A stretch of DNA of 64,000 nucleotides, taken from contig CAIVEI010000141.1 of the NCBI GenBank assembly GCA_903904835.1, forward strand, positions 21,472 through 85,471. Direction: 5' to 3'. Shown piece by piece: positions 1 to 64,000 of this stretch; position 1 is the stretch's first letter; each line of letters begins with the position of its first letter. Source of the stretch: an uncultured Schlesneria sp. (GTDB taxonomy: Bacteria > Planctomycetota > Planctomycetia > Planctomycetales > Planctomycetaceae). Below the pieces are notes generated by a model. That model was given only the letters and a program-made list of their open reading frames with translations, was not told the origin of the DNA and made no database searches. Position numbers and translations under genes: made by a program.

Positions 1-1316
1 AACTCCCGATACAGAAATCTCGGAGACTTCAGCACCAGCAGCATCACGCGATTGCTGGCGATATCGGGATCACTGGCGGAGGCGAAGTGCCGGTCGATAT
101 ACCGTTGCTTCAGTTCGTCGCTCAGTGGCCGACGAAATGCAATCTCGGCCAATCTTCTGCAAAACGCTTTCAATTTTTCGGCCCGTTCCGGCGTATCCGG
201 TTTTGAGCCCGAAAGCTGATTGAGATGGTTCCCGATATAGCCGGCCACTTCAATCGCTGCTTCCGTGGTTGCCTGATCCCATTCCTTCGAAATTGTCGTC
301 GCACGTTCCCAGCCAAAACTTCGATCGTCGGGTGGAAACGATGTCGTCACGACACAGGTTTCCGGCGGCTGACTGGGGCTGAGACATCGAGCAGGAATCA
401 CTTCGCCGACAAGATTTGGTCGCTTCCATTCCAACGAGATCGATGCTTTTGCTGGTGGTTTCTCCTTGGCTTTCTGATCCTTCACCCCTTGTGAAGCCTT
501 CGAAAATTCCAGACGCAACGGATAGCTTCGCCCACCTAGCAGGAAGATCGTTCCCCGATGTTCTGTATCTGTCCCCGATTTCACATAGGCATCAACCAAC
601 GGACGTCTCTGATCATTGACCCACAAACGAGTTGCCTGGTCGGTTCGCACGAGAAATTCGTACTCGCCGGTATCCGGCGCGAAGACCGATCCTCGCCACT
701 TGATCGCGAATTCATACGGTTCGATCTTAGACCCTTCAGGATTATCCGCATCAGGACTTTTGTCCTGAAAGTCGAAGGAAACAACCGGATCGACCCGCTC
801 AAACACTCGATCGTTGCCACCAAAATTTCGTGACTTAAAGTATTCGGCAACAAGCCCGACCCGGTCATCCGAACTTCCCGGTCCACGGAACCTACCGATC
901 ATGTCCGCGACCGCATTTCGATATTGCCTGACGGTCAAATGTGACAGCTCGACGCGAGCCGACTTGTTACGAGCCTGCGCCGTCGACGAATAGAAGGTCT
1001 CGTGGATGAACTGGGAAACGCGAGCCGCTTCGTCTCCGATACACGTTCCTGGTTTGTCTTCGGGCATCGACTTGCTGATGTACTCTGTCAACTCGCCAAT
1101 CGACCGGTCACCAACCAGCGGATGAGCATAACTTTCGACCTTTCCTTCCCCCTTTGCTCCGTGACAGGACGCGCACTTTGACTGGTAAATCATCTCCCCC
1201 GTCGGAGCTTCGTCAGCATATGCCGTCAGCGAGAGCAACCCAATCACCACGCTCAAAGCGAAACGGTTTCGAAGTGATTGCGTGGGAATTACGGTGAGCA
1301 GTAATCTTGTGTGCAT
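1..1316 (-). CDS. DUF1587/DUF1592-type Planctomycete cytochrome c protein with PA14-like region (partial, runs off window start)
   Basis: Reverse-strand reading from ATG at 1316: MHTRLLLTVIPTQSLRNRFALSVVIGLLSLTAYADEAPTGEMIYQSKCASCHGAKGEG..., one CxxCH heme motif after a signal peptide, open to position 1; missing from the supplied ORF list. Confidence 0.8.
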   Translation of the reverse strand, partial: MHTRLLLTVIPTQSLRNRFALSVVIGLLSLTAYADEAPTGEMIYQSKCASCHGAKGEGKVESYAHPLVGDRSIGELTEYISKSMPEDKPGTCIGDEAARVSQFIHETFYSSTAQARNKSARVELSHLTVRQYRNAVADMIGRFRGPGSSDDRVGLVAEYFKSRNFGGNDRVFERVDPVVSFDFQDKSPDADNPEGSKIEPYEFAIKWRGSVFAPDTGEYEFLVRTDQATRLWVNDQRRPLVDAYVKSGTDTEHRGTIFLLGGRSYPLRLEFSKASQGVKDQKAKEKPPAKASISLEWKRPNLVGEVIPARCLSPSQPPETCVVTTSFPPDDRSFGWERATTISKEWDQATTEAAIEVAGYIGNHLNQLSGSKPDTPERAEKLKAFCRRLAEIAFRRPLSDELKQRYIDRHFASASDPDIASNRVMLLVLKSPRFLYRE

Positions 1317-1750
1317 AGCTCAAATGACCGTCTGCGCATCAACGCATTTAAGGAGTGCAACCGGGCGGGAGATCGGCATGTGTATTTCGAGGCTGCGGGA
1401 AAATCGCTGTAGAAGATCTCGATTTCGTGAAACCGGCTAATCAAAATCGAGCTGTAAACTTCTTGTCGGAGATGTTCGGGCAACCAGCCAAGTATACCTC
1501 ATTCACTGGTCAAAATCCATGAGATTCTGACAGCGTTCTCGAAGCTGAAAAAGCCTGGTTGCTGTCCAACGCACGACCCATCCGGTCGCAGGACGAGCTC
1601 GGACTTCCCTCAAAACTGGCGATCTTCGTTTCGCGAGGGCCTTGTGTCATCGTCCTGGCTTCCAACCCAAACGCACCAGACGAAGCCGTGACGCGCGAGA
1701 TGCCACGCTGACCTCAAGTCGTCAGCGCCCTAAATCTAATGACCTTGGGC

Positions 1751-3403
1751 TTACTTGGCCGATTTGCCCTTGGACTTTTCCAGGGAGTCGAAATAACTCT
1801 TGATGCTTTCATGATACCCTGGCGGAATCTGTTCGGTGTTCATGGCTTCCATCGCACCCTGCTTGACCGACTGCATCAATTGCTTGTAATCGCGGACGAC
1901 TTCACCCTTTTCCGCTTCACCTTTGGTCTGCATCGAAAGGAGCATTTTGCCGGCGACGACTGCCGACTTGGATTGCTCGCTCTTGAACCCCGTCTCCACA
2001 GAATCATCTTCGGCAGCCTCCCCACCCTTGCCAAAACCAGGGCCCCCGTCGGCGAACTCACCATTTTTCTCTTGAACATCATCACTGTCGTTCTCGCCAG
2101 ATCCGGCCATCATCTCGGCGTACATCGCCTCGTAATCGGCCAGCGTCTTGCACTTTTCGCACTTGCCACCGTCGAGCTTTTCCTGATCGTTGACCTTCTT
2201 GGCCTGTTGAATTGTCTTCAGTGCCTCTTCCAGCTCTTTCATGTCTTTGACGGCCTGTTCGACCTGTTCAAGCTCCTGTTCGCTGAGTTCCAGCGACTGT
2301 AATGCGGCCTGCATCGCTTCCTGTTGCAGATCTTTATTCTCGGCCAGATCCATCTGCTGCATGGCGCGTTCGAGTGCCGTGGCCAATTGTTCGTTGTTCA
2401 GCTTGTCATGAGCCAGCTTGTCGAGATTCTGCAGACGTTCTTTCAACTCTTGCATCAACTCGGCTCGCTTGACCGGGTCTTTCGTCGCCGCAAGTTGTTG
2501 CAGTTGCTCTTTCAATTCCTTGAGCTCGTTCTGGACCCCGCCTGCATCCCCGTCCTGAAGTTCTTTCACCCACTTCTGCAGTTTCTCGTCCTGGTTGGCA
2601 CCGAACTGCTGATCGCTGGACGCAGACGACTTCATCAGGTCTTTCAGTTTTTCGCTACTGATCTGACGCCAAAGCTTGCCGATATCCTTTTGTTCGCTGG
2701 ATAACATTTTGAGATTTTCCAGCTTCTGATCCGCTTTCATCTTGTTGAACGTCAGCTTCAGATCTTCGATCGCCGCATCCGTCGCGTTGCTTTCTTCATG
2801 CTCTTCGTTTTGTCGCTTGACCTCTTCCAGTCGAAGTTCCGTCGCCTTCTTCCCTTCCGTCAGTCGTTCGTTACGTTTTTCGTTCAGCTTAGCCGCCGCG
2901 ACTTTTCCGAATGGATCGAACTGAGGGAGGAACAGCACGCCAAGAGCCACCAAGCCGGGAACCCAGACGGCGTGCCAGAATCGCTGTTGCCATGTGAACG
3001 GCAAAACCCGATCAACGGTCACCCCTGCCGAGCGAGCTTCCGCCGACTGGATCACCAGTGGCTGATAAGCACCAGCCGACGTCTCCAGCAACGAGACCGT
3101 CAGATAAAGATCTTTCGCACCCATCGCCCTGTCGACCAGACGAGCCGCATCGGGAAGAGTCGGACGACGATGCACCAGAAACGCGAGTAATCCCGCCGCG
3201 AGCGGAACCGCACCGAATGCCAGCCAGGTCTCAGGAGCGGCTGGCATCGCGAAGAGTCCCGTGAAACGCGCCGCGAGCAACACGACTGCAAACAGACCGC
3301 AAAATATGAGAAACGTCCAGTAAAAGCTGTGACCAACGGCGACAAACCGCATCCGCTTCAGGACGTTCTTCAACAACCGTGAGGTGAGTGATGCTTCGGA
3401 CAT
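1751..3403 (-). CDS. Membrane-anchored coiled-coil protein of unknown function
   Basis: Long ORF; N-terminal TM segments then Gln/Glu/Lys-rich coiled coil; likely start MSEASLTSRLLKNV. Confidence 0.7.
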   Translation of the reverse strand: MSEASLTSRLLKNVLKRMRFVAVGHSFYWTFLIFCGLFAVVLLAARFTGLFAMPAAPETWLAFGAVPLAAGLLAFLVHRRPTLPDAARLVDRAMGAKDLYLTVSLLETSAGAYQPLVIQSAEARSAGVTVDRVLPFTWQQRFWHAVWVPGLVALGVLFLPQFDPFGKVAAAKLNEKRNERLTEGKKATELRLEEVKRQNEEHEESNATDAAIEDLKLTFNKMKADQKLENLKMLSSEQKDIGKLWRQISSEKLKDLMKSSASSDQQFGANQDEKLQKWVKELQDGDAGGVQNELKELKEQLQQLAATKDPVKRAELMQELKERLQNLDKLAHDKLNNEQLATALERAMQQMDLAENKDLQQEAMQAALQSLELSEQELEQVEQAVKDMKELEEALKTIQQAKKVNDQEKLDGGKCEKCKTLADYEAMYAEMMAGSGENDSDDVQEKNGEFADGGPGFGKGGEAAEDDSVETGFKSEQSKSAVVAGKMLLSMQTKGEAEKGEVVRDYKQLMQSVKQGAMEAMNTEQIPPGYHESIKSYFDSLEKSKGKSAK

Positions 3404-3498
3404 TTTCCAAACCCTTCCGTAGACGATATGTCTCAAATCGGCATGCGGTAGCTTATCCCGATAGATTTTCCGAATCAAGCGTAATCATTTCGACGCAG

Positions 3499-4419
3499 TC
3501 ATTTTGTCATTGACTTTTTCTTTTCTTCCCATTTGGCAATCCATTTCTCGGGATCGTCGTCGAAAGCCGATTTACAGCCCGAACAACAGACCCAGAATGT
3601 CTGACCCTTGTAACTGACCGAAATCGTCCCCAGCCCTTGGGAAATAATGCACGTCTTGTCCCCGTAGTCGGTTTCGCTAAGTGCAAATGAGGTCCCTTCG
3701 CGCTGCGTGTGGACAGTGTCAACGCGGCTGAATGACCCGCTTCCCCGCTTCCGATCGACCTCAAGGATGTACCGATTGTTTTCCTGCTGGTTGAATGTGA
3801 TTCGCCATTGCTCGCCCGATCCGTTCGGTTCCGGCTCCGTCAATTGCAGTTTATAAGTTCGTTGAAGCTTCTTTTCATCTGTCGCCACATCCCGAATAGG
3901 TTCAATGAATGTCCCTCGAAAGGTCCGCTCCGTCCCTTCCGCGTCCTTGGCCTTTAACTCGAACTGGTCCGATTCTGGCAGGTACGACAATCGTCCGTTT
4001 CGAATATAGGCTCCTTTCTCAGAGACCATCCTCAGTCCCGGAAACTTTGGATCACTGACCCAGTCATACGCCCATTGAGGCTGATCGGCGATCGCCTTTT
4101 GTGATAATCCCTTCCAGCTCCCCAGCAGAATCTGAAACGGCTTCAGAGCCAATCGGACCGATTCGATTTGTTCTGCAGTCGACTTGACGGGTGCTCCCCC
4201 CACGCTCGAACTGGCACCAATCTCGATCGGCGTCAGCGTTCGTCGCTTCGCGGCTGGTTTTTCGTGTTGCTCAATCGGTTTTGCAGAAGAGATGTCGGCG
4301 GTCGAAGTGGGTGCGGCATTCGATGAATCAGGCTTAAGAGACGTGGCCTTTGTACCGCAGGAAAGTCCGGAACAGATCAGGCAAGCCATCACAAGAAATC
4401 GAAACCGGGACGGCTTCAT
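3499..4419 (-). CDS. Putative lipoprotein with C-terminal YHS/TRASH-like Cys motif
   Basis: Lipobox-like LICSGLSCG; C-terminus GQTFWVCCSGCKSAFDDDPEKWIAKW. Confidence 0.65.
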   Translation of the reverse strand: MKPSRFRFLVMACLICSGLSCGTKATSLKPDSSNAAPTSTADISSAKPIEQHEKPAAKRRTLTPIEIGASSSVGGAPVKSTAEQIESVRLALKPFQILLGSWKGLSQKAIADQPQWAYDWVSDPKFPGLRMVSEKGAYIRNGRLSYLPESDQFELKAKDAEGTERTFRGTFIEPIRDVATDEKKLQRTYKLQLTEPEPNGSGEQWRITFNQQENNRYILEVDRKRGSGSFSRVDTVHTQREGTSFALSETDYGDKTCIISQGLGTISVSYKGQTFWVCCSGCKSAFDDDPEKWIAKWEEKKKSMTK

Positions 4420-4496
4420 TACATCATCTCCGATAAATTTTCCAAAACGCCACCAAAGGAAGTATACGTCACAATGAACCTGGTTTGAACCTTGTC

Positions 4497-6140
4497 TCAA
4501 TACCATTGGAAGGCGTATTGACGAAACCTATCGATGGCACCCTGTCGCAGTGAGAAATTCGTGCTGCTCCACCACCGATCGGTCGACCATCTGGGTTTCG
4601 CCGTACGAAGTTGAGCAACCAAACGGTCCGTCGCGATCTGTTTTGCCGTCCAGCTTTGACTTTGTTCTGACGCCATTTCGATTTCCAGGTTAACCAGCTT
4701 TTCATCGAGCATGCCATGAATCCCATCCTTGATAATCGGGTCGCTGCAGTCGATTAACGGCAATAAACGAAGATAACCTTCGTCGCTGGTCGGATGCCAA
4801 CTGATCTGGACAGACGGCCGAGGATCACCTGCCATGATCCGTTGCACATTGAAATGATTCACGTAGGCATCTACGGGTAAGACGGCGTACAGAAACACCG
4901 CAAATGCGACCGTCCATAACTGGCGCCGGATCAACCACGTAAACCCGTGATTGCAGGCAATCTTACGCAGAACCAGCAAAAAGCCGACGACAACGGAAGC
5001 GACCCCTAACAGACCGATGACTCGCATGCGAGTCATCCCATTAAACCCAATGTAAATTGAAAGGCGATTGAAGACCGCGACCGCCAGTAACAAGTTTTCA
5101 ATCGACCAGATCCAGGACAAGGTCCTTAACCGGGACAAACGAGGATCAGCCAGGATTGTGCCGCGAAAAATCAGTGACAGCATTAATGTCGCCAGGCCAA
5201 GTGCCACGGTCAGCCACGCCGCTCCCTCATGCGCATACCCCGAATAGTGGAACCCTTCAGGAAATTTCCTGAACCAGAGTGTCTGAAATTCAAAAACCAG
5301 ATAGACCGCAAATAGCCCGATCACAACGGCTAACGTATTTCGATAGGCGTCGAAGTACGGTGACTTTGCAGGGATTTCAGAAACAGTAACGCGGTGATCC
5401 GTCGCGTGATACTGACTCATAATTGGACGAAGCATCCCGGTCACCAGCCAACCGGCACACGCACAAAACAAAACCTCGGTGAATTGGAACTGTTGCAGCC
5501 AATTGTCGATGAGATCAACGAACCAGGCAATGTTCTCGCCGAGTGATTTTACGAGATCAGGATTTGCCATCACGAATATCGTGGCAAACACAAGCAGGGT
5601 CACAGCCGGCAATACGATCGCAAACCGCTGAGTTCTCAAGATTGCCGGACTGAATCGGGCGAATGTCCGAAAGTAATGATGCAACCCCCGATATCCGGCA
5701 GCGATCAATTGCGATGCGAACAACGCCGCCTGCGTCAAATAGGGTCTTAACCCTGCGAGACTCATGACAAACAAAACCAGCAACCCGATGCCTAGGACAA
5801 TCGCCAGAAACGATCCACACCAGAGGAGCCGAACCGATAACGAAACGAGCATCCCAGCGAGTAACCAAAGGCTGCTCTCGCGTTTCCTGCGCAATGTTCC
5901 TAGCCACAACAGCAAAGGAGCCACCAGAAACAACACACCCGGCCCGGCATAACCGGTCGAACGATAAATGGTCAGGTCACAAGCCAGCACCAGCAGGATC
6001 AGCGCAACCACCTCACGAAACAGAACTGGTGCTGACGATACTGGTGCTGACGATATAGTGACGATTGGTGGCGGTATTAGTTGTCCCTGTGGTCTGCCGT
6101 CATCAATGAACTCAAGCACATCTTCGCCGGTTTCTGACAT
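4497..6140 (-). CDS. DUF4173/DUF4153-type multi-pass membrane protein
   Basis: Many TM helices; LRTLSWIWSIENLLLAVAVFNRLSIYIGFNGMTRMRVIGLLGV signature-like stretch. Confidence 0.75.
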   Translation of the reverse strand: MSETGEDVLEFIDDGRPQGQLIPPPIVTISSAPVSSAPVLFREVVALILLVLACDLTIYRSTGYAGPGVLFLVAPLLLWLGTLRRKRESSLWLLAGMLVSLSVRLLWCGSFLAIVLGIGLLVLFVMSLAGLRPYLTQAALFASQLIAAGYRGLHHYFRTFARFSPAILRTQRFAIVLPAVTLLVFATIFVMANPDLVKSLGENIAWFVDLIDNWLQQFQFTEVLFCACAGWLVTGMLRPIMSQYHATDHRVTVSEIPAKSPYFDAYRNTLAVVIGLFAVYLVFEFQTLWFRKFPEGFHYSGYAHEGAAWLTVALGLATLMLSLIFRGTILADPRLSRLRTLSWIWSIENLLLAVAVFNRLSIYIGFNGMTRMRVIGLLGVASVVVGFLLVLRKIACNHGFTWLIRRQLWTVAFAVFLYAVLPVDAYVNHFNVQRIMAGDPRPSVQISWHPTSDEGYLRLLPLIDCSDPIIKDGIHGMLDEKLVNLEIEMASEQSQSWTAKQIATDRLVAQLRTAKPRWSTDRWWSSTNFSLRQGAIDRFRQYAFQWY

Positions 6141-7234
6141 CCTGAGATTCCTTTCGCACGCGGCAGTATTGTTTGATTTCCATTGCAAAGTGTTTTTTTT
6201 GAGCCCCGCCCAAAGAGCGACACTTCAAGCATGTCATACGCAAGGCTTGGTTTTATCGTTGGGAATTGGCTTAAGCGTTACGTTGCCGAAAATCGCAGAA
6301 CGACAAACAGCAATGAGTCCGTGCCGGAGGACAATAGTAAGTTTGTGTTGCAAAGTCAAGTTTTGCATGGACGGAAACATCAGCAAAGCTGGTGTGTGCC
6401 ACACTGCGATCAATCAGGGATTCACGCAGGAAGTATTAAAATTTCAGGGTTTCAAACCAGTCTAAGTCGTTTGTAGCTGGCCAAGATGGGGCCGATGTCG
6501 CGGACGGAACCAACGTGCCCAGTTGAAATGCGTACCATGGATCAACGCTCACAGTGCTTTGCCTCCGTCCAGATTCTTCTTGATCGTTCTCCTCACGGTT
6601 CTCCATTCTCGATGTCCTAACTGCTTCGGTTCGCTGCTGGATTGGGGTCGAACCAATAGAAAAAATCGGCTCATCTCTCACGAGAATATGTTTACGACCA
6701 ATATAATAAAGAAAATATGTCGCCTTTAGATAAAACGCAAAGATTGGTCTCTTAACGTTTGGACGGTGCTCATGAAAAGGTCGTTCGATCGGTGCGACGC
6801 AACTCTTAATTGCTCGACGCTGCGGTGTTGATTGCTGTCCGCAGTGGGAGTCGTCATTCCGGCGACTTCCGTTTTTGGGCCATTCGATGCGCCAAGGATT
6901 ATGGCATCCCGATTTTGCGCCGCGAAATGGCAATTTACCGCGATCGGCTGGTTTGTGTTAGCTTGTCCTAATGTTTAAAACATCACCTCGGAACATGTGT
7001 TCTTCGGCTGCGAATCGTTGTGATTGGATGAGTGGTCGCATGTGTACGTGTTGCCGTTTGGTTTGCACTTCGGAACAAATCTGATCTAATTGTTGTCTAC
7101 GATTCAATCGACTATTTGATCTTGCACTCGTCAAATTGATCCTTGATTCGGATATCATGTATTAATTGTGCGCCTCACTTTGAAGGTCCAGAGGGTCGTT
7201 TTCCTTGCTTGTCACTTCTTAATCGGGGCCAAAA

Positions 7235-8542
7235 ATGGGTGAGTCTTTCGGTAATCTTGATTCACGAAATCGGCAACCAGTGTCAGCAAGCGACCAAAAC
7301 ATCCACTCGGCGCAGTCCAGATACTCGAGCAATGAACTAATATCCCTTGCGTCGCACCTTTTTCACGACGTCAATAATCGCCTTTTGATCATACAATTCG
7401 CGTGTACGAAGTTGCTTCGGGGGCTTTCAAGCGACGATTTAAACTATTCCACCGTGCTAGCCATTGAGGAAGCAAGACAGCAAGCTGCCGAACTGACTCA
7501 TCAATTCCGCGATGCGAAAAAGCCAGAGTTGGCGAAAGGTCATATTACGGATCTGAACGAACTGGTGCGTCATTGGGAGCCGTTGATCATGGGAGTAGCC
7601 CGTGAGAACGTGATCATTGAAGTCGATTTGTCATCCAAACCTGCCATCGTCAAGGTCTGTCAGGAAACCGTCGAACGGATTCTACTACATCTTTGCCTTA
7701 GCTCTCTGGCCATCATCGCCGATGGCGGATGGCTGAACATCCATACCAGCCACACGGATTGTGAAAGAGCCGCAACTTCGGATTTGTCGGTTCCCATTCC
7801 TTCTGGTTCGGTACGGCTCAGTATTTCCGATACGAGTTGCGCAGATGTGGAATTGACGGCGTCAGCGGACCTGGCCAACCACGATTTCTCACCAATCAGC
7901 GTTAAGAACGCAGCCCTGCGTCGTTCGACGTTCGAGAATGTAGGAAAAATCATTCGCGATTTTGGTGGACAGATTTCTGTGACGGCATCCGCAGATGCCG
8001 GGACTAGAATCGATGTCTTCCTGCCAAATGACCCCGCCATCGATCATCCTTTGGTTCCCGAGTTCGATCATCGGCACGACGTTGCGGCAAGTGAGACAAT
8101 ACTCCTGGTCGACGACGACGCGCGTGTGCGAAAATTCATTATGTGCGCGCTGGAGTCTCACGGATATAAAGTCATCGAGGCAGAAGATGGCAGTTCCGCC
8201 ATGAGTAAGGCTTCTGAACATTCCGATTCTTTGCACCTTCTCGTGACCGACCTTCGCCTTGGTGGAACTTCAGGTCGTGAGATTGCAGACAGACTGCGAT
8301 TGGACTACCCGGGATTGCCTGTCATCTTTATGAGCGGGCTTGCGGGCGACGATTTAGATCTGGATGCCAGTTGCACTTTCCTCGAAAAACCGTTCAAACC
8401 GGCCGAACTCATTACGGCGGTTCGCAGCCTTTTGGACACCCGCCATTACGCTTCTGCTTCTCATTTGCATGTCAATGATAATTCAGGCCGAATTCTCACT
8501 CACGCAAGCGGAGCGACGCCTGATTCTATAACAACACCATAA
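7235..8542 (+). CDS. Histidine kinase-like protein with C-terminal receiver domain
   Basis: FHDVNNRLLII H-box-like motif; REC domain ILLVDDDARVRKFI...LLVTDLRLGGTSGREIADRLR...FLEKPFKPAEL. Confidence 0.75.
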   Translation: MGESFGNLDSRNRQPVSASDQNIHSAQSRYSSNELISLASHLFHDVNNRLLIIQFACTKLLRGLSSDDLNYSTVLAIEEARQQAAELTHQFRDAKKPELAKGHITDLNELVRHWEPLIMGVARENVIIEVDLSSKPAIVKVCQETVERILLHLCLSSLAIIADGGWLNIHTSHTDCERAATSDLSVPIPSGSVRLSISDTSCADVELTASADLANHDFSPISVKNAALRRSTFENVGKIIRDFGGQISVTASADAGTRIDVFLPNDPAIDHPLVPEFDHRHDVAASETILLVDDDARVRKFIMCALESHGYKVIEAEDGSSAMSKASEHSDSLHLLVTDLRLGGTSGREIADRLRLDYPGLPVIFMSGLAGDDLDLDASCTFLEKPFKPAELITAVRSLLDTRHYASASHLHVNDNSGRILTHASGATPDSITTP

Positions 8543-8698
8543 TCTCGTCTACAAAGCTTGAGTTTGTTTTTCGAATGTTGTGCTGAGCTCATTGAATATC
8601 GATCACGATTTCATTCTGATTTAACGTTTATTCAGGCAAATGAGAGACGTTTTTATCACGGTAAGTGCTGAGGTCAGGAGGACGCGTCCCGGCTGGTC

Positions 8699-11600
8699 GT
8701 GACTACGTTCAAACGGGATACCTCAATGCGCAATCCGAACCAAGATCGTACAATGAAAACGCCCAAAGTGACGGGAGCGAACGAGCGCGTCGAAGCCATC
8801 CACCGACATCTACCGTTACGAATAGCGACGACGTATTTCGCGTTCAGTCTGTTATGGATCCTGGTCACTGCGGGTTTGGGATGGAGCAAGACGCGGAGCG
8901 AACAGGGACTGGTCGCATTCTTGATCAACCACTTGGCATATATTCTGTTGACGACGGGCATGATTTACTGGCTTTGTCGACGGGGGTTCCGGCTCGTCGA
9001 GAATGCCAACGCGCTGATCCGTGCCGTGACGGACTCTACGACCGACGCCGTCTATGTGAAAGACCTTAACGGGGACTATCTATTCTGCAACGAGGTCGCC
9101 GCCACGTTGATTGCAACGACTTCCCAAGACATGTTTGACCACGATGATACCGAGTTGTTTGAACCTGAAAGCGCTCAGAAGGTTGTCGACTGGGATCGAA
9201 AGATCATCGAAACGGGCGAAAATTTTACGTACGAACTCGATCTATCAGCAGGTGGCCGGACGCGAACCTTTTTGACAGCGAAATCGCCTTGTCGAGACTC
9301 AAAAGGGAATGTGATTGGAATTGTTGGTATTTCCCGTGATATCACCGAGCAGAAACGGGCAGAAGCCGAATTAAATGCGGAACAGGCTCGCATGAACCTG
9401 ACGATGGAATCCGCGCCGATCGTGATTTGTTCATTCGCGTCGCATCCTGATGGTCACACCTCGATGCCTTACGCGAGTCCGCACATTTCGAATATTTACG
9501 GCTTGAAACCAGAGGATGTTGCTCATGATTTCACTCCCGCATTCGAACGTATCATGGAAGAGGATCGTCTGAAGATACTGGAATCCATCCAGCAATCTGT
9601 TGAAACGATGACACCTTGGCGCTGTGAATATCGAGTTCAACATCCCGAACGCGGGCAGCTTTGGGTTGAAGGTCATTCGATCCCATCTCGTCAAAAAGAC
9701 GGAACTCTGATTTGGCATGGCTATATTTCCGATATTACTGCTCGCAAAAGCGACGAAAAAAAGCTGGACGAGAGCTATCGTCAAATGCAAATCAGTGAGA
9801 AACGCTTTCGGGAATTAGCAGATGTCATTCCCCAAATCGTCTGGGTCGCAGACAAGGAAGGCAAACTGACGTACGTCAATGTCAAGACAGTCGAATATAC
9901 AGGAATGAATGCTGAAGATTTGCTGGGATCGGGTTGGTTCAACTTAATTCATCCGGACGACGCGACTCAAGCGATCGCTTCGTGGAAAGAAACAATTCTC
10001 ACGCATCACTTCCTTTATGACGAACTGCGAATACGCCGGGCGGATGGCCAATACCGTTGGCACGTCGCAAGCACAATTCCAATTCGCAATCTGGCTGGAG
10101 ACGTCGTGGAATGGTATAGCACGGCGACTGATTTTGAGGAGCTGAAAAATGTCGAGCAGTCGCTTCGCGAACAACATCGGTTACTGCGAATCGTGATGAG
10201 CACGGCTCGCGTGAGTCTGATTGTGGTCAACGAGGATTACGAGTATGTGTTCGCGAACGAGGCATACGCTGAACTCGTTGGTCGTGAAATCAATCAAATC
10301 ATCGGTCACAAAATGTCGGAAGTGATTGCCGCCGGGTGGTCACAAATCAAGTCCAACCTGGATCGTGTTCTGGCAGGAGAACTACTCGATTACGAAGTTG
10401 TCTTACCCCCTATCCCCGGCACGGACGTGAGCAGAGTTTACCGAGCGCTGTCCAAACCACGAATGGATGAAACTGGCCGTCCCATCGCCGTCACAGTCAT
10501 CACGGATATCACCGAACTGAAGGAGTCAAAAAGGATCATCAGTGAAAGTGAAGAACGTTACCGGCGCCTTGTCGAACTGCTGCCGGATGCCATCTACATT
10601 AACGTCAATAACAAGATCTCCTTTTGCAACTCCGCCTGCGCTCGTCTGTTTGGTGCAACTGATCCGAATCAACTGATCGGCAAAAATCCGTTTGAGCTGA
10701 TTCCGCCAGCCGCGCATGAGCATGTTCGGAATCGAATGGCCGCAATCTTCGAGACCAAACAGCCTGCGCCTCCCCAGCGCCAGACGATGATTCGACTCGA
10801 TGGCCGCGAAATTTCCGTTTATGTCTTCGCAACTCTGATCACGGATGGTGGAGCGGAGGGGATCCTGGCTTGCTTCAATGATCTGACAGAGCGAGAGCGG
10901 GCAACGGAAGTCCTTCATTCAGTCATGGGAAGCGTTGACGATGCTATCATTATGATCAACGAACAAGGTGTCATCCAGTTGGCCAACCCCGCCACGGAAC
11001 GAATATTCGGACATACCGCGTCAGAACTGATTGGCAACAATCTAGAAATGCTGATGACTCAGCCACACTGCAACGAGCACAAAAAATATATCGACAACTA
11101 CGTTCGTACCGGAAATGCGAAAGTGATTGGAGTCGGTCGGCAGGTCGACGGTAAACGCAGGGATGGCTCAATCTTTCCAATCGAGTTGACCGTCACCGAA
11201 TTCCAGCTTGACGGAAAACGGCATTTTACTGGTGTCATTCGAGACATCACTGAGCGGAAGCGGCTGGAGCAGCAGTTCCGGCAGTCACAAAAAATGGAAG
11301 CGGTCGGACGACTGGCGGGTGGAGTGGCACATGATTTCAACAACCTGCTCACGGTGATCAACGGATATGCCAGCCAGATGCTGTCAGACCTCCCTGCCGA
11401 TTCGGCTGAACGGGAATTCGCTGAGGAGATCTTGGATGCGGGAAATCGCGCCGCCAGTCTGACGCAACAATTGCTCGTACTCAGTCGAAAATCGATCGTC
11501 GAGCAAGTGCATGTGGACGTTAATGAGATTGTTGAAAAAACTTCTAAGATGCTCCGTCGATTGATTGAGGAACACATCCGGCTGACAGTGGAATGCGATC

Positions 11601-12416
11601 CGATCGCATCCCGAATTCTTGCGGGCTCCCTGGCAAATTGAACAGGTTCTGATGAACCTTGTCATCAATGCCCGAGACGCGATGCCACAAGGGGGGCAAC
11701 TTTCTGTTAGGACACAAAATGTCTCAGTGGGTATCGACGGCGCGATGATGTACTCAGATGTTAATCCTGGCCAGTACGTTGGTCTCTTTGTCTCCGACAC
11801 GGGGCACGGGATGTCAAAAGAAGTTCAGGACAAAATCTTTGAACCGTTTTTCACAACAAAAGGGATTGGCGAAGGGACTGGGCTTGGAATGTCGGTCGTT
11901 CATGGCATTGTCAAACAATGTGGTGGAGGTATTTCGATCGAAAGCGATTTGGACGTCGGAACGACGTTTAAGATTCTGTTTCCCGTTGCCCCAGAAGTTG
12001 CAAAAAATTCGAAGCCAGGCGTTGTCACGCAGACATCCGAGGGACACGAAACGATCTTGCTGGTGGAAGACCAGATTGCCGTCCGCAAGATTGCTCGCAT
12101 TGCGCTGCAAGCAAAGGGCTACAATGTTCTCGAAGCCAGCATGGGGCCAGAAGCAATTCGACTCTCCGAAGAATTCTCTCATCCGATCGATCTCTTGCTC
12201 GTCGACGTTGTCATGCCCGAAATGGGTGGTCAAGAACTGGCGGAAATCATGAGAAAAGTGCGGCCAGGAATTCGGGTGCTCTTCATGAGCGGCTACACAG
12301 ACGACACTGCGCTGTTACGCGACGTCACGAAAGCCGCCGAGGTCTTAGTGCAAAAACCATTCACAGCAGCCGGACTGACAAGGAAGGTGCGAGCCGTGCT
12401 CGACGGCAACGTGTGA
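8699..12416 (+). pseudogene. Multi-PAS hybrid histidine kinase (PAS-HisKA-HATPase-REC) split by a +1 frameshift near 11620-11640
   Basis: ORF 8699..11641 ends just after VAHDFNNLLTVINGYA...; ORF 11619..12416 resumes with WQIEQVLMNLVINARDAMPQGG...FFTTKGIGEGTGLGMS and a REC domain; the two frames differ by +1. Confidence 0.75.
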
Positions 12417-12444
12417 TTGCGAGTCGTTTTGAGATGAGACTGTG

Positions 12445-12496
12445 TTTCCGACGCTAGCAGCGTCGTCCACGTGGCCGACGCTGTTAGCGTCGGAAA
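12445..12496. repeat. 21-bp inverted repeat hairpin (one mismatch) downstream of the hybrid kinase
   Basis: TTTCCGACGCTAGCAGCGTCG / CGACGCTGTTAGCGTCGGAAA with 10-nt loop. Confidence 0.75.
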
Positions 12497-12668
12497 TATC
12501 GAGGTGGAATTTCAGTTACCGCGTTGTGCAGTACTCAATTCAAAGTGCATTGCAATTCTGCAGACGTCCTGTGTTCGAGGATGATTCAGTTTTGAAAACG
12601 CCGACTCGTAATCAATCTCTTTTTGGAAGAAACCAAAAAAATCAGCCGGGTCTCGTAAGAAAATTGCC

Positions 12669-13247
12669 GTGCCCAACGACAACATGGTGATGGAGACGCT
12701 GACTGTCGGTGGAGATGACATGACGGATTGGCCGCAAATTATTGCAACATATGGGGGAATCGCCTGGAAAACGGCTCGCCGTCTTTTGAACAACGATGCT
12801 GATGCCGCCGATTGTTTTCAGGAAACGTTCGTCGCGGCGTTCGAGTTATCTCGTACAAAGACCATTCAAAACTGGCCTGACCTGGTGACTCGACTGGCGA
12901 CTCGACGAGCACTCGACAGATTGAGAAAACGAAAGAGCGATGGTCTGGTCTCGATCGGTCTGGACGAGGCCTTGGAACCGGCTGGTCGGTCGATGCCTCC
13001 GCCAGCCGTCGCGGAAGAGAATGAGTTATTCCATCAATTGCGGGAAGGACTGGCGGAACTCCCCGCAGATCAGGCGGAGGCTTGCTGTCTGCGATTCCTG
13101 GAAAGTCTCAGTTACGAACAGATTGCTGATGAGCTTGATGTCACTGTCAATCATGTGGGGGTGCTTCTGCACCGAGCGAAACTGTCACTGAAAAATCGGT
13201 TGGCTGCGTTTGCTCCCGTCAGCGATGAAAGTGAGGTCAACAGGTGA
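12669..13247 (+). CDS. ECF-type RNA polymerase sigma factor
   Basis: Sigma-70 region 2 (DADAADCFQETFVAAFELSRT) and region 4 (RFLESLSYEQIADELDVTVNHVGVLLHRAKLSLKNRL). Confidence 0.85.
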   Translation: MPNDNMVMETLTVGGDDMTDWPQIIATYGGIAWKTARRLLNNDADAADCFQETFVAAFELSRTKTIQNWPDLVTRLATRRALDRLRKRKSDGLVSIGLDEALEPAGRSMPPPAVAEENELFHQLREGLAELPADQAEACCLRFLESLSYEQIADELDVTVNHVGVLLHRAKLSLKNRLAAFAPVSDESEVNR

Positions 13248-14299
13248 CAGATCCTGATAAATCCGATTTCGTCGAGGACGCCTTGATGGCGTTTCGTGAG
13301 AGTTCTGTGACCGAAGGTCCATCCGATCAATTGCGAAGTTTGGCGGCCGAGCAAATCCGGTCGTTCTCAACTCAAGAGTCCGAAAAGTCTGAAAGCGTTT
13401 TCAATTCAAGGAGGAATTTCATGTTTCGAGTAAAATGGTTTGGAGTTGTCACCGGCCTTTGTGCGTCAATCCTGATGGCAGCAGCCTGGATCGGGTGAAT
13501 CGATCCTTCGGTTTCGATTGCGTTTGCCGATGTGCAGGAGCAAGTGCAAAAGTTCCGGTCGATCCAATACAAGGAAGCGCGCGTTGCCATTGACGCCGAT
13601 GGAAATCCACAGAATCCACGCGCCATTAAGGACAAAGACTCTGGCAAGGGGGAAAAATTGAAGGTGATTCCGTTGGCGCGGCATCTGGTGATGGGCCGCG
13701 AACTGGAGCGGGTGGAATCGGTCGATTCTGATGGGCAGATTTCTCATATCCACATCAGTGACTTTAAGAACCACAAGCTCGCCTCGCTCGATGTCAAAGC
13801 AAAAAAAATCACCGTCACGGACGTCTCGAATAATAAGATCAGTTTTGGCGAAGGAACAGTTGTTTTCAGTAAGATCGAGCCTGCGTCTGCGGAGCTGTAT
13901 AAAGAGTTGAACGAGATTGCTTCGTCGACAACGATGACAAAGCTTCCCGCGAGAAAGATTGACGACAAGCAGGTCGTAGGGTTTGTCTTTGAAAAGAAGT
14001 TTGATCAGAAAGTTGACAAAGAGACGTTTACCGAGACTTTGAAGCGGATCTATTGGGTCGATACATCAACGAAACTTCCTGTTCGCATCGATTGTTCGGT
14101 GACGAATAATAATCCGGCAGCCGCAGCTCAGAAGCTTGTTCAATGGGTCAAGTACGACTTCGTCTTCGATGCTGAGCTTGATCCGAAACTCTTCAGCACC
14201 GAAACGCCCGAGGGGTTCACTGTCGAGAAGGGTGGTGGTTTCATTCTGGTACCGGCGGGAGGAGATCAGGGTACGGGGGTGTCGATTCAGATAAAGTGA
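13244..14299 (+). pseudogene. Sigma-factor-linked TM/secreted protein (putative anti-sigma partner) interrupted by an in-frame TGA
   Basis: ORFs 13244..13498 and 13532..14299 share one frame; TGA at 13496-13498 just after the TM segment; the frame continues IDPSVSIAFADVQEQVQKFRSIQYKEARV. Confidence 0.65.
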
Positions 14300-14925
14300 C
14301 CATTGAATCCGAGCTTCGACTCGTCGATGATTGGGTTTCCATGCATTTCATCGAAGGAAATCCAATGTCCGCAACTGGCCACACCAGCGTTCCGTCACAG
14401 TCGATCCCTGACAAGCAATCGAGGCGTGCGCTCGATCCGCCGGTCACCGCTGTGACGCTGTTAACACAAGAACTCGTCGCTTACGCACAGAACTACGCCA
14501 GATCCAGCAGCAGGTCTCGCGTGATTCTGCCGCTTCACAAGTCGGCAAGCGACCCGCTGCAACGGATGCTGAATGCCATGGAGCCGGGGACTTATGTGCA
14601 ACCACATCGACATTCTTCCCCACCGAAAGCGGAATCCATCGTCGTACTCACTGGTGCGATCTGTTTTGTCATGTTTGATGAAGATGGCAATGTCAAACAG
14701 ATGTTTGATATTATTGCCGGTTCACCGACGTTCGGGATCGATGTCGAAGCTGGGATCTACCACACATTTTTCCCATTGGTATCCGGCACGGTCGTTTTTG
14801 AAGCCAAGCCTGGTCCTTATTTCGCTGCCGATGACAAGGATTTTGCTGTCTGGGCGCCAAAGGAAGGAAGTCCGGGTGTAACAAGCTATCTGGAAATGCT
14901 AAGCAACCTGAGGGAGAAACTATGA
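14296..14925 (+). CDS. WbuC-family cupin fold metalloprotein
   Basis: MLNAMEPGTYVQPHRHSSPPKAESIVVLTGAICFVMFDEDG...GIYHTFFPLVSGTVVFEAKPGPY. Confidence 0.8.
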   Translation: MTIESELRLVDDWVSMHFIEGNPMSATGHTSVPSQSIPDKQSRRALDPPVTAVTLLTQELVAYAQNYARSSSRSRVILPLHKSASDPLQRMLNAMEPGTYVQPHRHSSPPKAESIVVLTGAICFVMFDEDGNVKQMFDIIAGSPTFGIDVEAGIYHTFFPLVSGTVVFEAKPGPYFAADDKDFAVWAPKEGSPGVTSYLEMLSNLREKL

Positions 14926-15635
14926 AAAGCAGTCTGATGCGCACACTGGCCTTGATGTTCTGTACGGCGACTCCGGTTTTTTGCGAGGACTCATCTCAGA
15001 AAGCGGCAAAGCTTAATATCGAGATCAAGGCTCACGTGGACTACTGGATTTACCTGCCGCAGGATTACGACAAGCAAGAGAAAGTACCGTTATTGCTGTT
15101 TCTGCACGGAGCGGGTGAACGCGGGAACGACTTGAACAAGGTAAAGGTCCACGGCCCAACAAAGTTGATTGCTGCCGGGAAGAATTTTCCGTTCATAGTA
15201 GTCTCGCCGCAATGTCCAGAGGGGCGGTGGTGGGCGACTCACGAACTCGTGGCGCTCATCGATAATCTTGAAAGCCAATACAAAATTGATCCTGATCGTA
15301 TTTATGTGACGGGACTCAGTATGGGTGGATTCGGCACCTGGGCACTTGCGGACAGAATTCCGAATCGGCTGGCCGCGATCGCTCCGATTTGCGGGGGTGG
15401 CAATACTGTGACAGCCAGAAGCTTTGCCAAGTTGCCGACCTGGGTGTTTCACGGAGCGAAAGACACCGTTGTTCCGCTGTCGCTGTCTCAAGACATGGTC
15501 GATGCGATGAAGAAGCATGGTGGCGAACCGAAATTGACGATCTATCCCGAAGCAGGACACGACTCATGGACCGAGACCTATAACAACCCTGAATTTTACG
15601 AATGGCTGTTGGCTCAAAAACGGTCGAGTAAGTAG
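14922..15635 (+). CDS. Alpha/beta hydrolase (esterase/phospholipase-like)
   Basis: LLFLHGAGERGND; nucleophile elbow GLSMGGFGTW; AGHDSW His. Confidence 0.8.
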   Translation: MKSSLMRTLALMFCTATPVFCEDSSQKAAKLNIEIKAHVDYWIYLPQDYDKQEKVPLLLFLHGAGERGNDLNKVKVHGPTKLIAAGKNFPFIVVSPQCPEGRWWATHELVALIDNLESQYKIDPDRIYVTGLSMGGFGTWALADRIPNRLAAIAPICGGGNTVTARSFAKLPTWVFHGAKDTVVPLSLSQDMVDAMKKHGGEPKLTIYPEAGHDSWTETYNNPEFYEWLLAQKRSSK

Positions 15636-15668
15636 TGTTGGCGTACCGTTCGACCCGGGAAGAGAAAA

Positions 15669-16364
15669 ATGCTCATCAAGCTCGAATTCCTGGGTCATTC
15701 GGGCTTCTTGATCTCGGATGGCAAGTACCGAGTCGCGATCGATCCGTTTCTTTCCCACAATCCACTGGCAAAAAAGAAGCCGGAAGAGATCAAGTGCGAT
15801 TGGATCGTACTGACACATGGTCACTCAGATCATTCTGGCGATGCCGAAGTGATCGCCAAACAGAACGGTGCGACGATTCATGCCATCTATGAACTGGCTG
15901 ATTTCTTTAACGAGAAAGGTTGCCAAGTCAGCCACGCGAATCAGGGGGGGCGAGTGAAGACCGAATTCGGTTCGGTGACTTTGGTGCAAGCATTTCATTC
16001 GTCGAGCATCGAAGGACGGTACGCGGGGATGCCTTGTGGAGTGATTCTCAAAATCGGCGGCGTCACGCTCTATCACTGTGGAGACACCAGCCTGTTTGGA
16101 GACATGGCCCTGATCGGTGAGATGTACCGGCCTCATATTGCCATGATTCCGATTGGAGATCGATACACGATGGGACCGCGACTGGCCTCAAAGGCGGCGG
16201 AATTAATTCGACCAAAAATCGCCATCCCGATTCACTACAAGACGTTCCCAGACGAACTCGTCAATGACGCTGGAGAGTTTCAGCCGAAAGGAATTCAGGT
16301 CCGCGTGATGGAACCAGGTGATACGTTTGTTTATCCGGATTTGCAGTTGATCTGCACGGGCTAA
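15669..16364 (+). CDS. UPF0173-type metal-dependent hydrolase (metallo-beta-lactamase fold)
   Basis: LTHGHSDHSGDAE motif; YHCGDTSLFGDM; PIHYKTFP. Confidence 0.85.
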   Translation: MLIKLEFLGHSGFLISDGKYRVAIDPFLSHNPLAKKKPEEIKCDWIVLTHGHSDHSGDAEVIAKQNGATIHAIYELADFFNEKGCQVSHANQGGRVKTEFGSVTLVQAFHSSSIEGRYAGMPCGVILKIGGVTLYHCGDTSLFGDMALIGEMYRPHIAMIPIGDRYTMGPRLASKAAELIRPKIAIPIHYKTFPDELVNDAGEFQPKGIQVRVMEPGDTFVYPDLQLICTG

Positions 16365-16418
16365 CCGAAAATGATTTTGTCTGGAATAAAACCGAAACCC
16401 CACCTCCCCTGCGGGGGT

Positions 16419-16501
16419 GGTTAACGGGCCTTTGCCCTAGGATTTGGAATCGCGTTGAATCAGTGAATGGTAGTGAGTGCTGGTGCAAAGGCCCGTTAAC
16501 C
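16419..16501. repeat. Perfect 17-bp inverted repeat (REP/BIME-like)
   Basis: GGTTAACGGGCCTTTGC (16419-16435) versus GCAAAGGCCCGTTAACC (16485-16501); related sequence at 21360-21398. Confidence 0.8.
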
Positions 16502-16828
16502 ATCGCCACGGGGGCGATGGGGTATCGTCGGATCGTTAACAGGATCACAATCCAGGGACATATAGGTTGCGCCAAGGAGTTCAAACTGGGGCATATCACC
16601 GCCGAACAACAGGTGCCAGCCGTAGGCCGTTTCAGGGTCCGCCTGCCGAGCATCAACTTTGTCTGCCATCTCGGTCAGGATCGCAGCCAGATTGCGAAAG
16701 GCATTCGTGTCACCACCAATACGAACGCGCGGGCCGTCGCCGCCGACATTGGGATCAAACTCAATCCTTAATAGCCAGTCTTCGTTTTCAATGAGTTCTT
16801 GAATACTCGTCATCTTGAATAGTCCCAA
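16496..16828 (-). CDS. Hypothetical protein
   Basis: 110-aa ORF with plausible composition; 3' end overlaps the inverted repeat at 16419-16501. Confidence 0.4.
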   Translation of the reverse strand: MGLFKMTSIQELIENEDWLLRIEFDPNVGGDGPRVRIGGDTNAFRNLAAILTEMADKVDARQADPETAYGWHLLFGGDMPQFELLGATYMSLDCDPVNDPTIPHRPRGDG

Positions 16829-16918
16829 TTCGTGGAGTCAGAAATTGTTCGGTAGAAAATGACCTGGTTCCGAGCCCTCGTTCGTTCGCTGAAGCTTCCA
16901 AAGTAGGGTCACCTCTGA

Positions 16919-17091
16919 CCAAAGTAGCCATCATCGCTCCGCGTGATGAGCATCGTTCGAGAACATGTCATATTTCAATCCGTATGATTTCAAAAACAGC
17001 ATTCAAACAAAAATATTGTTCCGATGCGTCGGCAACGGTTGAATCGTATCCGACGCATGCTCATCACGCAGAGCGATGATGGCTACTTTGG
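16919..17091. repeat. Miniature element-like unit with 34-bp terminal inverted repeats (one mismatch)
   Basis: CCAAAGTAGCCATCATCGCTCCGCGTGATGAGCA (16919-16952) versus reverse complement of 17058-17091. Confidence 0.7.
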
Positions 17092-17484
17092 ACCGACCCT
17101 TGGAGGTTAATTCATCGAGTTGCGCCGTTGAGTCGAAATGTCCGTCGCGTGTTGTGACGATCAAAATCCAAGGAAAACCGCGTCTGGAATCTGATGCGTC
17201 CTTTGGTTAGGCCCACGCTGATACTCTCCGTATAAGGTCGATCCATTTGCTGCCGCAGGTCAATGAAGCCATTATGGAATCAACCGTGAAATAGGGACGA
17301 GACGATTTCTATTAAAAAGCCGCGTCCCAATCATCAGCGTCGACTGCGGATCCTGCGAGCGATGAGTGCTCGAGAGCGACTTGAGCAGGTGTTCCGACTG
17401 AATGAACGAGCGTTGAAATTGTTTCGGATTGGATTACGTCGTCGGTTTCCTGATCTTGATGACGTTGATTTCCACAAAGTCTAT

Positions 17485-19341
17485 TTACAAATGCGGGCGC
17501 GTTGTCACAACAGGAATTACTGAACGATGTGATACCACGACGGTATCTGCCAATCGGTCGCCAAGTCGTTGTTGTGACGGCGATAATATGATGCTGATCG
17601 CGGCAGGGATCGGAGTGATCATGCACATCAGATCGATCCAATACAGGATTGTTCTCAGTAGAGATCTGGCGATTCCACAGGGACGCCCCGTTGAACTGAC
17701 AGTACGGATTCCCAGCAGCCATTTTCCTGGTGTCAGTCCATACCGACCTTCCAGGATGATCCGCGTAAATAACAGCAGGGTCGTCGAAATGAGCACGAAA
17801 AGGAACAATGTCCATTCGTCGGTGACGACGGGGAAAAACGTTTTTGCCGATTGTTCCCACGCCTCTTTCAGCGATGACCGAAGCATTGGAACATTCACAC
17901 CAGAGAGATGTTGTTCGTAATCAAGGAGTCGATTACAAACTTCCTCCGTGGTTGGATGAGGCCAGCTCACTCCTGTGAATCGGGTCAACGAAAGCACGAG
18001 GATCACAGGCAAAAGATCGATAGACAATGCGAGCGATCTTTCCCAGATGGATGCAAAACGTATTACGTCAGTGGATGTTACTTGAACCAGGTTGTGACTA
18101 AACCAGGCCGTTCCACCGACAATGATCGCCAGATGTACGAGCCACGCGAGAATGAATCCCCGCAGCAAACGTTTCCAGCGTGACAGATACTCGTTTGCAA
18201 ATCCGGGCGAGATCAAATGGGCTGGCTGAATCACGTTTCCCTGAATCCGGCGAATTGCGATGCGTCCCCATTTGTAAGGATGATAATCGATGACATAGGC
18301 ATCCGATTTCGAAGGATCGGCACAAAGCAGGTCGACTCCGATCCGATCGTAATGACCGATCGCTGTGATTGGTTTCAGATCTCCTTCTGCGGTCCGCCGC
18401 GTGTAGGTTCCGTTTTCATCGCTCGGTCCCCACATGTTGAATATCGGCCCCGATTGATCGCAGGCCATTTGGTCGGAATTGTAACGATCACGGCTCTCAG
18501 CCGATTGAATTGGTTCCCAGCCAGAGACCTCGGCGACTGAGTTTGCTGGGGCCATCGCCGAGGCTTCTTTCGCTTCTTCGTCGGCAAATTCGAAGCCGTT
18601 GCGGTATGCAGAGAAGGTGGGGTATTCGGCAACAAAAATGTGAGTTTGCTGGCCTTGCTGGACGACTGACAGTTGAAGTTGACCCGGGGCCGATGTGCTA
18701 GGGGGTTGTTTCGATGTCAGAGGTAACAAAACCAGCCGGTCACGTTCATCATCGCGATACCAGAAACGCCCGGCGGTCGGAAACAGGACCTTACGGCCGT
18801 CGATCCAGTGACCGTCGATCAGGTGTATCAAACGATATCCACCGTCATCAGTGAAACGGACCATGGTCAATTGGTCGTCATACGCGAACGGAAGCTGGCT
18901 CAAGACTGCTGACATTGCCGGTGAAACGGCAACTCGTTTAACGGCTTTATCGACGACTTCGTAGATACCGTTGCCGGTATTCAAAAAGAGAACGTCTTTG
19001 ACAAAGGTCCTTGCGCAGAAGGGGCCGCGTACAACAATTCCCGTGTCGTGGTCAATTCCCGTCGTCAGATCGAGTCGACGAAGCCGAAATTCTTCGGTGG
19101 TCGCAAATTGCATGTTGGCAAACTGCGGGGCGGATACGTGCCAAAGTTCGCCGTCCTTCGTGGGGCCGCCATACTCGACATATTCGCTGGCAGAAAAACC
19201 GAATGGTTTGCCTGATAACGCCGAGGCAATAGCGCCAGCAACGATGACAAACGGCAAAACAAGACTCAGGCAAACAACGACAAAAATACCCACGACTGCG
19301 GCGATCGGGCGGACGTCAGTCGTGGGCATTGTCGATGACAC
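17485..19341 (-). CDS. RDD-family membrane protein
   Basis: C-terminal WTLFLFVLISTTLLLFTRIILEGRYGLTPGKWLLGIRTV...QQRLGDRLADTVVV. Confidence 0.8.
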   Translation of the reverse strand: MSSTMPTTDVRPIAAVVGIFVVVCLSLVLPFVIVAGAIASALSGKPFGFSASEYVEYGGPTKDGELWHVSAPQFANMQFATTEEFRLRRLDLTTGIDHDTGIVVRGPFCARTFVKDVLFLNTGNGIYEVVDKAVKRVAVSPAMSAVLSQLPFAYDDQLTMVRFTDDGGYRLIHLIDGHWIDGRKVLFPTAGRFWYRDDERDRLVLLPLTSKQPPSTSAPGQLQLSVVQQGQQTHIFVAEYPTFSAYRNGFEFADEEAKEASAMAPANSVAEVSGWEPIQSAESRDRYNSDQMACDQSGPIFNMWGPSDENGTYTRRTAEGDLKPITAIGHYDRIGVDLLCADPSKSDAYVIDYHPYKWGRIAIRRIQGNVIQPAHLISPGFANEYLSRWKRLLRGFILAWLVHLAIIVGGTAWFSHNLVQVTSTDVIRFASIWERSLALSIDLLPVILVLSLTRFTGVSWPHPTTEEVCNRLLDYEQHLSGVNVPMLRSSLKEAWEQSAKTFFPVVTDEWTLFLFVLISTTLLLFTRIILEGRYGLTPGKWLLGIRTVSSTGRPCGIARSLLRTILYWIDLMCMITPIPAAISIILSPSQQRLGDRLADTVVVSHRSVIPVVTTRPHL

Positions 19342-19362
19342 GAGTATGCCTTCACGTTTTGA

Positions 19363-19935
19363 TCATGAGAGGCGTTTGCGGAATTCACCGGTTTCGGTAT
19401 CGATTTCGATTTTGTCACCGATTTCGACGAAGGCTGAAACCTGAAGTTCGTGTTTTGTTTCCTTCAGAACAGCCGTTTTGGTGATCTTGCCTGAAGTGTC
19501 GCCGCGGACGACCGGTTCGGTGTATTCCACTTCACGAACAATGATCTTCGGCAGGACGACAGAAATCGGTCGGTCTTCGTAAAACGTCACTTCGCAGACT
19601 TCTTCCATGCCGTCAACGATATATTTTTCGAGATCGGAAATGGTTTCTGCATCGATTTCGTACTCGTTGAATTCGTCGTCGACGAAGACGTGGTTGGGGG
19701 CTGAGAAATAGGAATATTTACAATCCTTTTTCTCCATCATGACCCCTTCAAGTTTGTCGTCCGACTTGAAAATCACTTCGGAAACCCGGTTGGTCAAAAG
19801 ATTTTTGGCTTTCACTTTGACCACGGCCTGGTTACGACCGGATTTGTTGATGACCGCCTTGATAACGACGACGGGCTCACCTTCAAGAATGACCACGTTG
19901 CCTGACTGCAGATTGTTGGCGATCTTAACGCTCAT
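19363..19935 (-). CDS. efp: Translation elongation factor P
   Basis: MSVKIANNLQSGNVVILEGEPVVVIKAVINKSGRNQAVVKVKAKNLLTN...EPVVRGDTSGK...VSAFVEIGDKIEIDTETGEFRKR. Confidence 0.95.
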   Translation of the reverse strand: MSVKIANNLQSGNVVILEGEPVVVIKAVINKSGRNQAVVKVKAKNLLTNRVSEVIFKSDDKLEGVMMEKKDCKYSYFSAPNHVFVDDEFNEYEIDAETISDLEKYIVDGMEEVCEVTFYEDRPISVVLPKIIVREVEYTEPVVRGDTSGKITKTAVLKETKHELQVSAFVEIGDKIEIDTETGEFRKRLS

Positions 19936-20025
19936 AAAACACTTCCCGTATTGCCTGTCGATAATGTGATTTCGCATCCGCCAACCTTGGTCAGAACGCG
20001 CCCGCAACGCCGCCTGGAGTGAGAC

Positions 20026-21156
20026 TCACTTTCCAAAAACGAAGCGAACCAGATTGTCGGCCAGATTCCTCGTTCGGTCAAGTTGCCCGACCCAGACTTT
20101 TGTGTGTAACTCAAGCGAAGGCCAAACTGCGACGAAATCCCGCCAACTCGCCCCGATTTCGCCAGGCCCGTTCCACCGCTGCCAAAACCGCTTAACGGTC
20201 TCGGATTCGGGGAAATTTTGCAGGTATCTCGTCAAAAACGCTTCCAGCTTAATGAGATGCGTGTTTTCGGTCTGAGGGTAAATCTGCCATACGAAGGGAC
20301 GTTGCGCCCATTGAGCCCGAACGAACGAGTCTTCGCCTCGTACAAAATTCATGTCACAGGCCCAAAGCAGCCGGTCGTAGCCCGTATGCGAAAGAAACGG
20401 AAGTGCATGCAGGGTCAGTTGGTTCTTGGAAAACGCAGCTCCCGGTAATAGTTGTTCCCCCAGCCAATCAGCCACCTGACGTGCGGGAGCTCCGGGCGTG
20501 ACGAGGACCCGGATGCGGTCGGGGCCATCAGCCCATTCTTGAAGTAATTCCGGCAGCATCGGGTTGTCGTAGCAAAAGAGGGAAACACGAGTTTCGGTAC
20601 CCTCACGAGGCGGAACGCCGAGTCCGGCCAAGAATTTGTCGGCATCGCTCTCGTCGAAGTTTGAGCGAACGGAAAGGAGGTCTCGTTCACGAATCAGGCC
20701 ACCGGTTGTCGGGGTAAATCCAGGAAAGAAGAAATGCTTTCTCAGCGGATGATGCTTGTGAGGCGATGCCAGCAGGTGAGTACCGACTACCCAGTCTTCG
20801 GCGCTCAGGTATTCCAGGTTGATCCAGATCGGAGCCGTTTTTCGTGCCGCCATGGTTTCGATGTAACTTTCCGGAAGTTCGCACGCGAATGCCTCAATCA
20901 CGACATCGGCGACCTCTACTGAAGGAAAATCGGGTCGCCAGCGATGGATTTCCATCCCTTCCAGATGCTGGACTTCGGCATCGGTATTTATGGAGGGGCA
21001 CAGATGCGAGAAGCTGTCGAGATTGTCGACCCACAACCGAATGTCTGCGTCATGTTCGTCAGCTAACTGTCTTGCCAGTCGCCAGCAGACACCGATGTCG
21101 CCGTAGTTATCAACGACGGTGCAGAAGATGTCCCAGCGTAAAATGTTGTTTTGCAT
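20026..21156 (-). CDS. earP: EF-P arginine rhamnosyltransferase EarP (DUF2331)
   Basis: WDIFCTVVDNYGDIGVCWRLARQLADEH...LWVDNL...INLEYLSAEDWV...HHPLRKHFFFPGFTPTTGGLIRE; directly upstream of efp. Confidence 0.9.
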   Translation of the reverse strand: MQNNILRWDIFCTVVDNYGDIGVCWRLARQLADEHDADIRLWVDNLDSFSHLCPSINTDAEVQHLEGMEIHRWRPDFPSVEVADVVIEAFACELPESYIETMAARKTAPIWINLEYLSAEDWVVGTHLLASPHKHHPLRKHFFFPGFTPTTGGLIRERDLLSVRSNFDESDADKFLAGLGVPPREGTETRVSLFCYDNPMLPELLQEWADGPDRIRVLVTPGAPARQVADWLGEQLLPGAAFSKNQLTLHALPFLSHTGYDRLLWACDMNFVRGEDSFVRAQWAQRPFVWQIYPQTENTHLIKLEAFLTRYLQNFPESETVKRFWQRWNGPGEIGASWRDFVAVWPSLELHTKVWVGQLDRTRNLADNLVRFVFGK

Positions 21157-21217
21157 GATCTGCTAGCGAGAAAACGAGGGCTTGCTGGATTAGTCGGAGC
21201 GGCCGTTAACCCGGATG

Positions 21218-21303
21218 AAACGTTAGCCCGACGCGCAAGCGAGGGATCTTCTCTTGGTTTTAACGGGAATAAGATCCCTCGCTTGCGGTTCGGGCCAACG
21301 TTT
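21218..21303. repeat. Imperfect 33/34-bp inverted repeat hairpin (REP-like)
   Basis: AAACGTTAGCCCGACGCGCAAGCGAGGGATCTT versus AAGATCCCTCGCTTGCGGTTCGGGCCAACGTTT. Confidence 0.8.
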
Positions 21304-21425
21304 CGCGGCGTTTTTTGATTTGATGTCCTTTCTTTGGCCATTCGTTCGGCTGGTCCAATGGCCCGTTAACCACTCACACAGGGGGAGGTGGGTTTTCGTT
21401 TCAATCGTTAGTTTTGGGTGGTGGA

Positions 21426-23996
21426 TTACGGAAGTCCGTTTAATTTTCTTGTGACCCATTCGGTCATCATGAGCGTGAAGATGATTGCCAGCCAGGGCCA
21501 GCGATCCCAGAGAGTCAATTCTTCGTATTGCGTTGTCGTCGATTCGACTTTTTTAAACATTTTTGGCAGATCGCGGACCTCGTCCGCAAGAAACAATCGA
21601 CCGCCACTGGAGTCGGCAATTTGCGTGAGCAGATCTTTGTTCGCACTGAGATCGCTCAGCTCAACACTTGGTTTGTCATCAACATACAATGTTGTCTCGA
21701 TCATTTTCTCGCCGAGGATTGCGTGTTCGGCGGTCAGGCGGACCTGGTACTCACCGGGTGGCAATGAGAGCGCTCGACCTTCGTGCTGAAGTGGCTGCCC
21801 TTTGACTGGTGTCAAATCGATCGTAGTGAACGACTGATCGTTCTGGTCACCTCGTCGAAAGAGTTCGGCCCGTGCTTTCAGCTTGGGAAATTTTAGTAAG
21901 AATGATGGAGTCCAACGTGCCCGAAAGGATGCCGGTTGTCCGACTTCGATATTCGCTTTTTCGGCGCCAAACCTGACAAAATCGGTGCCGGCAGACATCT
22001 TGTTTGTCGCGGCCCATCTGGCCAGTTGCGCCCAGAATCGATGATGATATTTGTCGCCAACGCGATATCGCCATCGCCACGTCGCGTCGATTCCAAGCCA
22101 GACAACTTGCCCCGACCCGACAAACTGATGGATGATGACTCCGAACTTGCGATCGGTGGTCAAGCCGTCCACTCGTCCGGCGGGGACCAGCGTCGTCGTC
22201 CAGACGGTCGAGCCAGGTTTTGCTTCGCCAAGCATGGCCCACATCTGCCCAGGCAGACCTTTCCAGATCGCGACGTTCTGGACAAGTTCCTGTGCGAACT
22301 GCAGCATCGGTTGTTGTTCGCCGTCGGCGTTCAATTGTAAGGGAAGGCCGCGATTCCTTGGGGTTTCTTCCTGCGTCTTGTCCACAAGACTGACGGGGAT
22401 CAATTTTGTGATCGGTAACAGTTGATCCAACGCCGAGGAACGATGTTGCAGCGGCATATGTTTTTGTCCCGCTGCGAGGACGACAGTTCCCCCTTCGGAG
22501 ACAAATTTCAGCAACAGTTGCCAGGCGGTATCGGTGAATCTGTCGGGAGGAACGTCTCCGATAATCACAAGATCCAGGTCGGCGAAGGACGAGCCAGCAA
22601 CGTCGGTCGGATCGGCGGGAATTTTCAATTGTTGAGGAAAGAACGGTTCGGGCAAAACGCCGAGATGTGGTTGCTCAAATAAGACATGCTTCAGGTCAAC
22701 CCGTTCATCGCGACCCAGTGCCGCGTCAAGGTAGCGGAATTCCCAGCGGGCATCCCCATCAACGAGCAGGACTTTGGCTCGATCGTCAACGACACTGATG
22801 GCAAAGGTCCGGCTGTTGTTGTCGTCTCGCGTCTCCCCTTCCTGAACGGGAGTGCGCACAAGATATGACTTGCGTCCCAACTCGTTCGCATCAAGATCAA
22901 ATTCGGCAACGATCGAAGTCCCTGTGCATTTCACTGATTGTCGAATCGGAGTGGCATCGGGGGTGTCTTCTGGTACCAATTCAATGTCGATGGTTTTTCC
23001 TTCGAAACCGTGAGTGCTCAGCGTCACCTTCAGTTGCGGATGATCGCTTTTATAAACGGTCTGAGGATGATCAAGCTGAAGAATTGACAGGTCTTTCGGG
23101 CGATAAGTCGAACCAATCAACACCGGATAGACGGGAGAATTGACCGCTTTCAACGACGATGCAATCGCCGAAAGGTTTTGTTGTGAGTGATCACGTCCGT
23201 CTGTAAAAAGGATAATCCCTGTCACTTCGCCGTTACCAACCGCTCCTCGTTGCAGGCCGAGAGACAAGTCCGAGGTGTCAATGGCCAGGCTGGCGGATGG
23301 CTCGGCCAGGATTTGTGGAAGCTGCTGCTTCTCGATGGATTCCGCCTTGCCCGCGAAGACAAACAATTCGACCCGGCTGAGTTTCTCGAGCTGATCAAGC
23401 ACGGGATTTTTCGTGCCGCTCAGTAATCGTCGGGCGATTTCGCTGCGTGGAAGTTTGTCGAGGTCGGCAAAGATCGATTTCAAATTCTGCCGCCGGGACT
23501 CGGTGAGCGCGGCACGTCGAGTTTCGTCATCCGTTTCGTCGGCATCGACCCAATCGGGCTGCTGATCGGTATCGAATGCCGTCTGCCACCGATCCAGACG
23601 TTCTTCGTGCGCAGTATTACCAATCAGTTCCAGTCCGCGCGCGACGCGGAGTTTTTCGGCTTTTGTTGCATGTTTGTCGATCGTCGACATGCTACCGGAG
23701 ACGTCAATTCCGATAAGAATGCGACTGACATGCGAGTGTTCAAGCGTCCAACTCAGGGTCGGTTGCAAGAGTGTCATTAAAATGACCGCCAGCACACCAA
23801 ATCGCAGAAAGAGAAGTCCCGTTCCGAGTGAACGCGAAACGAGTTGTCGTTCGTAGCGCGAGATTGCGATGATCATCAAGAACGCCAATCCCACGGCGAC
23901 CAGGTGGCAAACCAGCATCGTTTGCGACTGGGTCCCCTGGAAGACGAGTTGGCGAGTCTGTGGCGACATGGATTGGCAATGTCCAGCGGATTGCAA
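21426..23996 (-). CDS. VWA-domain membrane protein (BatA/glutamine-amidotransferase-like architecture)
   Basis: N-terminal TM pair; ILIGIDVSGSMSTID MIDAS-like motif; C-terminal TM near WDRWPWLAIIFTLMMTEWVTRK. Confidence 0.75.
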   Translation of the reverse strand: MQSAGHCQSMSPQTRQLVFQGTQSQTMLVCHLVAVGLAFLMIIAISRYERQLVSRSLGTGLLFLRFGVLAVILMTLLQPTLSWTLEHSHVSRILIGIDVSGSMSTIDKHATKAEKLRVARGLELIGNTAHEERLDRWQTAFDTDQQPDWVDADETDDETRRAALTESRRQNLKSIFADLDKLPRSEIARRLLSGTKNPVLDQLEKLSRVELFVFAGKAESIEKQQLPQILAEPSASLAIDTSDLSLGLQRGAVGNGEVTGIILFTDGRDHSQQNLSAIASSLKAVNSPVYPVLIGSTYRPKDLSILQLDHPQTVYKSDHPQLKVTLSTHGFEGKTIDIELVPEDTPDATPIRQSVKCTGTSIVAEFDLDANELGRKSYLVRTPVQEGETRDDNNSRTFAISVVDDRAKVLLVDGDARWEFRYLDAALGRDERVDLKHVLFEQPHLGVLPEPFFPQQLKIPADPTDVAGSSFADLDLVIIGDVPPDRFTDTAWQLLLKFVSEGGTVVLAAGQKHMPLQHRSSALDQLLPITKLIPVSLVDKTQEETPRNRGLPLQLNADGEQQPMLQFAQELVQNVAIWKGLPGQMWAMLGEAKPGSTVWTTTLVPAGRVDGLTTDRKFGVIIHQFVGSGQVVWLGIDATWRWRYRVGDKYHHRFWAQLARWAATNKMSAGTDFVRFGAEKANIEVGQPASFRARWTPSFLLKFPKLKARAELFRRGDQNDQSFTTIDLTPVKGQPLQHEGRALSLPPGEYQVRLTAEHAILGEKMIETTLYVDDKPSVELSDLSANKDLLTQIADSSGGRLFLADEVRDLPKMFKKVESTTTQYEELTLWDRWPWLAIIFTLMMTEWVTRKLNGLP

Positions 23997-24135
23997 CTGG
24001 TGAAACTGACTTCTAAGATGAAGCGTCTTATACCATGCAAGTTTCCGGTTGTGCCAATTGGCAATCAGACATTCCAGAACAAAACAGAGTTGATCCTGAT
24101 CGATCGGCTTTGTCTTTTCATCATATTCAACAAGG

Positions 24136-24582
24136 ATGGATCCCGTGCTTCAAGTGAAATCATGTGGCGTGATCGTATTCCGACGCGACCCTGAATTGTC
24201 ATTTTTGTTGATGAAACACTCCCATCGGTACGATTTGCCCAAGGGGCATACCGAAGACGGCGAGACAGAGCTTGAGACAGCTTTGCGAGAGATGTGGGAG
24301 GAAACCGGTATTCCCAAGGATGCTGTGAAGATCGATCCCGTGTTCCGCTATGAAGAAAAGTACTTTCCGATCGAACCACGATTCGGCAGCGATCGGGTCG
24401 AGAAGACTCTGGTCATTTTTTTAGGGTGGATTTCACAAAACTATCCGATTGCGGTGACCGAGCATGCAGGTCACGAATGGAAACGCTGGCATCCACCCCA
24501 CGACGTTCAGAGGTTTACAATCAACCCGCTGCTCGAAGCACTTCTTAAGTACTTTGAAACGCATCCGTTGCCGAACGACTGA
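24136..24582 (+). CDS. NUDIX hydrolase
   Basis: NUDIX box GHTEDGETELETALREMWEETGI. Confidence 0.9.
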   Translation: MDPVLQVKSCGVIVFRRDPELSFLLMKHSHRYDLPKGHTEDGETELETALREMWEETGIPKDAVKIDPVFRYEEKYFPIEPRFGSDRVEKTLVIFLGWISQNYPIAVTEHAGHEWKRWHPPHDVQRFTINPLLEALLKYFETHPLPND

Positions 24583-24613
24583 CATAGCGATGTTTCATCG
24601 ATACAAACAAAAG

Positions 24614-24666
24614 CACAGGCGAGCGAAGACGCACGCCTGTGGCACGCAACTCTGGAATCAGAGTTG
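24614..24666. terminator. Two adjacent hairpins between convergent genes (possible bidirectional terminator/REP)
   Basis: CACAGGCG..CGCCTGTG (24614-24641) and CAACTCTG-GAAT-CAGAGTTG (24647-24666). Confidence 0.5.
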
Positions 24667-24684
24667 AAAGAGGTATTAGCTGGT

Positions 24685-25734
24685 TTATTTCTTCTTCGTG
24701 AACCACTTTGAGACGCTGTCTCGCCAGCGCGAGATTGTTGTTGCGAGTTTCTGGGTCTCGGCTGGCGAAGGTTTATCTTTTTCGAGTTCAGCGGTCAGTT
24801 TCGTGATCTCTTCGTGAAGAGCTTTCACTTCTTCGCCTCGTTTTTCCCCGACTTGTTCTTCGTAATCTTTCAGATCATCAATCGCTTCCTGAAGAGCGGC
24901 CCGAGACTCGTCATGTCGACCATCCTTCATCTCGATTTCCGCAAGCTTCAGATTGTCGGCAGTTTGCTTGAGCGGCAAGTCGATTTCTTCGAGTTCCAAC
25001 AGTACCCCACCTGCTTGAAGTGAATGAAGCGCCGAATCGGCCTGTTTGACCCTCTCATCGCCAAGTTCTTTACTCGCCAATCCGAGCGTTCTTCTCGCAA
25101 GATCCACGTCCAGCCTGACCAGCGTATAGGTGACATCGGCACGAGTGACAACCAGAGGAACTGGAGCCAGTGCGCCGTCTTGATCTTTCGGGGCGGTCCT
25201 TGGATCAACCTTAAGTCCCGCTTCATGTTTCGCCCGGATGACGGGGGAAATCACATCGCGGCGATCGATATCTTCAAACAGGGTGACGTAGCGAGGGGTG
25301 ACGTCGTCCTCATCAACATAGCAGACATCGCCAGAGGTGATTTGCGTTTTCACTTTATAGTGAGGCAGCAAGCCGTCGACAATCTTCATCAGTTTTAGTG
25401 CTTGTTCGACGTGGCGAACGGCATCCTGTTTGTGATTTTCGGCGATTGCGTCTCTCGCTTGAGCGACATGTTTCAGAATTCGCCCTGATGCGAATGAGAC
25501 TTCCCGCATTTCTACATCACTCAGGTGAGCCACAGGTTCCACGTCGATTTTGGACACGATCCGCAACGGTTTATCGGTCTTTTCCGCGTCTGTTTTTGCG
25601 GCCGGAGCGTCCTTGCCGTTCTTGACGGGCTTGGGTGCATCTGCTGCGAGGCAAAAGCTCGTCGCCAGACAACCAACTGAGAGCATCGATTGGAAAATTA
25701 TACGGTTCACAATTTGTACTCCTGATTCAAACAT
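24685..25734 (-). CDS. YfdX-family protein
   Basis: FASGRILKHVAQARDAIAENHKQDAVRHVEQALKLMKIVDGLLPHYKVKTQI. Confidence 0.65.
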   Translation of the reverse strand: MFESGVQIVNRIIFQSMLSVGCLATSFCLAADAPKPVKNGKDAPAAKTDAEKTDKPLRIVSKIDVEPVAHLSDVEMREVSFASGRILKHVAQARDAIAENHKQDAVRHVEQALKLMKIVDGLLPHYKVKTQITSGDVCYVDEDDVTPRYVTLFEDIDRRDVISPVIRAKHEAGLKVDPRTAPKDQDGALAPVPLVVTRADVTYTLVRLDVDLARRTLGLASKELGDERVKQADSALHSLQAGGVLLELEEIDLPLKQTADNLKLAEIEMKDGRHDESRAALQEAIDDLKDYEEQVGEKRGEEVKALHEEITKLTAELEKDKPSPAETQKLATTISRWRDSVSKWFTKKK

Positions 25735-25739
25735 TGGAC

Positions 25740-26438
25740 CTATTTGACCGTTTTGGCCGGAGCAACCCGAGCCCCGACACGTTCGATTTCGTGACCTACT
25801 GTTTCAAATCCAGCACCAATTTCATCGATAACATATCCGGTCCCTTCGATCAGTTTGGAGGAAATTACACGCGAGTTCTTTGCGATTTCGGCGGTAGAGG
25901 CTCTCATGCGCGCATCGGATCTGGCCGCTGCTCGTTCCATATTGTCGGCTGCCGCTCGCAAGTATTGACCCGAGATCCGAGTTTCTTTCTTACGCCAGGC
26001 TTCGGCAGCTCTGACGTATTGATAATCCGCCAACGCATGGAGTGCCCGTGCGGTGGCTGCATCCACTTCTTCGACAGACTTCACCGCTCCGCTTTCGATA
26101 TCTCTGGCCAGCGTTGTCAATTCATGTTCCGAATGGACCAAGCCACGTTTGACACGCTCCGATGCGTGTGCCGATGCGATCCGAAGGTGCACTGCGACTT
26201 TCCTGAGTTCTGCCGCTGCGGTTTTGACATCAGCCATCAGAAACGCTTCTCGAGCACGACTGATGTGTCGATCAGGTTCATCAGCCATCACGTGCCATTG
26301 ATCTTCTTCAACGAGCACGAAACCAACCGGGCCTTCCGGAGCTGTCTTTGTGTCTTTATCCTCGCCTCTTGCGACGGAGATGCCGGCGGTCTGTGAAAGG
26401 CATGCTAAGGCAATGACAATGGCGGAACGAATTCGCAT
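25740..26438 (-). CDS. Secreted helical hypothetical protein (same operon as YfdX-like gene)
   Basis: Signal peptide plus Ala/Glu/Arg-rich helices; 5 nt from the downstream gene. Confidence 0.6.
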   Translation of the reverse strand: MRIRSAIVIALACLSQTAGISVARGEDKDTKTAPEGPVGFVLVEEDQWHVMADEPDRHISRAREAFLMADVKTAAAELRKVAVHLRIASAHASERVKRGLVHSEHELTTLARDIESGAVKSVEEVDAATARALHALADYQYVRAAEAWRKKETRISGQYLRAAADNMERAAARSDARMRASTAEIAKNSRVISSKLIEGTGYVIDEIGAGFETVGHEIERVGARVAPAKTVK

Positions 26439-26609
26439 CTTGGTTCTCCCTACCCTGATTAGTGAAATTTGTTTGCTACGTCACTGATCGAATGTTTCGA
26501 CAGCGGCATATTCAATGATGAGTGGGTTCTGCCGGACAATGATCTTCATTTGCACATCGCGTTCCATTCCGGTTCGAGGGCCATTTCCTTTACAAAATCC
26601 CAATTTTTC

Positions 26610-26635
26610 ACTCACCCCGTTGGTGAGTTTTTTTT
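26610..26635 (+). terminator. Intrinsic terminator-like hairpin
   Basis: ACTCACC-CCGTT-GGTGAGT followed by an uninterrupted T-tract, + strand only. Confidence 0.7.
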
Positions 26636-26814
26636 CAGTTGGCGAATTTCAAGCCGGTCGATACCGCAATTCGGAGTTTTTCGCCGAATCACAAAGTGTG
26701 AAGACTGTGTGAATTCTGGCTATGCTTGCTATGCACGAAACCAGCATCCCTTTAGCTTCTTTCGAGGTCGATTTCGTTGTGGACGTTTTTGTCAGATCAT
26801 TTGAGGTGAAGTCA

Positions 26815-27846
26815 ATGTATCGTGTGTGTTCGATGACGTTTGCGTTGGTCGTCGTTTTGAACTGGTGTTCGCCGCTGCACGCGTGGAACGACGCCGGGCA
26901 TATGACGATTGCCAGGATTGCATGGGATTCGATGTCAGTCGAAGAGCGAGCCGCAGTCGTAACGATTTTGAGAAAGCATCCGCATCTTGAATCCCTGCTG
27001 CTCAAGGACCGGCCTGCGGAAGCAACTGAAGATGAGTGGATTTTCCTGCGAGCCGCAGTCTGGGCCGACTATGTGAGACCATCAAAGTCAACTTCCCCGG
27101 AAGATGTTCCCAATCATCCGCTTTATAAGTTTCATCGAGGCCCGTGGCATTATGTGAATTATCCCTACACCGCTGGACAGTCGAGTTCAGAATTGCCGCC
27201 AAAGCAACTTCCGAATGAGACCAACATTCTGAAACAACTTGATCTCTCGATGGAAATTCTTAGTGGCCGCACGACTTCCGATGTTGGCCGCGTGGCGGAT
27301 GTCAGCGACGATCAGAACCGGGCAGTCCGCATGACCTGGCTGTTTCATCTGGTCGGAGATCTTCATCAACCTCTGCATACGGCTGCTTTAATTGACCAGA
27401 CGCTGTTTCCCGAACCGCCCTACGGAGATCAAGGTGGAAACAAGCTGGCGATCCGGGCCGATGTTAATTCGATGCCGAAAAACCTGCACTGGTTCTGGGA
27501 TGAAATGTTTTCGACCGATTCTCACTTCGACCAGGTTTGCAAGCAATCGGAGCGACTGACGCATGATCCCGCATTCTCGTCGGAACAACTTGTTGAACTG
27601 TCAGTTCATCCGAGCTTTATCTCGTGGGCTGGCGAAAGCTATGCGGCGGCGAAAACACATGTTTACCAGGAAGGACGCCTGAAACTCGTGTTGTGGGAAC
27701 AACTCAACGCAGGCACAATTCCCCAAAGTGAAGTGCCAAGTCTTACTGCCGAAGCAATGAAAGATTGCAGGCAACTTGCTGAACGTCGAGTTGTCTTAGC
27801 AGGACATCGGCTGGCGCAAAGACTGAAAGAGATCGTCAAAAAATGA
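26815..27846 (+). CDS. S1/P1 nuclease family protein
   Basis: Mature N-terminus WNDAGHMTIARIAW; FHRGPWHYVNYPY; WLFHLVGDLHQPLHTA; GDQGGNKL; NLHWFWDE. Confidence 0.85.
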   Translation: MYRVCSMTFALVVVLNWCSPLHAWNDAGHMTIARIAWDSMSVEERAAVVTILRKHPHLESLLLKDRPAEATEDEWIFLRAAVWADYVRPSKSTSPEDVPNHPLYKFHRGPWHYVNYPYTAGQSSSELPPKQLPNETNILKQLDLSMEILSGRTTSDVGRVADVSDDQNRAVRMTWLFHLVGDLHQPLHTAALIDQTLFPEPPYGDQGGNKLAIRADVNSMPKNLHWFWDEMFSTDSHFDQVCKQSERLTHDPAFSSEQLVELSVHPSFISWAGESYAAAKTHVYQEGRLKLVLWEQLNAGTIPQSEVPSLTAEAMKDCRQLAERRVVLAGHRLAQRLKEIVKK

Positions 27847-27862
27847 TTGTGATCATTTGGAC

Positions 27863-29554
27863 TCAGTTCACGACTGCTGCTTGACGAGCCAGTTCAATGA
27901 CCATCATGTTGCTGCAGTCCTCAAGGCTGACGACTCCTTCGGCGACTTTGAGCAATGCATCCTTCTGGATAGTGCAAATTCCACGTTCTTGAATCAGCCG
28001 TCGTAATTCATTTTCTGGTTGTCCTTCGTTGATCGCCCTGATGATGTCGTCCTCTGATGTCACGACTTCAAACAAGCCAATACGATCGTAGTACCCTGTG
28101 CCACGACATCGCGGGCAACCAACGGGGTGGCGGATCTCTTTGGGAGGCTCAAGATCGTTCTCCCTAAAAATCGCTGCTTCCTGGTCCGTTGGAACTGCGG
28201 CAGTCGAGCATTCCGGGCAGAGACGCCGCAAAAGCCGCTGCGAGATGATTCCGGCGAGATTTCCCGCCAGCGACCGATTGTCGATGTGCAAATCTCGGAT
28301 CGCCGTGACGGTTGAGGCGACGTCGCGTGTATGAAGGCTGCTGAATACATATTTTCCGGAACTTGCGGCTCGCATCGCCGTTTCCGCAGCGTCCGCATCA
28401 CGAATTTCACCGATCAGAACAACATCGGGATCAAGGCGGAGCAACGTCCGCAGCCCGCTTGTCATGGTGATTCCATGTTTGGTATCAACGGAGATCTGGC
28501 GGAACGTCGGAATGTCATATTCGGCGGGATCTTCGATTGTAACGATGTGCCGCGTTCCATCATCCAATTGGTGAAGCATCGAATAAAGCGTCGTCGTTTT
28601 CCCAGAACCTGTCGGTCCCGTGACGAGAACGATTCCTTCGCCATGTCGCAGGATCTGTTCAATCCGGGTTTGTGCATTTGTGGAAAGGCCCAGTTGATCC
28701 ATTGATCGCATCAAACGATGACGCGACAGGACTCGTAGCGAAATCGCTTCGCCATCAACGACGGGGACTGCTGTAATTCGGATTTCGAAGTCATTTAATG
28801 CCTCGGGCAAGGCCAGTCGACCTTCTTTGGGATGGAACGGATCTGCGATGTCCAGGTTTCCCATCACCTTGAGCTGCATGAGAAGTGCTCGCCCCACTTC
28901 GTTGCTCAATCGACAGAAGTTCGACATCTTCCCGTCGACGCGAAACCTGACGGTGTATTCCTCGCCGGAGGGGTCGATGTGAATATCTGTTGCCCGAGCA
29001 GAAATGGCTCGCGAGATTAACGCCAATGCCGGGTTGTCATTGATTTCAACCGAGGTCAGCACGTCTGCCGGAATCGACGATACAGGAGGTTTGTCGATCA
29101 TTGTCCAGTTCTGCCAGATGGCCGCTGGTGCTTCACCGATCGATTCTTCTTTCTGGGCTTTCAACGTCAGGACCGGGCAGGGGGCTCGCCTCGTAACTTC
29201 TTCTGCGACGCTTCCCAGGATCAAGCGTTTCAACCCGGATCGGCCCGTTGTCCCCATGACGATCAAGTCAGCCTTTTCCTCGGCGGCCACGGATAAAATG
29301 GCGGAAACAGGGATCCCTTCGACGTACCGTTCTTCATAGCGAAGCGGCGGATTGCTTGCAGAAAAGGACTGAAGCAAGTTTGCCATCTCTTGATACGACG
29401 GATCCTGCTCGATCTTCGGGTCCGGAACCGAACCATTTTCCACGACGTGCATGATCACAAGCATTCCGTCAGCGCCGCGCGCCAATGCGCCAGCTTGCTT
29501 GAGGGCCGCAATACTGCAATTTGAATAGTCAGCAGGAACAAGAATCTTGAACAT
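27863..29554 (-). CDS. Fusion protein: N-terminal universal stress protein (UspA) domain + GspE/PilB-type secretion ATPase
   Basis: USP: MFKILVPADYSNCSIAALKQAGALA...IVMGTTGRSGLKRLILGSVAEEVTRRAPCPVLTL; ATPase: ATDIHIDP, GPTGSGKTTTLYSML, LRTLLRLDPDVVLIGEIRDADAAETAMRAASSGKYVFSSLHT, CPEC..CPRCRGTGYYDRIGLFE; one uninterrupted frame. Confidence 0.9.
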   Translation of the reverse strand: MFKILVPADYSNCSIAALKQAGALARGADGMLVIMHVVENGSVPDPKIEQDPSYQEMANLLQSFSASNPPLRYEERYVEGIPVSAILSVAAEEKADLIVMGTTGRSGLKRLILGSVAEEVTRRAPCPVLTLKAQKEESIGEAPAAIWQNWTMIDKPPVSSIPADVLTSVEINDNPALALISRAISARATDIHIDPSGEEYTVRFRVDGKMSNFCRLSNEVGRALLMQLKVMGNLDIADPFHPKEGRLALPEALNDFEIRITAVPVVDGEAISLRVLSRHRLMRSMDQLGLSTNAQTRIEQILRHGEGIVLVTGPTGSGKTTTLYSMLHQLDDGTRHIVTIEDPAEYDIPTFRQISVDTKHGITMTSGLRTLLRLDPDVVLIGEIRDADAAETAMRAASSGKYVFSSLHTRDVASTVTAIRDLHIDNRSLAGNLAGIISQRLLRRLCPECSTAAVPTDQEAAIFRENDLEPPKEIRHPVGCPRCRGTGYYDRIGLFEVVTSEDDIIRAINEGQPENELRRLIQERGICTIQKDALLKVAEGVVSLEDCSNMMVIELARQAAVVN

Positions 29555-29665
29555 GGAAAACTCCACATTGGTAAAGTGAATTCACTGTGGATTCTGGCAA
29601 CGTGCGTGTCGCCATACTGAAATTGTTCGAGAAAACGATGGTGCCATGATTACCCGTACGGAGAA

Positions 29666-30166
29666 TCAACTCCGGGCTGCTTCGCCTGCCACCGGATCAA
29701 TCAGGAACTGATGCCCTTTAGGATGGACTGTCAGGACGGGGCAGCTTGCCGTCCGCACCAGTTTTTCGGCGACTGAGCCGATCAAGAAACGGGCAAGTCC
29801 AGAATGACCATGCGTGCCAACCACGATCAGGTCGATCTCATGCTCTTTGGCATAGCTCAGGATCTCGTCAACCGCCAGTCCCATTACGGCATTGTGAATA
29901 ACAATGTGTTGTTGAGACCAGGTGGAGTCGATTTCATTTGCAAGTCGCCGGTCACAAGCCTCGACCTGTCGTTGCATCTCGTTTTCCGGCATGATCCAGG
30001 GGGACGCTGCGTCAGGGTAGGGAACGACCAGCGGGACGACATGCAGTAAATGCAGTTCAGCACCGAATCGATCCGCCAGCGACATGGCATACTGTTTCGC
30101 TTCGTTAGCCGGCTCGCTGAAGTCCGTTGGAAACAAAATTCGTCGAATCGAGATGATCACTGCCAT
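29666..30166 (-). CDS. Universal stress protein
   Basis: MAVIISIRRILFPTDFSEPANEAKQYA...IVVGTHGHSGLARFLIGSVAEKLVRTASCPVLTV. Confidence 0.9.
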   Translation of the reverse strand: MAVIISIRRILFPTDFSEPANEAKQYAMSLADRFGAELHLLHVVPLVVPYPDAASPWIMPENEMQRQVEACDRRLANEIDSTWSQQHIVIHNAVMGLAVDEILSYAKEHEIDLIVVGTHGHSGLARFLIGSVAEKLVRTASCPVLTVHPKGHQFLIDPVAGEAARS

Positions 30167-30239
30167 GTGCTCCTTGTTCGGTTTCACTTCCAACGGGACA
30201 TTTGGGGGGAGTCGAAGATTAAAAGTTTTTACAACGGTT

Positions 30240-30719
30240 TCAGGATTTCTGAACATCCAACGACAACGTTGGTGGTGACGGGCTTGAAGCGGGGTGTCGT
30301 AAAACTAACACGGGGCAATGTGTCTGCCTGAGAAGCCCCTCGGCAACGCTACCGTGCACCTGAAGATGGAACCGACTGTGATGGTGCGAGGCAATCACAA
30401 TTAAATCAGCGTTTTCCTCGTAAGCAACGTTCAGGATCGCACCGACTGAATAACCCCGAACGATGCGAAACGAAATTGGCATTTCGCCAGCTTCGGCTTT
30501 CATCCGGCAAAAGTGTTCGTGACATTCGCGAACAACTGGAAGCTTTTCGTCGATTGCGATGTCATCTGATTGACGATCAGGAAAGGCGTCCGGCGGCAGC
30601 ACATGTACAACGACCATTGAGGCGAACTGATCGCGAGCGACACTACACGCGAGTTGAAATGCCCGTTCCGAATCCTCAGAAAAATCTGTGGGATGCAGTA
30701 TGATATCGAATGTGCTCAT
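30240..30719 (-). CDS. Universal stress protein
   Basis: MSTFDIILHPTDFSEDSERAFQLA...IVIASHHHSRFHLQVHGSVAEGLLRQTHCPVLVL. Confidence 0.85.
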   Translation of the reverse strand: MSTFDIILHPTDFSEDSERAFQLACSVARDQFASMVVVHVLPPDAFPDRQSDDIAIDEKLPVVRECHEHFCRMKAEAGEMPISFRIVRGYSVGAILNVAYEENADLIVIASHHHSRFHLQVHGSVAEGLLRQTHCPVLVLRHPASSPSPPTLSLDVQKS

Positions 30720-30815
30720 GGCCCTGTCTCCACACGAAAAAAGCTCGCGCTAGGGGTTTCAACAGGCTCCGAATTGAGGCCATTTTCACGAGCAGGTTGA
30801 CATGAAGTTCGTTAC

Positions 30816-30830
30816 GCACAGCGTGTGCCA
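30816..30830 (-). promoter_or_regulatory. Sigma-54-like -24/-12 promoter upstream of the USP gene
   Basis: Minus strand TGGCACACGCTGTGC: GG-N10-GC spacing and TGGCACR half matches. Confidence 0.55.
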
Positions 30831-31073
30831 AGCTGGCAAGATTCGATCTGAGAAGCCTCGATCGTAAGAATTACCCGGCGGCACATTCCCGATCACCGGG
30901 GAATCGTGGCGCCGGGTGGCTGGGTTTTCTCCAGTTGGAAAGATTTCGACCACTTTTCAGCGACCTGTCTAAGACTTGGCACCGCGACTTAGACCGAGCC
31001 GCATTCTGTCAGGTTCGATGCGATTATGATTTTAGAAGTATCGCTTCACAGAAGTCCGCAATCTCAGACGATG

Positions 31074-32519
31074 TTATTCGTTCATACGGACCGAGCGATC
31101 GAGGTTAATTCCGAGCGCGGCGAGTTTCGTTCGAAGGGTTGAGCGAGAGATCCCCAAAAGGGCCGAGGCGCGACTGATATTTCCTTCGAATTCTTGCAAA
31201 AGTTCTAACAGCAGAATTCGCTCGACCCGCTGGATCACATCATCATAAAGGGTCTCTGTTCCTGCCTTGATTCGTTTGTGGATAAAACGAATGATCCCTT
31301 CATCCGTCAGAAGGTCGTTTTCTGAACCCACCATCGGTCCAGATTCGCTATTCGCGTCACGGACGGTCTCCGGCAGAAATTCAGGGACAACCACCGGGCC
31401 ATTGGCTTCAACGACAGCATGTTTAAGCACGCTCTGCAATTCGCGCAGGTTGCCTGGCCATGTGTAATTGGAAAGTAGCTTCATGGCCTCCGGTGAGACT
31501 TCGCGCACATTCTTGCCCGATTCCAGACTGAATCTTTTCAGAAAATGGCTGATCAAAAGAGGCAGGTCACCGTTTCGCTCGCGAAGGGGCGGAAGTCGAA
31601 TCGTGTAGACATTCAGACGGTAATACAGATCACTTCGAAAGCTTTCCTGCTCCATCATCTCGGTCAAATTACGGTTTGTAGCAGCGATCAGCCGAACGTT
31701 CGTGCGAACCATTTCGTTGCCGCCGACGCGTTCAAACTGTTGGTCCTGCAAGACTCGAAGGACTTTCGTTTGCGTCAGCGGCGTCATGTCGCCGATCTCA
31801 TCCAGGAACAACGTTCCACCGTCGCACTGCTCGAACTTGCCGATTCGTTTGCGTTCTGCGCCTGTGAACGAACCCTTCTCGTGACCAAAGAGTTCGCTTT
31901 CGAGCAGATTCTCAGGGATCGCAGCACAATTGATGGCGAGAAACGGCCGGTCAACTCGTTTGCTATATTGGTAAATCGCTCGGGCGACGACTTCTTTTCC
32001 GGTCCCGCTTTCACCGAGGATCAGGACGGTGACATCCTGTCCTGCAACCCGACCAATTTGACGATAAACTTCCTGCATGGCCGGACATTGGCCAACGAGC
32101 AGGTCGCCCTCGTCTGAATCGGTATTGTCGGCGATTTTTGCGGGAGTGCGGACCATACGTGAAGACTCCAACGCCCGATCAATCACGGACTGGAGAGCGT
32201 CGAGGTCCAGCGGCTTTAACAGGTACTCGAAAGCCCCTTTGCGCATTGCCTCGATCGCCGTGTTCGCCGTGCCATGACCGGTCATCAGAATGACTGGCAC
32301 TTTTCGGTCCAATTCCTGCAAATCTTGCAGCAATTTCAAGCCAGAGCAGTCGGGTAGCCTGACGTCAGTCACAACAACATCGAATGAACAAGCGCGAAAA
32401 AGCGAAACCGCCTCACCTGCCGTTTTCGCAGTTTCGACTTCGATTTGATCGGCTGGAAACGTGTAACGAAAACAATCCAGGATCAGAGTGTCATCATCCA
32501 CGACAAGCAGTTTCGGCAT
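31074..32519 (-). CDS. Sigma-54-dependent response regulator (NtrC family)
   Basis: REC MPKLLVVDDDTLILDCF; AAA+ GESGTGKEVVARAIYQYS, GAFTGA-type GSFTGAERKRIGKFEQCDGGTLFLDEI; C-terminal Fis-type HTH. Confidence 0.9.
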   Translation of the reverse strand: MPKLLVVDDDTLILDCFRYTFPADQIEVETAKTAGEAVSLFRACSFDVVVTDVRLPDCSGLKLLQDLQELDRKVPVILMTGHGTANTAIEAMRKGAFEYLLKPLDLDALQSVIDRALESSRMVRTPAKIADNTDSDEGDLLVGQCPAMQEVYRQIGRVAGQDVTVLILGESGTGKEVVARAIYQYSKRVDRPFLAINCAAIPENLLESELFGHEKGSFTGAERKRIGKFEQCDGGTLFLDEIGDMTPLTQTKVLRVLQDQQFERVGGNEMVRTNVRLIAATNRNLTEMMEQESFRSDLYYRLNVYTIRLPPLRERNGDLPLLISHFLKRFSLESGKNVREVSPEAMKLLSNYTWPGNLRELQSVLKHAVVEANGPVVVPEFLPETVRDANSESGPMVGSENDLLTDEGIIRFIHKRIKAGTETLYDDVIQRVERILLLELLQEFEGNISRASALLGISRSTLRTKLAALGINLDRSVRMNE

Positions 32520-32770
32520 TTGTCCCCGTCTTTGTAGGTGTCTGGATTGTCCAGTCCCGTTTCGTCATGACCTGATCTTATCATAACGCACCGTTTCACC
32601 GAATCACAAAGGAGTTGGTTCCTAGCAAGCAGTGCGAATCGAACAAAAAAACGAACTATCAAGACCTCCACGGCAAACAAATTGGACAAATGTACTGAAT
32701 TCAAGCTGTCAGTTGAGAATGACGAATGCAAACACCGACATGACTTGTGCCGATTTGTCGAATCCATTTG

Positions 32771-35074
32771 CTAATGAGGATTGTTCGCCAAGGCCTTGGA
32801 AAGTGCGAGCAACAGTTGATGGTCGGAATAGGGCTTGGGCAAAAATGCTTTCGCTCCTCGTTGCAAGACCTCAACTTCACGGCGCGTTGTTCGCAGGCCA
32901 CTACACGCAATCACTTTGACCTGAGGCTGCAATATCAATAACCGGTCGAGTGTTTGCAATCCATCCATGCCAGGCATCATCATATCCAGCAGCACGGCCG
33001 AGATTTCGTCACGACGCTGCGAGAAAATTGCGATCGCCTCGTCGCCGTTACTTGCCGTAACAACCCGATATCCTGCCGTTTCCAATGCTGCTGAAGCCAT
33101 TTGAAGTATCGTGATTTCATCATCCACCAAGAGTACTAATCTTCCGTGGCCTGGCTCGGCGACAGTAATACTCGAGGTGTCGCTGTCCGATTTAGTAGAC
33201 TCAAAGGCCGGCAAGTATACCGAAAACTTCGATCCGCGACCGACCTCGCTGTAGACAAGGATGAATCCGCCGTGGCTTTTCACAATGCCTTGAGCGGTCG
33301 CCAGTCCCAATCCGGTTCCTTTGCCGATTTCCTTTGTGGTAAAGAACGGGTCAAAGATCCGGTCAAGAACTTCATGACTCATGCCAGCACCCGTATCCGT
33401 CACTGTCAACAATAAATACGAGCCCGGTTTCCCCTCGGGATGCACTTTTGCAGAGTTCCCGTTAAGTGTGATTGATTTGGCTTCAATCAATAATTTGCCA
33501 CCGTCCGGCATGGCGTCACGCGCGTTGATACACAGATTCATCAGAATTTGTAAAATCTCTGTGGAATCTCCGCTGACGGTTGGACAGTCGGCATCCACCG
33601 TCGATTCGATTTGGATGGACTTGGGAAGGGTATGCTCCATCAGGCCGTGTGTTTCATTGACGATTTGATCAATTCGAACGGGGCTTCGATCTCCACGAAT
33701 ACCACCAGCGAACGACAGCATTTTTTGGATCAGGCCTGCACCTCGTTGAGCACTGGCCACCATCGTGTTCAAAAGTCCCTGTCGGTTGCCGGGAGCACGG
33801 TCGGAAGACAACAATTTTGCTCCCATGAGAATCGGAGTCAGCACATTGTTGAGGTCATGCGCGATTCCTCCGGCCAAAGTACCGATACTTTCTAAACGCT
33901 GACTACGATTTAACAACAATTCCTGTTTTTTGCGGTTGGTGATATCGATATCAATGCAAAGGTAGCCTTTGATGTCGCCCGTTTCATTTTTTAACGCTGT
34001 CCGGCGGTGATCCACGATCACCGTCTTTCCGGCTCGCGTCGTCATTTTCAGTTCACCAGACCACGAGTCTGCAGCGGTCAAGCTTTCCTTCCATTGGGCC
34101 ACCTGTGATTCGTTTCCTTGATAAAACAAATCGGTTGCATTGCGACCAACGGCTTCGTCAGCCGTCCAGCCCAAAAGCCGCTGGGCACCTTGATTCCAAT
34201 AGGTGATACGACCCGATGGATCGACGACACTGACTGCGTCGGAGACCTGTTCGAGCATCTGAGATTGTTGCTCGATTTGCTGTCGGTACTTCGCAGATTC
34301 TGTCACGTCACGGAGAATGACTGTGTAGATTCTCTCGTCGTTAATTTTCGTATGTGATATCGACGCCTCAATCGGAAACTCTTCACCAGACTGTCGCAGG
34401 GCCATGACGGTCCGTTGTGCGCTCATGCGTCGGCTCGGAATCACGCCTCGTCCAAATTGTTCGACAAGCTGACGATGTTCTGACAGATAACGTTTCGGGA
34501 TTAATGTATCGATCGAACGACCGAGAATTTGATCGGCTTTCCACCCAAAAATTGCTTCCGCTGCGCGATTGAAAAGGACAATCGTCTGCTGCTCATTCAT
34601 GGAAATGATCCCGTCCATCGCGGTGTCGAGAATCATCCTGACTTGATTCTCGCTTCGTTCACGATCTTCGGCCGCTCGTTGACGATCAGAAACGTCACGA
34701 AGGACGACCAACACTGCGACACTGCCGTCAGCACGCGGAATTGGTATGGCCAGATGCTCTACAGGGATCAGAACTCCGTCCGATCGCAGCGCTGTTGTTT
34801 TGGCTAACGGCTCGTCTTGACGATTTTGGATGACTCTCCGATACCGTTCTTCGAGAAACGTCTTCTCTTCAGCGGGGGCGAAATCGTATGGCGATTGTCC
34901 AAGCAAATCACCGGGATGCGTTGCGCCGAAAAGCGTCTGGCATTGTTCATTGACCAGGACAACGCGGTCAAAATGATGAATAAAAATGGCGTCCGGGCAG
35001 ATTTCAATCAGATGTCGACAACTGACTTGAAGGTCAAGGAAGTTCCCGGAACTGTCACCAGTCGATTCGTTCAT
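32771..35074 (-). CDS. Multi-PAS hybrid histidine kinase with C-terminal receiver
   Basis: PAS repeats; GGIAHDLNNVLTPI; FFTTKEIGKGTGLGLATAQGIVKSHGG; VLLVDDEITILQMASAAL...LLDMMMPGMDG. Confidence 0.9.
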   Translation of the reverse strand: MNESTGDSSGNFLDLQVSCRHLIEICPDAIFIHHFDRVVLVNEQCQTLFGATHPGDLLGQSPYDFAPAEEKTFLEERYRRVIQNRQDEPLAKTTALRSDGVLIPVEHLAIPIPRADGSVAVLVVLRDVSDRQRAAEDRERSENQVRMILDTAMDGIISMNEQQTIVLFNRAAEAIFGWKADQILGRSIDTLIPKRYLSEHRQLVEQFGRGVIPSRRMSAQRTVMALRQSGEEFPIEASISHTKINDERIYTVILRDVTESAKYRQQIEQQSQMLEQVSDAVSVVDPSGRITYWNQGAQRLLGWTADEAVGRNATDLFYQGNESQVAQWKESLTAADSWSGELKMTTRAGKTVIVDHRRTALKNETGDIKGYLCIDIDITNRKKQELLLNRSQRLESIGTLAGGIAHDLNNVLTPILMGAKLLSSDRAPGNRQGLLNTMVASAQRGAGLIQKMLSFAGGIRGDRSPVRIDQIVNETHGLMEHTLPKSIQIESTVDADCPTVSGDSTEILQILMNLCINARDAMPDGGKLLIEAKSITLNGNSAKVHPEGKPGSYLLLTVTDTGAGMSHEVLDRIFDPFFTTKEIGKGTGLGLATAQGIVKSHGGFILVYSEVGRGSKFSVYLPAFESTKSDSDTSSITVAEPGHGRLVLLVDDEITILQMASAALETAGYRVVTASNGDEAIAIFSQRRDEISAVLLDMMMPGMDGLQTLDRLLILQPQVKVIACSGLRTTRREVEVLQRGAKAFLPKPYSDHQLLLALSKALANNPH

Positions 35075-35205
35075 CCGTCTACCACCTTAATTTTGACCAC
35101 CTGGTAAAAATTCGCCACCACCAGATGGTCCGAATGGGGAAGTTACCATCGCTGCTCGCCCGGAATAGTGCAACTCTCTGGCCGAATTATGAAATTCCTC
35201 CGTTG

Positions 35206-35221
35206 CGGCACACGTCATGCA
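35206..35221 (+). promoter_or_regulatory. Sigma-54-like -24/-12 promoter upstream of the plus-strand USP gene
   Basis: CGGCACACGTCATGCA: GG-N10-GC spacing, about 187 nt before the start. Confidence 0.5.
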
Positions 35222-35407
35222 AAGGCTTGACGAGCATTACGATCGATCCAATCTTCTGCCGAATTGCAATCAGACGCAAATAAAGATCTATGAACGAAAG
35301 CCGCTGAGCAAGTATTTGCGGAACGCTATTCTTGTTTTGAGTTGGCGAGCGAATTTGGACGGGAAAACAACGGAAAATCAGTCTCACTGTTCGAGAGAAG
35401 GGACATC

Positions 35408-35887
35408 GTGGATACATTGATTCAACGAATTCTTATTCCCACGGACTTCAGTCCGCCAGCTCGTCAGGCCGAGCATTACGCGGTGGCACTGGCTCAGAAG
35501 TTTGCGGCCGAACTTCATGTCTTGCACATAGTGGAAGATCCTGCGTTACCGGTCCACGGTTCACGGTATTCGTGGGCCGTTCCCGATGACATGCTGCCTC
35601 GTCTGCTTGAGAAAGCTGAACACGATCTGACATTGGCGGTCCCGACGGCGGATGTCAATTTGATTGGCCGGGAATTGGTAAGAAAAATTAAAGTCGGTCA
35701 TCCCGTTAACTCAATCATTGAATACGCGACAGAAAATCAGATCGACCTGATCGTGATCGGTACCCACGGTCGATCGGGTCTGTCTCATCTTCTTCTTGGC
35801 AGTTCCGCTGAAAAACTCGTTCGATTGGCAACTTGTCCCGTTCTGACAGTCCATCCCAGCGGTCATCAGTTCGTCGAGTCAGGTTGA
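35408..35887 (+). CDS. Universal stress protein
   Basis: VDTLIQRILIPTDFSPPARQAEHYAVALAQ...IVIGTHGRSGLSHLLLGSSAEKLVRLATCPVLTV. Confidence 0.9.
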   Translation: MDTLIQRILIPTDFSPPARQAEHYAVALAQKFAAELHVLHIVEDPALPVHGSRYSWAVPDDMLPRLLEKAEHDLTLAVPTADVNLIGRELVRKIKVGHPVNSIIEYATENQIDLIVIGTHGRSGLSHLLLGSSAEKLVRLATCPVLTVHPSGHQFVESG

Positions 35888-36031
35888 AATGCGGCATAAA
35901 TTCGAAATGAAACCTTCGCGACGCAAACGTCCCTTCGCGGCAAAACACCTTTTTAAAGCAAACGTTTTCGTTACGAAACGGATCAAGACCCAGCCTTATT
36001 TTGAACATGAATTCTGACAAAGGAATCATTC

Positions 36032-36478
36032 ATGAGAAGCCCAGAAAAGTCAAAAGGCCCGATCGTTATCGGCGCATCCGTCCTTGCAATACTGTTCGTT
36101 GTTGGAATGGCTTGCGAAGTATGGAGGGTCGCAGCATCCGCCGACGATCTCAATCCCGATGTCAGTCTGAATGCATTTATGCGGAAAAAACTGGAATCAT
36201 CGTCAACGATCCTCGAGGGGCTAACTGTTGAAGATTCGGAAATGATTGTGCGTGGGGCAAAAGAGCTTCTGCAATTGAGTAAGGTCGAGAAATGGCAAGT
36301 ATTCGTTGATTCGGAATATCGCGAATACAGCGATGGCTTCCGATCGAACGTTAAGAAACTCGAAGAAGCGGGAAAGAAAGGCAATTTTGACAACGCGGCA
36401 CTGCAGTGGTTCGACACGATGAAAAGTTGCATTGAATGTCATCAACACGTTCGAAATGAACGAGCTAAGAAAAAGTAA
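36032..36478 (+). CDS. Small c-type cytochrome with C-terminal CxxCH (cytochrome c'-like)
   Basis: N-terminal TM/signal; helical body; C-terminal MKSCIECHQHVRNE. Confidence 0.75.
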   Translation: MRSPEKSKGPIVIGASVLAILFVVGMACEVWRVAASADDLNPDVSLNAFMRKKLESSSTILEGLTVEDSEMIVRGAKELLQLSKVEKWQVFVDSEYREYSDGFRSNVKKLEEAGKKGNFDNAALQWFDTMKSCIECHQHVRNERAKKK

Positions 36479-36516
36479 CAGATGTTTTTCGTCAAATCCG
36501 CAACGGATCTAAGGAC

Positions 36517-37065
36517 ATGAGACAAATCGGTGGCAGGATGGCGCCACGGGATTCCGTTTTTACGACCAGCAGAAATTATCGTACGAGTGTCACACAAGGG
36601 AACATTGTTATGTCGAGCAAGTTAAGTCTGTTTTTGGTATTAGCGGGAATTGTCGTTGCCTCGGGCTGGTTCATGGCCGAAGGAAACAGGGCTTTCTCTG
36701 ATGACAAGCCAAAGAAGGATGTACCCGACGCGAAACGGGATCTCGAACAAACCACGTTCATGAGAAAGAAGCTGGAAGCATCGGGGCAAATCCTGGAAGG
36801 ATTGACCACTGAAAATTCAGAATTGATTGTCAAAGGAGCGAAAATTCTGGTTGAGCTGAGTTCTGCCGAAAGATTTCAAGTTCAGCATGATGTCATGTAC
36901 CGTCAGTTCAGCGGCGAGTTCCAGCGCACTGCAAAAGGGTTACTAGACGCTGGCGAGAAGAAAAACTTTGATCTTGCTGCGTTGAAATGGATGGACTCAA
37001 CAATGAAGTGTCTCGAATGTCACAAGTTTGTTCGTGGTGCTCGAATTGCCGACTCTGGCAGGTAA
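36517..37065 (+). CDS. Small c-type cytochrome, paralog of preceding gene
   Basis: FMRKKLEASGQILEGLTTENSELIVKGAK parallels FMRKKLESSSTILEGLTVEDSEMIVRGAK; C-terminal MKCLECHKFVRGAR. Confidence 0.75.
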   Translation: MRQIGGRMAPRDSVFTTSRNYRTSVTQGNIVMSSKLSLFLVLAGIVVASGWFMAEGNRAFSDDKPKKDVPDAKRDLEQTTFMRKKLEASGQILEGLTTENSELIVKGAKILVELSSAERFQVQHDVMYRQFSGEFQRTAKGLLDAGEKKNFDLAALKWMDSTMKCLECHKFVRGARIADSGR

Positions 37066-37238
37066 TGTTCGTTGCGCCGAGAACGACTTCTGTGCGAACT
37101 GAGTTGTTCGTCCCTGTCGAGCTTTACGCCGAAGGGTTATTCCGGCTCTAATTCACCTCTCGCCGCGTCAATGAAAAGAGTTGGCAACGATTGCCACTTC
37201 AATTTTGGTCGCAGTACGCGGGGGTGAATGGAGTTGTG

Positions 37239-39083
37239 ATGTCGTATCGCACGTTAAAACGGCTGTTGGGAGAAACGAGCCTTGAGCGGAAGTGTCGGCT
37301 CTTGTTTGGTGGTGGTTTATTGCTGCTGATTTCGAGCAGCTTTTATTTTTATTCCAAACAGACGCAAAAGATCATCTCGGAACATAATCTTGAGGTGGCT
37401 CGCAACCTCGTTCCGACCGCGATCATTGCGAAGCACGCCGAGTCGTTTGATCCCAAATCGGACGATCGCCAAATTGATGATCGCCAAACTGACGAACACC
37501 AGAATAAAGCCGCAATGGTCAGGGATCTGAAGCCCGAAAATCAGAAAGAGCAAAGCTGGGCGTTATTGAAAGCAAACCCCAAGGACTCAGCGGCATCTGT
37601 CAATGATGCGGCGGCATCAGTCAAGAACCCGGCAATGCGTCCGATCGACGAAATTGACCACAAAGCGATCCGCTTATTATCGCCGACAAACCCGCTCAGG
37701 CCGCCGGAATGGCAAACGGAAGTCACGGAAGTCAAAGACGACTCTCTGAAGTACAAATACTACGTCTATTATGCCCCAGTACTGGCTTCCGAGTCCTGCC
37801 TGGCATGTCATATCGAGCACAACCAGAATCCCCATCTCAAAGAAAAGGATGTGTTGGGGATTGTTAAAATTAAGTATCCGCTCGCCGATATCAACAAGAA
37901 TCTCAGTTGGAATAATGCGGTTTTGCTGGCAACTGCAATCCTCACTACGGCCATGGCCTGGTTCGCAACATACGTTATCGTGAGATACGTAATCGTAAAA
38001 CCAGTTCTTCATTTGAAAGAAGTGAGTGACGCGATCACGCGAGGTGACCTTGAGCAGCGGGCCGATATTCGTACTGGGGATGAGTTCGAGGAGCTCAGTC
38101 AAGCATTCAATCGGATGTTGCGACACTTGACGACGGTTCAAGAAGATCTGCAGAAACTTAACCGCGGATTCGAACGAAAGGTCGATGAACTGGCCCAGGC
38201 GAATTTGCGGCTGTTTGAGTTGAATAACTTGAAAAACGAATTCCTGGCGACGATGAGCCATGAATTGCGGACTCCACTGAATTCCATCCTCGGCTTCAGC
38301 GACGTGTTGTTGACCAATCCCGCGAATCTATCCGAAAAACAACAGCGTTACGTTGCTCACATTCGATCTTCAGGCCGGACGCTTCTCAGCTTGATTACCG
38401 ACGTCCTCGATCTTGCCAAAATCGAGAGCGGAAAAATGGAATTGCATCCGATCAAGACCTCGGTCTCAGATCTGGTCGATCGAGTTGTCGGGGCCATGAT
38501 GCCGCTGGCCGAGCGAAAAAATCTTGACCTGAGCTGGGAAATTGAGCCGGAACTGCCACTCGTTTTTCAGGATGTTGGCAAGTTACAACAGATCCTGAAT
38601 AACCTGCTTTCGAACGCGATCAAGTTCACTCCTGAAGGAGGTCGAGTTCGTGTCAAAGCATCGCGTCAAATCGACAGCCTCGTTCTGACCGTCGAAGACA
38701 CAGGGATTGGAATCCCACTTGAAGACCAGGAACGGATCTTTGAAAAATTTCGGCAGGGTTCAACGGCGTCGGGTGAGCACAATCCACTCACACGCGAATT
38801 CGAGGGAACTGGACTGGGGTTATCCATTACGAGAGAACTTTCAAAGCTTCTCGGTGGTGGCATCGCATTACAAAGCGAATTCGGAAAAGGAAGCCGATTT
38901 ACCGTCGTTGTCCCGTTGGAAATCCAACTCCCCGGGGAAGCCGATTTAATCCGGCCGCGGCCCGTTTCCGATGCAGTCGACCTGACAATCGAACGTCCTT
39001 CTGCATTTGGACGTCTACGCGGCTCAAAGCCATCCGAAGAAACACCGCGATCTGTTACTGCCGAATCATCGACCATAAGATAG
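37239..39083 (+). CDS. Sensor histidine kinase with N-terminal heme-type CxxCH (DUF3365/Tll0287-like) domain, HAMP
   Basis: ESCLACHIEHNQNPHLKEKDVLGIVKIKYPL; HAMP; ATMSHELRTPLNSILGFSDVL; GTGLGLSITRELSKLLGG. Confidence 0.85.
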   Translation: MSYRTLKRLLGETSLERKCRLLFGGGLLLLISSSFYFYSKQTQKIISEHNLEVARNLVPTAIIAKHAESFDPKSDDRQIDDRQTDEHQNKAAMVRDLKPENQKEQSWALLKANPKDSAASVNDAAASVKNPAMRPIDEIDHKAIRLLSPTNPLRPPEWQTEVTEVKDDSLKYKYYVYYAPVLASESCLACHIEHNQNPHLKEKDVLGIVKIKYPLADINKNLSWNNAVLLATAILTTAMAWFATYVIVRYVIVKPVLHLKEVSDAITRGDLEQRADIRTGDEFEELSQAFNRMLRHLTTVQEDLQKLNRGFERKVDELAQANLRLFELNNLKNEFLATMSHELRTPLNSILGFSDVLLTNPANLSEKQQRYVAHIRSSGRTLLSLITDVLDLAKIESGKMELHPIKTSVSDLVDRVVGAMMPLAERKNLDLSWEIEPELPLVFQDVGKLQQILNNLLSNAIKFTPEGGRVRVKASRQIDSLVLTVEDTGIGIPLEDQERIFEKFRQGSTASGEHNPLTREFEGTGLGLSITRELSKLLGGGIALQSEFGKGSRFTVVVPLEIQLPGEADLIRPRPVSDAVDLTIERPSAFGRLRGSKPSEETPRSVTAESSTIR

Positions 39084-39166
39084 GCTGACGGTGAAAGAGT
39101 GAATCTCATCGACGTTGTCAGTTCGATTGGTCGGGAGATTAACACATAATGTTTGACATTTGAGTT

Positions 39167-40522
39167 GTGACTACACGCCAGCAACCAGCAGGATTTTTAG
39201 AGGATTTCACCGTGCGACTAATCTCGTTCAGCAGCCTTGCGTTAATTGTCGGAACCGTATTTGGTGCTGATAATGATGGTTTTGTTCCTCTCTTCAATGG
39301 CCGCGATTTGACGGGATGGGTCCCGGTAAACGTTGCTCCGTCGACGTTCACCGCAAAGGACGGATTGATCGTCAGCACAGGCGTTCCCACAGGCACATTG
39401 AGAACGGAACGAATGTACGAAAACTTCGTAGTCGAACTCGAATGGCGACATCTTAAAGCGGGCGGAAACGCGGGGCTGTTCGTCTGGGCTGATCCTGTTA
39501 CCCATGTTGGTGTTCCGTTCTCACGCGGCGTCGAAGTTCAGATTCTCGATGGTCACGAGACGGCAAACTATACAAGTCAGGGCGATATCTTTCCGATCTG
39601 GGGTGCGAAGATGAAACCTGATCGCCCGCATCCGGCTGGCTGGGATCGATGCCTGCCGAGCGAGAAACGTAGCAAGCCCTCGCCGGAATGGAACCACTAT
39701 CGTGTCACGTGCAACAACGGAACAATCAAGCTGGAGGTGAACGGCAAAGAAGTCTCGGGCGGTACAAAATGTCAACCGAGAAAGGGATATCTGTGCCTGG
39801 AGTCAGAAGGTTCTGAATGCCACTTCCGGAACCTGCGTATCAAAGAACTTCCATCGACGAATCCTGGCCCGGATGAGATTTGTAACGAGGCGGTTGGTTT
39901 TCAATCACTTTATTCCGGAATCGATCTGTCCGGCTGGAAAGCAACCGATAAACATCATGGACATTGGCAGCCGAAAGACTGGAAGCTTGTCTACGACGGA
40001 AAGAGTGACGCCGAAGATCCTTGTCTCTGGAGCGAAAAGGAATACGGCGACATCGAAATGATCTGCGACTGGCGCTGGACGGCCACTCCCGTCAAGAAGA
40101 GATGGCCCCGAGTGTTGCCGACGGGACTTGATGAAATCGGTGCCGATGGCAAGCCGGTCGAAATTGAAGTTGACGATGCTGGGGACAGCGGGATCTACTT
40201 GCGCGGCAGCAGTAAAAGCCAGGTCAATATGTGGTGCCGACCGTGCGGTAGTGGAGAAGTTTATGGCTACCGCACTGATGCTTCACAGCCTGCCGAGGTT
40301 CGAGCAGCAGTCACACCCAAAAAAGTGGCAGATAAACCAATCGGTCAATGGAATCGGTTTTATATCACCATGCGAGGTGATCGTCTGAGTGTCCGACTCA
40401 ATGGTGAACTGGTGATTGAAAATGCTCAGTTACCCGGCGTCGCGGCTCGTGGCCCAATCGCGCTCCAACACCACGGCGACCCGATCGAATTTGCCAGCAT
40501 TTTTGTCCGAGAGCTTCCCTGA
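39167..40522 (+). CDS. DUF1080 (3-keto-disaccharide hydrolase-like) protein, two domains
   Basis: PLFNGRDLTGWVPVN and SLYSGIDLSGWKATD repeats; GDSGIYLRG. Confidence 0.85.
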   Translation: MTTRQQPAGFLEDFTVRLISFSSLALIVGTVFGADNDGFVPLFNGRDLTGWVPVNVAPSTFTAKDGLIVSTGVPTGTLRTERMYENFVVELEWRHLKAGGNAGLFVWADPVTHVGVPFSRGVEVQILDGHETANYTSQGDIFPIWGAKMKPDRPHPAGWDRCLPSEKRSKPSPEWNHYRVTCNNGTIKLEVNGKEVSGGTKCQPRKGYLCLESEGSECHFRNLRIKELPSTNPGPDEICNEAVGFQSLYSGIDLSGWKATDKHHGHWQPKDWKLVYDGKSDAEDPCLWSEKEYGDIEMICDWRWTATPVKKRWPRVLPTGLDEIGADGKPVEIEVDDAGDSGIYLRGSSKSQVNMWCRPCGSGEVYGYRTDASQPAEVRAAVTPKKVADKPIGQWNRFYITMRGDRLSVRLNGELVIENAQLPGVAARGPIALQHHGDPIEFASIFVRELP

Positions 40523-40848
40523 CTGAAGATGGTAAAGTCAGCTTTGAGAAATTTGGGATTCTCGTCGGTTGTGAATCTTTTGAATTCCTGTGCCACAGCA
40601 TGACCGCCTTCGGTCAAGCTGTCCTCTTTGCAGATCGATTGAGAAGAATTGCTCCCTGACGACCGAAGTAGTCAATCTCTACACGGTCGGGAAGGCATGT
40701 CAACTTGTAGGTCGATGCGGAACTGACCACAATAACCCGACGTTGTTCTGTCAGACAATCTCTCTCGTGTGAGATGATCGAACAACGCTTTTCCGACGGA
40801 TTGATTTGCAAGTCATCGGTCATTGCTTTTACGAAAGAAACGCGCTTT

Positions 40849-41817
40849 ATGATCGACTCGATCGAAATCGACGGGGTTCGTCTTTACTTAAGTCAGCCTG
40901 ATACATCGGAAGGGGAATGGATCGGTCAGCGTGAAATCCTTCAACAATTGTTGGCTTGCTGGCTCGTTGTTGACGCAAAGGATCTCCCTCTCTCACCACG
41001 ACTGGTGGGAACGCCGGGGATTGGGAAGACGACGCTCGCAATTTCCGCCGGTCGAGTTCGGCAGCAACACCTCTTCATTTATCAGTGCACTGCGGATACG
41101 AGACCGGAAGACCTACTTGTCACGCCGGTTTTGGCAGAAAGTGGTCAGATCAAATATCATGCTTCCCCACTGGTGACAGCCATGGTCCGTGGCGGCATTT
41201 GTATTCTCGACGAGGGAAACCGGATGAACGAGAAATCGTGGGCGAGTCTCGCTCCATTACTCGATCACAGGCGATACGTCGAATCGATTGTCGCGGGAAT
41301 CACGATTCATGCTCATCCCGATTTCCGCTGTGCTGTGACGATGAATGATGACGAATCCACGTTTGAGATTCCTGATTATATTTTGAGTCGCCTGCAACCG
41401 ACGCTCACGCTCGGCCATCCAAATCGTGACGATGAATTGTCGATTCTGCGATTTCACTTGCCGTTCGCCGAGACCGAAATGCTGAATCTGACAGTCAGCT
41501 TTCTGCAGCAGTCACATGACTTGAATCTCGACTTTTCCACGCGCGACGGCATCAATGTTTTGCGTTATGCGATGAAGCGCATGGCGCAAGACAAGGATCA
41601 TCCTGTGAGCAAGGATGTACTGTGGCAGGAAGCGCTGATGAACTGCCTTGGCGAAGGTGCGAGCGATCTCGATTCGCTCGCAAAGCGGCGGCAGCAGTCA
41701 CTCGGCGGAAACTCGATGCCAATGGGACTCGGCGACTTCTTCTTCGATCCCAGCGATCCTCTTCATCCAGACTACGACATTGAAGACGAAGATGATGAGG
41801 ACGAGGAAGATGTCTGA
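40849..41817 (+). CDS. MoxR/dynein-related-type AAA ATPase
   Basis: [11 protein letters not shown] Walker [41 protein letters not shown]. Confidence 0.8.
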
Positions 41818-41898
41818 TTACACTGTGGCGACTTCTGGCGTTCGCAGTTTCCTCCGAATAAATTCCCCGTCGTAGAATGTTATCCGAAAAAAGCAGCA

Positions 41899-42270
41899 TC
41901 AGTGAGCGATGCTCAGTGATCGACGACTCGCGAGACCGTTGGCGGGGGCAGTTCCGACAGATTTACTCTCGGTGTTTGTTCCGAAACCACCTTTTTCCAA
42001 GTGTGTTTGAAGACTTTCATCAGCTTGCTTTGGAAAAGCGAACGTCATCCCCTGGAAAACAAGTAACACGAGAGTGACAGCCGAAATCGCGACTTCAATC
42101 CACTTCCTGAAGTTGGTCGAAGTTGTCGGTGTGTCAATCACAGTTCCGACATGTTCTTCGTACGCTGACGACACATTGTGGTCGGCCGGCAGCAGTGACT
42201 GAATTGTGTCGGCATTGACGTTAGGGCATTTCTGAAGGTCGGACATAGACATTGCTTTCACCTTGGACAA
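41899..42270 (-). CDS. Hypothetical single-TM protein
   Basis: 123-aa ORF with one TM (VEVAISAVTLVLLVFQGMTFAF region). Confidence 0.4.
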   Translation of the reverse strand: MSKVKAMSMSDLQKCPNVNADTIQSLLPADHNVSSAYEEHVGTVIDTPTTSTNFRKWIEVAISAVTLVLLVFQGMTFAFPKQADESLQTHLEKGGFGTNTESKSVGTAPANGLASRRSLSIAH

Positions 42271-42991
42271 GAACTCTCAAAGAACCAGCGAGCGCATTCG
42301 TCTTGCTGGTTATTCGTCGCTCGAATGGAAATCTTGGAAAAAATTCGGCACGGAAAAAATCTCTTGCAATGCCTTGGTCCGCAACCGCAGTGGTCACGAA
42401 ACCGTTCGTGATTTCGAACTTAGTTTTAAGTCCGAATTACTTGACGTGGTTGGCTGGATTTTTGCGGAGAGCGGTGCGCGGAATTTAACAGAATTGTTAA
42501 CGAGCTAAAAGCTCGAATTCGCCGTTACTGAAGAATTCGCCATGTGTTAATGTAAAATTCGCGAAAGATCCGGCCGTTTTTCATCCTCAATGAAATCATG
42601 GAATGAAACCCTTTCCACCAGCAGTCGGACTTGGGCCATCAGCAAGCCAAATAAACAAGGGAAGCGAACCGTTACGACGGGGATTGGTACGAATCTCAAC
42701 TCGATCCTGACGGCTTACGGGTATTTCCGCGAATGCAGATTGACGGTGGGAATGCTCGTCTCAAGGCGCAATACCAATGTTTCTGCCATTTTGGCGACTC
42801 GAAGAAAATCGAGAATTTCGTCGAAACTTTTGCTGCTGCCATTTTGGCGGCGGAAACTCTTAAATCCCCGATCGTCGCTTGGAATGTCGACAATTATTTT
42901 ACGGGATCGCATACGCAAAATCTTTTCTTATCGCAATTTGCGATTGTTTGTGATGCCTGAGACGTTGATGTGAGCTGATGAAACACGTGTT

Positions 42992-43006
42992 TGGTACACG
43001 ACTTGC
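42992..43006 (+). promoter_or_regulatory. Sigma-54-like -24/-12 promoter upstream of hsp20
   Basis: TGGTACACGACTTGC: full TTGC -12, GG-N10-GC spacing, about 94 nt before the start. Confidence 0.6.
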
Positions 43007-43099
43007 CTATCGAAAAATGAGACCGGGCCTGGTCGATCAACAAACAAATCAGTTACTCAACAAGTGGGGTTCATGCCCTATGCTTAACGGAGATTGAAC

Positions 43100-43543
43100 A
43101 TGTTAGTGCGAACTCGAAGAATCGGTTTGCCTGTGGCAGACCCTATGTCATCAATGCATCGTGAAATGGAGCATCTGCTGGGACGGTTCTTAAATGTGAC
43201 GCCGGAAAACGGTGCTGCCCGAGGCTGGCACGCAGTCGTCGCCATGTGGGACGACGCGGATAAGGTGTTCGTCGAACTTGAACTCCCCGGGGTTTCCAAG
43301 GACGACATCGATGTGACCGTTCATAACGGTATGGTACGTGTTTCGGGCGAACGCAGACTTCCTGAGGGGAATCGTAATTACTGGGTCAATGATCGCGTTT
43401 ACGGAGCCTTTGATCGCGCGATCAACCTTCCAGAGGATGTTGATGCAGACAGTATCGACGCCGAATTGTCAGATGGTGTGCTGCGAATCACACTCTCCAA
43501 GAAGCCAGAAGCTCAGCCGAAAAAGATTGCCGTGAAAGGTTAA
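43100..43543 (+). CDS. Hsp20/alpha-crystallin small heat shock protein
   Basis: VFVELELPGVSKDDIDVTVHNGMVRVSGERR...AFDRAINLPEDVDADSIDAELSDGVLRITLSK. Confidence 0.9.
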   Translation: MLVRTRRIGLPVADPMSSMHREMEHLLGRFLNVTPENGAARGWHAVVAMWDDADKVFVELELPGVSKDDIDVTVHNGMVRVSGERRLPEGNRNYWVNDRVYGAFDRAINLPEDVDADSIDAELSDGVLRITLSKKPEAQPKKIAVKG

Positions 43544-43672
43544 TCCTTTTTGTCTTGCCCGCCACGGGCTGACACGACAGGTTGTGTGGCACGGGCTGAA
43601 GCCCGTGCTACGGTTTGTTCATGGTTTGCCCATCAAAGGGGGCAGTCCCCGTGCGTTGACAGTGAACGGATA

Positions 43673-43716
43673 CAGAGGGAACAGAACTTCAATGGACTGT
43701 TCCCTCTGCTTTTTTA
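43673..43716 (+). terminator. Rho-independent terminator
   Basis: CAGAGGGAACA ... TGTTCCCTCTG stem followed by CTTTTTTATT. Confidence 0.75.
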
Positions 43717-45315
43717 TTATCCGATCCAGTGTCGAGCCTGCCTTTTCGGAGCACTGTCAATTGACGACGTTGATTTCTGAACGATCGAGATAGCCCCATC
43801 AATAAATGGCCTGAGGCAATAAGGTTTGTCGCTTCGGCCACCTCGTTGATAATCCCGCCACATTGTCGCGGCAACGTCTGGTGGTGAGAGCCCTTTGACC
43901 GTTGTCAGGTATATGAACAAAATCTCTACTAGACGACCGAGTGGAATTCCGTGCGACTTTCGTTCTTGACTGAAGATCCAGGCCGAGAGTCGACGAAACT
44001 CGTGAAATGGAGATCCTGCCGCTTCGGTTGATTTGTCATCGCAAGATTCGTTCGCAACGGCTTGCCAAAGTGACTTTATCGATTCAACGAAGTTTCCGCT
44101 GTTCGCAATCGCATCCCAGTATTTCGCAAACCGGCGCAGCTCTTGTATGGCCGAAAAGCCGAGTAACTTATTGGATAGGATTTCGTACGGTGGATGTGGG
44201 CTATAGACCATCTGCCATTCGCTGTCATGTCGGATGATCGGCGTCCCACGCAGCCGTTTCAGGATACCGACTTGAATCTCATTGGGACCGAGTCTGACCA
44301 GCCGGTCGAAACCATCTGCGAAGCTTTCCAGCGTTTCACCTGGAAGACCGACAATCAGGTCGGCATGAACGTGAACCCCGGTATTGTCTCGCAGCCAGCG
44401 AAGATTCTCTTCGGCTACGTCATTGTCCTGATGCCGACTGATCAGTTCACAAACGGTTTCATTGAACGTCTGAATTCCGACTTCAAATTGAAGTGACCCC
44501 GCTGGGAATCTTACGATCAAATCCTTCAGTGCATCAGGCAGGCGATCCGGGATCATCTCAAAATGCAGGAACAGACCTGGTTCATACCGATCGAGAAAGA
44601 ATTCAAGAATTGCGCGACCGACCCGGAGATTCAGATTGAACGTTCGATCAACAAACTTGAATTGCCTGGCACCACGTCGCAGTAACGACTCCATAGAACC
44701 CAGGAAGTTTTCTAATGGAAACTGCCTGACAGGGATATCGAGTGCCGAGAGACAGAATTCGCACGAGAATGGACATCCTCGCGAAGCCTCTACATAAATG
44801 ACCCGATGAGCAACATCATCGTCAGTATAGAACTCGTAAGGCAGAACGAGATCGGTCAAAGCGGGTAGCTGGGACGTGATCGAACGCGAGTTTAATGTTT
44901 CAAGGCATTCTTTCGCGGGATGGATCTCAGTCAGTTTTTCTCGACAAAACTGCGCAAAGGCAAGATCCGCTTCACCAGTAATCACGTAATCGGCCAACGA
45001 CACGATCGGTTGCTCGTCAGCTTCGTAGCTGACCTCTGGGCCGCCGAGGACGACGATAATGCCAGGTCGAACGCGTTTCAGATCCGCGACCAGTCGCGTC
45101 GTCTCTTCCACATTCCAGATATAAATTCCCAGCCCGATGATCTTTGGCTGCTGCTCAAGAATTGCGTCGAGAATTTCGAGGGTTGGCTGTTGTGTCGTAA
45201 ATTCCAGCAAGACAGTGCGGTCTTGCAATTCACCCATATTTGCCAGCAGATATCGCAGTCCAAACGCGCAGTGGATGTAGCGTGCATTTAACGTTGCCAG
45301 AACGATATCAGACAT
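43717..45315 (-). CDS. B12-binding-domain radical SAM protein (DUF4080-type)
   Basis: [18 protein letters not shown]...; radical [18 protein letters not shown]. Confidence 0.85.
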
Positions 45316-45321
45316 GGCGTC

Positions 45322-46098
45322 TCATCCGCCTAACTGACGGCGGAGATCATCAAATCGATCTTGCAGCGAACGAAATTCGGTACGAACTGACGCAAGCTCG
45401 TCACGGAGGTCTCGGATGGCCGATTCCAAACTGACGATTCGCTCGTGGCCAACCGAAGTTCCTTCATTTGCAGGATGGCGAACGGGTGCTACTGAAGATG
45501 CGACGGTTGACGTCGGTGATGGACTCGGTGCAGGTCGGTCATCATCATCGGCCTGATAGGCGGCCAACGGCTCATGATTTTCGTTGTTTGGATACAGATC
45601 GTGATCGACTTCGATCCCTCGGCGTTCAAGTGGTCCATTTGCTCGAACGAGACCGACAGACATCAGCGCTTGTAACTCACGACGAAGATCGTCTTGTGTT
45701 TCGATTCCCACCATGCGACTGGCTCGCGTCCGAAGCTCACCCAACTGCTGTTTTCCGCGTAACATCAACTCCGTCATAATTGCGAGCTGTTGTTCGTTCA
45801 ATGTTGTCTTGTGACGCATGTAGTGTCGGTAACGTTCCGTTCGACCGCTTTCCGTATGAATACAGGCAACGAGTCCTCGTTCCTGCAACGCGTTCAATGT
45901 TTCCAGAACATCGTCTTCATCGTAATTGGAAATCGGGTCGCGATTGTTTTTCTGGTTGCACCCGGTCGTCGTGGCCTTGAGCGTCATCGGATACTGATCG
46001 GGAACCGTAAACGCCTTTTCCAGCAAAACGCCAAGAACTCGACGCTGCTTACGTGGCATCTCTTTGAGCGAAACGGATTCTTTTTCAGCGTCGGTCAC
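45322..46098 (-). CDS. YceH/DUF480 family protein
   Basis: RRVLGVLLEKAFTVPDQYPMTLKATTTGCNQKNNRDPISNYDEDDV. Confidence 0.9.
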   Translation of the reverse strand: MTDAEKESVSLKEMPRKQRRVLGVLLEKAFTVPDQYPMTLKATTTGCNQKNNRDPISNYDEDDVLETLNALQERGLVACIHTESGRTERYRHYMRHKTTLNEQQLAIMTELMLRGKQQLGELRTRASRMVGIETQDDLRRELQALMSVGLVRANGPLERRGIEVDHDLYPNNENHEPLAAYQADDDDRPAPSPSPTSTVASSVAPVRHPANEGTSVGHERIVSLESAIRDLRDELASVRTEFRSLQDRFDDLRRQLGG

Positions 46099-46147
46099 GG
46101 TCGGTATTCTTTCGATGCAGGCGAAGTTTCGTTAAACAAATATGAGA

Positions 46148-47140
46148 TTATTGAGGAAGTTCGGGTGCTGTATGCGCTGGATAACTGGGACTACTCAAAC
46201 CTTCTTTCAGGAACGTCACCAAGTCCGCCGCTTCTTCAGCAGATAACTTCAAAGGAAAAATCTCTTCGTCGAGTTGTGGATTCGGTGATCCTCCTTTGAC
46301 GTAATGGGCGACGACTTCTTCCAGCGTCTTCAGGCTTCCGTCGTGCATGTATGGGGCAGTTCTGGCGATTTCACGGAGAGTTGGCGTTTTGTAGGCACCC
46401 TTGTCGCCAGACGATTTGCTGATCGCAGCACGCCCGTCATCGCTGCCCGGCAGGCCAATATTGTGGAATCCGTTATCAGTGAAGTTTCGTCCGTCATGAC
46501 AGACCGAACACCGGGCCTTGTAGAAAAAGACCTTCATTCCGCGCTGTGCCGGTTCCGATAACGCGGTCGTATCACCCGCTTTAAATCGATCGTAGGGCGC
46601 ATCACCGGAGAGGAGAGTACGTTCGTAGGCGGCAATGGCTTTCGCGATCCCGTCAGAAGTCACGTCGGTACCGAAGACTTTTTGAAACTGACTTTTATAG
46701 CCGTTGATTCCGTTGAGCTTTGCGACCACGGCATCAAGCGACAAATTCATTTCAATGGGGTTCTGAATCGGTCCCAGCGCCTGATCTTCCAGGCTTTTGG
46801 CCCGCCCATCCCAGAATTGAAACTGTTGCAAGGCTGCGTTGATCACAGTGGGGGAATTCCGGCCTCCCTTTTTCCCTTCGACACCCGTTGCGAATTGCTC
46901 GCCGTTGCTGAAACCTTTGGCGGGATCGTGGCACGTGGCGCAGGCAACTTTATTATCGGCTGACAGGCGACCATCAAAAAATAACTGCTTTCCCAAACCA
47001 ATCTTCTCGTCCGACGGAGGGTTATCCTTCGGGTGAACAATCGGTGGAAGACCGGCGGGTTCGGCAGCGAAAATGACGTCTGACAGTTCAAAAGCGAAGA
47101 TCGTCAGAATGGCGGCGGCGATCATACGGATCATCGACAA
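46148..47140 (-). CDS. Di-heme cytochrome c peroxidase (CCP/MauG family)
   Basis: CATCHDPAKGFSNGEQFATGVEGKKGGRNSPTVINAA; CSVCHDGRNFTDNGFHNIGLP. Confidence 0.9.
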   Translation of the reverse strand: MSMIRMIAAAILTIFAFELSDVIFAAEPAGLPPIVHPKDNPPSDEKIGLGKQLFFDGRLSADNKVACATCHDPAKGFSNGEQFATGVEGKKGGRNSPTVINAALQQFQFWDGRAKSLEDQALGPIQNPIEMNLSLDAVVAKLNGINGYKSQFQKVFGTDVTSDGIAKAIAAYERTLLSGDAPYDRFKAGDTTALSEPAQRGMKVFFYKARCSVCHDGRNFTDNGFHNIGLPGSDDGRAAISKSSGDKGAYKTPTLREIARTAPYMHDGSLKTLEEVVAHYVKGGSPNPQLDEEIFPLKLSAEEAADLVTFLKEGLSSPSYPAHTAPELPQ

Positions 47141-47146
47141 GTTCCC

Positions 47147-48421
47147 TCAATCAAGACGTAACCAGATTGACTTCAAATATTCAGACTCGGGGCAATTCGT
47201 GGATATCGGGTGGTCGGGGGCGGCACCACCTTTGGCGATGATCTGGCCTCGACGTCCCACTTCCGGTGCCGCGTTCACGATTTTAGTGAATTCGGCCATG
47301 TCGAGCAGTCCCGAACAACTGCATGTCAGTAATATTCCACCGGGATTCACCAGTTGCATCGCCAACCGGTTCATGTCGAAGTATTTATGCCGCCCCTCTT
47401 CGATTTCCATGCGGCTGCGGATCAATTTTGGCGGGTCCAGCACCACCACATCGAACTTCTTTTTATTACGTTGCATGTCCCGCATGTAACCGAACACTTC
47501 GGCCTGCACGAAATTGATTTTCAGTTGGTTGAGGTTCGCGTTTTCTCGAGCAAGTACAACAGTGTCTTCATCGAGTTCCACCCCGGTCACTTCGCTTGCC
47601 TGACCAATTCGTTTCGCCTGCAGCGAAAAACCGCCGGTATAGCAACAGAGGTCGAGGACCGTTTTCCCGGCACAAAAGTCGGCGAACCGCCTGCGGTTAT
47701 CCCGCTGGTCGCAATAAAAACCAGTCTTATGGCCACCAGCAAAGTTGATGCGGAACTTGGTGCCGTATTCCTGAACGATCGTCTTGGCAGGGACTTCCGC
47801 CGAACCGTAAGGATCGGCTGCAAAACCCTCATGTTCATGCGACATCGGTGCCGCCCGCAGAACTCCGTGTTTCGTTCCAGCCAAGACTTCGAGTTGACTG
47901 ATGATCGCTTCGGCTCGCTGATACATACCCAGCGAAAAGCACTCAGCCACCAGAACATCGCCAAACCGATCAACAACCAGTCCTGGAAGGCCATCCGCCT
48001 CGGCATGAATCAGTCGATAGGCCTGTGAAACATCGTCGAGTTTTAGAGTCTCTCGGCGCAACGAAACTGCTTGAGCCAGCCGGTCGCTCCACCACACTTC
48101 GTCCGGTGGTTTCAAGCCGGCACGAAGCACTCTGACGGCAATTTCGGCCTCAGGATTAAAAAGTCCAAACCCAACCGTTTCACCGCTGGGAGCATTCAAT
48201 TCGACCAGATCACCCGGCTGAGCATCACGGGAAATCTGGCCGAGCTGTTTGCGAAAGACGAAAGGATGCCAAAGTGCACCCCCCAGACGGACTTCGACTT
48301 GAGGGAGTCGTTCGCCTTCAGGAGGACACAATGGGCGTTGTTCAAGCAATTCGCGGCGGACCCGGACTGGCTGACGGGACGTTTCGTAACGTCGAGACGA
48401 TGATTGTGGTTTGCGGTTCAT
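47147..48421 (-). CDS. RlmI-like class I SAM-dependent 23S rRNA methyltransferase, copy 1
   Basis: VLDLCCYTGGFSLQAKR SAM motif; FDVVVLDPPKLIRSRMEIEEG; N-terminal PUA-like region. Confidence 0.9.
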   Translation of the reverse strand: MNRKPQSSSRRYETSRQPVRVRRELLEQRPLCPPEGERLPQVEVRLGGALWHPFVFRKQLGQISRDAQPGDLVELNAPSGETVGFGLFNPEAEIAVRVLRAGLKPPDEVWWSDRLAQAVSLRRETLKLDDVSQAYRLIHAEADGLPGLVVDRFGDVLVAECFSLGMYQRAEAIISQLEVLAGTKHGVLRAAPMSHEHEGFAADPYGSAEVPAKTIVQEYGTKFRINFAGGHKTGFYCDQRDNRRRFADFCAGKTVLDLCCYTGGFSLQAKRIGQASEVTGVELDEDTVVLARENANLNQLKINFVQAEVFGYMRDMQRNKKKFDVVVLDPPKLIRSRMEIEEGRHKYFDMNRLAMQLVNPGGILLTCSCSGLLDMAEFTKIVNAAPEVGRRGQIIAKGGAAPDHPISTNCPESEYLKSIWLRLD

Positions 48422-48592
48422 GACATCATCGTAATGGACCTGTCAATCACCCACAATAAACACGCAACGATTCAAGAGCGTCACCATTTAAGCGGCATCA
48501 TCTGCGGGAGGGCGAGGCTCCCGCCGAGCCGCGAGGTAGGTACACGCTCGGGCATTCGTTAAAAACCTTTTCGATGGAATAAGTTCGATCTC

Positions 48593-48688
48593 GTCGAACG
48601 TTCCAGATCACGGGCCCTGTGGGCGCGGGAGCTGCGAACTCCAGAAAACCTACGTGCCCGCCGGGTCCGGTGCAGCGCCTGGTTCGGC
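48593..48688 (-). other. attC-like integron recombination site (attC-1)
   Basis: Minus strand GGCCGAACCAGGCGCTGCACCGGACCC ... GGGCCCGTGATCTGGAACG^TTCGAC; immediately 3' of the 48699-49163 gene. Confidence 0.75.
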
Positions 48689-48698
48689 CTCCGGCCAG

Positions 48699-49163
48699 TC
48701 ACTTCGCCTCGACTGAGTCTTGTGTCCCGACCGTCTTCAGGTTGCACGCCAGGATGACCTGCCCTTTCAGGTCGCTGTTCGCGCGCTCGCGCAGTTCCAG
48801 CGTGCCGGTCTTTGCGTCAACTGTGGCCTCGATCTTGCCTGCCGCCCACGACTCTGCGAACAGGCTACGGTGGAAAACGCCCTTTTTGTCCGGGGCGTAG
48901 ATGCCGATCCATGCGTGTGGCACGCCGTCGCCGAGGAAGTCGCAGACTCCAACCCAGAATGTGACCCCCGCGTACTCGTGCTTGGTAAACTTCACGCCGT
49001 TCGAGGCAGCAATCCTTTCCTTCGTCAGTTGAGCCGGAAGGAACAGGTCCTCGAAGCGTGACGGCTTCTCGTTCTCGAGAGCCGCGCTCGCCGTCCCGGC
49101 CGTGACGGCAACGCCGGCCGCAACGCCGGAACGAATCATCTGACGCCGTGTGATCTTGGACAT
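48699..49163 (-). CDS. Cassette gene: secreted hypothetical protein with RR-type signal
   Basis: MSKITRRQMIRSGVAAGVAVTAGTASAA; flanked by attC-like sites on both sides. Confidence 0.65.
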   Translation of the reverse strand: MSKITRRQMIRSGVAAGVAVTAGTASAALENEKPSRFEDLFLPAQLTKERIAASNGVKFTKHEYAGVTFWVGVCDFLGDGVPHAWIGIYAPDKKGVFHRSLFAESWAAGKIEATVDAKTGTLELRERANSDLKGQVILACNLKTVGTQDSVEAK

Positions 49164-49184
49164 GCGACACCTCCGATTCTAGCC

Positions 49185-49239
49185 CGCGAACGTAAAAGAT
49201 CAGCCGGTGTACTCACTCAACGGGACCGGGTTGCTGGGC
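49185..49239 (-). other. attC-like site (attC-2, short type)
   Basis: Minus strand GCCCAGCAACCCGGTCCCGTTGAGTGAGTACACCGGCTGATCTTTTACG^TTCGCG; aligns with the sites at 55009 and 61912. Confidence 0.65.
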
Positions 49240-49404
49240 ATTAATTGGTTGCAAACGTATTGGTGGAAATGAAACGACCTTGCGGCCGCCTGTCTTCTGC
49301 CGTTCCCTTGCATCCTCAATCATGGCCTGCAAGTCGTAGTTGAACTGACTTGCCAAGGCCTCTCGTGCCTGTCGCACTTCAGCAACGATCGTGTCAATCG
49401 CCAT
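49213..49404 (-). CDS. Putative antitoxin partner of PIN protein (module 1)
   Basis: MAIDTIVAEVRQAREALASQFNYDLQAMIEDARERQKTGGRKV; 3 nt downstream of the PIN ORF. Confidence 0.6.
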   Translation of the reverse strand: MAIDTIVAEVRQAREALASQFNYDLQAMIEDARERQKTGGRKVVSFPPIRLQPINAQQPGPVE

Positions 49405-49407
49405 GTG

Positions 49408-49869
49408 TTATTCCTTTAGCAGTTCTTCGGATGTGCAAATGACTGGTGGTTGGTAGCCGAAGCCTCGAATAACCTCATCAATATTGAAACGAAGTTCTGC
49501 ATTCGCGATGTGTGTGCAGTTCCAAGTCAGCAAGTACTGCATGCCGTTGACTGTTGCAATGGCGATGTGGAGCGAATCAGATGCGGCCTTGGGTGGCAAC
49601 GGTACACGCTTCATCAATTCAGCCGCGAGCGGTTGAACATCGTCACTTGGGTCGAGCAAAGGTATGTCCGCCAAAAAGTCCAACCGGCGTTTTGCCGCAT
49701 CGGGGTCACCCGCACTTGCCTCATCGATTACGAATTGCGATACGAACACGTCAAAGTCTTGCCGCCGCGATTCCCACCATTCACGAGTCATTTGTTGATG
49801 ACTTGCCATGACGAGATCTCGGCTAGCCCATGCGGTCAGGTAACTCGGAACCGTTGTCTCCAAATACAC
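49408..49869 (-). CDS. PIN-domain toxin-like protein (module 1)
   Basis: MYLETTVPSYLTAW...VSQFVIDEASAGDPDAAKRRL...SDSLHIAIATVNGMQYLLTWNCTHIANA. Confidence 0.8.
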   Translation of the reverse strand: MYLETTVPSYLTAWASRDLVMASHQQMTREWWESRRQDFDVFVSQFVIDEASAGDPDAAKRRLDFLADIPLLDPSDDVQPLAAELMKRVPLPPKAASDSLHIAIATVNGMQYLLTWNCTHIANAELRFNIDEVIRGFGYQPPVICTSEELLKE

Positions 49870-50162
49870 GCGTGGCTTTATTGCAATTCAGACTTCGCCG
49901 TAACCGACTCAACAACAAAAGGGAATCGTGACCACCGCAGATTAGTATACGCAAACCACAGAAAACCGCCACGAATTCGCTCGAAGACGTGCCGCATACA
50001 GGCTAACATGCAGCCAACCGTTTGAGATCTACCGGTTTCGCCAGCAAACACGTCTGCGCTCGTCCTCGTTGCGGGTATTACAAGCCAACTTCTTGGCAAT
50101 TTCAGCCGCAATTCTTAGCGATTCGTCGATTGGTGCCCGTGAAAAAGCGGTGTCACCGCGGT

Positions 50163-50338
50163 CTCAGCCACCAGAACATCGCCAAACCGATCAACAACGA
50201 GTCCTGGAAGGCGATCCGCCTCGGCATGAATCAGTCGATAGGCCTGTGAAACATCGTCGAGTTTTAGAGTCTCTCGGCGCAACGAAACTGCTTGAGCCAG
50301 CCGGTCGCTCCACCACACTTCATCCGGTGGTTTCAAGC
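50163..50338 (-). pseudogene. 176-bp internal fragment of the rlmI-like gene (copy 3)
   Basis: Nearly identical to 47942-48117 (only a few mismatches seen by eye); homology ends at the antitoxin stop codon at 50338-50340. Confidence 0.9.
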
Positions 50339-50565
50339 TAAGGGATTAATGGAGCCGTCGCGACAGAGCTTCCTTCAGATTGCGGCCGACCGTCGGATTC
50401 GGTGGAATCCTTTGATCGTTGCTTGCCCTGCCAAATCGGTCTACCAGATTTTTCCAATCTGGATTGCGCATCACTGAGATAAGCGAGTGTATCGCCGTTC
50501 CAATCCGCTAGGATTTTGCGTCTTGCAGCATGAAGTTCGTCCAATACCGGGTTTTGTGTGCTCAT
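50338..50565 (-). CDS. Putative antitoxin partner of PIN protein (module 2)
   Basis: MSTQNPVLDELHAARRKILADWNGDTLAYLSDAQSRLEKSGRPI; overlaps the PIN ORF end by 4 nt. Confidence 0.55.
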   Translation of the reverse strand: MSTQNPVLDELHAARRKILADWNGDTLAYLSDAQSRLEKSGRPIWQGKQRSKDSTESDGRPQSEGSSVATAPLIP

Positions 50566-51035
50566 ATTCCAACGAAAAATTCTATGGGTGCACAAACCAA
50601 CATCCCGGAAAGTCCAAGTTCTTGAAGCAGTTTGTAAATGCGAGGCAACTCAGTTGCGTTGGCGATGTGCGTACAATTCTGCGTCAGCAAGTATTGTACT
50701 CCGGCGAGTGCAGCCGTGGCAACATGTAATGCATCCAACCTCGCGCTTGGTGGCATCATGTGCCGCCGAATGATTTCATCGGCGACTGAATCGACATCTG
50801 GATTGGCGGGTAAAACAGGTATCCTGTCCAACGCTGCCAGTCTTCGTCTGGCCGCATCAGGATCGCCAAGCGACGCTTCGTCAATCACAAGTTGAGAGGT
50901 AACCACCTCATAATGTGGCCTTTGCTCCGTAAGCCAACGTTTCGCCTGCTGTTGCAAAGCGAGTGTTGTCGGGTCGCTGCTCGGTCTTGCCGTTGCATGG
51001 CTGATCACAGATGTTTCGATGTAGTCGAGATCCAT
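50562..51035 (-). CDS. PIN-domain toxin-like protein (module 2)
   Basis: MDLDYIETSVISHATARPSSD...TSQLVIDEASLGDPDAARRRLAALDRIPVL...LDALHVATAALAGVQYLLTQNCTHIANA. Confidence 0.75.
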   Translation of the reverse strand: MDLDYIETSVISHATARPSSDPTTLALQQQAKRWLTEQRPHYEVVTSQLVIDEASLGDPDAARRRLAALDRIPVLPANPDVDSVADEIIRRHMMPPSARLDALHVATAALAGVQYLLTQNCTHIANATELPRIYKLLQELGLSGMLVCAPIEFFVGI

Positions 51036-51326
51036 GTTAGCATTCTTTGGCAACGAACGCTGGCCATCACCCTGCACGCGCGAGAGACGCCACCATTTTG
51101 AAACGCCCGATCGCATGCTCGGGTGCATGGCTTGATTCTGACATTTTAACGGCTTGGTTCATGAATTGTCGCGTCTCGGGGGACACCGCTTTTTTGCCAA
51201 AAGGCTATGTACCTATTGGTGGTGAGCTGATCCGAATGACGCGATTTCTGTTGGGGCAATTGATCGCCTTGAGAATGATGCTTTTCCCTGTAGAATCGAA
51301 TCGAGATTACTAGAACGCTACGAGGG

Positions 51327-53273
51327 TTGGACTTTATGATCGTGCCAAACGAAAGCTCCAGACCCTCAGTAAAAGCGATTCTTGTCTCCTTTCTATTGGC
51401 TCTGCTCACATTCCTCACCTTCAGCCGGGTTTTATGGAGTTCGTTTGTCGATCTGGACGACCCAAGGTACGTCACACAGAATGAGTTTGTCGGCCAAGGT
51501 CTCTGCGTCGCCAGTATTGGATACGCCTTCACCACATTTGACATGGGAAATTGGATTCCTGTGACGTGGATGTCGTATCTGACGGATGCACAACTATTCG
51601 GAATCAATTCGACCGCGTTCCACGCCACCAACCTCGGATTCCACATCGCAAATGTTCTGATATTTTTTTTCTTGCTCCAAAGGGTAACAAAGGCGTTATG
51701 GCGTAGTGCGGTGGTGGCTGCCCTATTCGCAGTGCATCCATTGCACGTCGAATCGATTGCATGGGTTTCCGAACGTAAAGATGTCCTCAGCGGGTTCTGG
51801 CTGCTGGTCACGCTCTTTGCCTACGCACGATACTGTCAGAATCTCGACCGCTGGCGATACCTGCTTGTCGTCATGTGCTTCGTTACAGGCTTGCTGGCAA
51901 AACCGATGCTGGTGACGGTCCCCATCCTGTTGTTGTTGCTGGACGTGTGGCCCCTGGGACGATCAGGAGCCCCTTCACTCGATCGTCATCCGTCGTTTGC
52001 TGTCATCAAGAGAACCGGCCATGAACTGCTGTGGGAGAAGATCCCTTTGCTTATCATTTCGCTGGTCGACGGAGTGATTTCTTTTGCGAGTCAATCGTCG
52101 GTTCATGCCATCAGCGATCTCAGTCAACTCTCTGTGCAACAGAGGATCGAAAATGGAACGATCGCCGTCGCCTGGTATGTGTGCAAAACATTCTGCCCGA
52201 TTAATCTGTGCGCGTTCTATCTTCGCTCAAACGACGCCCCGACATGGCACGCAGTGGCGACCTCAGCCGCGATCTTGTTTGCGATTTCTTTGGTTGTGAC
52301 CCTGTACGGAGGGACTCGAAAGTATTTGATGGTTGGCTAGTGGTGGTTCGTCTTGAGCCTGCTACCTGTCATTGGATTGATTCAAGTGGGGTCCCAAGCG
52401 TATGCCGATCGCTATAGCTATGTACCTCATATCGGACTTCTCACGATGATTGTTTGGGGCGTGGCCGACCAAGTGGAAGCTCGACCAATTCGACGGTCAG
52501 TGGCGATACGTCTTGCTGCTGTCTCCATCATGTTCTGTGCTGTCGCATCCTGTCGTCAGACGGCTTATTGGCAAAACTCCGAAGCCTTATGGCAACGAGT
52601 GCTCTCGATTGAGCCGGATAATGACTTTGCACATTATCACATCGGAACGCTCAGACAATTTGACGGGCGGTTGGATGAGGCGCTGGTCCATTTCAATTAC
52701 TTGCTGACGAAACACAGAAACAACCCTGACCTGCTGAACAACATTGGCTTGATCCATCAGCAGCGACAGGAAGACAAGGATGCAGAAGAATTCTTTCGAG
52801 CAGCCTTGCGCGCGAATCCACGACATCCGATCGCGCAGAAAAATCTTTCGTCGTTGCTCGGTTCAAAAAGGGCGGCCAGAGCTGCGACGCAAAAAACGGA
52901 GATCGCGATCGAGGCGTTGCAAAAAAATGAAACCGGTATGAACCATGCTCGCAATGGTAAATTGCAACTCGCGCTCGATTCATTTACAGACGCCATCAGC
53001 GCCAGTCCACAGTTTGTGGATGCGTACATCAATTGTGCTTTGACTCTGGCGCAGCTTGGAAAGACCTCCGAATCAAAAGCGCGTTTGGAACAAGCGATCG
53101 CAATCGATCCAGAGAACTTCGTGGCAAATCTGAATCTTGCGGCGCTCCTCGAATTCGAAGGCGATCTGAATGGTGCCAGACGTCATTTCGAGGCAGCGCG
53201 CGATGCAAGTCCTGATGACGTTGAAGTGCACAACCGGTTGCGTTCTCTGCAACAACGGTTCCCGGAACGATAG
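51327..53273 (+). pseudogene. Multi-pass membrane protein with C-terminal TPRs, interrupted by an in-frame TAG
   Basis: ORFs 51327..52340 and 52353..53273 share one frame; TAG at 52338-52340 in YLMVG*WWFVLSLLPVIGLIQVGSQAYADRYSYVPHIGL. Confidence 0.75.
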
Positions 53274-53476
53274 CGGTTCGATCATGGATGACAGCCGAAC
53301 GGCCCAAAGTCTTTGAACTCCTCCTGTAGCTGACCCAACGGGATCATTGCTGAGGAATGCTCCATGCCAATTATATCATTTTTGCCACGGGTTGCGGCGG
53401 CGTGACACACCACTTTCGAAGGAACGAAACGCGAATCAGAGGTCAAATCCAGTCGTAATGGTTTTGTGAAAATGCG

Positions 53477-53674
53477 TTACATCAGTACGGAAAGAGCAAG
53501 CGCGCGAAGTATTTCCGCACCTTTGACTGACGCTTGAATCATTTCCTGCTGGTCATCCGGATGCCGCGGCCAACCGACGCCATTGGTGCGTCCGCCCCAA
53601 TAGGCGAGGCGAAAGCGCCGACAGGTCTCGTCCAGTTCAGCCGCACATTCGTGCCATCTCGCGCGTTGCCACAT
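53477..53674 (-). CDS. Possible small cassette ORF, hypothetical
   Basis: 65-aa ORF in cassette orientation next to the attC site at 53714; weak evidence. Confidence 0.3.
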   Translation of the reverse strand: MWQRARWHECAAELDETCRRFRLAYWGGRTNGVGWPRHPDDQQEMIQASVKGAEILRALALSVLM

Positions 53675-53713
53675 TCAGGTCATTCTTCGACGCATTACCT
53701 TTTGTCGCCGATC

Positions 53714-53803
53714 GCCGAACGTCAAAGGTAACCGGGCCGCCGCCAAAAACGAGGATACCAAACCCCGCGTCATCGGCGGCTCCGGTTCACCGTTTTGTTA
53801 TGC
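53714..53803 (-). other. attC-like site (attC-3)
   Basis: Minus strand GCATAACAAAACGGTGAACCGGAGCCGCC ... GGCGGCGGCCCGGTTACCTTTGACG^TTCGGC; paired arms with extrahelical bases. Confidence 0.85.
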
Positions 53804-54308
53804 CTTCATCTTTGAAGCGATCATCTTGAATATGCGTATTCGGCGGTAATGGAATACGATTCAGATCGATGACATTCCCATCAACAACAAGCACCAAAAT
53901 TGTCTTGCTGGCAGGCATCGAAGACTTGTCGGCCTCTTTTCCATCTGAGTTTGTGGAAACAAAAGGATGTGAGTTGATCAGAACTCCAGCCTTGATTGTG
54001 GCCCCCTGCCGAGCCCCAGTCCCAATGTACGGAGATCGGATAAGAAAGAGGGGAGTTTCCGGGCTCTTGACTTTCAGCAAATGTCGCCACGCGGATTCAA
54101 ATGCGTCCCGTTCGGTGAAAGAAATCTCGTAGTGCAGCTGACCTCCCAGGGGACCTTCAATTGTTCGGGAGTTTGCTCGCAGGGGCTCAAGCTCTTTGGG
54201 CCATGTGTCGGGCCATCTGCCTGTATTCTCAATCGAAACGTCGGCGAAAAGGTGGCAGGTCATGGCTGCCAGCAACAATGGCGGTAAAACAGAGACAATT
54301 CGCTTCAT
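53787..54308 (-). CDS. Cassette gene: secreted hypothetical protein
   Basis: Signal peptide MKRIVSVLPPLLLAAMTCHLFA; stop codon lies in the attC site. Confidence 0.65.
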   Translation of the reverse strand: MKRIVSVLPPLLLAAMTCHLFADVSIENTGRWPDTWPKELEPLRANSRTIEGPLGGQLHYEISFTERDAFESAWRHLLKVKSPETPLFLIRSPYIGTGARQGATIKAGVLINSHPFVSTNSDGKEADKSSMPASKTILVLVVDGNVIDLNRIPLPPNTHIQDDRFKDEGITKR

Positions 54309-54390
54309 CTTAATTCTCCGCTATGTGTGAAGGCATCTGTATCCCAAAATGAGACGAAAGTCGTCTGCGTCCGGTTCCAAAGATTCTCAG

Positions 54391-54481
54391 GCATAACGAT
54401 TGAGGTAAGTGGCTGCGGCCACGATAAGGAAAAAAAATACCGTGGCGATTCGCCGCAGTCCACTTGACCGAATAGTTAGGT
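54391..54481 (-). other. attC-like site (attC-4)
   Basis: Minus strand ACCTAACTATTCGGTCAAGTGGACTGCGGCG ... GGCCGCAGCCACTTACCTCAATCG^TTATGC; AAGTGG-CTGCGGC arms pair with extrahelical A. Confidence 0.85.
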
Positions 54482-54970
54482 GGCATTTTCTGGCTTGCGC
54501 CGAGGACGCTGTTTGCTCGAAACCGATTGAATGACTGCATACCCGGCGCCCTTTAAAGGAAGTGGAACCTTGGCTTGTGCGATGGCCGCGTTGATGAGTG
54601 CAAGCACTTGGGGTGAGCGAAGGGTTTTGATAGTAGGCACACGAATGAAACGGTTCTGCTTTCCGCTACCTTGGAGCAACTTATCCGGGTCAGCGAGGCT
54701 GGCACCATGATAGAAAGAAATACCAACTCCGTTTGCTGCGGCTGCGATAGACACAATGCAATCGGAAGCGCGTGGAGTTGTACAGTAGCCGATGACGAAA
54801 AAGTTGAAGTTGTCGTAAACCAACTCGATCGCGTTGGGCATGAGCTTGCGAAGCTCGACGCGACACAGCCGAATGAGCTTGGCGTTGGCGGGTTCGAACT
54901 TGTCGATAAACTCAGCAAGACGTATTTCGATGTTCGAATCAGACGCGGTCGCCAAGGGTGAAGACTTCAT
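54476..54970 (-). CDS. Cassette gene: DUF1801-type protein
   Basis: LCRVELRKLMPNAIELVYDNFNFFVIGYC...GISFYHGASLADPDKLLQGSGKQNRFIRV; stop codon in the attC inverse core. Confidence 0.75.
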   Translation of the reverse strand: MKSSPLATASDSNIEIRLAEFIDKFEPANAKLIRLCRVELRKLMPNAIELVYDNFNFFVIGYCTTPRASDCIVSIAAAANGVGISFYHGASLADPDKLLQGSGKQNRFIRVPTIKTLRSPQVLALINAAIAQAKVPLPLKGAGYAVIQSVSSKQRPRRKPENAT

Positions 54971-55008
54971 GATTCGTGCTCGCAGACTTCGAGACGTTGC
55001 CTATGCCA

Positions 55009-55065
55009 CTTAACGTTAAAGGTCAGCGGATGGTACTCCATTCCGCTGGACCGGCTTGTTCGGCA
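55009..55065 (-). other. attC-like site (attC-5, short type)
   Basis: Minus strand GCCGAACAAGCCGGTCCAGCGGAATGGAGTACCATCCGCTGACCTTTAACG^TTAAGT; near identical to 61912-61968 up to G^TT. Confidence 0.9.
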
Positions 55066-55068
55066 AAT

Positions 55069-55260
55069 TCAAGGCACGCGTTCAATTTGGGGAACCTTGC
55101 GTCGTGGCTTTGGCTCGCGGGACGCAGATTGTCGGTCAGATTCGCTGTGCCGCTTGCGCAAATCATTCATCATCAAGCGGACATCGCCGTTGAATTGTTG
55201 AGCGTATGCTTCACGAACACGCCGAACTTCTGAAAGAATTGGGTCAAGAGTCATAGTCAT
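55069..55260 (-). CDS. Putative antitoxin partner of PIN protein (module 3)
   Basis: MTMTLDPILSEVRRVREAYAQQFNGDVRLMMNDLRKRHSESDRQ; overlaps the PIN ORF end. Confidence 0.6.
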   Translation of the reverse strand: MTMTLDPILSEVRRVREAYAQQFNGDVRLMMNDLRKRHSESDRQSASREPKPRRKVPQIERVP

Positions 55261-55729
55261 CCCCCATGAGTTGATCAGGAGTGCAGATCACAGGCATCGA
55301 AAAACCGAAATCGTCGCATACATCATAAATGATCGGTTGGAATGTTGCATTGGCAATGTGCGTGCAATTCCACGTGAGCAAATAGTCGATGCCGTGAACG
55401 ATGCAGATGGCAATATGAGCCGCATCCATCAATGCACGTGCCGGAAGAGACAGACGATCAATTAGGGTGATCACGATTTCATCAGCGTCGGATAACGGGT
55501 CGAGCACAGGGATTCCGTCGAGAACTTCAAGCCGCCGTTTTGCCGCATGAGGATCGCCTCCGGAAGCTTCGAGTAGGACGGCATCCGAGATGAATAGGTC
55601 AAAGTGTTGACGCCGATCATCCCACCATTGCCGTGTCGTTTGCTGTTTGGCCGCCATCGAGAGTTCAGGACTACGCCAAGCAGTCAGATAGCTGGGAATC
55701 GTTGTTTCGAGGTAGACAGATGACGCCAT
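55244..55729 (-). CDS. PIN-domain toxin-like protein (module 3)
   Basis: VYLETTIPSYLTAWRSPELSMAAKQQTTRQWWDDRRQHFDLF...MDAAHIAICIVHGIDYLLTWNCTHIANA. Confidence 0.8.
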   Translation of the reverse strand: MASSVYLETTIPSYLTAWRSPELSMAAKQQTTRQWWDDRRQHFDLFISDAVLLEASGGDPHAAKRRLEVLDGIPVLDPLSDADEIVITLIDRLSLPARALMDAAHIAICIVHGIDYLLTWNCTHIANATFQPIIYDVCDDFGFSMPVICTPDQLMGDDYDS

Positions 55730-55780
55730 CAGAGTACCAAGCGGAATTGGGAATTGGACGTATAACGATACTTAGGCCGA

Positions 55781-56161
55781 TCATTTGAGGTCCGCCGACG
55801 TTCTGCACGCGGCTCGATCGACTGGTTTGACACTCGTCAACCACGGTACACAAGCCGAGAGCGAAAGACAAATTAATTCATGGATACCGTTTACGAGCCC
55901 CGTTTGAATTGTTCGATCACGTCGCACCGTTTCGATGATGATCGTGCCATCGTCCTGCGTTACCTTGAGCTTGCTGCCGATGCCAACAGCTTCAAGTTCG
56001 TGACCGGAGTTGCCGGAGAGATGAAACTTATCGCCGATGTCGAGCGTGACAAGCGAATACTCCCTGTCGGAAACCATAACGACCTTCTTGTCGATGGTCT
56101 CCTTGGTTTTGATGGAGCCGTACTCCACGTTGATCAGTATTCCCTCTGTAACCTTCGCCAT
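55781..56161 (-). CDS. Cassette gene: hypothetical protein
   Basis: 126-aa ORF starting MAKVTEGILINVEYGSIKTKETIDKKVVMVSDREYSLVTLDIGDKFHLSG right after an attC junction. Confidence 0.55.
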   Translation of the reverse strand: MAKVTEGILINVEYGSIKTKETIDKKVVMVSDREYSLVTLDIGDKFHLSGNSGHELEAVGIGSKLKVTQDDGTIIIETVRRDRTIQTGLVNGIHELICLSLSACVPWLTSVKPVDRAACRTSADLK

Positions 56162-56175
56162 CGTGAACCCCTTCT

Positions 56176-56234
56176 GCCGAACGTGAAATTAACCGGCGGC
56201 GTACTCGCCGTCCGTGTTGAATGTTTCGTTACCC
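56176..56234 (-). other. attC-like site (attC-6)
   Basis: Minus strand ...CATTCAACACGGACGGCGAGTACGCCGCCGGTTAATTTCACG^TTCGGC; same family as attC-7. Confidence 0.8.
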
Positions 56235-56240
56235 GCATTT

Positions 56241-56690
56241 CTAGCATGCGCGTTGGTTAAACACCACACCTTCGACATCGGCAGCCGTAGCAAGGGCTCT
56301 GTCGACCGCAGATCCTAATGCTCGAATTTGGTCGGAGTATCGAGTTCGATGAACGATCCGATGATACCAATCATGGCAAAGTTGAACATCGAATTCGAAG
56401 CAATTCTTGGCGGACCCATCAGGGACCCATTGGACGTACACGAAGCACGTCCAGCCGCCAAGTTTGAAGTACGTATACCAGCCATGGTCTTCAGGGCTTG
56501 GTTCGTCCATTTCGCTGACCATTGCTTGGGATCGCAATGCATTACAGACATTCTTGATCACAGGATCGGTCGCCATGTATTGCCATTGCTCCCCAAAGTC
56601 ACCGGAGAATACCGGTTTCGGGGCGAGTTCAACGTCGTCATCGTCGGGCAAAACACCAGTCCAGTAGAATTTGCCAAAGATTGTAGTCAT
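56241..56690 (-). CDS. Cassette gene: hypothetical protein
   Basis: 149-aa ORF, MTTIFGKFYWTGVLPDDDDVELAPKPVFSGDFGEQWQYMATDP; bracketed by attC-6 and attC-7. Confidence 0.65.
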   Translation of the reverse strand: MTTIFGKFYWTGVLPDDDDVELAPKPVFSGDFGEQWQYMATDPVIKNVCNALRSQAMVSEMDEPSPEDHGWYTYFKLGGWTCFVYVQWVPDGSAKNCFEFDVQLCHDWYHRIVHRTRYSDQIRALGSAVDRALATAADVEGVVFNQRAC

Positions 56691-56723
56691 ACATTTTCGG
56701 CGTAGTCAGTGTCGGTCTTTGTC

Positions 56724-56783
56724 GGGTAACGTCAAAATTAACCGGCGGCGTACTCGCCGTCCGTGTTGAATGCCTTGTTCGGC
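56724..56783 (-). other. attC-like site (attC-7)
   Basis: Minus strand GCCGAACAAGGCATTCAACACGGACGGCGAGTACGCCGCCGGTTAATTTTGACG^TTACCC. Confidence 0.85.
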
Positions 56784-56787
56784 GCCT

Positions 56788-57150
56788 TTATTTCAGGCAT
56801 TTGTTTCTTGTTGTGTGAATGACGGCGCGAAAAGTAGAATGTCCCCTTTGTGTTTTCGCGAACTCGCCGTTGCTGAAGCCTTTGGCAGGATCGTGGCACG
56901 TTGCACAGGCAACTTTATTATCCGCTGACAGGCGGCCATCAAAAAATAACTGCTTTCCCAAAGCAATCTTCTCGTCCGACGGAGGATTGTCCTTCGGGTA
57001 AACAATGGGTGGAAGACCGGCGGGTTCGACGGCAAATGTGACTTCGGACAGTTCACAAACAATTAACGTCATAAAAGCGATCAAACGGATCATCACTAAC
57101 TTCCTTGGGCATCGCGGGTCTTGATCGTTAAAAACCGTTCTCAGTGACAC
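56788..57150 (-). pseudogene. Truncated cytochrome c peroxidase (N-terminal portion only)
   Basis: EPAGLPPIVYPKDNPPSDEKIALGKQLFFDGRLSADNKVACATCHDPAKGFSNGE matches the 46148-47140 protein, then diverges. Confidence 0.85.
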
Positions 57151-57236
57151 GGCATAAAAAGTGAACGCGGTTCGAAGCGACCATTCTTAAGGCTGTTGCT
57201 CTGCCTTTCAAGAGACCGCAAACATTTCAAAAACGA

Positions 57237-58511
57237 TCAATCAAGTCGTAACCAGATCGACTTCAAATATTCAGACTCGGGGCAATTCGTGGAAATTGGG
57301 TGGTCGGGAGCGGCCCCACCCTTCGCGATGATTTGACCTCGACGTCCTACTTCCGGTGCCGCATTCACGATCTTGGTGAATTCAGTCATGTCGAGCAGTC
57401 CCGAGCAACTGCATGTCAGCAATATTCCACCAGGATTCACCAGTTGCATCGCCAGCCGATTCAGGTCGAAGTACTTATGCCGCCCCTCTTCGATTTCCAT
57501 GCGGCTGCGAATCAGTTTCGGTGGGTCCAGGACGACCACATCGAACTTCTTCTTGTTACGTTGCATGTCCCGCATGTAACCGAACACTTCAGCCTGCACG
57601 AAATTGATTTTCAGTTGATTGAGGTTCGCGTTTTCTCGAGCGAGTACAACGGTGTCTTCGTCCAGCTCGACCCCGGTCACTTCGCTGGCCTGACCAATTC
57701 GTTTGGCTTGCAGGGAAAAGCCACCGGTGTAACAGCAGAGATCCAGTACCGATTTCCCGCCACAAAAGTCGGCTAACCGTCTGCGGTTATCCCGCTGGTC
57801 GCAATAAAAGCCGGTCTTATGACCGCCCGCAAAGTTAATACGGAACTTGGTGTCATGCTCCTGAACAATCGTCTTGGCGGGGACTTCCGCAGAACCGTAA
57901 GGATCAGCGGCAAACCCTTCGTGTTCATGCGACATCGGTGCCGCCCGCAGAACTCCGTGTTTCGTTCCTGCCAGGACTTCAAGTTGACTGATAATCGCTT
58001 CGGCTCGTTGATACATGCCAAGCGAAAAACACTCAGCGACCAACACGTCGCCAAATCGATCGACAACGAGACCAGGCAGGCCATCAGCCTCGGCATGAAT
58101 CAGTCGATAAGCCTGCGATACGTCGTCCAGCTTCAACGTCTCGCGCCGCAGTGAAACCGCTTGAGCCAGCCGGTCGCTCCACCATGCTTCATCCGGTGGT
58201 TTTAAGCCGGCACGAAGCACTCTTACGGCAATTTCGGCCTCAGGATTGAATAATCCAAAACCAACCGTTTCACCGCTGGGAGCGTTCAGTTCGACCAGAT
58301 CACCCGGTTGAGCTTCTCGGGAAATCTGGCCAAGTTGTTTTCGAAAGACGAATGGATGCCACAATGCACCACCGAGGCGGACTTCGACTTGAGGGAGTCG
58401 TTCGCCTTCAGGCGGGCACAACGGGCGTTGTTCAAGTAATTCCCGGCAGACACGTACGGGCTGACGGGACGTTTCATAACGCCGAGACGATGATTGTGGT
58501 TTTCGGTTCAT
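57237..58511 (-). CDS. RlmI-like rRNA methyltransferase, copy 2 (inside the attC array)
   Basis: 424-aa protein almost identical to the 47147-48421 product; nucleotide differences mostly synonymous. Confidence 0.9.
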   Translation of the reverse strand: MNRKPQSSSRRYETSRQPVRVCRELLEQRPLCPPEGERLPQVEVRLGGALWHPFVFRKQLGQISREAQPGDLVELNAPSGETVGFGLFNPEAEIAVRVLRAGLKPPDEAWWSDRLAQAVSLRRETLKLDDVSQAYRLIHAEADGLPGLVVDRFGDVLVAECFSLGMYQRAEAIISQLEVLAGTKHGVLRAAPMSHEHEGFAADPYGSAEVPAKTIVQEHDTKFRINFAGGHKTGFYCDQRDNRRRLADFCGGKSVLDLCCYTGGFSLQAKRIGQASEVTGVELDEDTVVLARENANLNQLKINFVQAEVFGYMRDMQRNKKKFDVVVLDPPKLIRSRMEIEEGRHKYFDLNRLAMQLVNPGGILLTCSCSGLLDMTEFTKIVNAAPEVGRRGQIIAKGGAAPDHPISTNCPESEYLKSIWLRLD

Positions 58512-58944
58512 GACGTCATCGTAATGGACCTGTCAATCACTCACAATAAACAAGCCGCGATTCAAGAGCGTCGCCGTTCAAGCGATATCTGCGAGGTAAG
58601 CCATCGGAGTTTTCTCTCGTCTCAATCAACGTTGATCATAAATCGATCAAAACCAGAAGAGACCGTAGGCAGACTCACCATGAACGACCAAGGAGGTTTT
58701 TATTCCCACCACGAAGGACTCAGTGAGGCCTTCGCCCGCAACCCAATCACGGGAAGAATTCGAACCACGAAAAACACGAAAAAACAGTCGAGGCGAGCCG
58801 GGGTGCGTCAGCCCCCGGATTCTTTTCTTCTACAAATTCTTCGCACCGCGCGAAGAAATCAAACGTTAGTACTACGGAGGGGTGATCAATCTTGTTCTCA
58901 TGCATCTCAGTGTCTCCGCGACTCTGTGAGAGATCAATTCTTCG

Positions 58945-59035
58945 ATCGAACGGTCACAATCACCCGGCGGCGGCCAAGTGACTTTGATTTCAGGAAACGC
59001 TCGATCCGCCGCTCGGGTGCATTGTGTTGTTAGCC
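58945..59035 (-). other. attC-like site (attC-8)
   Basis: Minus strand GGCTAACAACACAATGCACCCGAGCGGCGG ... CCGCCGCCGGGTGATTGTGACCG^TTCGAT; CACAAT-CACCCG-CGGCGG arms pair with extrahelical bases. Confidence 0.9.
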
Positions 59036-59530
59036 GTCGGATTCAAGGGTGTAAGGCGGTACAATGTGATGGATCATGAGCATGATGTTCTCATAAGTGC
59101 CCGGTGCGATCTCGGCGATTCGATCGTTTTCGAGCAACATATTGAAGGCAAGAAGGATCGTGCAGATACACTGTTTTCCGATGCATGCGGCTGTAAAGGA
59201 GAACGGGAAAATGATCATTTCTTGATTCGGCGAGATCATCGCGACTTCGTTGATCTCGTCATCAATTACGACATCGGCCCAATACCAATGAAACTGCCGA
59301 GCCATCTGTGCGCCCCAAAGAGCGCCGAGCACAAGGTGCGGATTCTCGTCTTCCGAAACCGATGTCGGTCTCTCAAACACCAAGTCGACCACGGCGTCGT
59401 TCATCTTCTGCATTATGGCTTGAGGTGAATCCGTCTTTAGGTCGATGTCGAATAACGCGGCAGCCTCCCCGATAACAGCCTCAATGAGACCGCGACGTTC
59501 CTGATCTGGCGGTGATTCTTGTACTTTCAT
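59030..59530 (-). CDS. Cassette gene: hypothetical protein
   Basis: MKVQESPPDQERRGLIEAVIGEAAALFDIDLK...; upstream extension of the listed ORF is attC sequence; stop lies in attC-8. Confidence 0.65.
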   Translation of the reverse strand: MKVQESPPDQERRGLIEAVIGEAAALFDIDLKTDSPQAIMQKMNDAVVDLVFERPTSVSEDENPHLVLGALWGAQMARQFHWYWADVVIDDEINEVAMISPNQEMIIFPFSFTAACIGKQCICTILLAFNMLLENDRIAEIAPGTYENIMLMIHHIVPPYTLESDG

Positions 59531-59547
59531 TGTGCGTTTGATTTGAC

Positions 59548-59642
59548 GGCTAACGAATTGCGATCTAACCGGTTGCGGCGAGCGACGCTGTAAAGTGTGA
59601 AAAACAAACCACCGCAACTCGGCGTGCATCGCTTTGTTCGCC
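59548..59642 (-). other. attC-like site (attC-9)
   Basis: Minus strand GGCGAACAAAGCGATGCACGCCGAGTTGCGG ... CCGCAACCGGTTAGATCGCAATTCG^TTAGCC. Confidence 0.85.
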
Positions 59643-59663
59643 ACGATTCCGAAAGGCGGTACG

Positions 59664-60134
59664 CTAACTCCGGGGCTTCACTGGTAGAGACCTCGCGTCG
59701 AGGTTCGTTTTCTTGAATTCCTCAATTTCTTCTTTTGTCTTTTGATCTGTGTAAAAGCCAAGGGTGTCTACCATCCATTTGTTCTTTAACTTCACGAGGT
59801 CGAACACCAAACGCCCCGTGTCTTGGCCATCGGGATTCGGTTCATTGATTTTGACTTCTTCTGTGACAGCAATGGCTCGTCCGTTCTTCTCGCCCATCCA
59901 GATGGTTGGTACTTTGATCTTCTTCACATCAAACATTGTCTTGAAATCTTGTAGCTTGCTACGGGAACTCACTTCCTTGTCCTCGGTGGCCAGCGAGACC
60001 GCTTCATCTAAGTGGCCAGACAGTGCAGCAGCCAAATAGGCTTCAATCGTGGACCTCGGATTGTCGTACGGCTTCTCGTCAGCAAACGCAACGACATTCA
60101 ATCCCAGAGCAATCCCAATGACAATCCATCGCAT
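59664..60134 (-). CDS. Cassette gene: secreted NTF2/DUF4878-like hypothetical protein
   Basis: Signal peptide MRWIVIGIALGLNVVAFA; ARSTIEAYLAAALSGHLDEAVSLATEDKEV-like fold signature. Confidence 0.65.
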   Translation of the reverse strand: MRWIVIGIALGLNVVAFADEKPYDNPRSTIEAYLAAALSGHLDEAVSLATEDKEVSSRSKLQDFKTMFDVKKIKVPTIWMGEKNGRAIAVTEEVKINEPNPDGQDTGRLVFDLVKLKNKWMVDTLGFYTDQKTKEEIEEFKKTNLDARSLPVKPRS

Positions 60135-60154
60135 TGAATTACCTTCGTTGTTGT

Positions 60155-60245
60155 GGCGAAGGACGGCGGTAACCGGTGTTGCCGTAATTGACTTTCCATT
60201 TCAAATCCGCGTGATCGACAACTCCGGTTCACCGCATTGTTCGCT
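60155..60245 (-). other. attC-like site with altered core (attC-10)
   Basis: Minus strand GCGAACAATGCGGTGAACCGGAGTTG ... CAACACCGGTTACCGCCGTCC; strong arms, but the terminal GTT core is not intact. Confidence 0.75.
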
Positions 60246-60392
60246 TTGCGATTCTGCAACTCTGCGATTCGACAGCGTGATCATTTCCGAGTAAAGAGCA
60301 GTGCAGGTGCCTGGTTCGACAGAGGCATTCACATTGCAAGTTCATAGTCATCACGATCCAGGATCAGCATGCGAAAACGGGTTCTCGATACT

Positions 60393-60683
60393 CTATCCTA
60401 GGGCAATCCCCAGGGTACCGATCAGCAGTGGAAGCCACACGAGCCATCGCAATGCGGGGAATCGCTGGCCATCACCTTTCCGGAGTCGGATGAAGCCCCA
60501 CCCGACAACCACGGCACAGACCGGGCCGATCAAAACCGAGCTGAGCATAGCGAGCCCCATTGAATCGATTGGCCCCAGCATCGCGGGAATCGCGTAAATT
60601 GAGCCAATCAACCCAATTGGCAACAGCGACGCAACGAAGTATCCGAAAGGGAATCGCACATCGGGGCCGGAAGCGATCACCAT
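60393..60683 (-). CDS. Cassette gene: small three-TM membrane protein
   Basis: 96-aa ORF between attC sites with TM segments. Confidence 0.5.
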   Translation of the reverse strand: MVIASGPDVRFPFGYFVASLLPIGLIGSIYAIPAMLGPIDSMGLAMLSSVLIGPVCAVVVGWGFIRLRKGDGQRFPALRWLVWLPLLIGTLGIALG

Positions 60684-60699
60684 TGAGCCCTTCTTTGTA

Positions 60700-60789
60700 G
60701 GCGAACGTCAGACATCACGGGGGACGGACGAAAGATCTTCCACTTCAAAACACTCGCAGGCCGACCTCACGTGCATGTCATGGTTCGTT
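60700..60789 (-). other. attC-like site (attC-11)
   Basis: Minus strand GAACGAACCATGACATGCACGTG ... CCCCGTGATGTCTGACG^TTCGCC. Confidence 0.8.
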
Positions 60790-61908
60790 CTTTTTTGCGA
60801 GCTCCGCTTCAATCTGGGCGTCGGTTGGCAGATCGGTCAAGTGCGCAAACACGACCTTGCCATCTCGACCCACCAAAAAATACGCGGGAAATTGAGAAAC
60901 GGCAAACCGCTTTTCCGTTTCGCCGTTGCTCAGTACAACCGGGAATTTAAATTCATGTTCAGCCATAAACTCTGGGAGCTTCTCCGAATTCTGATTCGCA
61001 TGGACACCCACAACGACCAAACCGCGATCCTCAAACCTCTCCTGAAGAACATTGACTGCAGGTAGTTTCTTAACACAAGGCCCGCACCATGTTGCCCAAA
61101 AGTCTACCAGGATGACTTTGCCCTTCAAATCGGCATGACTTGGCATGGGAATGTCGCCCATCGCTCTGCCGTCAATTGTCGGCATATGACTACCAATGAT
61201 TGATTTCTTGGTTTCGGCATTAGAGATCATTGCTCGAGATCCATAGCCGGTTATCCGCTCGGCAACCAGCAGGTCGCCCTCGTCATGGCAGCGTGCTTCC
61301 CCACAGAAGACCTCCGCAAGTTTACCGTCGGCAAACATCATCGATCCGTGTCCCTTCTTCAGCTTTTCGTGTTGGAATCGGATCAGGGTGTCAATGGTAC
61401 ACTTGTCGAACTTCGGTGACGTGCAAACCCAGTACCAGTCGTCTTTCTTTACCACGAACAAGCGACCGGCTGTGCACAGGGTTTCACCCGCCGGTGCTTC
61501 GCCAATCTGATTCCATGTATTACCGCCAAAGTCCTTCATTTCACGGTAGACACGAAGCCGTCCAAGTGATTCACGAATAAACCAGGGGCCGTATTGAATT
61601 TCGAACAAAGGCAACTGCGGATGCACGGAAACTTTTGGCATCGAACCGGGGGTAATCTTCGCAAGAACGATCTTCCACTCCAGTTCGTCCGGCTCCGCAG
61701 TCAATGTTGCCACCAACCAACCGCCCTGATCAGTCAGTTCAAGTCGCTGTTTCGGGATCTCAAGCCCGTCCGCGTTGATCGGTGCAATCTCCTTTGCAAA
61801 GGGTAACGCGGTAACAGATTGTTCTTGGGCAAAAGCAAGCTGGCCAACCGCAGCTACTAAAAACAGGATGGCATAGGACATCAGTCTCCGATTCATTGAA
61901 TCCTCCAT
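60778..61908 (-). CDS. Cassette gene: TlpA-like thioredoxin-fold protein
   Basis: GKVILVDFWATWCGPCVKKLPAVNVLQERFEDRGLVVVGVHANQN; stop codon inside attC-11. Confidence 0.8.
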   Translation of the reverse strand: MEDSMNRRLMSYAILFLVAAVGQLAFAQEQSVTALPFAKEIAPINADGLEIPKQRLELTDQGGWLVATLTAEPDELEWKIVLAKITPGSMPKVSVHPQLPLFEIQYGPWFIRESLGRLRVYREMKDFGGNTWNQIGEAPAGETLCTAGRLFVVKKDDWYWVCTSPKFDKCTIDTLIRFQHEKLKKGHGSMMFADGKLAEVFCGEARCHDEGDLLVAERITGYGSRAMISNAETKKSIIGSHMPTIDGRAMGDIPMPSHADLKGKVILVDFWATWCGPCVKKLPAVNVLQERFEDRGLVVVGVHANQNSEKLPEFMAEHEFKFPVVLSNGETEKRFAVSQFPAYFLVGRDGKVVFAHLTDLPTDAQIEAELAKKNEP

Positions 61909-61911
61909 GTG

Positions 61912-61968
61912 GACGAACGTTAAAGGTCAGCGGATGGTACTCCATTCCGCTGGACCGGCTTGTTCGGC
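61912..61968 (-). other. attC-like site (attC-12, short type)
   Basis: Minus strand GCCGAACAAGCCGGTCCAGCGGAATGGAGTACCATCCGCTGACCTTTAACG^TTCGTC. Confidence 0.9.
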
Positions 61969-62108
61969 GAATTTGGTTTCCACATTGGCCGTCCAGAAGC
62001 TTCTTGCCGTTTTCTTGCATCGTCGAGCATTGCCGCGAAATCGCCGTGAAACTTATTTGAAATTTCACGACGTGTTTGATGAATTTCGTCAATGATCGGA
62101 TCAATCAT
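61920..62108 (-). CDS. Putative antitoxin partner of PIN protein (module 4)
   Basis: MIDPIIDEIHQTRREISNKFHGDFAAMLDDARKRQEASGRPM; C-terminal tail and stop encoded by the attC site. Confidence 0.6.
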   Translation of the reverse strand: MIDPIIDEIHQTRREISNKFHGDFAAMLDDARKRQEASGRPMWKPNSPNKPVQRNGVPSADL

Positions 62109-62589
62109 CAGTTGCTGGATCATCAGCCAACATCTCCTCGCGGGTGCAAATAATGGGAATAGGAATAAAAAGGTCCGTCAGGAACTCGCGAATTCGGGGT
62201 AGTATCTTTGCATTTGCAATCTGACGACAATTCCACGTCAGCAAATATTGTATTCGATGATGGGCCACGATAGCAATATGCAGTGCATCCGTGCGAGCTT
62301 TCGGAGGAAGAATTGCACGTGCCATGATTTCGTCGGCGATCAGCGCAATATCAGGGTCAAGCGGCAACAGAGGAATTCCGTCCAACGATTGAAGGCGTTC
62401 CGCTGCCAGAGTTGCATCTCCCGCCGAGGCTTCGTCAATGACATATTGCGAGATGACCAGATCGTAATTGGCTCGTTCGTAATTCCACCATTGATGCGTG
62501 AGCAATTGACGAGCTGCCATCACAACCTGCGAACTGGCCCGCTGACGAAGATAACTAACGATTGAAGTTTCGATGTAGACCGTATCCAT
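62101..62589 (-). CDS. PIN-domain toxin-like protein (module 4)
   Basis: MDTVYIETSIVSYLRQRASSQVVMAARQLLTHQWWNYERANYDLVISQYVIDEASAGDATLAAERLQSLDGIPLL...DALHIAIVAHHRIQYLLTWNCRQIANA. Confidence 0.8.
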   Translation of the reverse strand: MDTVYIETSIVSYLRQRASSQVVMAARQLLTHQWWNYERANYDLVISQYVIDEASAGDATLAAERLQSLDGIPLLPLDPDIALIADEIMARAILPPKARTDALHIAIVAHHRIQYLLTWNCRQIANAKILPRIREFLTDLFIPIPIICTREEMLADDPATDD

Positions 62590-62675
62590 AGAACACCGAA
62601 TGATAATCCTGTTACGGACCCAGCAGTTTAAACTCAATCGCTGTTTGAAATCCGCCTCTCAATTGTACATCGGGA

Positions 62676-62927
62676 ATGGACTTCCAGGAACGGTGTCGAA
62701 GAATCCGCCGTGTGACGTCACGGATACAGCTTTTGTCGAAGAAGCAGTGTCCCCGGCGTCGTTTGCATTCGCTGCGCCATTCCTTTGCGACTCACTTACT
62801 CGAAACCGGCTCTGACATCCGAACTGTGCAGGATTTATTAGGCCATGCCGATGTCTCAACGACGATGATCTACACGCAAGTGCTTAATCGTTCAGGGCTT
62901 GCTGTTCGTATCCCGCTTTACCGTTAG
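62676..62927 (+). pseudogene. C-terminal remnant of an IntI-like tyrosine recombinase
   Basis: [54 protein letters not shown]: HxxR, GH and Tyr nucleophile boxes; N-terminal domain absent. Confidence 0.8.
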
Positions 62928-63619
62928 CATCGACTTTGTATGAACGAGATGAAAAGCGAGCCGGTTGAATGTTCCAGAAAATGGAGGCATTTGCACGACG
63001 GTATGGCGAGCGGCTGGGTAGTCCCAGTGGCGGGGGTCATCGGGGCTTTGCACCAGCAAAAACAAGCAAGTTATTTCATGCTCTGATCAACAAAAGCACC
63101 GTGGTGGAATTGTGCTTGTGATCCCCTCGCGAAGACTCAGTTCAAGAACACCTTCCAAACGTTAAGAAAATATCTCGATTTTTCTATTGCTTAATGATAA
63201 AGAGTCTTGTGTAATTATGTCGTTGTGTGTGTTGATGACGGCAAGCGTTTCGTGCTCGTTTCACCCGAAGCCAGCGGCGCAGGCGAATCGGCGTTCAGCC
63301 GATTTCTTGCGGACGTCGCTGGGATGGGATTTCGAAGTCACGTATGCGAATGTGGGTTCGGGCTTCGTTCATTGCTCCGAATAACACGCTTCTCTTCGAG
63401 GCGCGGTTAAACGATGCGTTTGGACGATGAGTGGGTCCTGACAAAATACGGGGACAAGAATCCCCGGCTCGCCTGGATTTCCGAAGTCAAAACCTGACGA
63501 CGACAATTGATCTTTGACAATTTGGAATCAATTCATTGCGGATCGCCCCCGCAGGCATCAATCGCTGCGGGCCGATCCGTGGCGGGTCGTTGTTTGCCTT
63601 CAGGTACCCACCGAAATCG

Positions 63620-64000
63620 CCAATGTTGCCTAAGAACTCCCAGAGTTGCCCAAGGCGTTTCATGGTTGCCCAACCAAAGTTGCCTAAGCTCCGCCAGAGT
63701 TGCCTATCAGGGTTGCCCAATCATTTTCAGGCTCGAATTTTGAAAAAGCTCTGGAAATCGCCAGTGTTTCCTAAGAACTCCCATAGTTGCCCATGCTGTT
63801 TCATGGTTGCCCAAGCAGAGTTGCCTAAGTTCCGCCAGTGTTGCCCATCATGGTTGCCCAAACATTTTGAGGCTCGAATTCTGAAAAAGCTCTGGAAATC
63901 GCCAGTGTTTCCTAAGAACTCCCATAGTTGCCCATGCTGTTTCATGGTTGCCCAAGCAGAGTTGCCTAAGTTCCGCCAGTGTTGCCCATCATGGTTGCCC
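63620..64000. repeat. 141-bp tandem repeat continuing past the window end
   Basis: CATTTTSAGGCTCGAATTYTGAAAAAGCTCTGGAAATCGCCAGTGTTTCCTAAGAACTCCCATAGTTGCCCATGCTGTTTCATGG at 63722 and 63863, with partial/diverged copy starting near 63620. Confidence 0.9.

Follow-up and report, generated by a model that had tools for sequence, protein, structure and literature searches.

The 64,000 nucleotides analysed here (the window, meaning the whole stretch) come from an uncultured Schlesneria sp. and encode a protein of 563 amino acids in which a universal stress protein (USP) domain with an ATP-type signature is joined, in a single open frame, to the core of a GspE-type secretion ATPase. The architecture is undescribed in searchable papers and is a new variant of both GspE-type ATPases and USPs. 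The best reading of the protein, which we put forward tentatively and at just under an even chance, is that of a stress-induced, USP-regulated GspE-type ATPase that would act as a motor in trans. The features on which the analysis is based are collected in Table 1.

Table 1. Features of the fusion gene and of the DNA around it (positions are those of the window)
Feature	Position	Strand	Evidence or remark
USP-GspE fusion gene, 563 aa	27863..29554	minus	open frame, Pfam, orthologues
USP domain, residues 1-135	29150..29554	minus	PF00582, 103 bits; dN/dS
MJ0577-type ATP motif G-x2-G-x9-G-S	about 29210-29254	minus	
Variable linker, residues 136-177	29024..29149	minus	dN/dS 0.10-0.61, aligns poorly
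GspE-type ATPase core, residues 178-546	27917..29023	minus	PF00437, 326 bits
Stand-alone USP_a	29666..30256	minus	upstream, same direction as fusion; orthologues at equal position
Stand-alone USP_b	30240..30719	minus	first gene of probable operon
Sigma-54 promoter-like site TTGGCAC-N6-TGC (TTGGCACACGCTGTGC)	30815..30831	minus	conserved in 4 genomes
Palindrome TTTCCA-NN-TGGAGAAA, candidate activator site	30926..30941	minus	conserved in 4 genomes
NtrC-type response regulator (receiver, sigma-54 AAA+, HTH_8)	31074..32519	minus	orthologues found
Triple-PAS histidine kinase with receiver domain	32771..35074	minus	
Similar palindrome before USP_c	35093-35110		beside weaker sigma-54-like site
Second, weaker sigma-54-like site CGGCACACGTCATGC before USP_c	35206..35220	plus	conserved in 4 genomes
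Stand-alone USP_c	35342..35887	plus	

Domains and motifs of the fusion protein

The frame runs on the minus strand from an ATG at 29554 to a stop at 27863, with a TGGAG-type ribosome site 8 nt on the 5′ side of the ATG. The preliminary description had the fusion and its coordinates right and left the strand unstated. Pfam recognizes Usp at residues 3-131 (E 2.5e-29, 103.1 bits, curated cut-off 24) and T2SSE at residues 178-546 (E 2.1e-97, 326.5 bits, curated cut-off 24.9). There is no Pfam match to MshEN, T2SSE_N or N1E in the protein, the N-terminus of which is occupied by the USP domain, and this agrees with the earlier statement that the usual N-terminal MshEN domain is missing. Among solved structures the ATPase part is closest to PilF, GspE and PilB, and the USP part to universal stress proteins, of which several bind ATP. 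A structure prediction of the monomer from seven sequences was poor (pLDDT 52), too low for any domain arrangement to be read from it.

The signature for ATP binding that had been noticed in the USP domain is intact (G101-x2-G104-x9-G114-S115). The ATPase core comprises the N2 subdomain, Walker A (GPTGSGKTT, res. 313-320), the Asp box (IEDP, res. 340-343), Walker B with the GEIRD element (DPDVVLIGEIRD, res. 375-386), the His box (LHTRD, res. 407-411) and a CxxC...CxxC zinc motif. In a 15-row alignment (A1) the Walker A, Asp box, Walker B and His box positions are mostly invariant, and the zinc cysteines C446, C449, C480 and C483 are invariant. Thus the Walker A, Asp box and CxxC motifs that were described before are all present.

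Distribution and selection

Orthologues of the fusion were found in 17 of 170 genomes of the family, all matching the protein query better than 1e-88; they are spread over 5 of its 58 genera, and within the genus 9 of 15 genomes have one. A profile built from A1 gives these 17 orthologues 658-943 bits, and the next T2SSE protein 374. Among 392 genomes sampled across the phylum only the window's own contains the fusion, with 0 of 364 outside the family, and the architecture is absent among the best matches listed from 72,556 plasmid records. A scan of the genome contigs with exact peptide patterns found three loci. The near relatives with the fusion that carry a name are uncultured Schlesneria MAGs, and a literature search found no paper describing a USP+T2SSE architecture. 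Across the genomes sampled within the phylum the fusion is restricted to the family, which speaks against the possibility, named in the preliminary description, that the architecture is widespread and already characterized.

The USP domain is whole or nearly whole in 14 of the 17 orthologues, that is, in the window's own protein and in 13 other full-frame proteins with 42-93% identity to it. Because both domains recur in one frame in 13 other genomes, the single frame is more than a chance event. The remaining orthologues differ in kind: in G502 the second half of the USP domain is present up to a contig end, in G503 a contig end cuts the orthologue at the linker, and in G014, known from one assembly (L053:8014-9267), the ATPase directly follows the first USP residues MVNILVPT. 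This looks like an in-frame loss of the USP domain in G014; stand-alone USPs are still encoded upstream of its USP-less orthologue. In G487 the USP-like domain has no ATP motif and the linker is longer. Since G014 is without the USP domain and G487 without its ATP motif, binding of ATP by this domain would not always be needed.

Between relatives, dN/dS amounts to 0.07-0.14 for the USP domain, 0.06-0.07 for the ATPase domain and 0.10-0.61 for the linker. The low ratios in both domains indicate that both are kept as protein, the linker mainly as a spacer. An internal start is not conserved, Met155 being Thr in close relatives. Translation as two separate proteins, named in the preliminary description as a finding that would speak against a fusion, is therefore unlikely, with both parts under purifying selection, no conserved internal start and the frame kept.

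Gene neighborhood and promoter-like sites

As noted before, three stand-alone USP genes are close by, two of them upstream on the same strand and the third on the other strand. The two on the same strand probably make up an operon with the fusion, which is its third gene. Four genomes share the order PAS-kinase, NtrC-type regulator, USP_b, USP_a, fusion, and in all of them a convergent S1/P1 nuclease gene follows behind the fusion. In G007 and G006 a regulator orthologue is found next to a USP_b-USP_a pair that has no fusion gene with it, which makes the fusion an optional part of the module. USP genes are also close to the fusion at most of its other loci; in G008 and G044 these loci further encode a CoA-ligase/ATP-grasp protein together with a P-type cation ATPase. 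Mycobacterial DosR regulons also combine USPs with a P-type ATPase, a parallel that serves as a lead only. Elsewhere in the window there are two paralogous genes for PUA/SAM methyltransferases of 424 amino acids (47147-48421 and 57237-58511), surrounded by PIN-domain genes (49408-49869, 50562-51128, 55244-55729 and 62101-62637).

The 354-nt gap on the 5′ side of USP_b contains CTTGGCAC(A/G)CGCTGTGCGT in all four of four genomes, and the sole varying base is inside the spacer. The palindrome, located some 110 bp upstream of this sigma-54-like site, shows one change in G001. The −12 box is imperfect, as the site is without the first T of TTGC, and the NtrC-type regulator has GSFTGA, not GAFTGA. 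No sigma-70 promoters were found between 27700 and 31200. The pattern TGGCAC-N6-TGC has 20 matches in 386 kb of DNA of the genus, 12 of them at most 400 bp upstream of a USP gene, a region that makes up 2.4% of the strand-bases; the pattern was picked after the first site had been seen, so that a nominal p value overstates the case. With the four seed orthologues removed, 8 of 16 matches are upstream of USP genes, and the choice of the motif did not involve the USP paralogues of G006, G008 and G000.

From these sequence features the probable fusion operon is apparently under sigma-54 control. The stress-gene setting proposed earlier holds, with the conserved promoter-like site and the adjoining regulator as extra support. 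A survey of Planctomycetia, in the passage that deals with COG0589 genes, predicts sigma-54 promoters for this group, an entry called 'T2SS protein E' included (PMC12316311). That entry presumably carries the annotation that a USP-T2SSE fusion of this type would receive.

Platform genes and ancestry of the two domains

Neither the window nor the other examined fusion loci yielded a T2SSF homolog or a prepilin-like start, in searches for which loci C58, C133 and C190 of the same genome served as controls and scored for T2SSF. The earlier remark that the gene lies far from any pilin or secretin thus holds, as regards prepilin-like starts and T2SSF, for the window and likewise for the other examined loci. 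A hidden T2SS/T4P cluster near the gene is rejected, both the T2SSF model and the prepilin pattern having come up empty at the fusion loci while detecting the controls. Elsewhere in the same genome there are 12 matches to T2SSF, others to secretins, and a PilB/PilT/PilC-like cluster that includes prepilins. A platform on which the ATPase could act in trans therefore exists; nothing ties the fusion ATPase to it.

Other T2SSE genes of this genome are also found in unusual company. STAS genes are directly upstream of short T2SSE genes on C101 (L066:7051-8640) and C174 (L068:6891-8556), and on C174 a receiver/HATPase_c_2 protein precedes the pair. On C182 (L074:838-3405) one frame of 855 amino acids contains an FHA domain, a hydrophobic stretch and a T2SSE core. 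On C50 (L069:6680-9350) a T2SSE ATPase with a long N-terminal part adjoins a Colicin V/CvpA-type membrane protein.

The fusion ATPases form one clade (100/99) in a tree built from 77 T2SSE domains; this clade groups (100/99) with the non-fused ATPases L085, L065 and L089 of other Planctomycetota. Proteobacterial GspE comes next, less surely; support for the sister position is low (90/45), and the tree includes some long rows. The three non-fused proteins are orphan ATPases, and only L065 has a USP gene alongside. This locus, from a Phycisphaerae MAG (L065:3-3112), is composed of a CBS gene, a short GspE-type ATPase, an overlapping tandem USP and an ATP-cone gene, an unfused pairing of the two domain types. 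The tree does not unite the USP domains of Schlesneria-type fusions and those of the other genera in a single clade, and forcing them into one is rejected with an AU p of about 0.02, obtained from some 165 columns of a fast domain. The USP domains of the two groups may thus be of separate origin, a result that is suggestive only.

Proposed function and alternatives

We propose that the protein is a GspE-type, presumably hexameric ATPase in which a USP domain of the ATP-binding type would replace the N1E/MshEN docking or c-di-GMP domain. Stress would act through the PAS kinase and the neighboring NtrC-type regulator to turn on the sigma-54 promoter, and the fusion would be made as the last gene of its operon. 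On the assembled ring the USP domains could form a regulatory crown that reads the state of the adenylates or brings in the USPs produced alongside; this crown may switch or retarget the ATPase. The ATPase would then act in trans on a T2SSF/PilC-type membrane platform encoded elsewhere, like the N1E-less PilT-type ATPases. The domains and their motifs, the selection on them, the single ATPase clade, the gene order, the promoter-like site with its palindrome and the platforms of the same genome argue for this explanation. Against it stand the lack of a platform or prepilin gene near the examined loci, the absence of the N1E/MshEN docking domain of true GspE, the imperfect −12 box, the GSFTGA of the regulator, the poor structure model, and the two relatives G014 and G487, which are without the USP domain and its ATP motif, respectively.

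Some of the same observations fit a repurposed signaling or energy-sensing ATPase that powers no filament, the ring serving the USP stress response as a switch or scaffold that depends on nucleotide. We consider this quite possible, at somewhat below an even chance. Apart from the missing platform genes near every examined copy and the missing N1E/MshEN, it draws on the Phycisphaerae orphan ATPase in its CBS/ATPase/tandem USP/ATP-cone cluster and on the precedent of Myxococcus PilB, which signals independently of pilus assembly (PMC5544727). The two STAS-T2SSE neighbors and the FHA-T2SSE fusion in the same genome make it a serious reading, although the STAS and FHA associations are seen in one genome only. 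Purifying selection, however, maintains the whole catalytic and zinc motif set, as it does in true motors, and platforms of the same genome could be used in trans. Of action on a platform in trans and filament work abandoned, we find the former slightly more likely. Either option of the preliminary description, a stress-gated motor or a repurposed hexameric ATPase, may apply. A wider claim, that GspE-type ATPases of Planctomycetota were recruited as signaling or energy-sensing rings through fusion to, or gene pairing with, USP, STAS and FHA domains and lost the drive of pili or secretion, with the fusion as the clearest conserved example, is conceivable and rather doubtful.

A neutral accident, in which an orphan ATPase gene became joined by chance to a USP gene and the two parts stay uncoupled while the ATPase works as before, appears improbable. 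The fusion is indeed rare and family-restricted, its linker is poorly conserved and G014 seems to retain the ATPase after dropping the USP domain, but the USP domain has a dN/dS of about 0.1 in the measured pairs, the fusion is retained in five genera, and the possible separate origin of the USP domains, if only suggestive, points the same way. For an artefact (a frameshift, a false join in the assembly or separate translation of two proteins) it can be said that many of the genomes are fragmented assemblies. It is very improbable and is rejected, since the same open frame is conserved in 14 genomes, with no conserved internal start and with selection on both domains.

The fusion matters for USPs in general, which are abundant and the mode of action of which is mostly obscure. 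Here a USP domain with an ATP motif is covalently linked to a well-understood motor ATPase, and its effect on the partner could be assayed directly as a change in ATPase activity. The G014 orthologue without the USP domain and the G487 protein without the ATP motif offer natural comparisons. If the proposal is true, N-terminal nucleotide control of secretion-type ATPases extends from c-di-GMP (MshEN) to adenylates.

Comparison with known systems

The fusion protein shares with GspE the T2SSE core, Walker A and B, the Asp and His boxes and the CxxC zinc motif. Its best NCBIfam score is that for GspE, and its clade branches near proteobacterial GspE. Unlike GspE, it scores 362.9 bits against a TIGR02533 equivalog cut-off of 630.25, has a USP domain instead of N1E/MshEN and has no gsp genes nearby. 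With PilB and MshE it has in common the core and, ahead of it, an N-terminal domain that senses nucleotides, putatively so in the fusion. In MshE-type proteins the MshEN domain senses c-di-GMP (PMC5013675). In the fusion this place is taken by the ATP-motif USP domain, and the score is 336 bits against a PilB cut-off of 676.

The retraction ATPases PilT and PilU function without N1E/MshEN, which is also missing in the fusion. Whereas this is a point of likeness, the fusion reaches only 145.8 bits against the TIGR01420 cut-off of 319.1 and retains the zinc motif and C-terminal parts of GspE/PilB. Similar to the MJ0577-type ATP-binding USPs, it possesses a USP domain with G-x2-G-x9-G-S, in this case fused to a secretion-type ATPase. 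The sigma-54/NtrC stress regulons of Planctomycetia resemble the present locus in having USP genes and a 'T2SS protein E' under COG0589 with predicted sigma-54 dependence (PMC12316311); the survey passage in question mentions no fusion protein.

Follow-up and report, generated by a model that had tools for sequence, protein, structure and literature searches.

An integron array in a Schlesneria-like planctomycete holds, between two of its attC sites, a complete rlmI-like methyltransferase gene followed by the beginning of a cytochrome c peroxidase-like gene (ccp), and the same gene pair stands on the chromosome at the edge of that array. How did such a pair become part of a gene cassette, and from which chromosome was it taken? 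The locus was studied in a 64-kb stretch (the window) that forms the rightmost part of the 85-kb contig C141 (C141:21472-85471), so that the window and the contig end together. The source genome, G000 (8.18 Mb in 211 contigs), was compared with the relatives G001, G002, G005, G007, G011, and G012.

The attC sites were searched with a box-and-arm scan controlled by dinucleotide shuffling. Between 48.4 and 62.7 kb, 13 sites with paired R boxes and complementary L arms were found on the minus strand vs. 3 on the plus strand, compared with 1.5 attC-like sites expected on average in shuffles of the same stretch. Two of the 13, one inside rlmI and the other at 55760, look like chance matches, and two more attCs were added by eye. 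The resulting array (48593–61968, minus strand) comprises about 13 same-strand attCs, some of whose ends were also placed by eye: 48593–48688, 49185–49240, 51052–51130 (degenerate), 53709–53803, 54391–54481, 55008–55064, 56176–56234 (attC-6), 56724–56783 (attC-7), 58945–59035 (attC-8), 59548–59642, 60152–60245, 60700–60789, and 61912–61968. Both attC-7 and attC-8 have R''/R' boxes, complementary L arms, and a hairpin, and attC-6 and attC-7 have nearly identical cores. Because the array reads leftward on the minus strand, attC-7 belongs to the cassette with the second rlmI (copy 2), and attC-8 to the preceding one. An Rfam scan of 44–64 kb gave no match. Four related pairs of PIN-type toxin and small antitoxin-like genes are also found in the array (49213–49869, 50338–51128, 55069–55729, and 61920–62637), as is an odd insert of two adjoining ORFs (51327–53273) on the strand opposite to the cassettes, by eye TPR-like and membrane proteins, which are broken by a stop at 52340.

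At the right end of the array, in the canonical place and orientation, lies the C-terminal remnant of an integron integrase (62763–62927, plus strand; 54 aa), which matches positions 261–314 of TIGR02249 (E 1.2e-23) and the Pfam Phage_integrase family. The 5′ part of intI, where attI would adjoin, is missing, and a genome-wide search of G000 found no further intI, that is, no intact integrase gene of a complete integron. With the N-terminus of its integrase gone, the array is orphaned. Among the relatives, G001, G005, and G011 have a full-length intI gene, whereas that of G012 is partial. The contig stops 1.1 kb past the stub, in an assembly of many pieces, and its last bases (63613–64000) are a tandem repeat with a 141-bp unit, about 89% identical.

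The copy-2 cassette measures 2221 bp (56730–58950, minus strand) from the G|TT crossover of attC-8 to that of attC-7, and contains rlmI copy 2, the ccp fragment (ccp′), and a repeat-borne attC described below as the REP-attC unit. Its flanking attCs have one orientation, both being on the minus strand; rlmI and ccp′ lie in the cassette sense on the same strand with the attC at their 3′ side, and the ccp′ stop codon is 4 bp ahead of attC-7. The ORFs, attC boxes, and hairpins thus bore out a preliminary description of this DNA, which had placed a second rlmI-like gene and a truncated ccp between these two sites.

The methyltransferase gene (57237–58511, minus strand) is intact and stop-free, and encodes a class I SAM-dependent RNA methyltransferase of 424 aa. 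Its Pfam match (PF10672/PUA_3) and its DPPK and SCSG motifs place it in the RlmI-like fold family, and phmmer found E. coli YccW/RlmI (3c0k, E 1.6e-65) as the best solved relative. RlmI is the 23S rRNA m5C1962 methyltransferase. The score of copy 2 against the RlmI equivalog model NF053718 (NCBIfam) was 243 bits, below the cut-off of 575, so the product is named RlmI-like only. The truncated ORF ccp′ (56788–57093, minus strand) consists of about 75 ccp codons and about 26 codons that run through the REP linker. It keeps the signal peptide and the first CATCH haem motif of the full-length ccp, a MauG/MbnH-like di-haem gene, and the stump is probably non-functional. Between the two genes lies the ancestral rlmI-ccp spacer (57094–57236, minus strand) with a conserved promoter-like TTGAAA-17-AAGAAT; the conserved genus spacer with this motif was also found at L127 1694–1822. 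Ahead of rlmI, the alignment showed a conserved 74-bp 5′ flank (58512–58585, minus strand) that was carried into the cassette. A weak promoter-like TTGTGA-17-TACGAT, below the motif-scan threshold, may be read in it. Since copy 2 is intact and keeps this flank, its expression without an integron promoter appears plausible. Five private amino-acid changes were counted on the copy-2 branch vs. 3–4 on other branches. As judged from its sequence, copy 2 shows no sign of decay, yet gives no evidence of selection while in the cassette.

The chromosomal rlmI (copy 1; 47147–48421, minus strand) is located at the distal array edge and adjoins an intact ccp/MauG-like di-haem gene (46148–47140, minus strand). 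The order and orientation of the cassette pair are those of 46148–48421, as had been described. The two methyltransferases are 97.6% identical in protein, while their DNA is 88.75% identical over 1360 bp, with a further 238 bp of ccp at 85.7%; this contrast, and the break of ccp′ after GFSNGE, also agreed with the earlier account. The ccp′ sequence matches ccp as far as GFSNGE and then diverges, although the homology may extend 5 nt more (TTCGC) with one codon (CAA) absent. The window contains a third copy as well, absent from that account, a 176-bp rlmI fragment (copy 3; 50163–50338, minus strand) directly after a PIN-type cassette, with 98.3% identity to copy 1 and 84% to copy 2.

That the same gene pair occurs in the same order and orientation 10 kb away had led to the proposal that the cassette was copied, within this lineage, from the array's own flank, and copy 3, a recent local fragment at 98%, shows that local copying occurs. 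However, the dS between copies 1 and 2 was 0.62 (dN 0.0125), as high as that between species, since between-species orthologues of the same clade gave dS values of 0.57–1.03 for rlmI and 0.48–1.06 for the neighbours ccp, DUF480, and radical SAM. The dN/dS of 0.02 agreed with the strong purifying selection that had been suggested for the methyltransferase; this signal mostly reflects its time as an ordinary gene and is not evidence of selection in the cassette. In the tree of rlmI alone, which is star-like, a sister relation of copies 1 and 2 was compatible with the data (p-AU 0.44). In the tree of the whole block (rlmI, spacer, and ccp′), copy 1, G002, and G001 formed a clade that excludes copy 2 with a support of 95/96; joining copies 1 and 2 was rejected by the spacer and ccp′ alone (p-AU 0.0009), and gave a p-AU of 0.052 with the whole block. 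Further, copy 1 and G002 both lack the spacer of about 140 bp, and their deletions have matching ends, whereas the spacer is present in copy 2, G005, G001, and the outgroups. A local duplication that made copy 2 from copy 1 is therefore very unlikely.

Site patterns conflict across the block, which suggests recombination. Inside the trio of copy 1, G001, and G002, the ccp tree pairs copy 1 with G001, while the spacer deletion pairs copy 1 with G002. This mismatch points to recombination among relatives, and neither of the two signals joins copy 1 with copy 2.

The species-level divergence, the trees, and the unshared spacer deletion indicate that copy 2 most likely came from a related lineage. 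On the available sequences, the cassette was probably made from a relative's chromosomal rlmI-ccp pair, and not as a copy of G000's own flank. The earlier suggestion that a chromosomal gene had been captured as a cassette was thus upheld in its cassette anatomy and in its origin from an rlmI-ccp pair, but not in the source of that pair. The position of copy 2 outside the trio would also be expected if an old duplication had predated the split of G000, G001, and G002, with the second copy lost in the other species, and no donor closer than about 89% in nucleotides is known for copy 2. Such a duplication needs losses in at least G001 and G002, while each relative has a single full rlmI and these two genomes are 99% complete; the arrays are fragmented in the relatives' assemblies, so hidden second copies are possible. 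We consider this history unlikely.

The origin from a relative's chromosome was then considered in view of the array edges of the relatives. The chromosomal block rlmI-ccp-DUF480-radical SAM, which is also present in the window, is preceded in G002 by an array with several attCs, whose end lies about 370 bp away. In G001, about 100 bp separate rlmI from the end of a PIN-type cassette, with the array immediately upstream, and the G005 contig breaks off about 420 bp ahead of rlmI. Accordingly, the array naturally has rlmI-ccp as its nearest chromosomal neighbour, as shown for copy 1 and G002, and bracketing this pair takes only one new downstream attC. The start of the copy-2 segment (attC-8, then TTCGATCGAAGAATTG) resembles the last attC ahead of rlmI in G002 and its next bases, and the terminal structure of attC-8 resembles that of this same attC (L126 6690–6770), while G001 retains AATCGAAGAATTGG ahead of rlmI. 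As the TTCGATCGAAGAATTG element is also found behind other attCs in G002, the shared edge is supportive rather than decisive. The rlmI of G001 was tried as a second cassette case and rejected: its ccp stands at the start of contig C225 together with a repeat that is also found at the end of the contig bearing rlmI, and by this arrangement the two genes are probably merely split by an insertion.

The array also bears a sign of exchange between species. The body of the PIN-type toxin-antitoxin-like cassette at 50342–51057 (minus strand; ORFs 50562–51128 and 50338–50595) is 98.9% identical to the last cassette ahead of rlmI in G001 (L125 5746–6463), whereas the chromosomes are about 88% alike. 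The homology begins exactly at the G|TT crossover, the preceding attCs differ between G000 and G001, and the cassette's own attC is missing in both. Downstream of it lies the rlmI fragment copy 3 in the window and the whole rlmI in G001. As far as these sequences tell, this cassette is a recent exchange between species, and cassettes do move here. The occurrence of the cassette beside rlmI in G001 and beside the rlmI fragment in G000 suggests edge exchange as well, and together with the likeness of attC-8 and the segment start to the edge of G002 it favours a different route, in which a relative's [attC-8, rlmI, ccp′] was pasted in by homologous or illegitimate recombination and never formed an IntI circle. 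The ccp/REP junction, with TTCGC and the missing CAA, is indeed not a clean attC crossover. Such a transfer leaves unexplained why the piece ends exactly in a correctly oriented attC unit, and we regard it as improbable.

The unit at which ccp ends was then characterized. The REP-attC unit (56724–56857, minus strand; about 130 bp) is composed of a RAYT-type REP half (GAAAACACAAAGGGGACATTCTACTTTT), a conserved spacer of about 35 bp, and attC-7; the 75 bp ahead of attC-7 open with the half-REP, and the unit starts where ccp ends. The REP motif was found 65–90 bp before Y1_Tnp (RAYT) genes at G001:C3, G002:C250, G000:C21, and G007:C20, so the repeat does flank this transposase gene. Five Schlesneria genomes have REP-attC units at about 8–11 further places, where they follow different genes; the loci beyond the window are L169, L187, L175, L182, L172, L200, L195, L184, L171, and L147. 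Compared with shuffled controls, all three parts scored better in 6 units and REP plus attC in 8, while REP is weak in 3. In other sampled genera of the family, the REP part but no full REP-attC unit was found. At G001:C58 and G005:C59, inspection of the sequence showed that the unit starts within the 5′ half of an older attC. No empty site for the unit was found at G001:C58, G005:C104, or G000:C82, of which the first is a replaced multi-gene region beside a chromosomal GNAT gene, and the other two are without a usable relative. The region at G001:C58 (L221 1554–6592) contains about 5 kb of cassette-like genes, TIR-domain-like and others by eye, up to the REP-attC unit and then GNAT; G002 and G000 differ there.

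The ccp break fits an insertion of the REP-attC unit into ccp, and an off-target IntI event or illegitimate joining would also be possible. The break reads G|TTCGC, and the uninterrupted ccp site G|CA. A GNT motif was reported for IntI secondary sites (PMC10127599). IntI insertion at a secondary site in ccp was considered in this light: G|CA is not GNT, and the REP edge would account for the break equally well. The precise joining in ccp appears compatible with the REP edge, with an IntI G|TT crossover, and with illegitimate joining. More generally, REP-attC units might be mobile, with a single-strand transposase of the Y1/RAYT type scattering an attC-ending repeat of about 130 bp, so that genes up to a neighbouring attC become cassettes, a proposal which we put forward tentatively and hold to be rather doubtful. 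If true, copy 2 would be such a cassette, in which the source gene pair, the broken neighbour, and the inserted attC are all recognisable.

The preferred origin, from a relative's chromosomal pair, may be outlined as follows. As the integron lies directly upstream of rlmI in this clade, the chromosomal genes past the last attC begin with rlmI and ccp. In a donor lineage that would have branched between G005 and the group of G000, G001, and G002, the attC on a REP-attC unit would have come to sit in ccp at about codon 75. The rlmI gene and the ccp stump, bracketed by two attCs of the same orientation, would then have formed an excisable cassette. The cassette, or the array edge bearing it, would have been transferred to the G000 lineage and joined its array. 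With its native 5′ flank brought along, copy 2 may be expressed and supply a redundant rRNA methyltransferase. Integrase loss, of which the C-terminal stub is the observed part, would since have frozen the array. Whether the arrangement could instead be an assembly or binning artefact, with the rlmI-ccp contig of a co-occurring strain joined at a repeat, was also weighed, because the genome is fragmented (211 contigs) and the array contigs are rich in repeats. The left join has a single long repeat, the 38-bp attC core, and the ccp break lies about 80 bp off, where ccp meets REP in a unique junction; the right join is likewise unique, and the estimated contamination of G000 is 0.97%. Thus, an artefact is highly improbable.

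These results bear on how new gene cassettes arise, which has been listed among the outstanding questions about integrons (PMC8618304). In the present case, a cassette gene can be traced back to an array-edge pair in living relatives, and the closing attC is part of a repeated unit, so copy 2 may record how an ordinary chromosomal gene turns into a movable cassette. Two hypotheses are thereby made testable, that cassettes are readily drawn from genes at the array edge, and that they are created by attCs carried on repeats. The group IIC-attC intron model is another model for joining attCs to genes. It is cited in PMC8946536. Neither the ORF list nor Pfam pointed to an intron or a reverse-transcriptase gene at the cassette, and the native flank and the truncated second gene would speak against an mRNA-derived cassette.

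In comparison with known systems, the array resembles sedentary chromosomal integrons in its attC hairpins of one orientation, mostly sense cassettes, toxin-antitoxin-like cassettes, and canonical intI orientation. Some cassettes are known to have two ORFs or their own promoters (PMC8618304). Unlike usual integron cassettes, however, the one described here combines a core chromosomal gene, the stump of a neighbouring gene, and the native 5′ flank in an array with an integrase stub, and its source position, the array edge in relatives, is visible. Without a functional intI in the genome, the G000 array is like a CALIN (cluster of attC sites lacking an integrase), but the intI remnant in its canonical place and orientation marks it as a decayed complete integron. 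The left edge of the REP-attC unit is the repeat just upstream of the Y1_Tnp genes of the genus, as in REP/RAYT systems (TnpA-REP, Y1 HUH), and the other strand of the REP part contains GTAG, a tetranucleotide described in PMC8266576. In contrast to REP/RAYT elements, a single half-REP is fixed about 35 bp from an attC, a composite that was not found in the literature searched. The cassette belongs to a known type, with an origin that can be traced unusually well, while what could be new here is the REP-attC unit.
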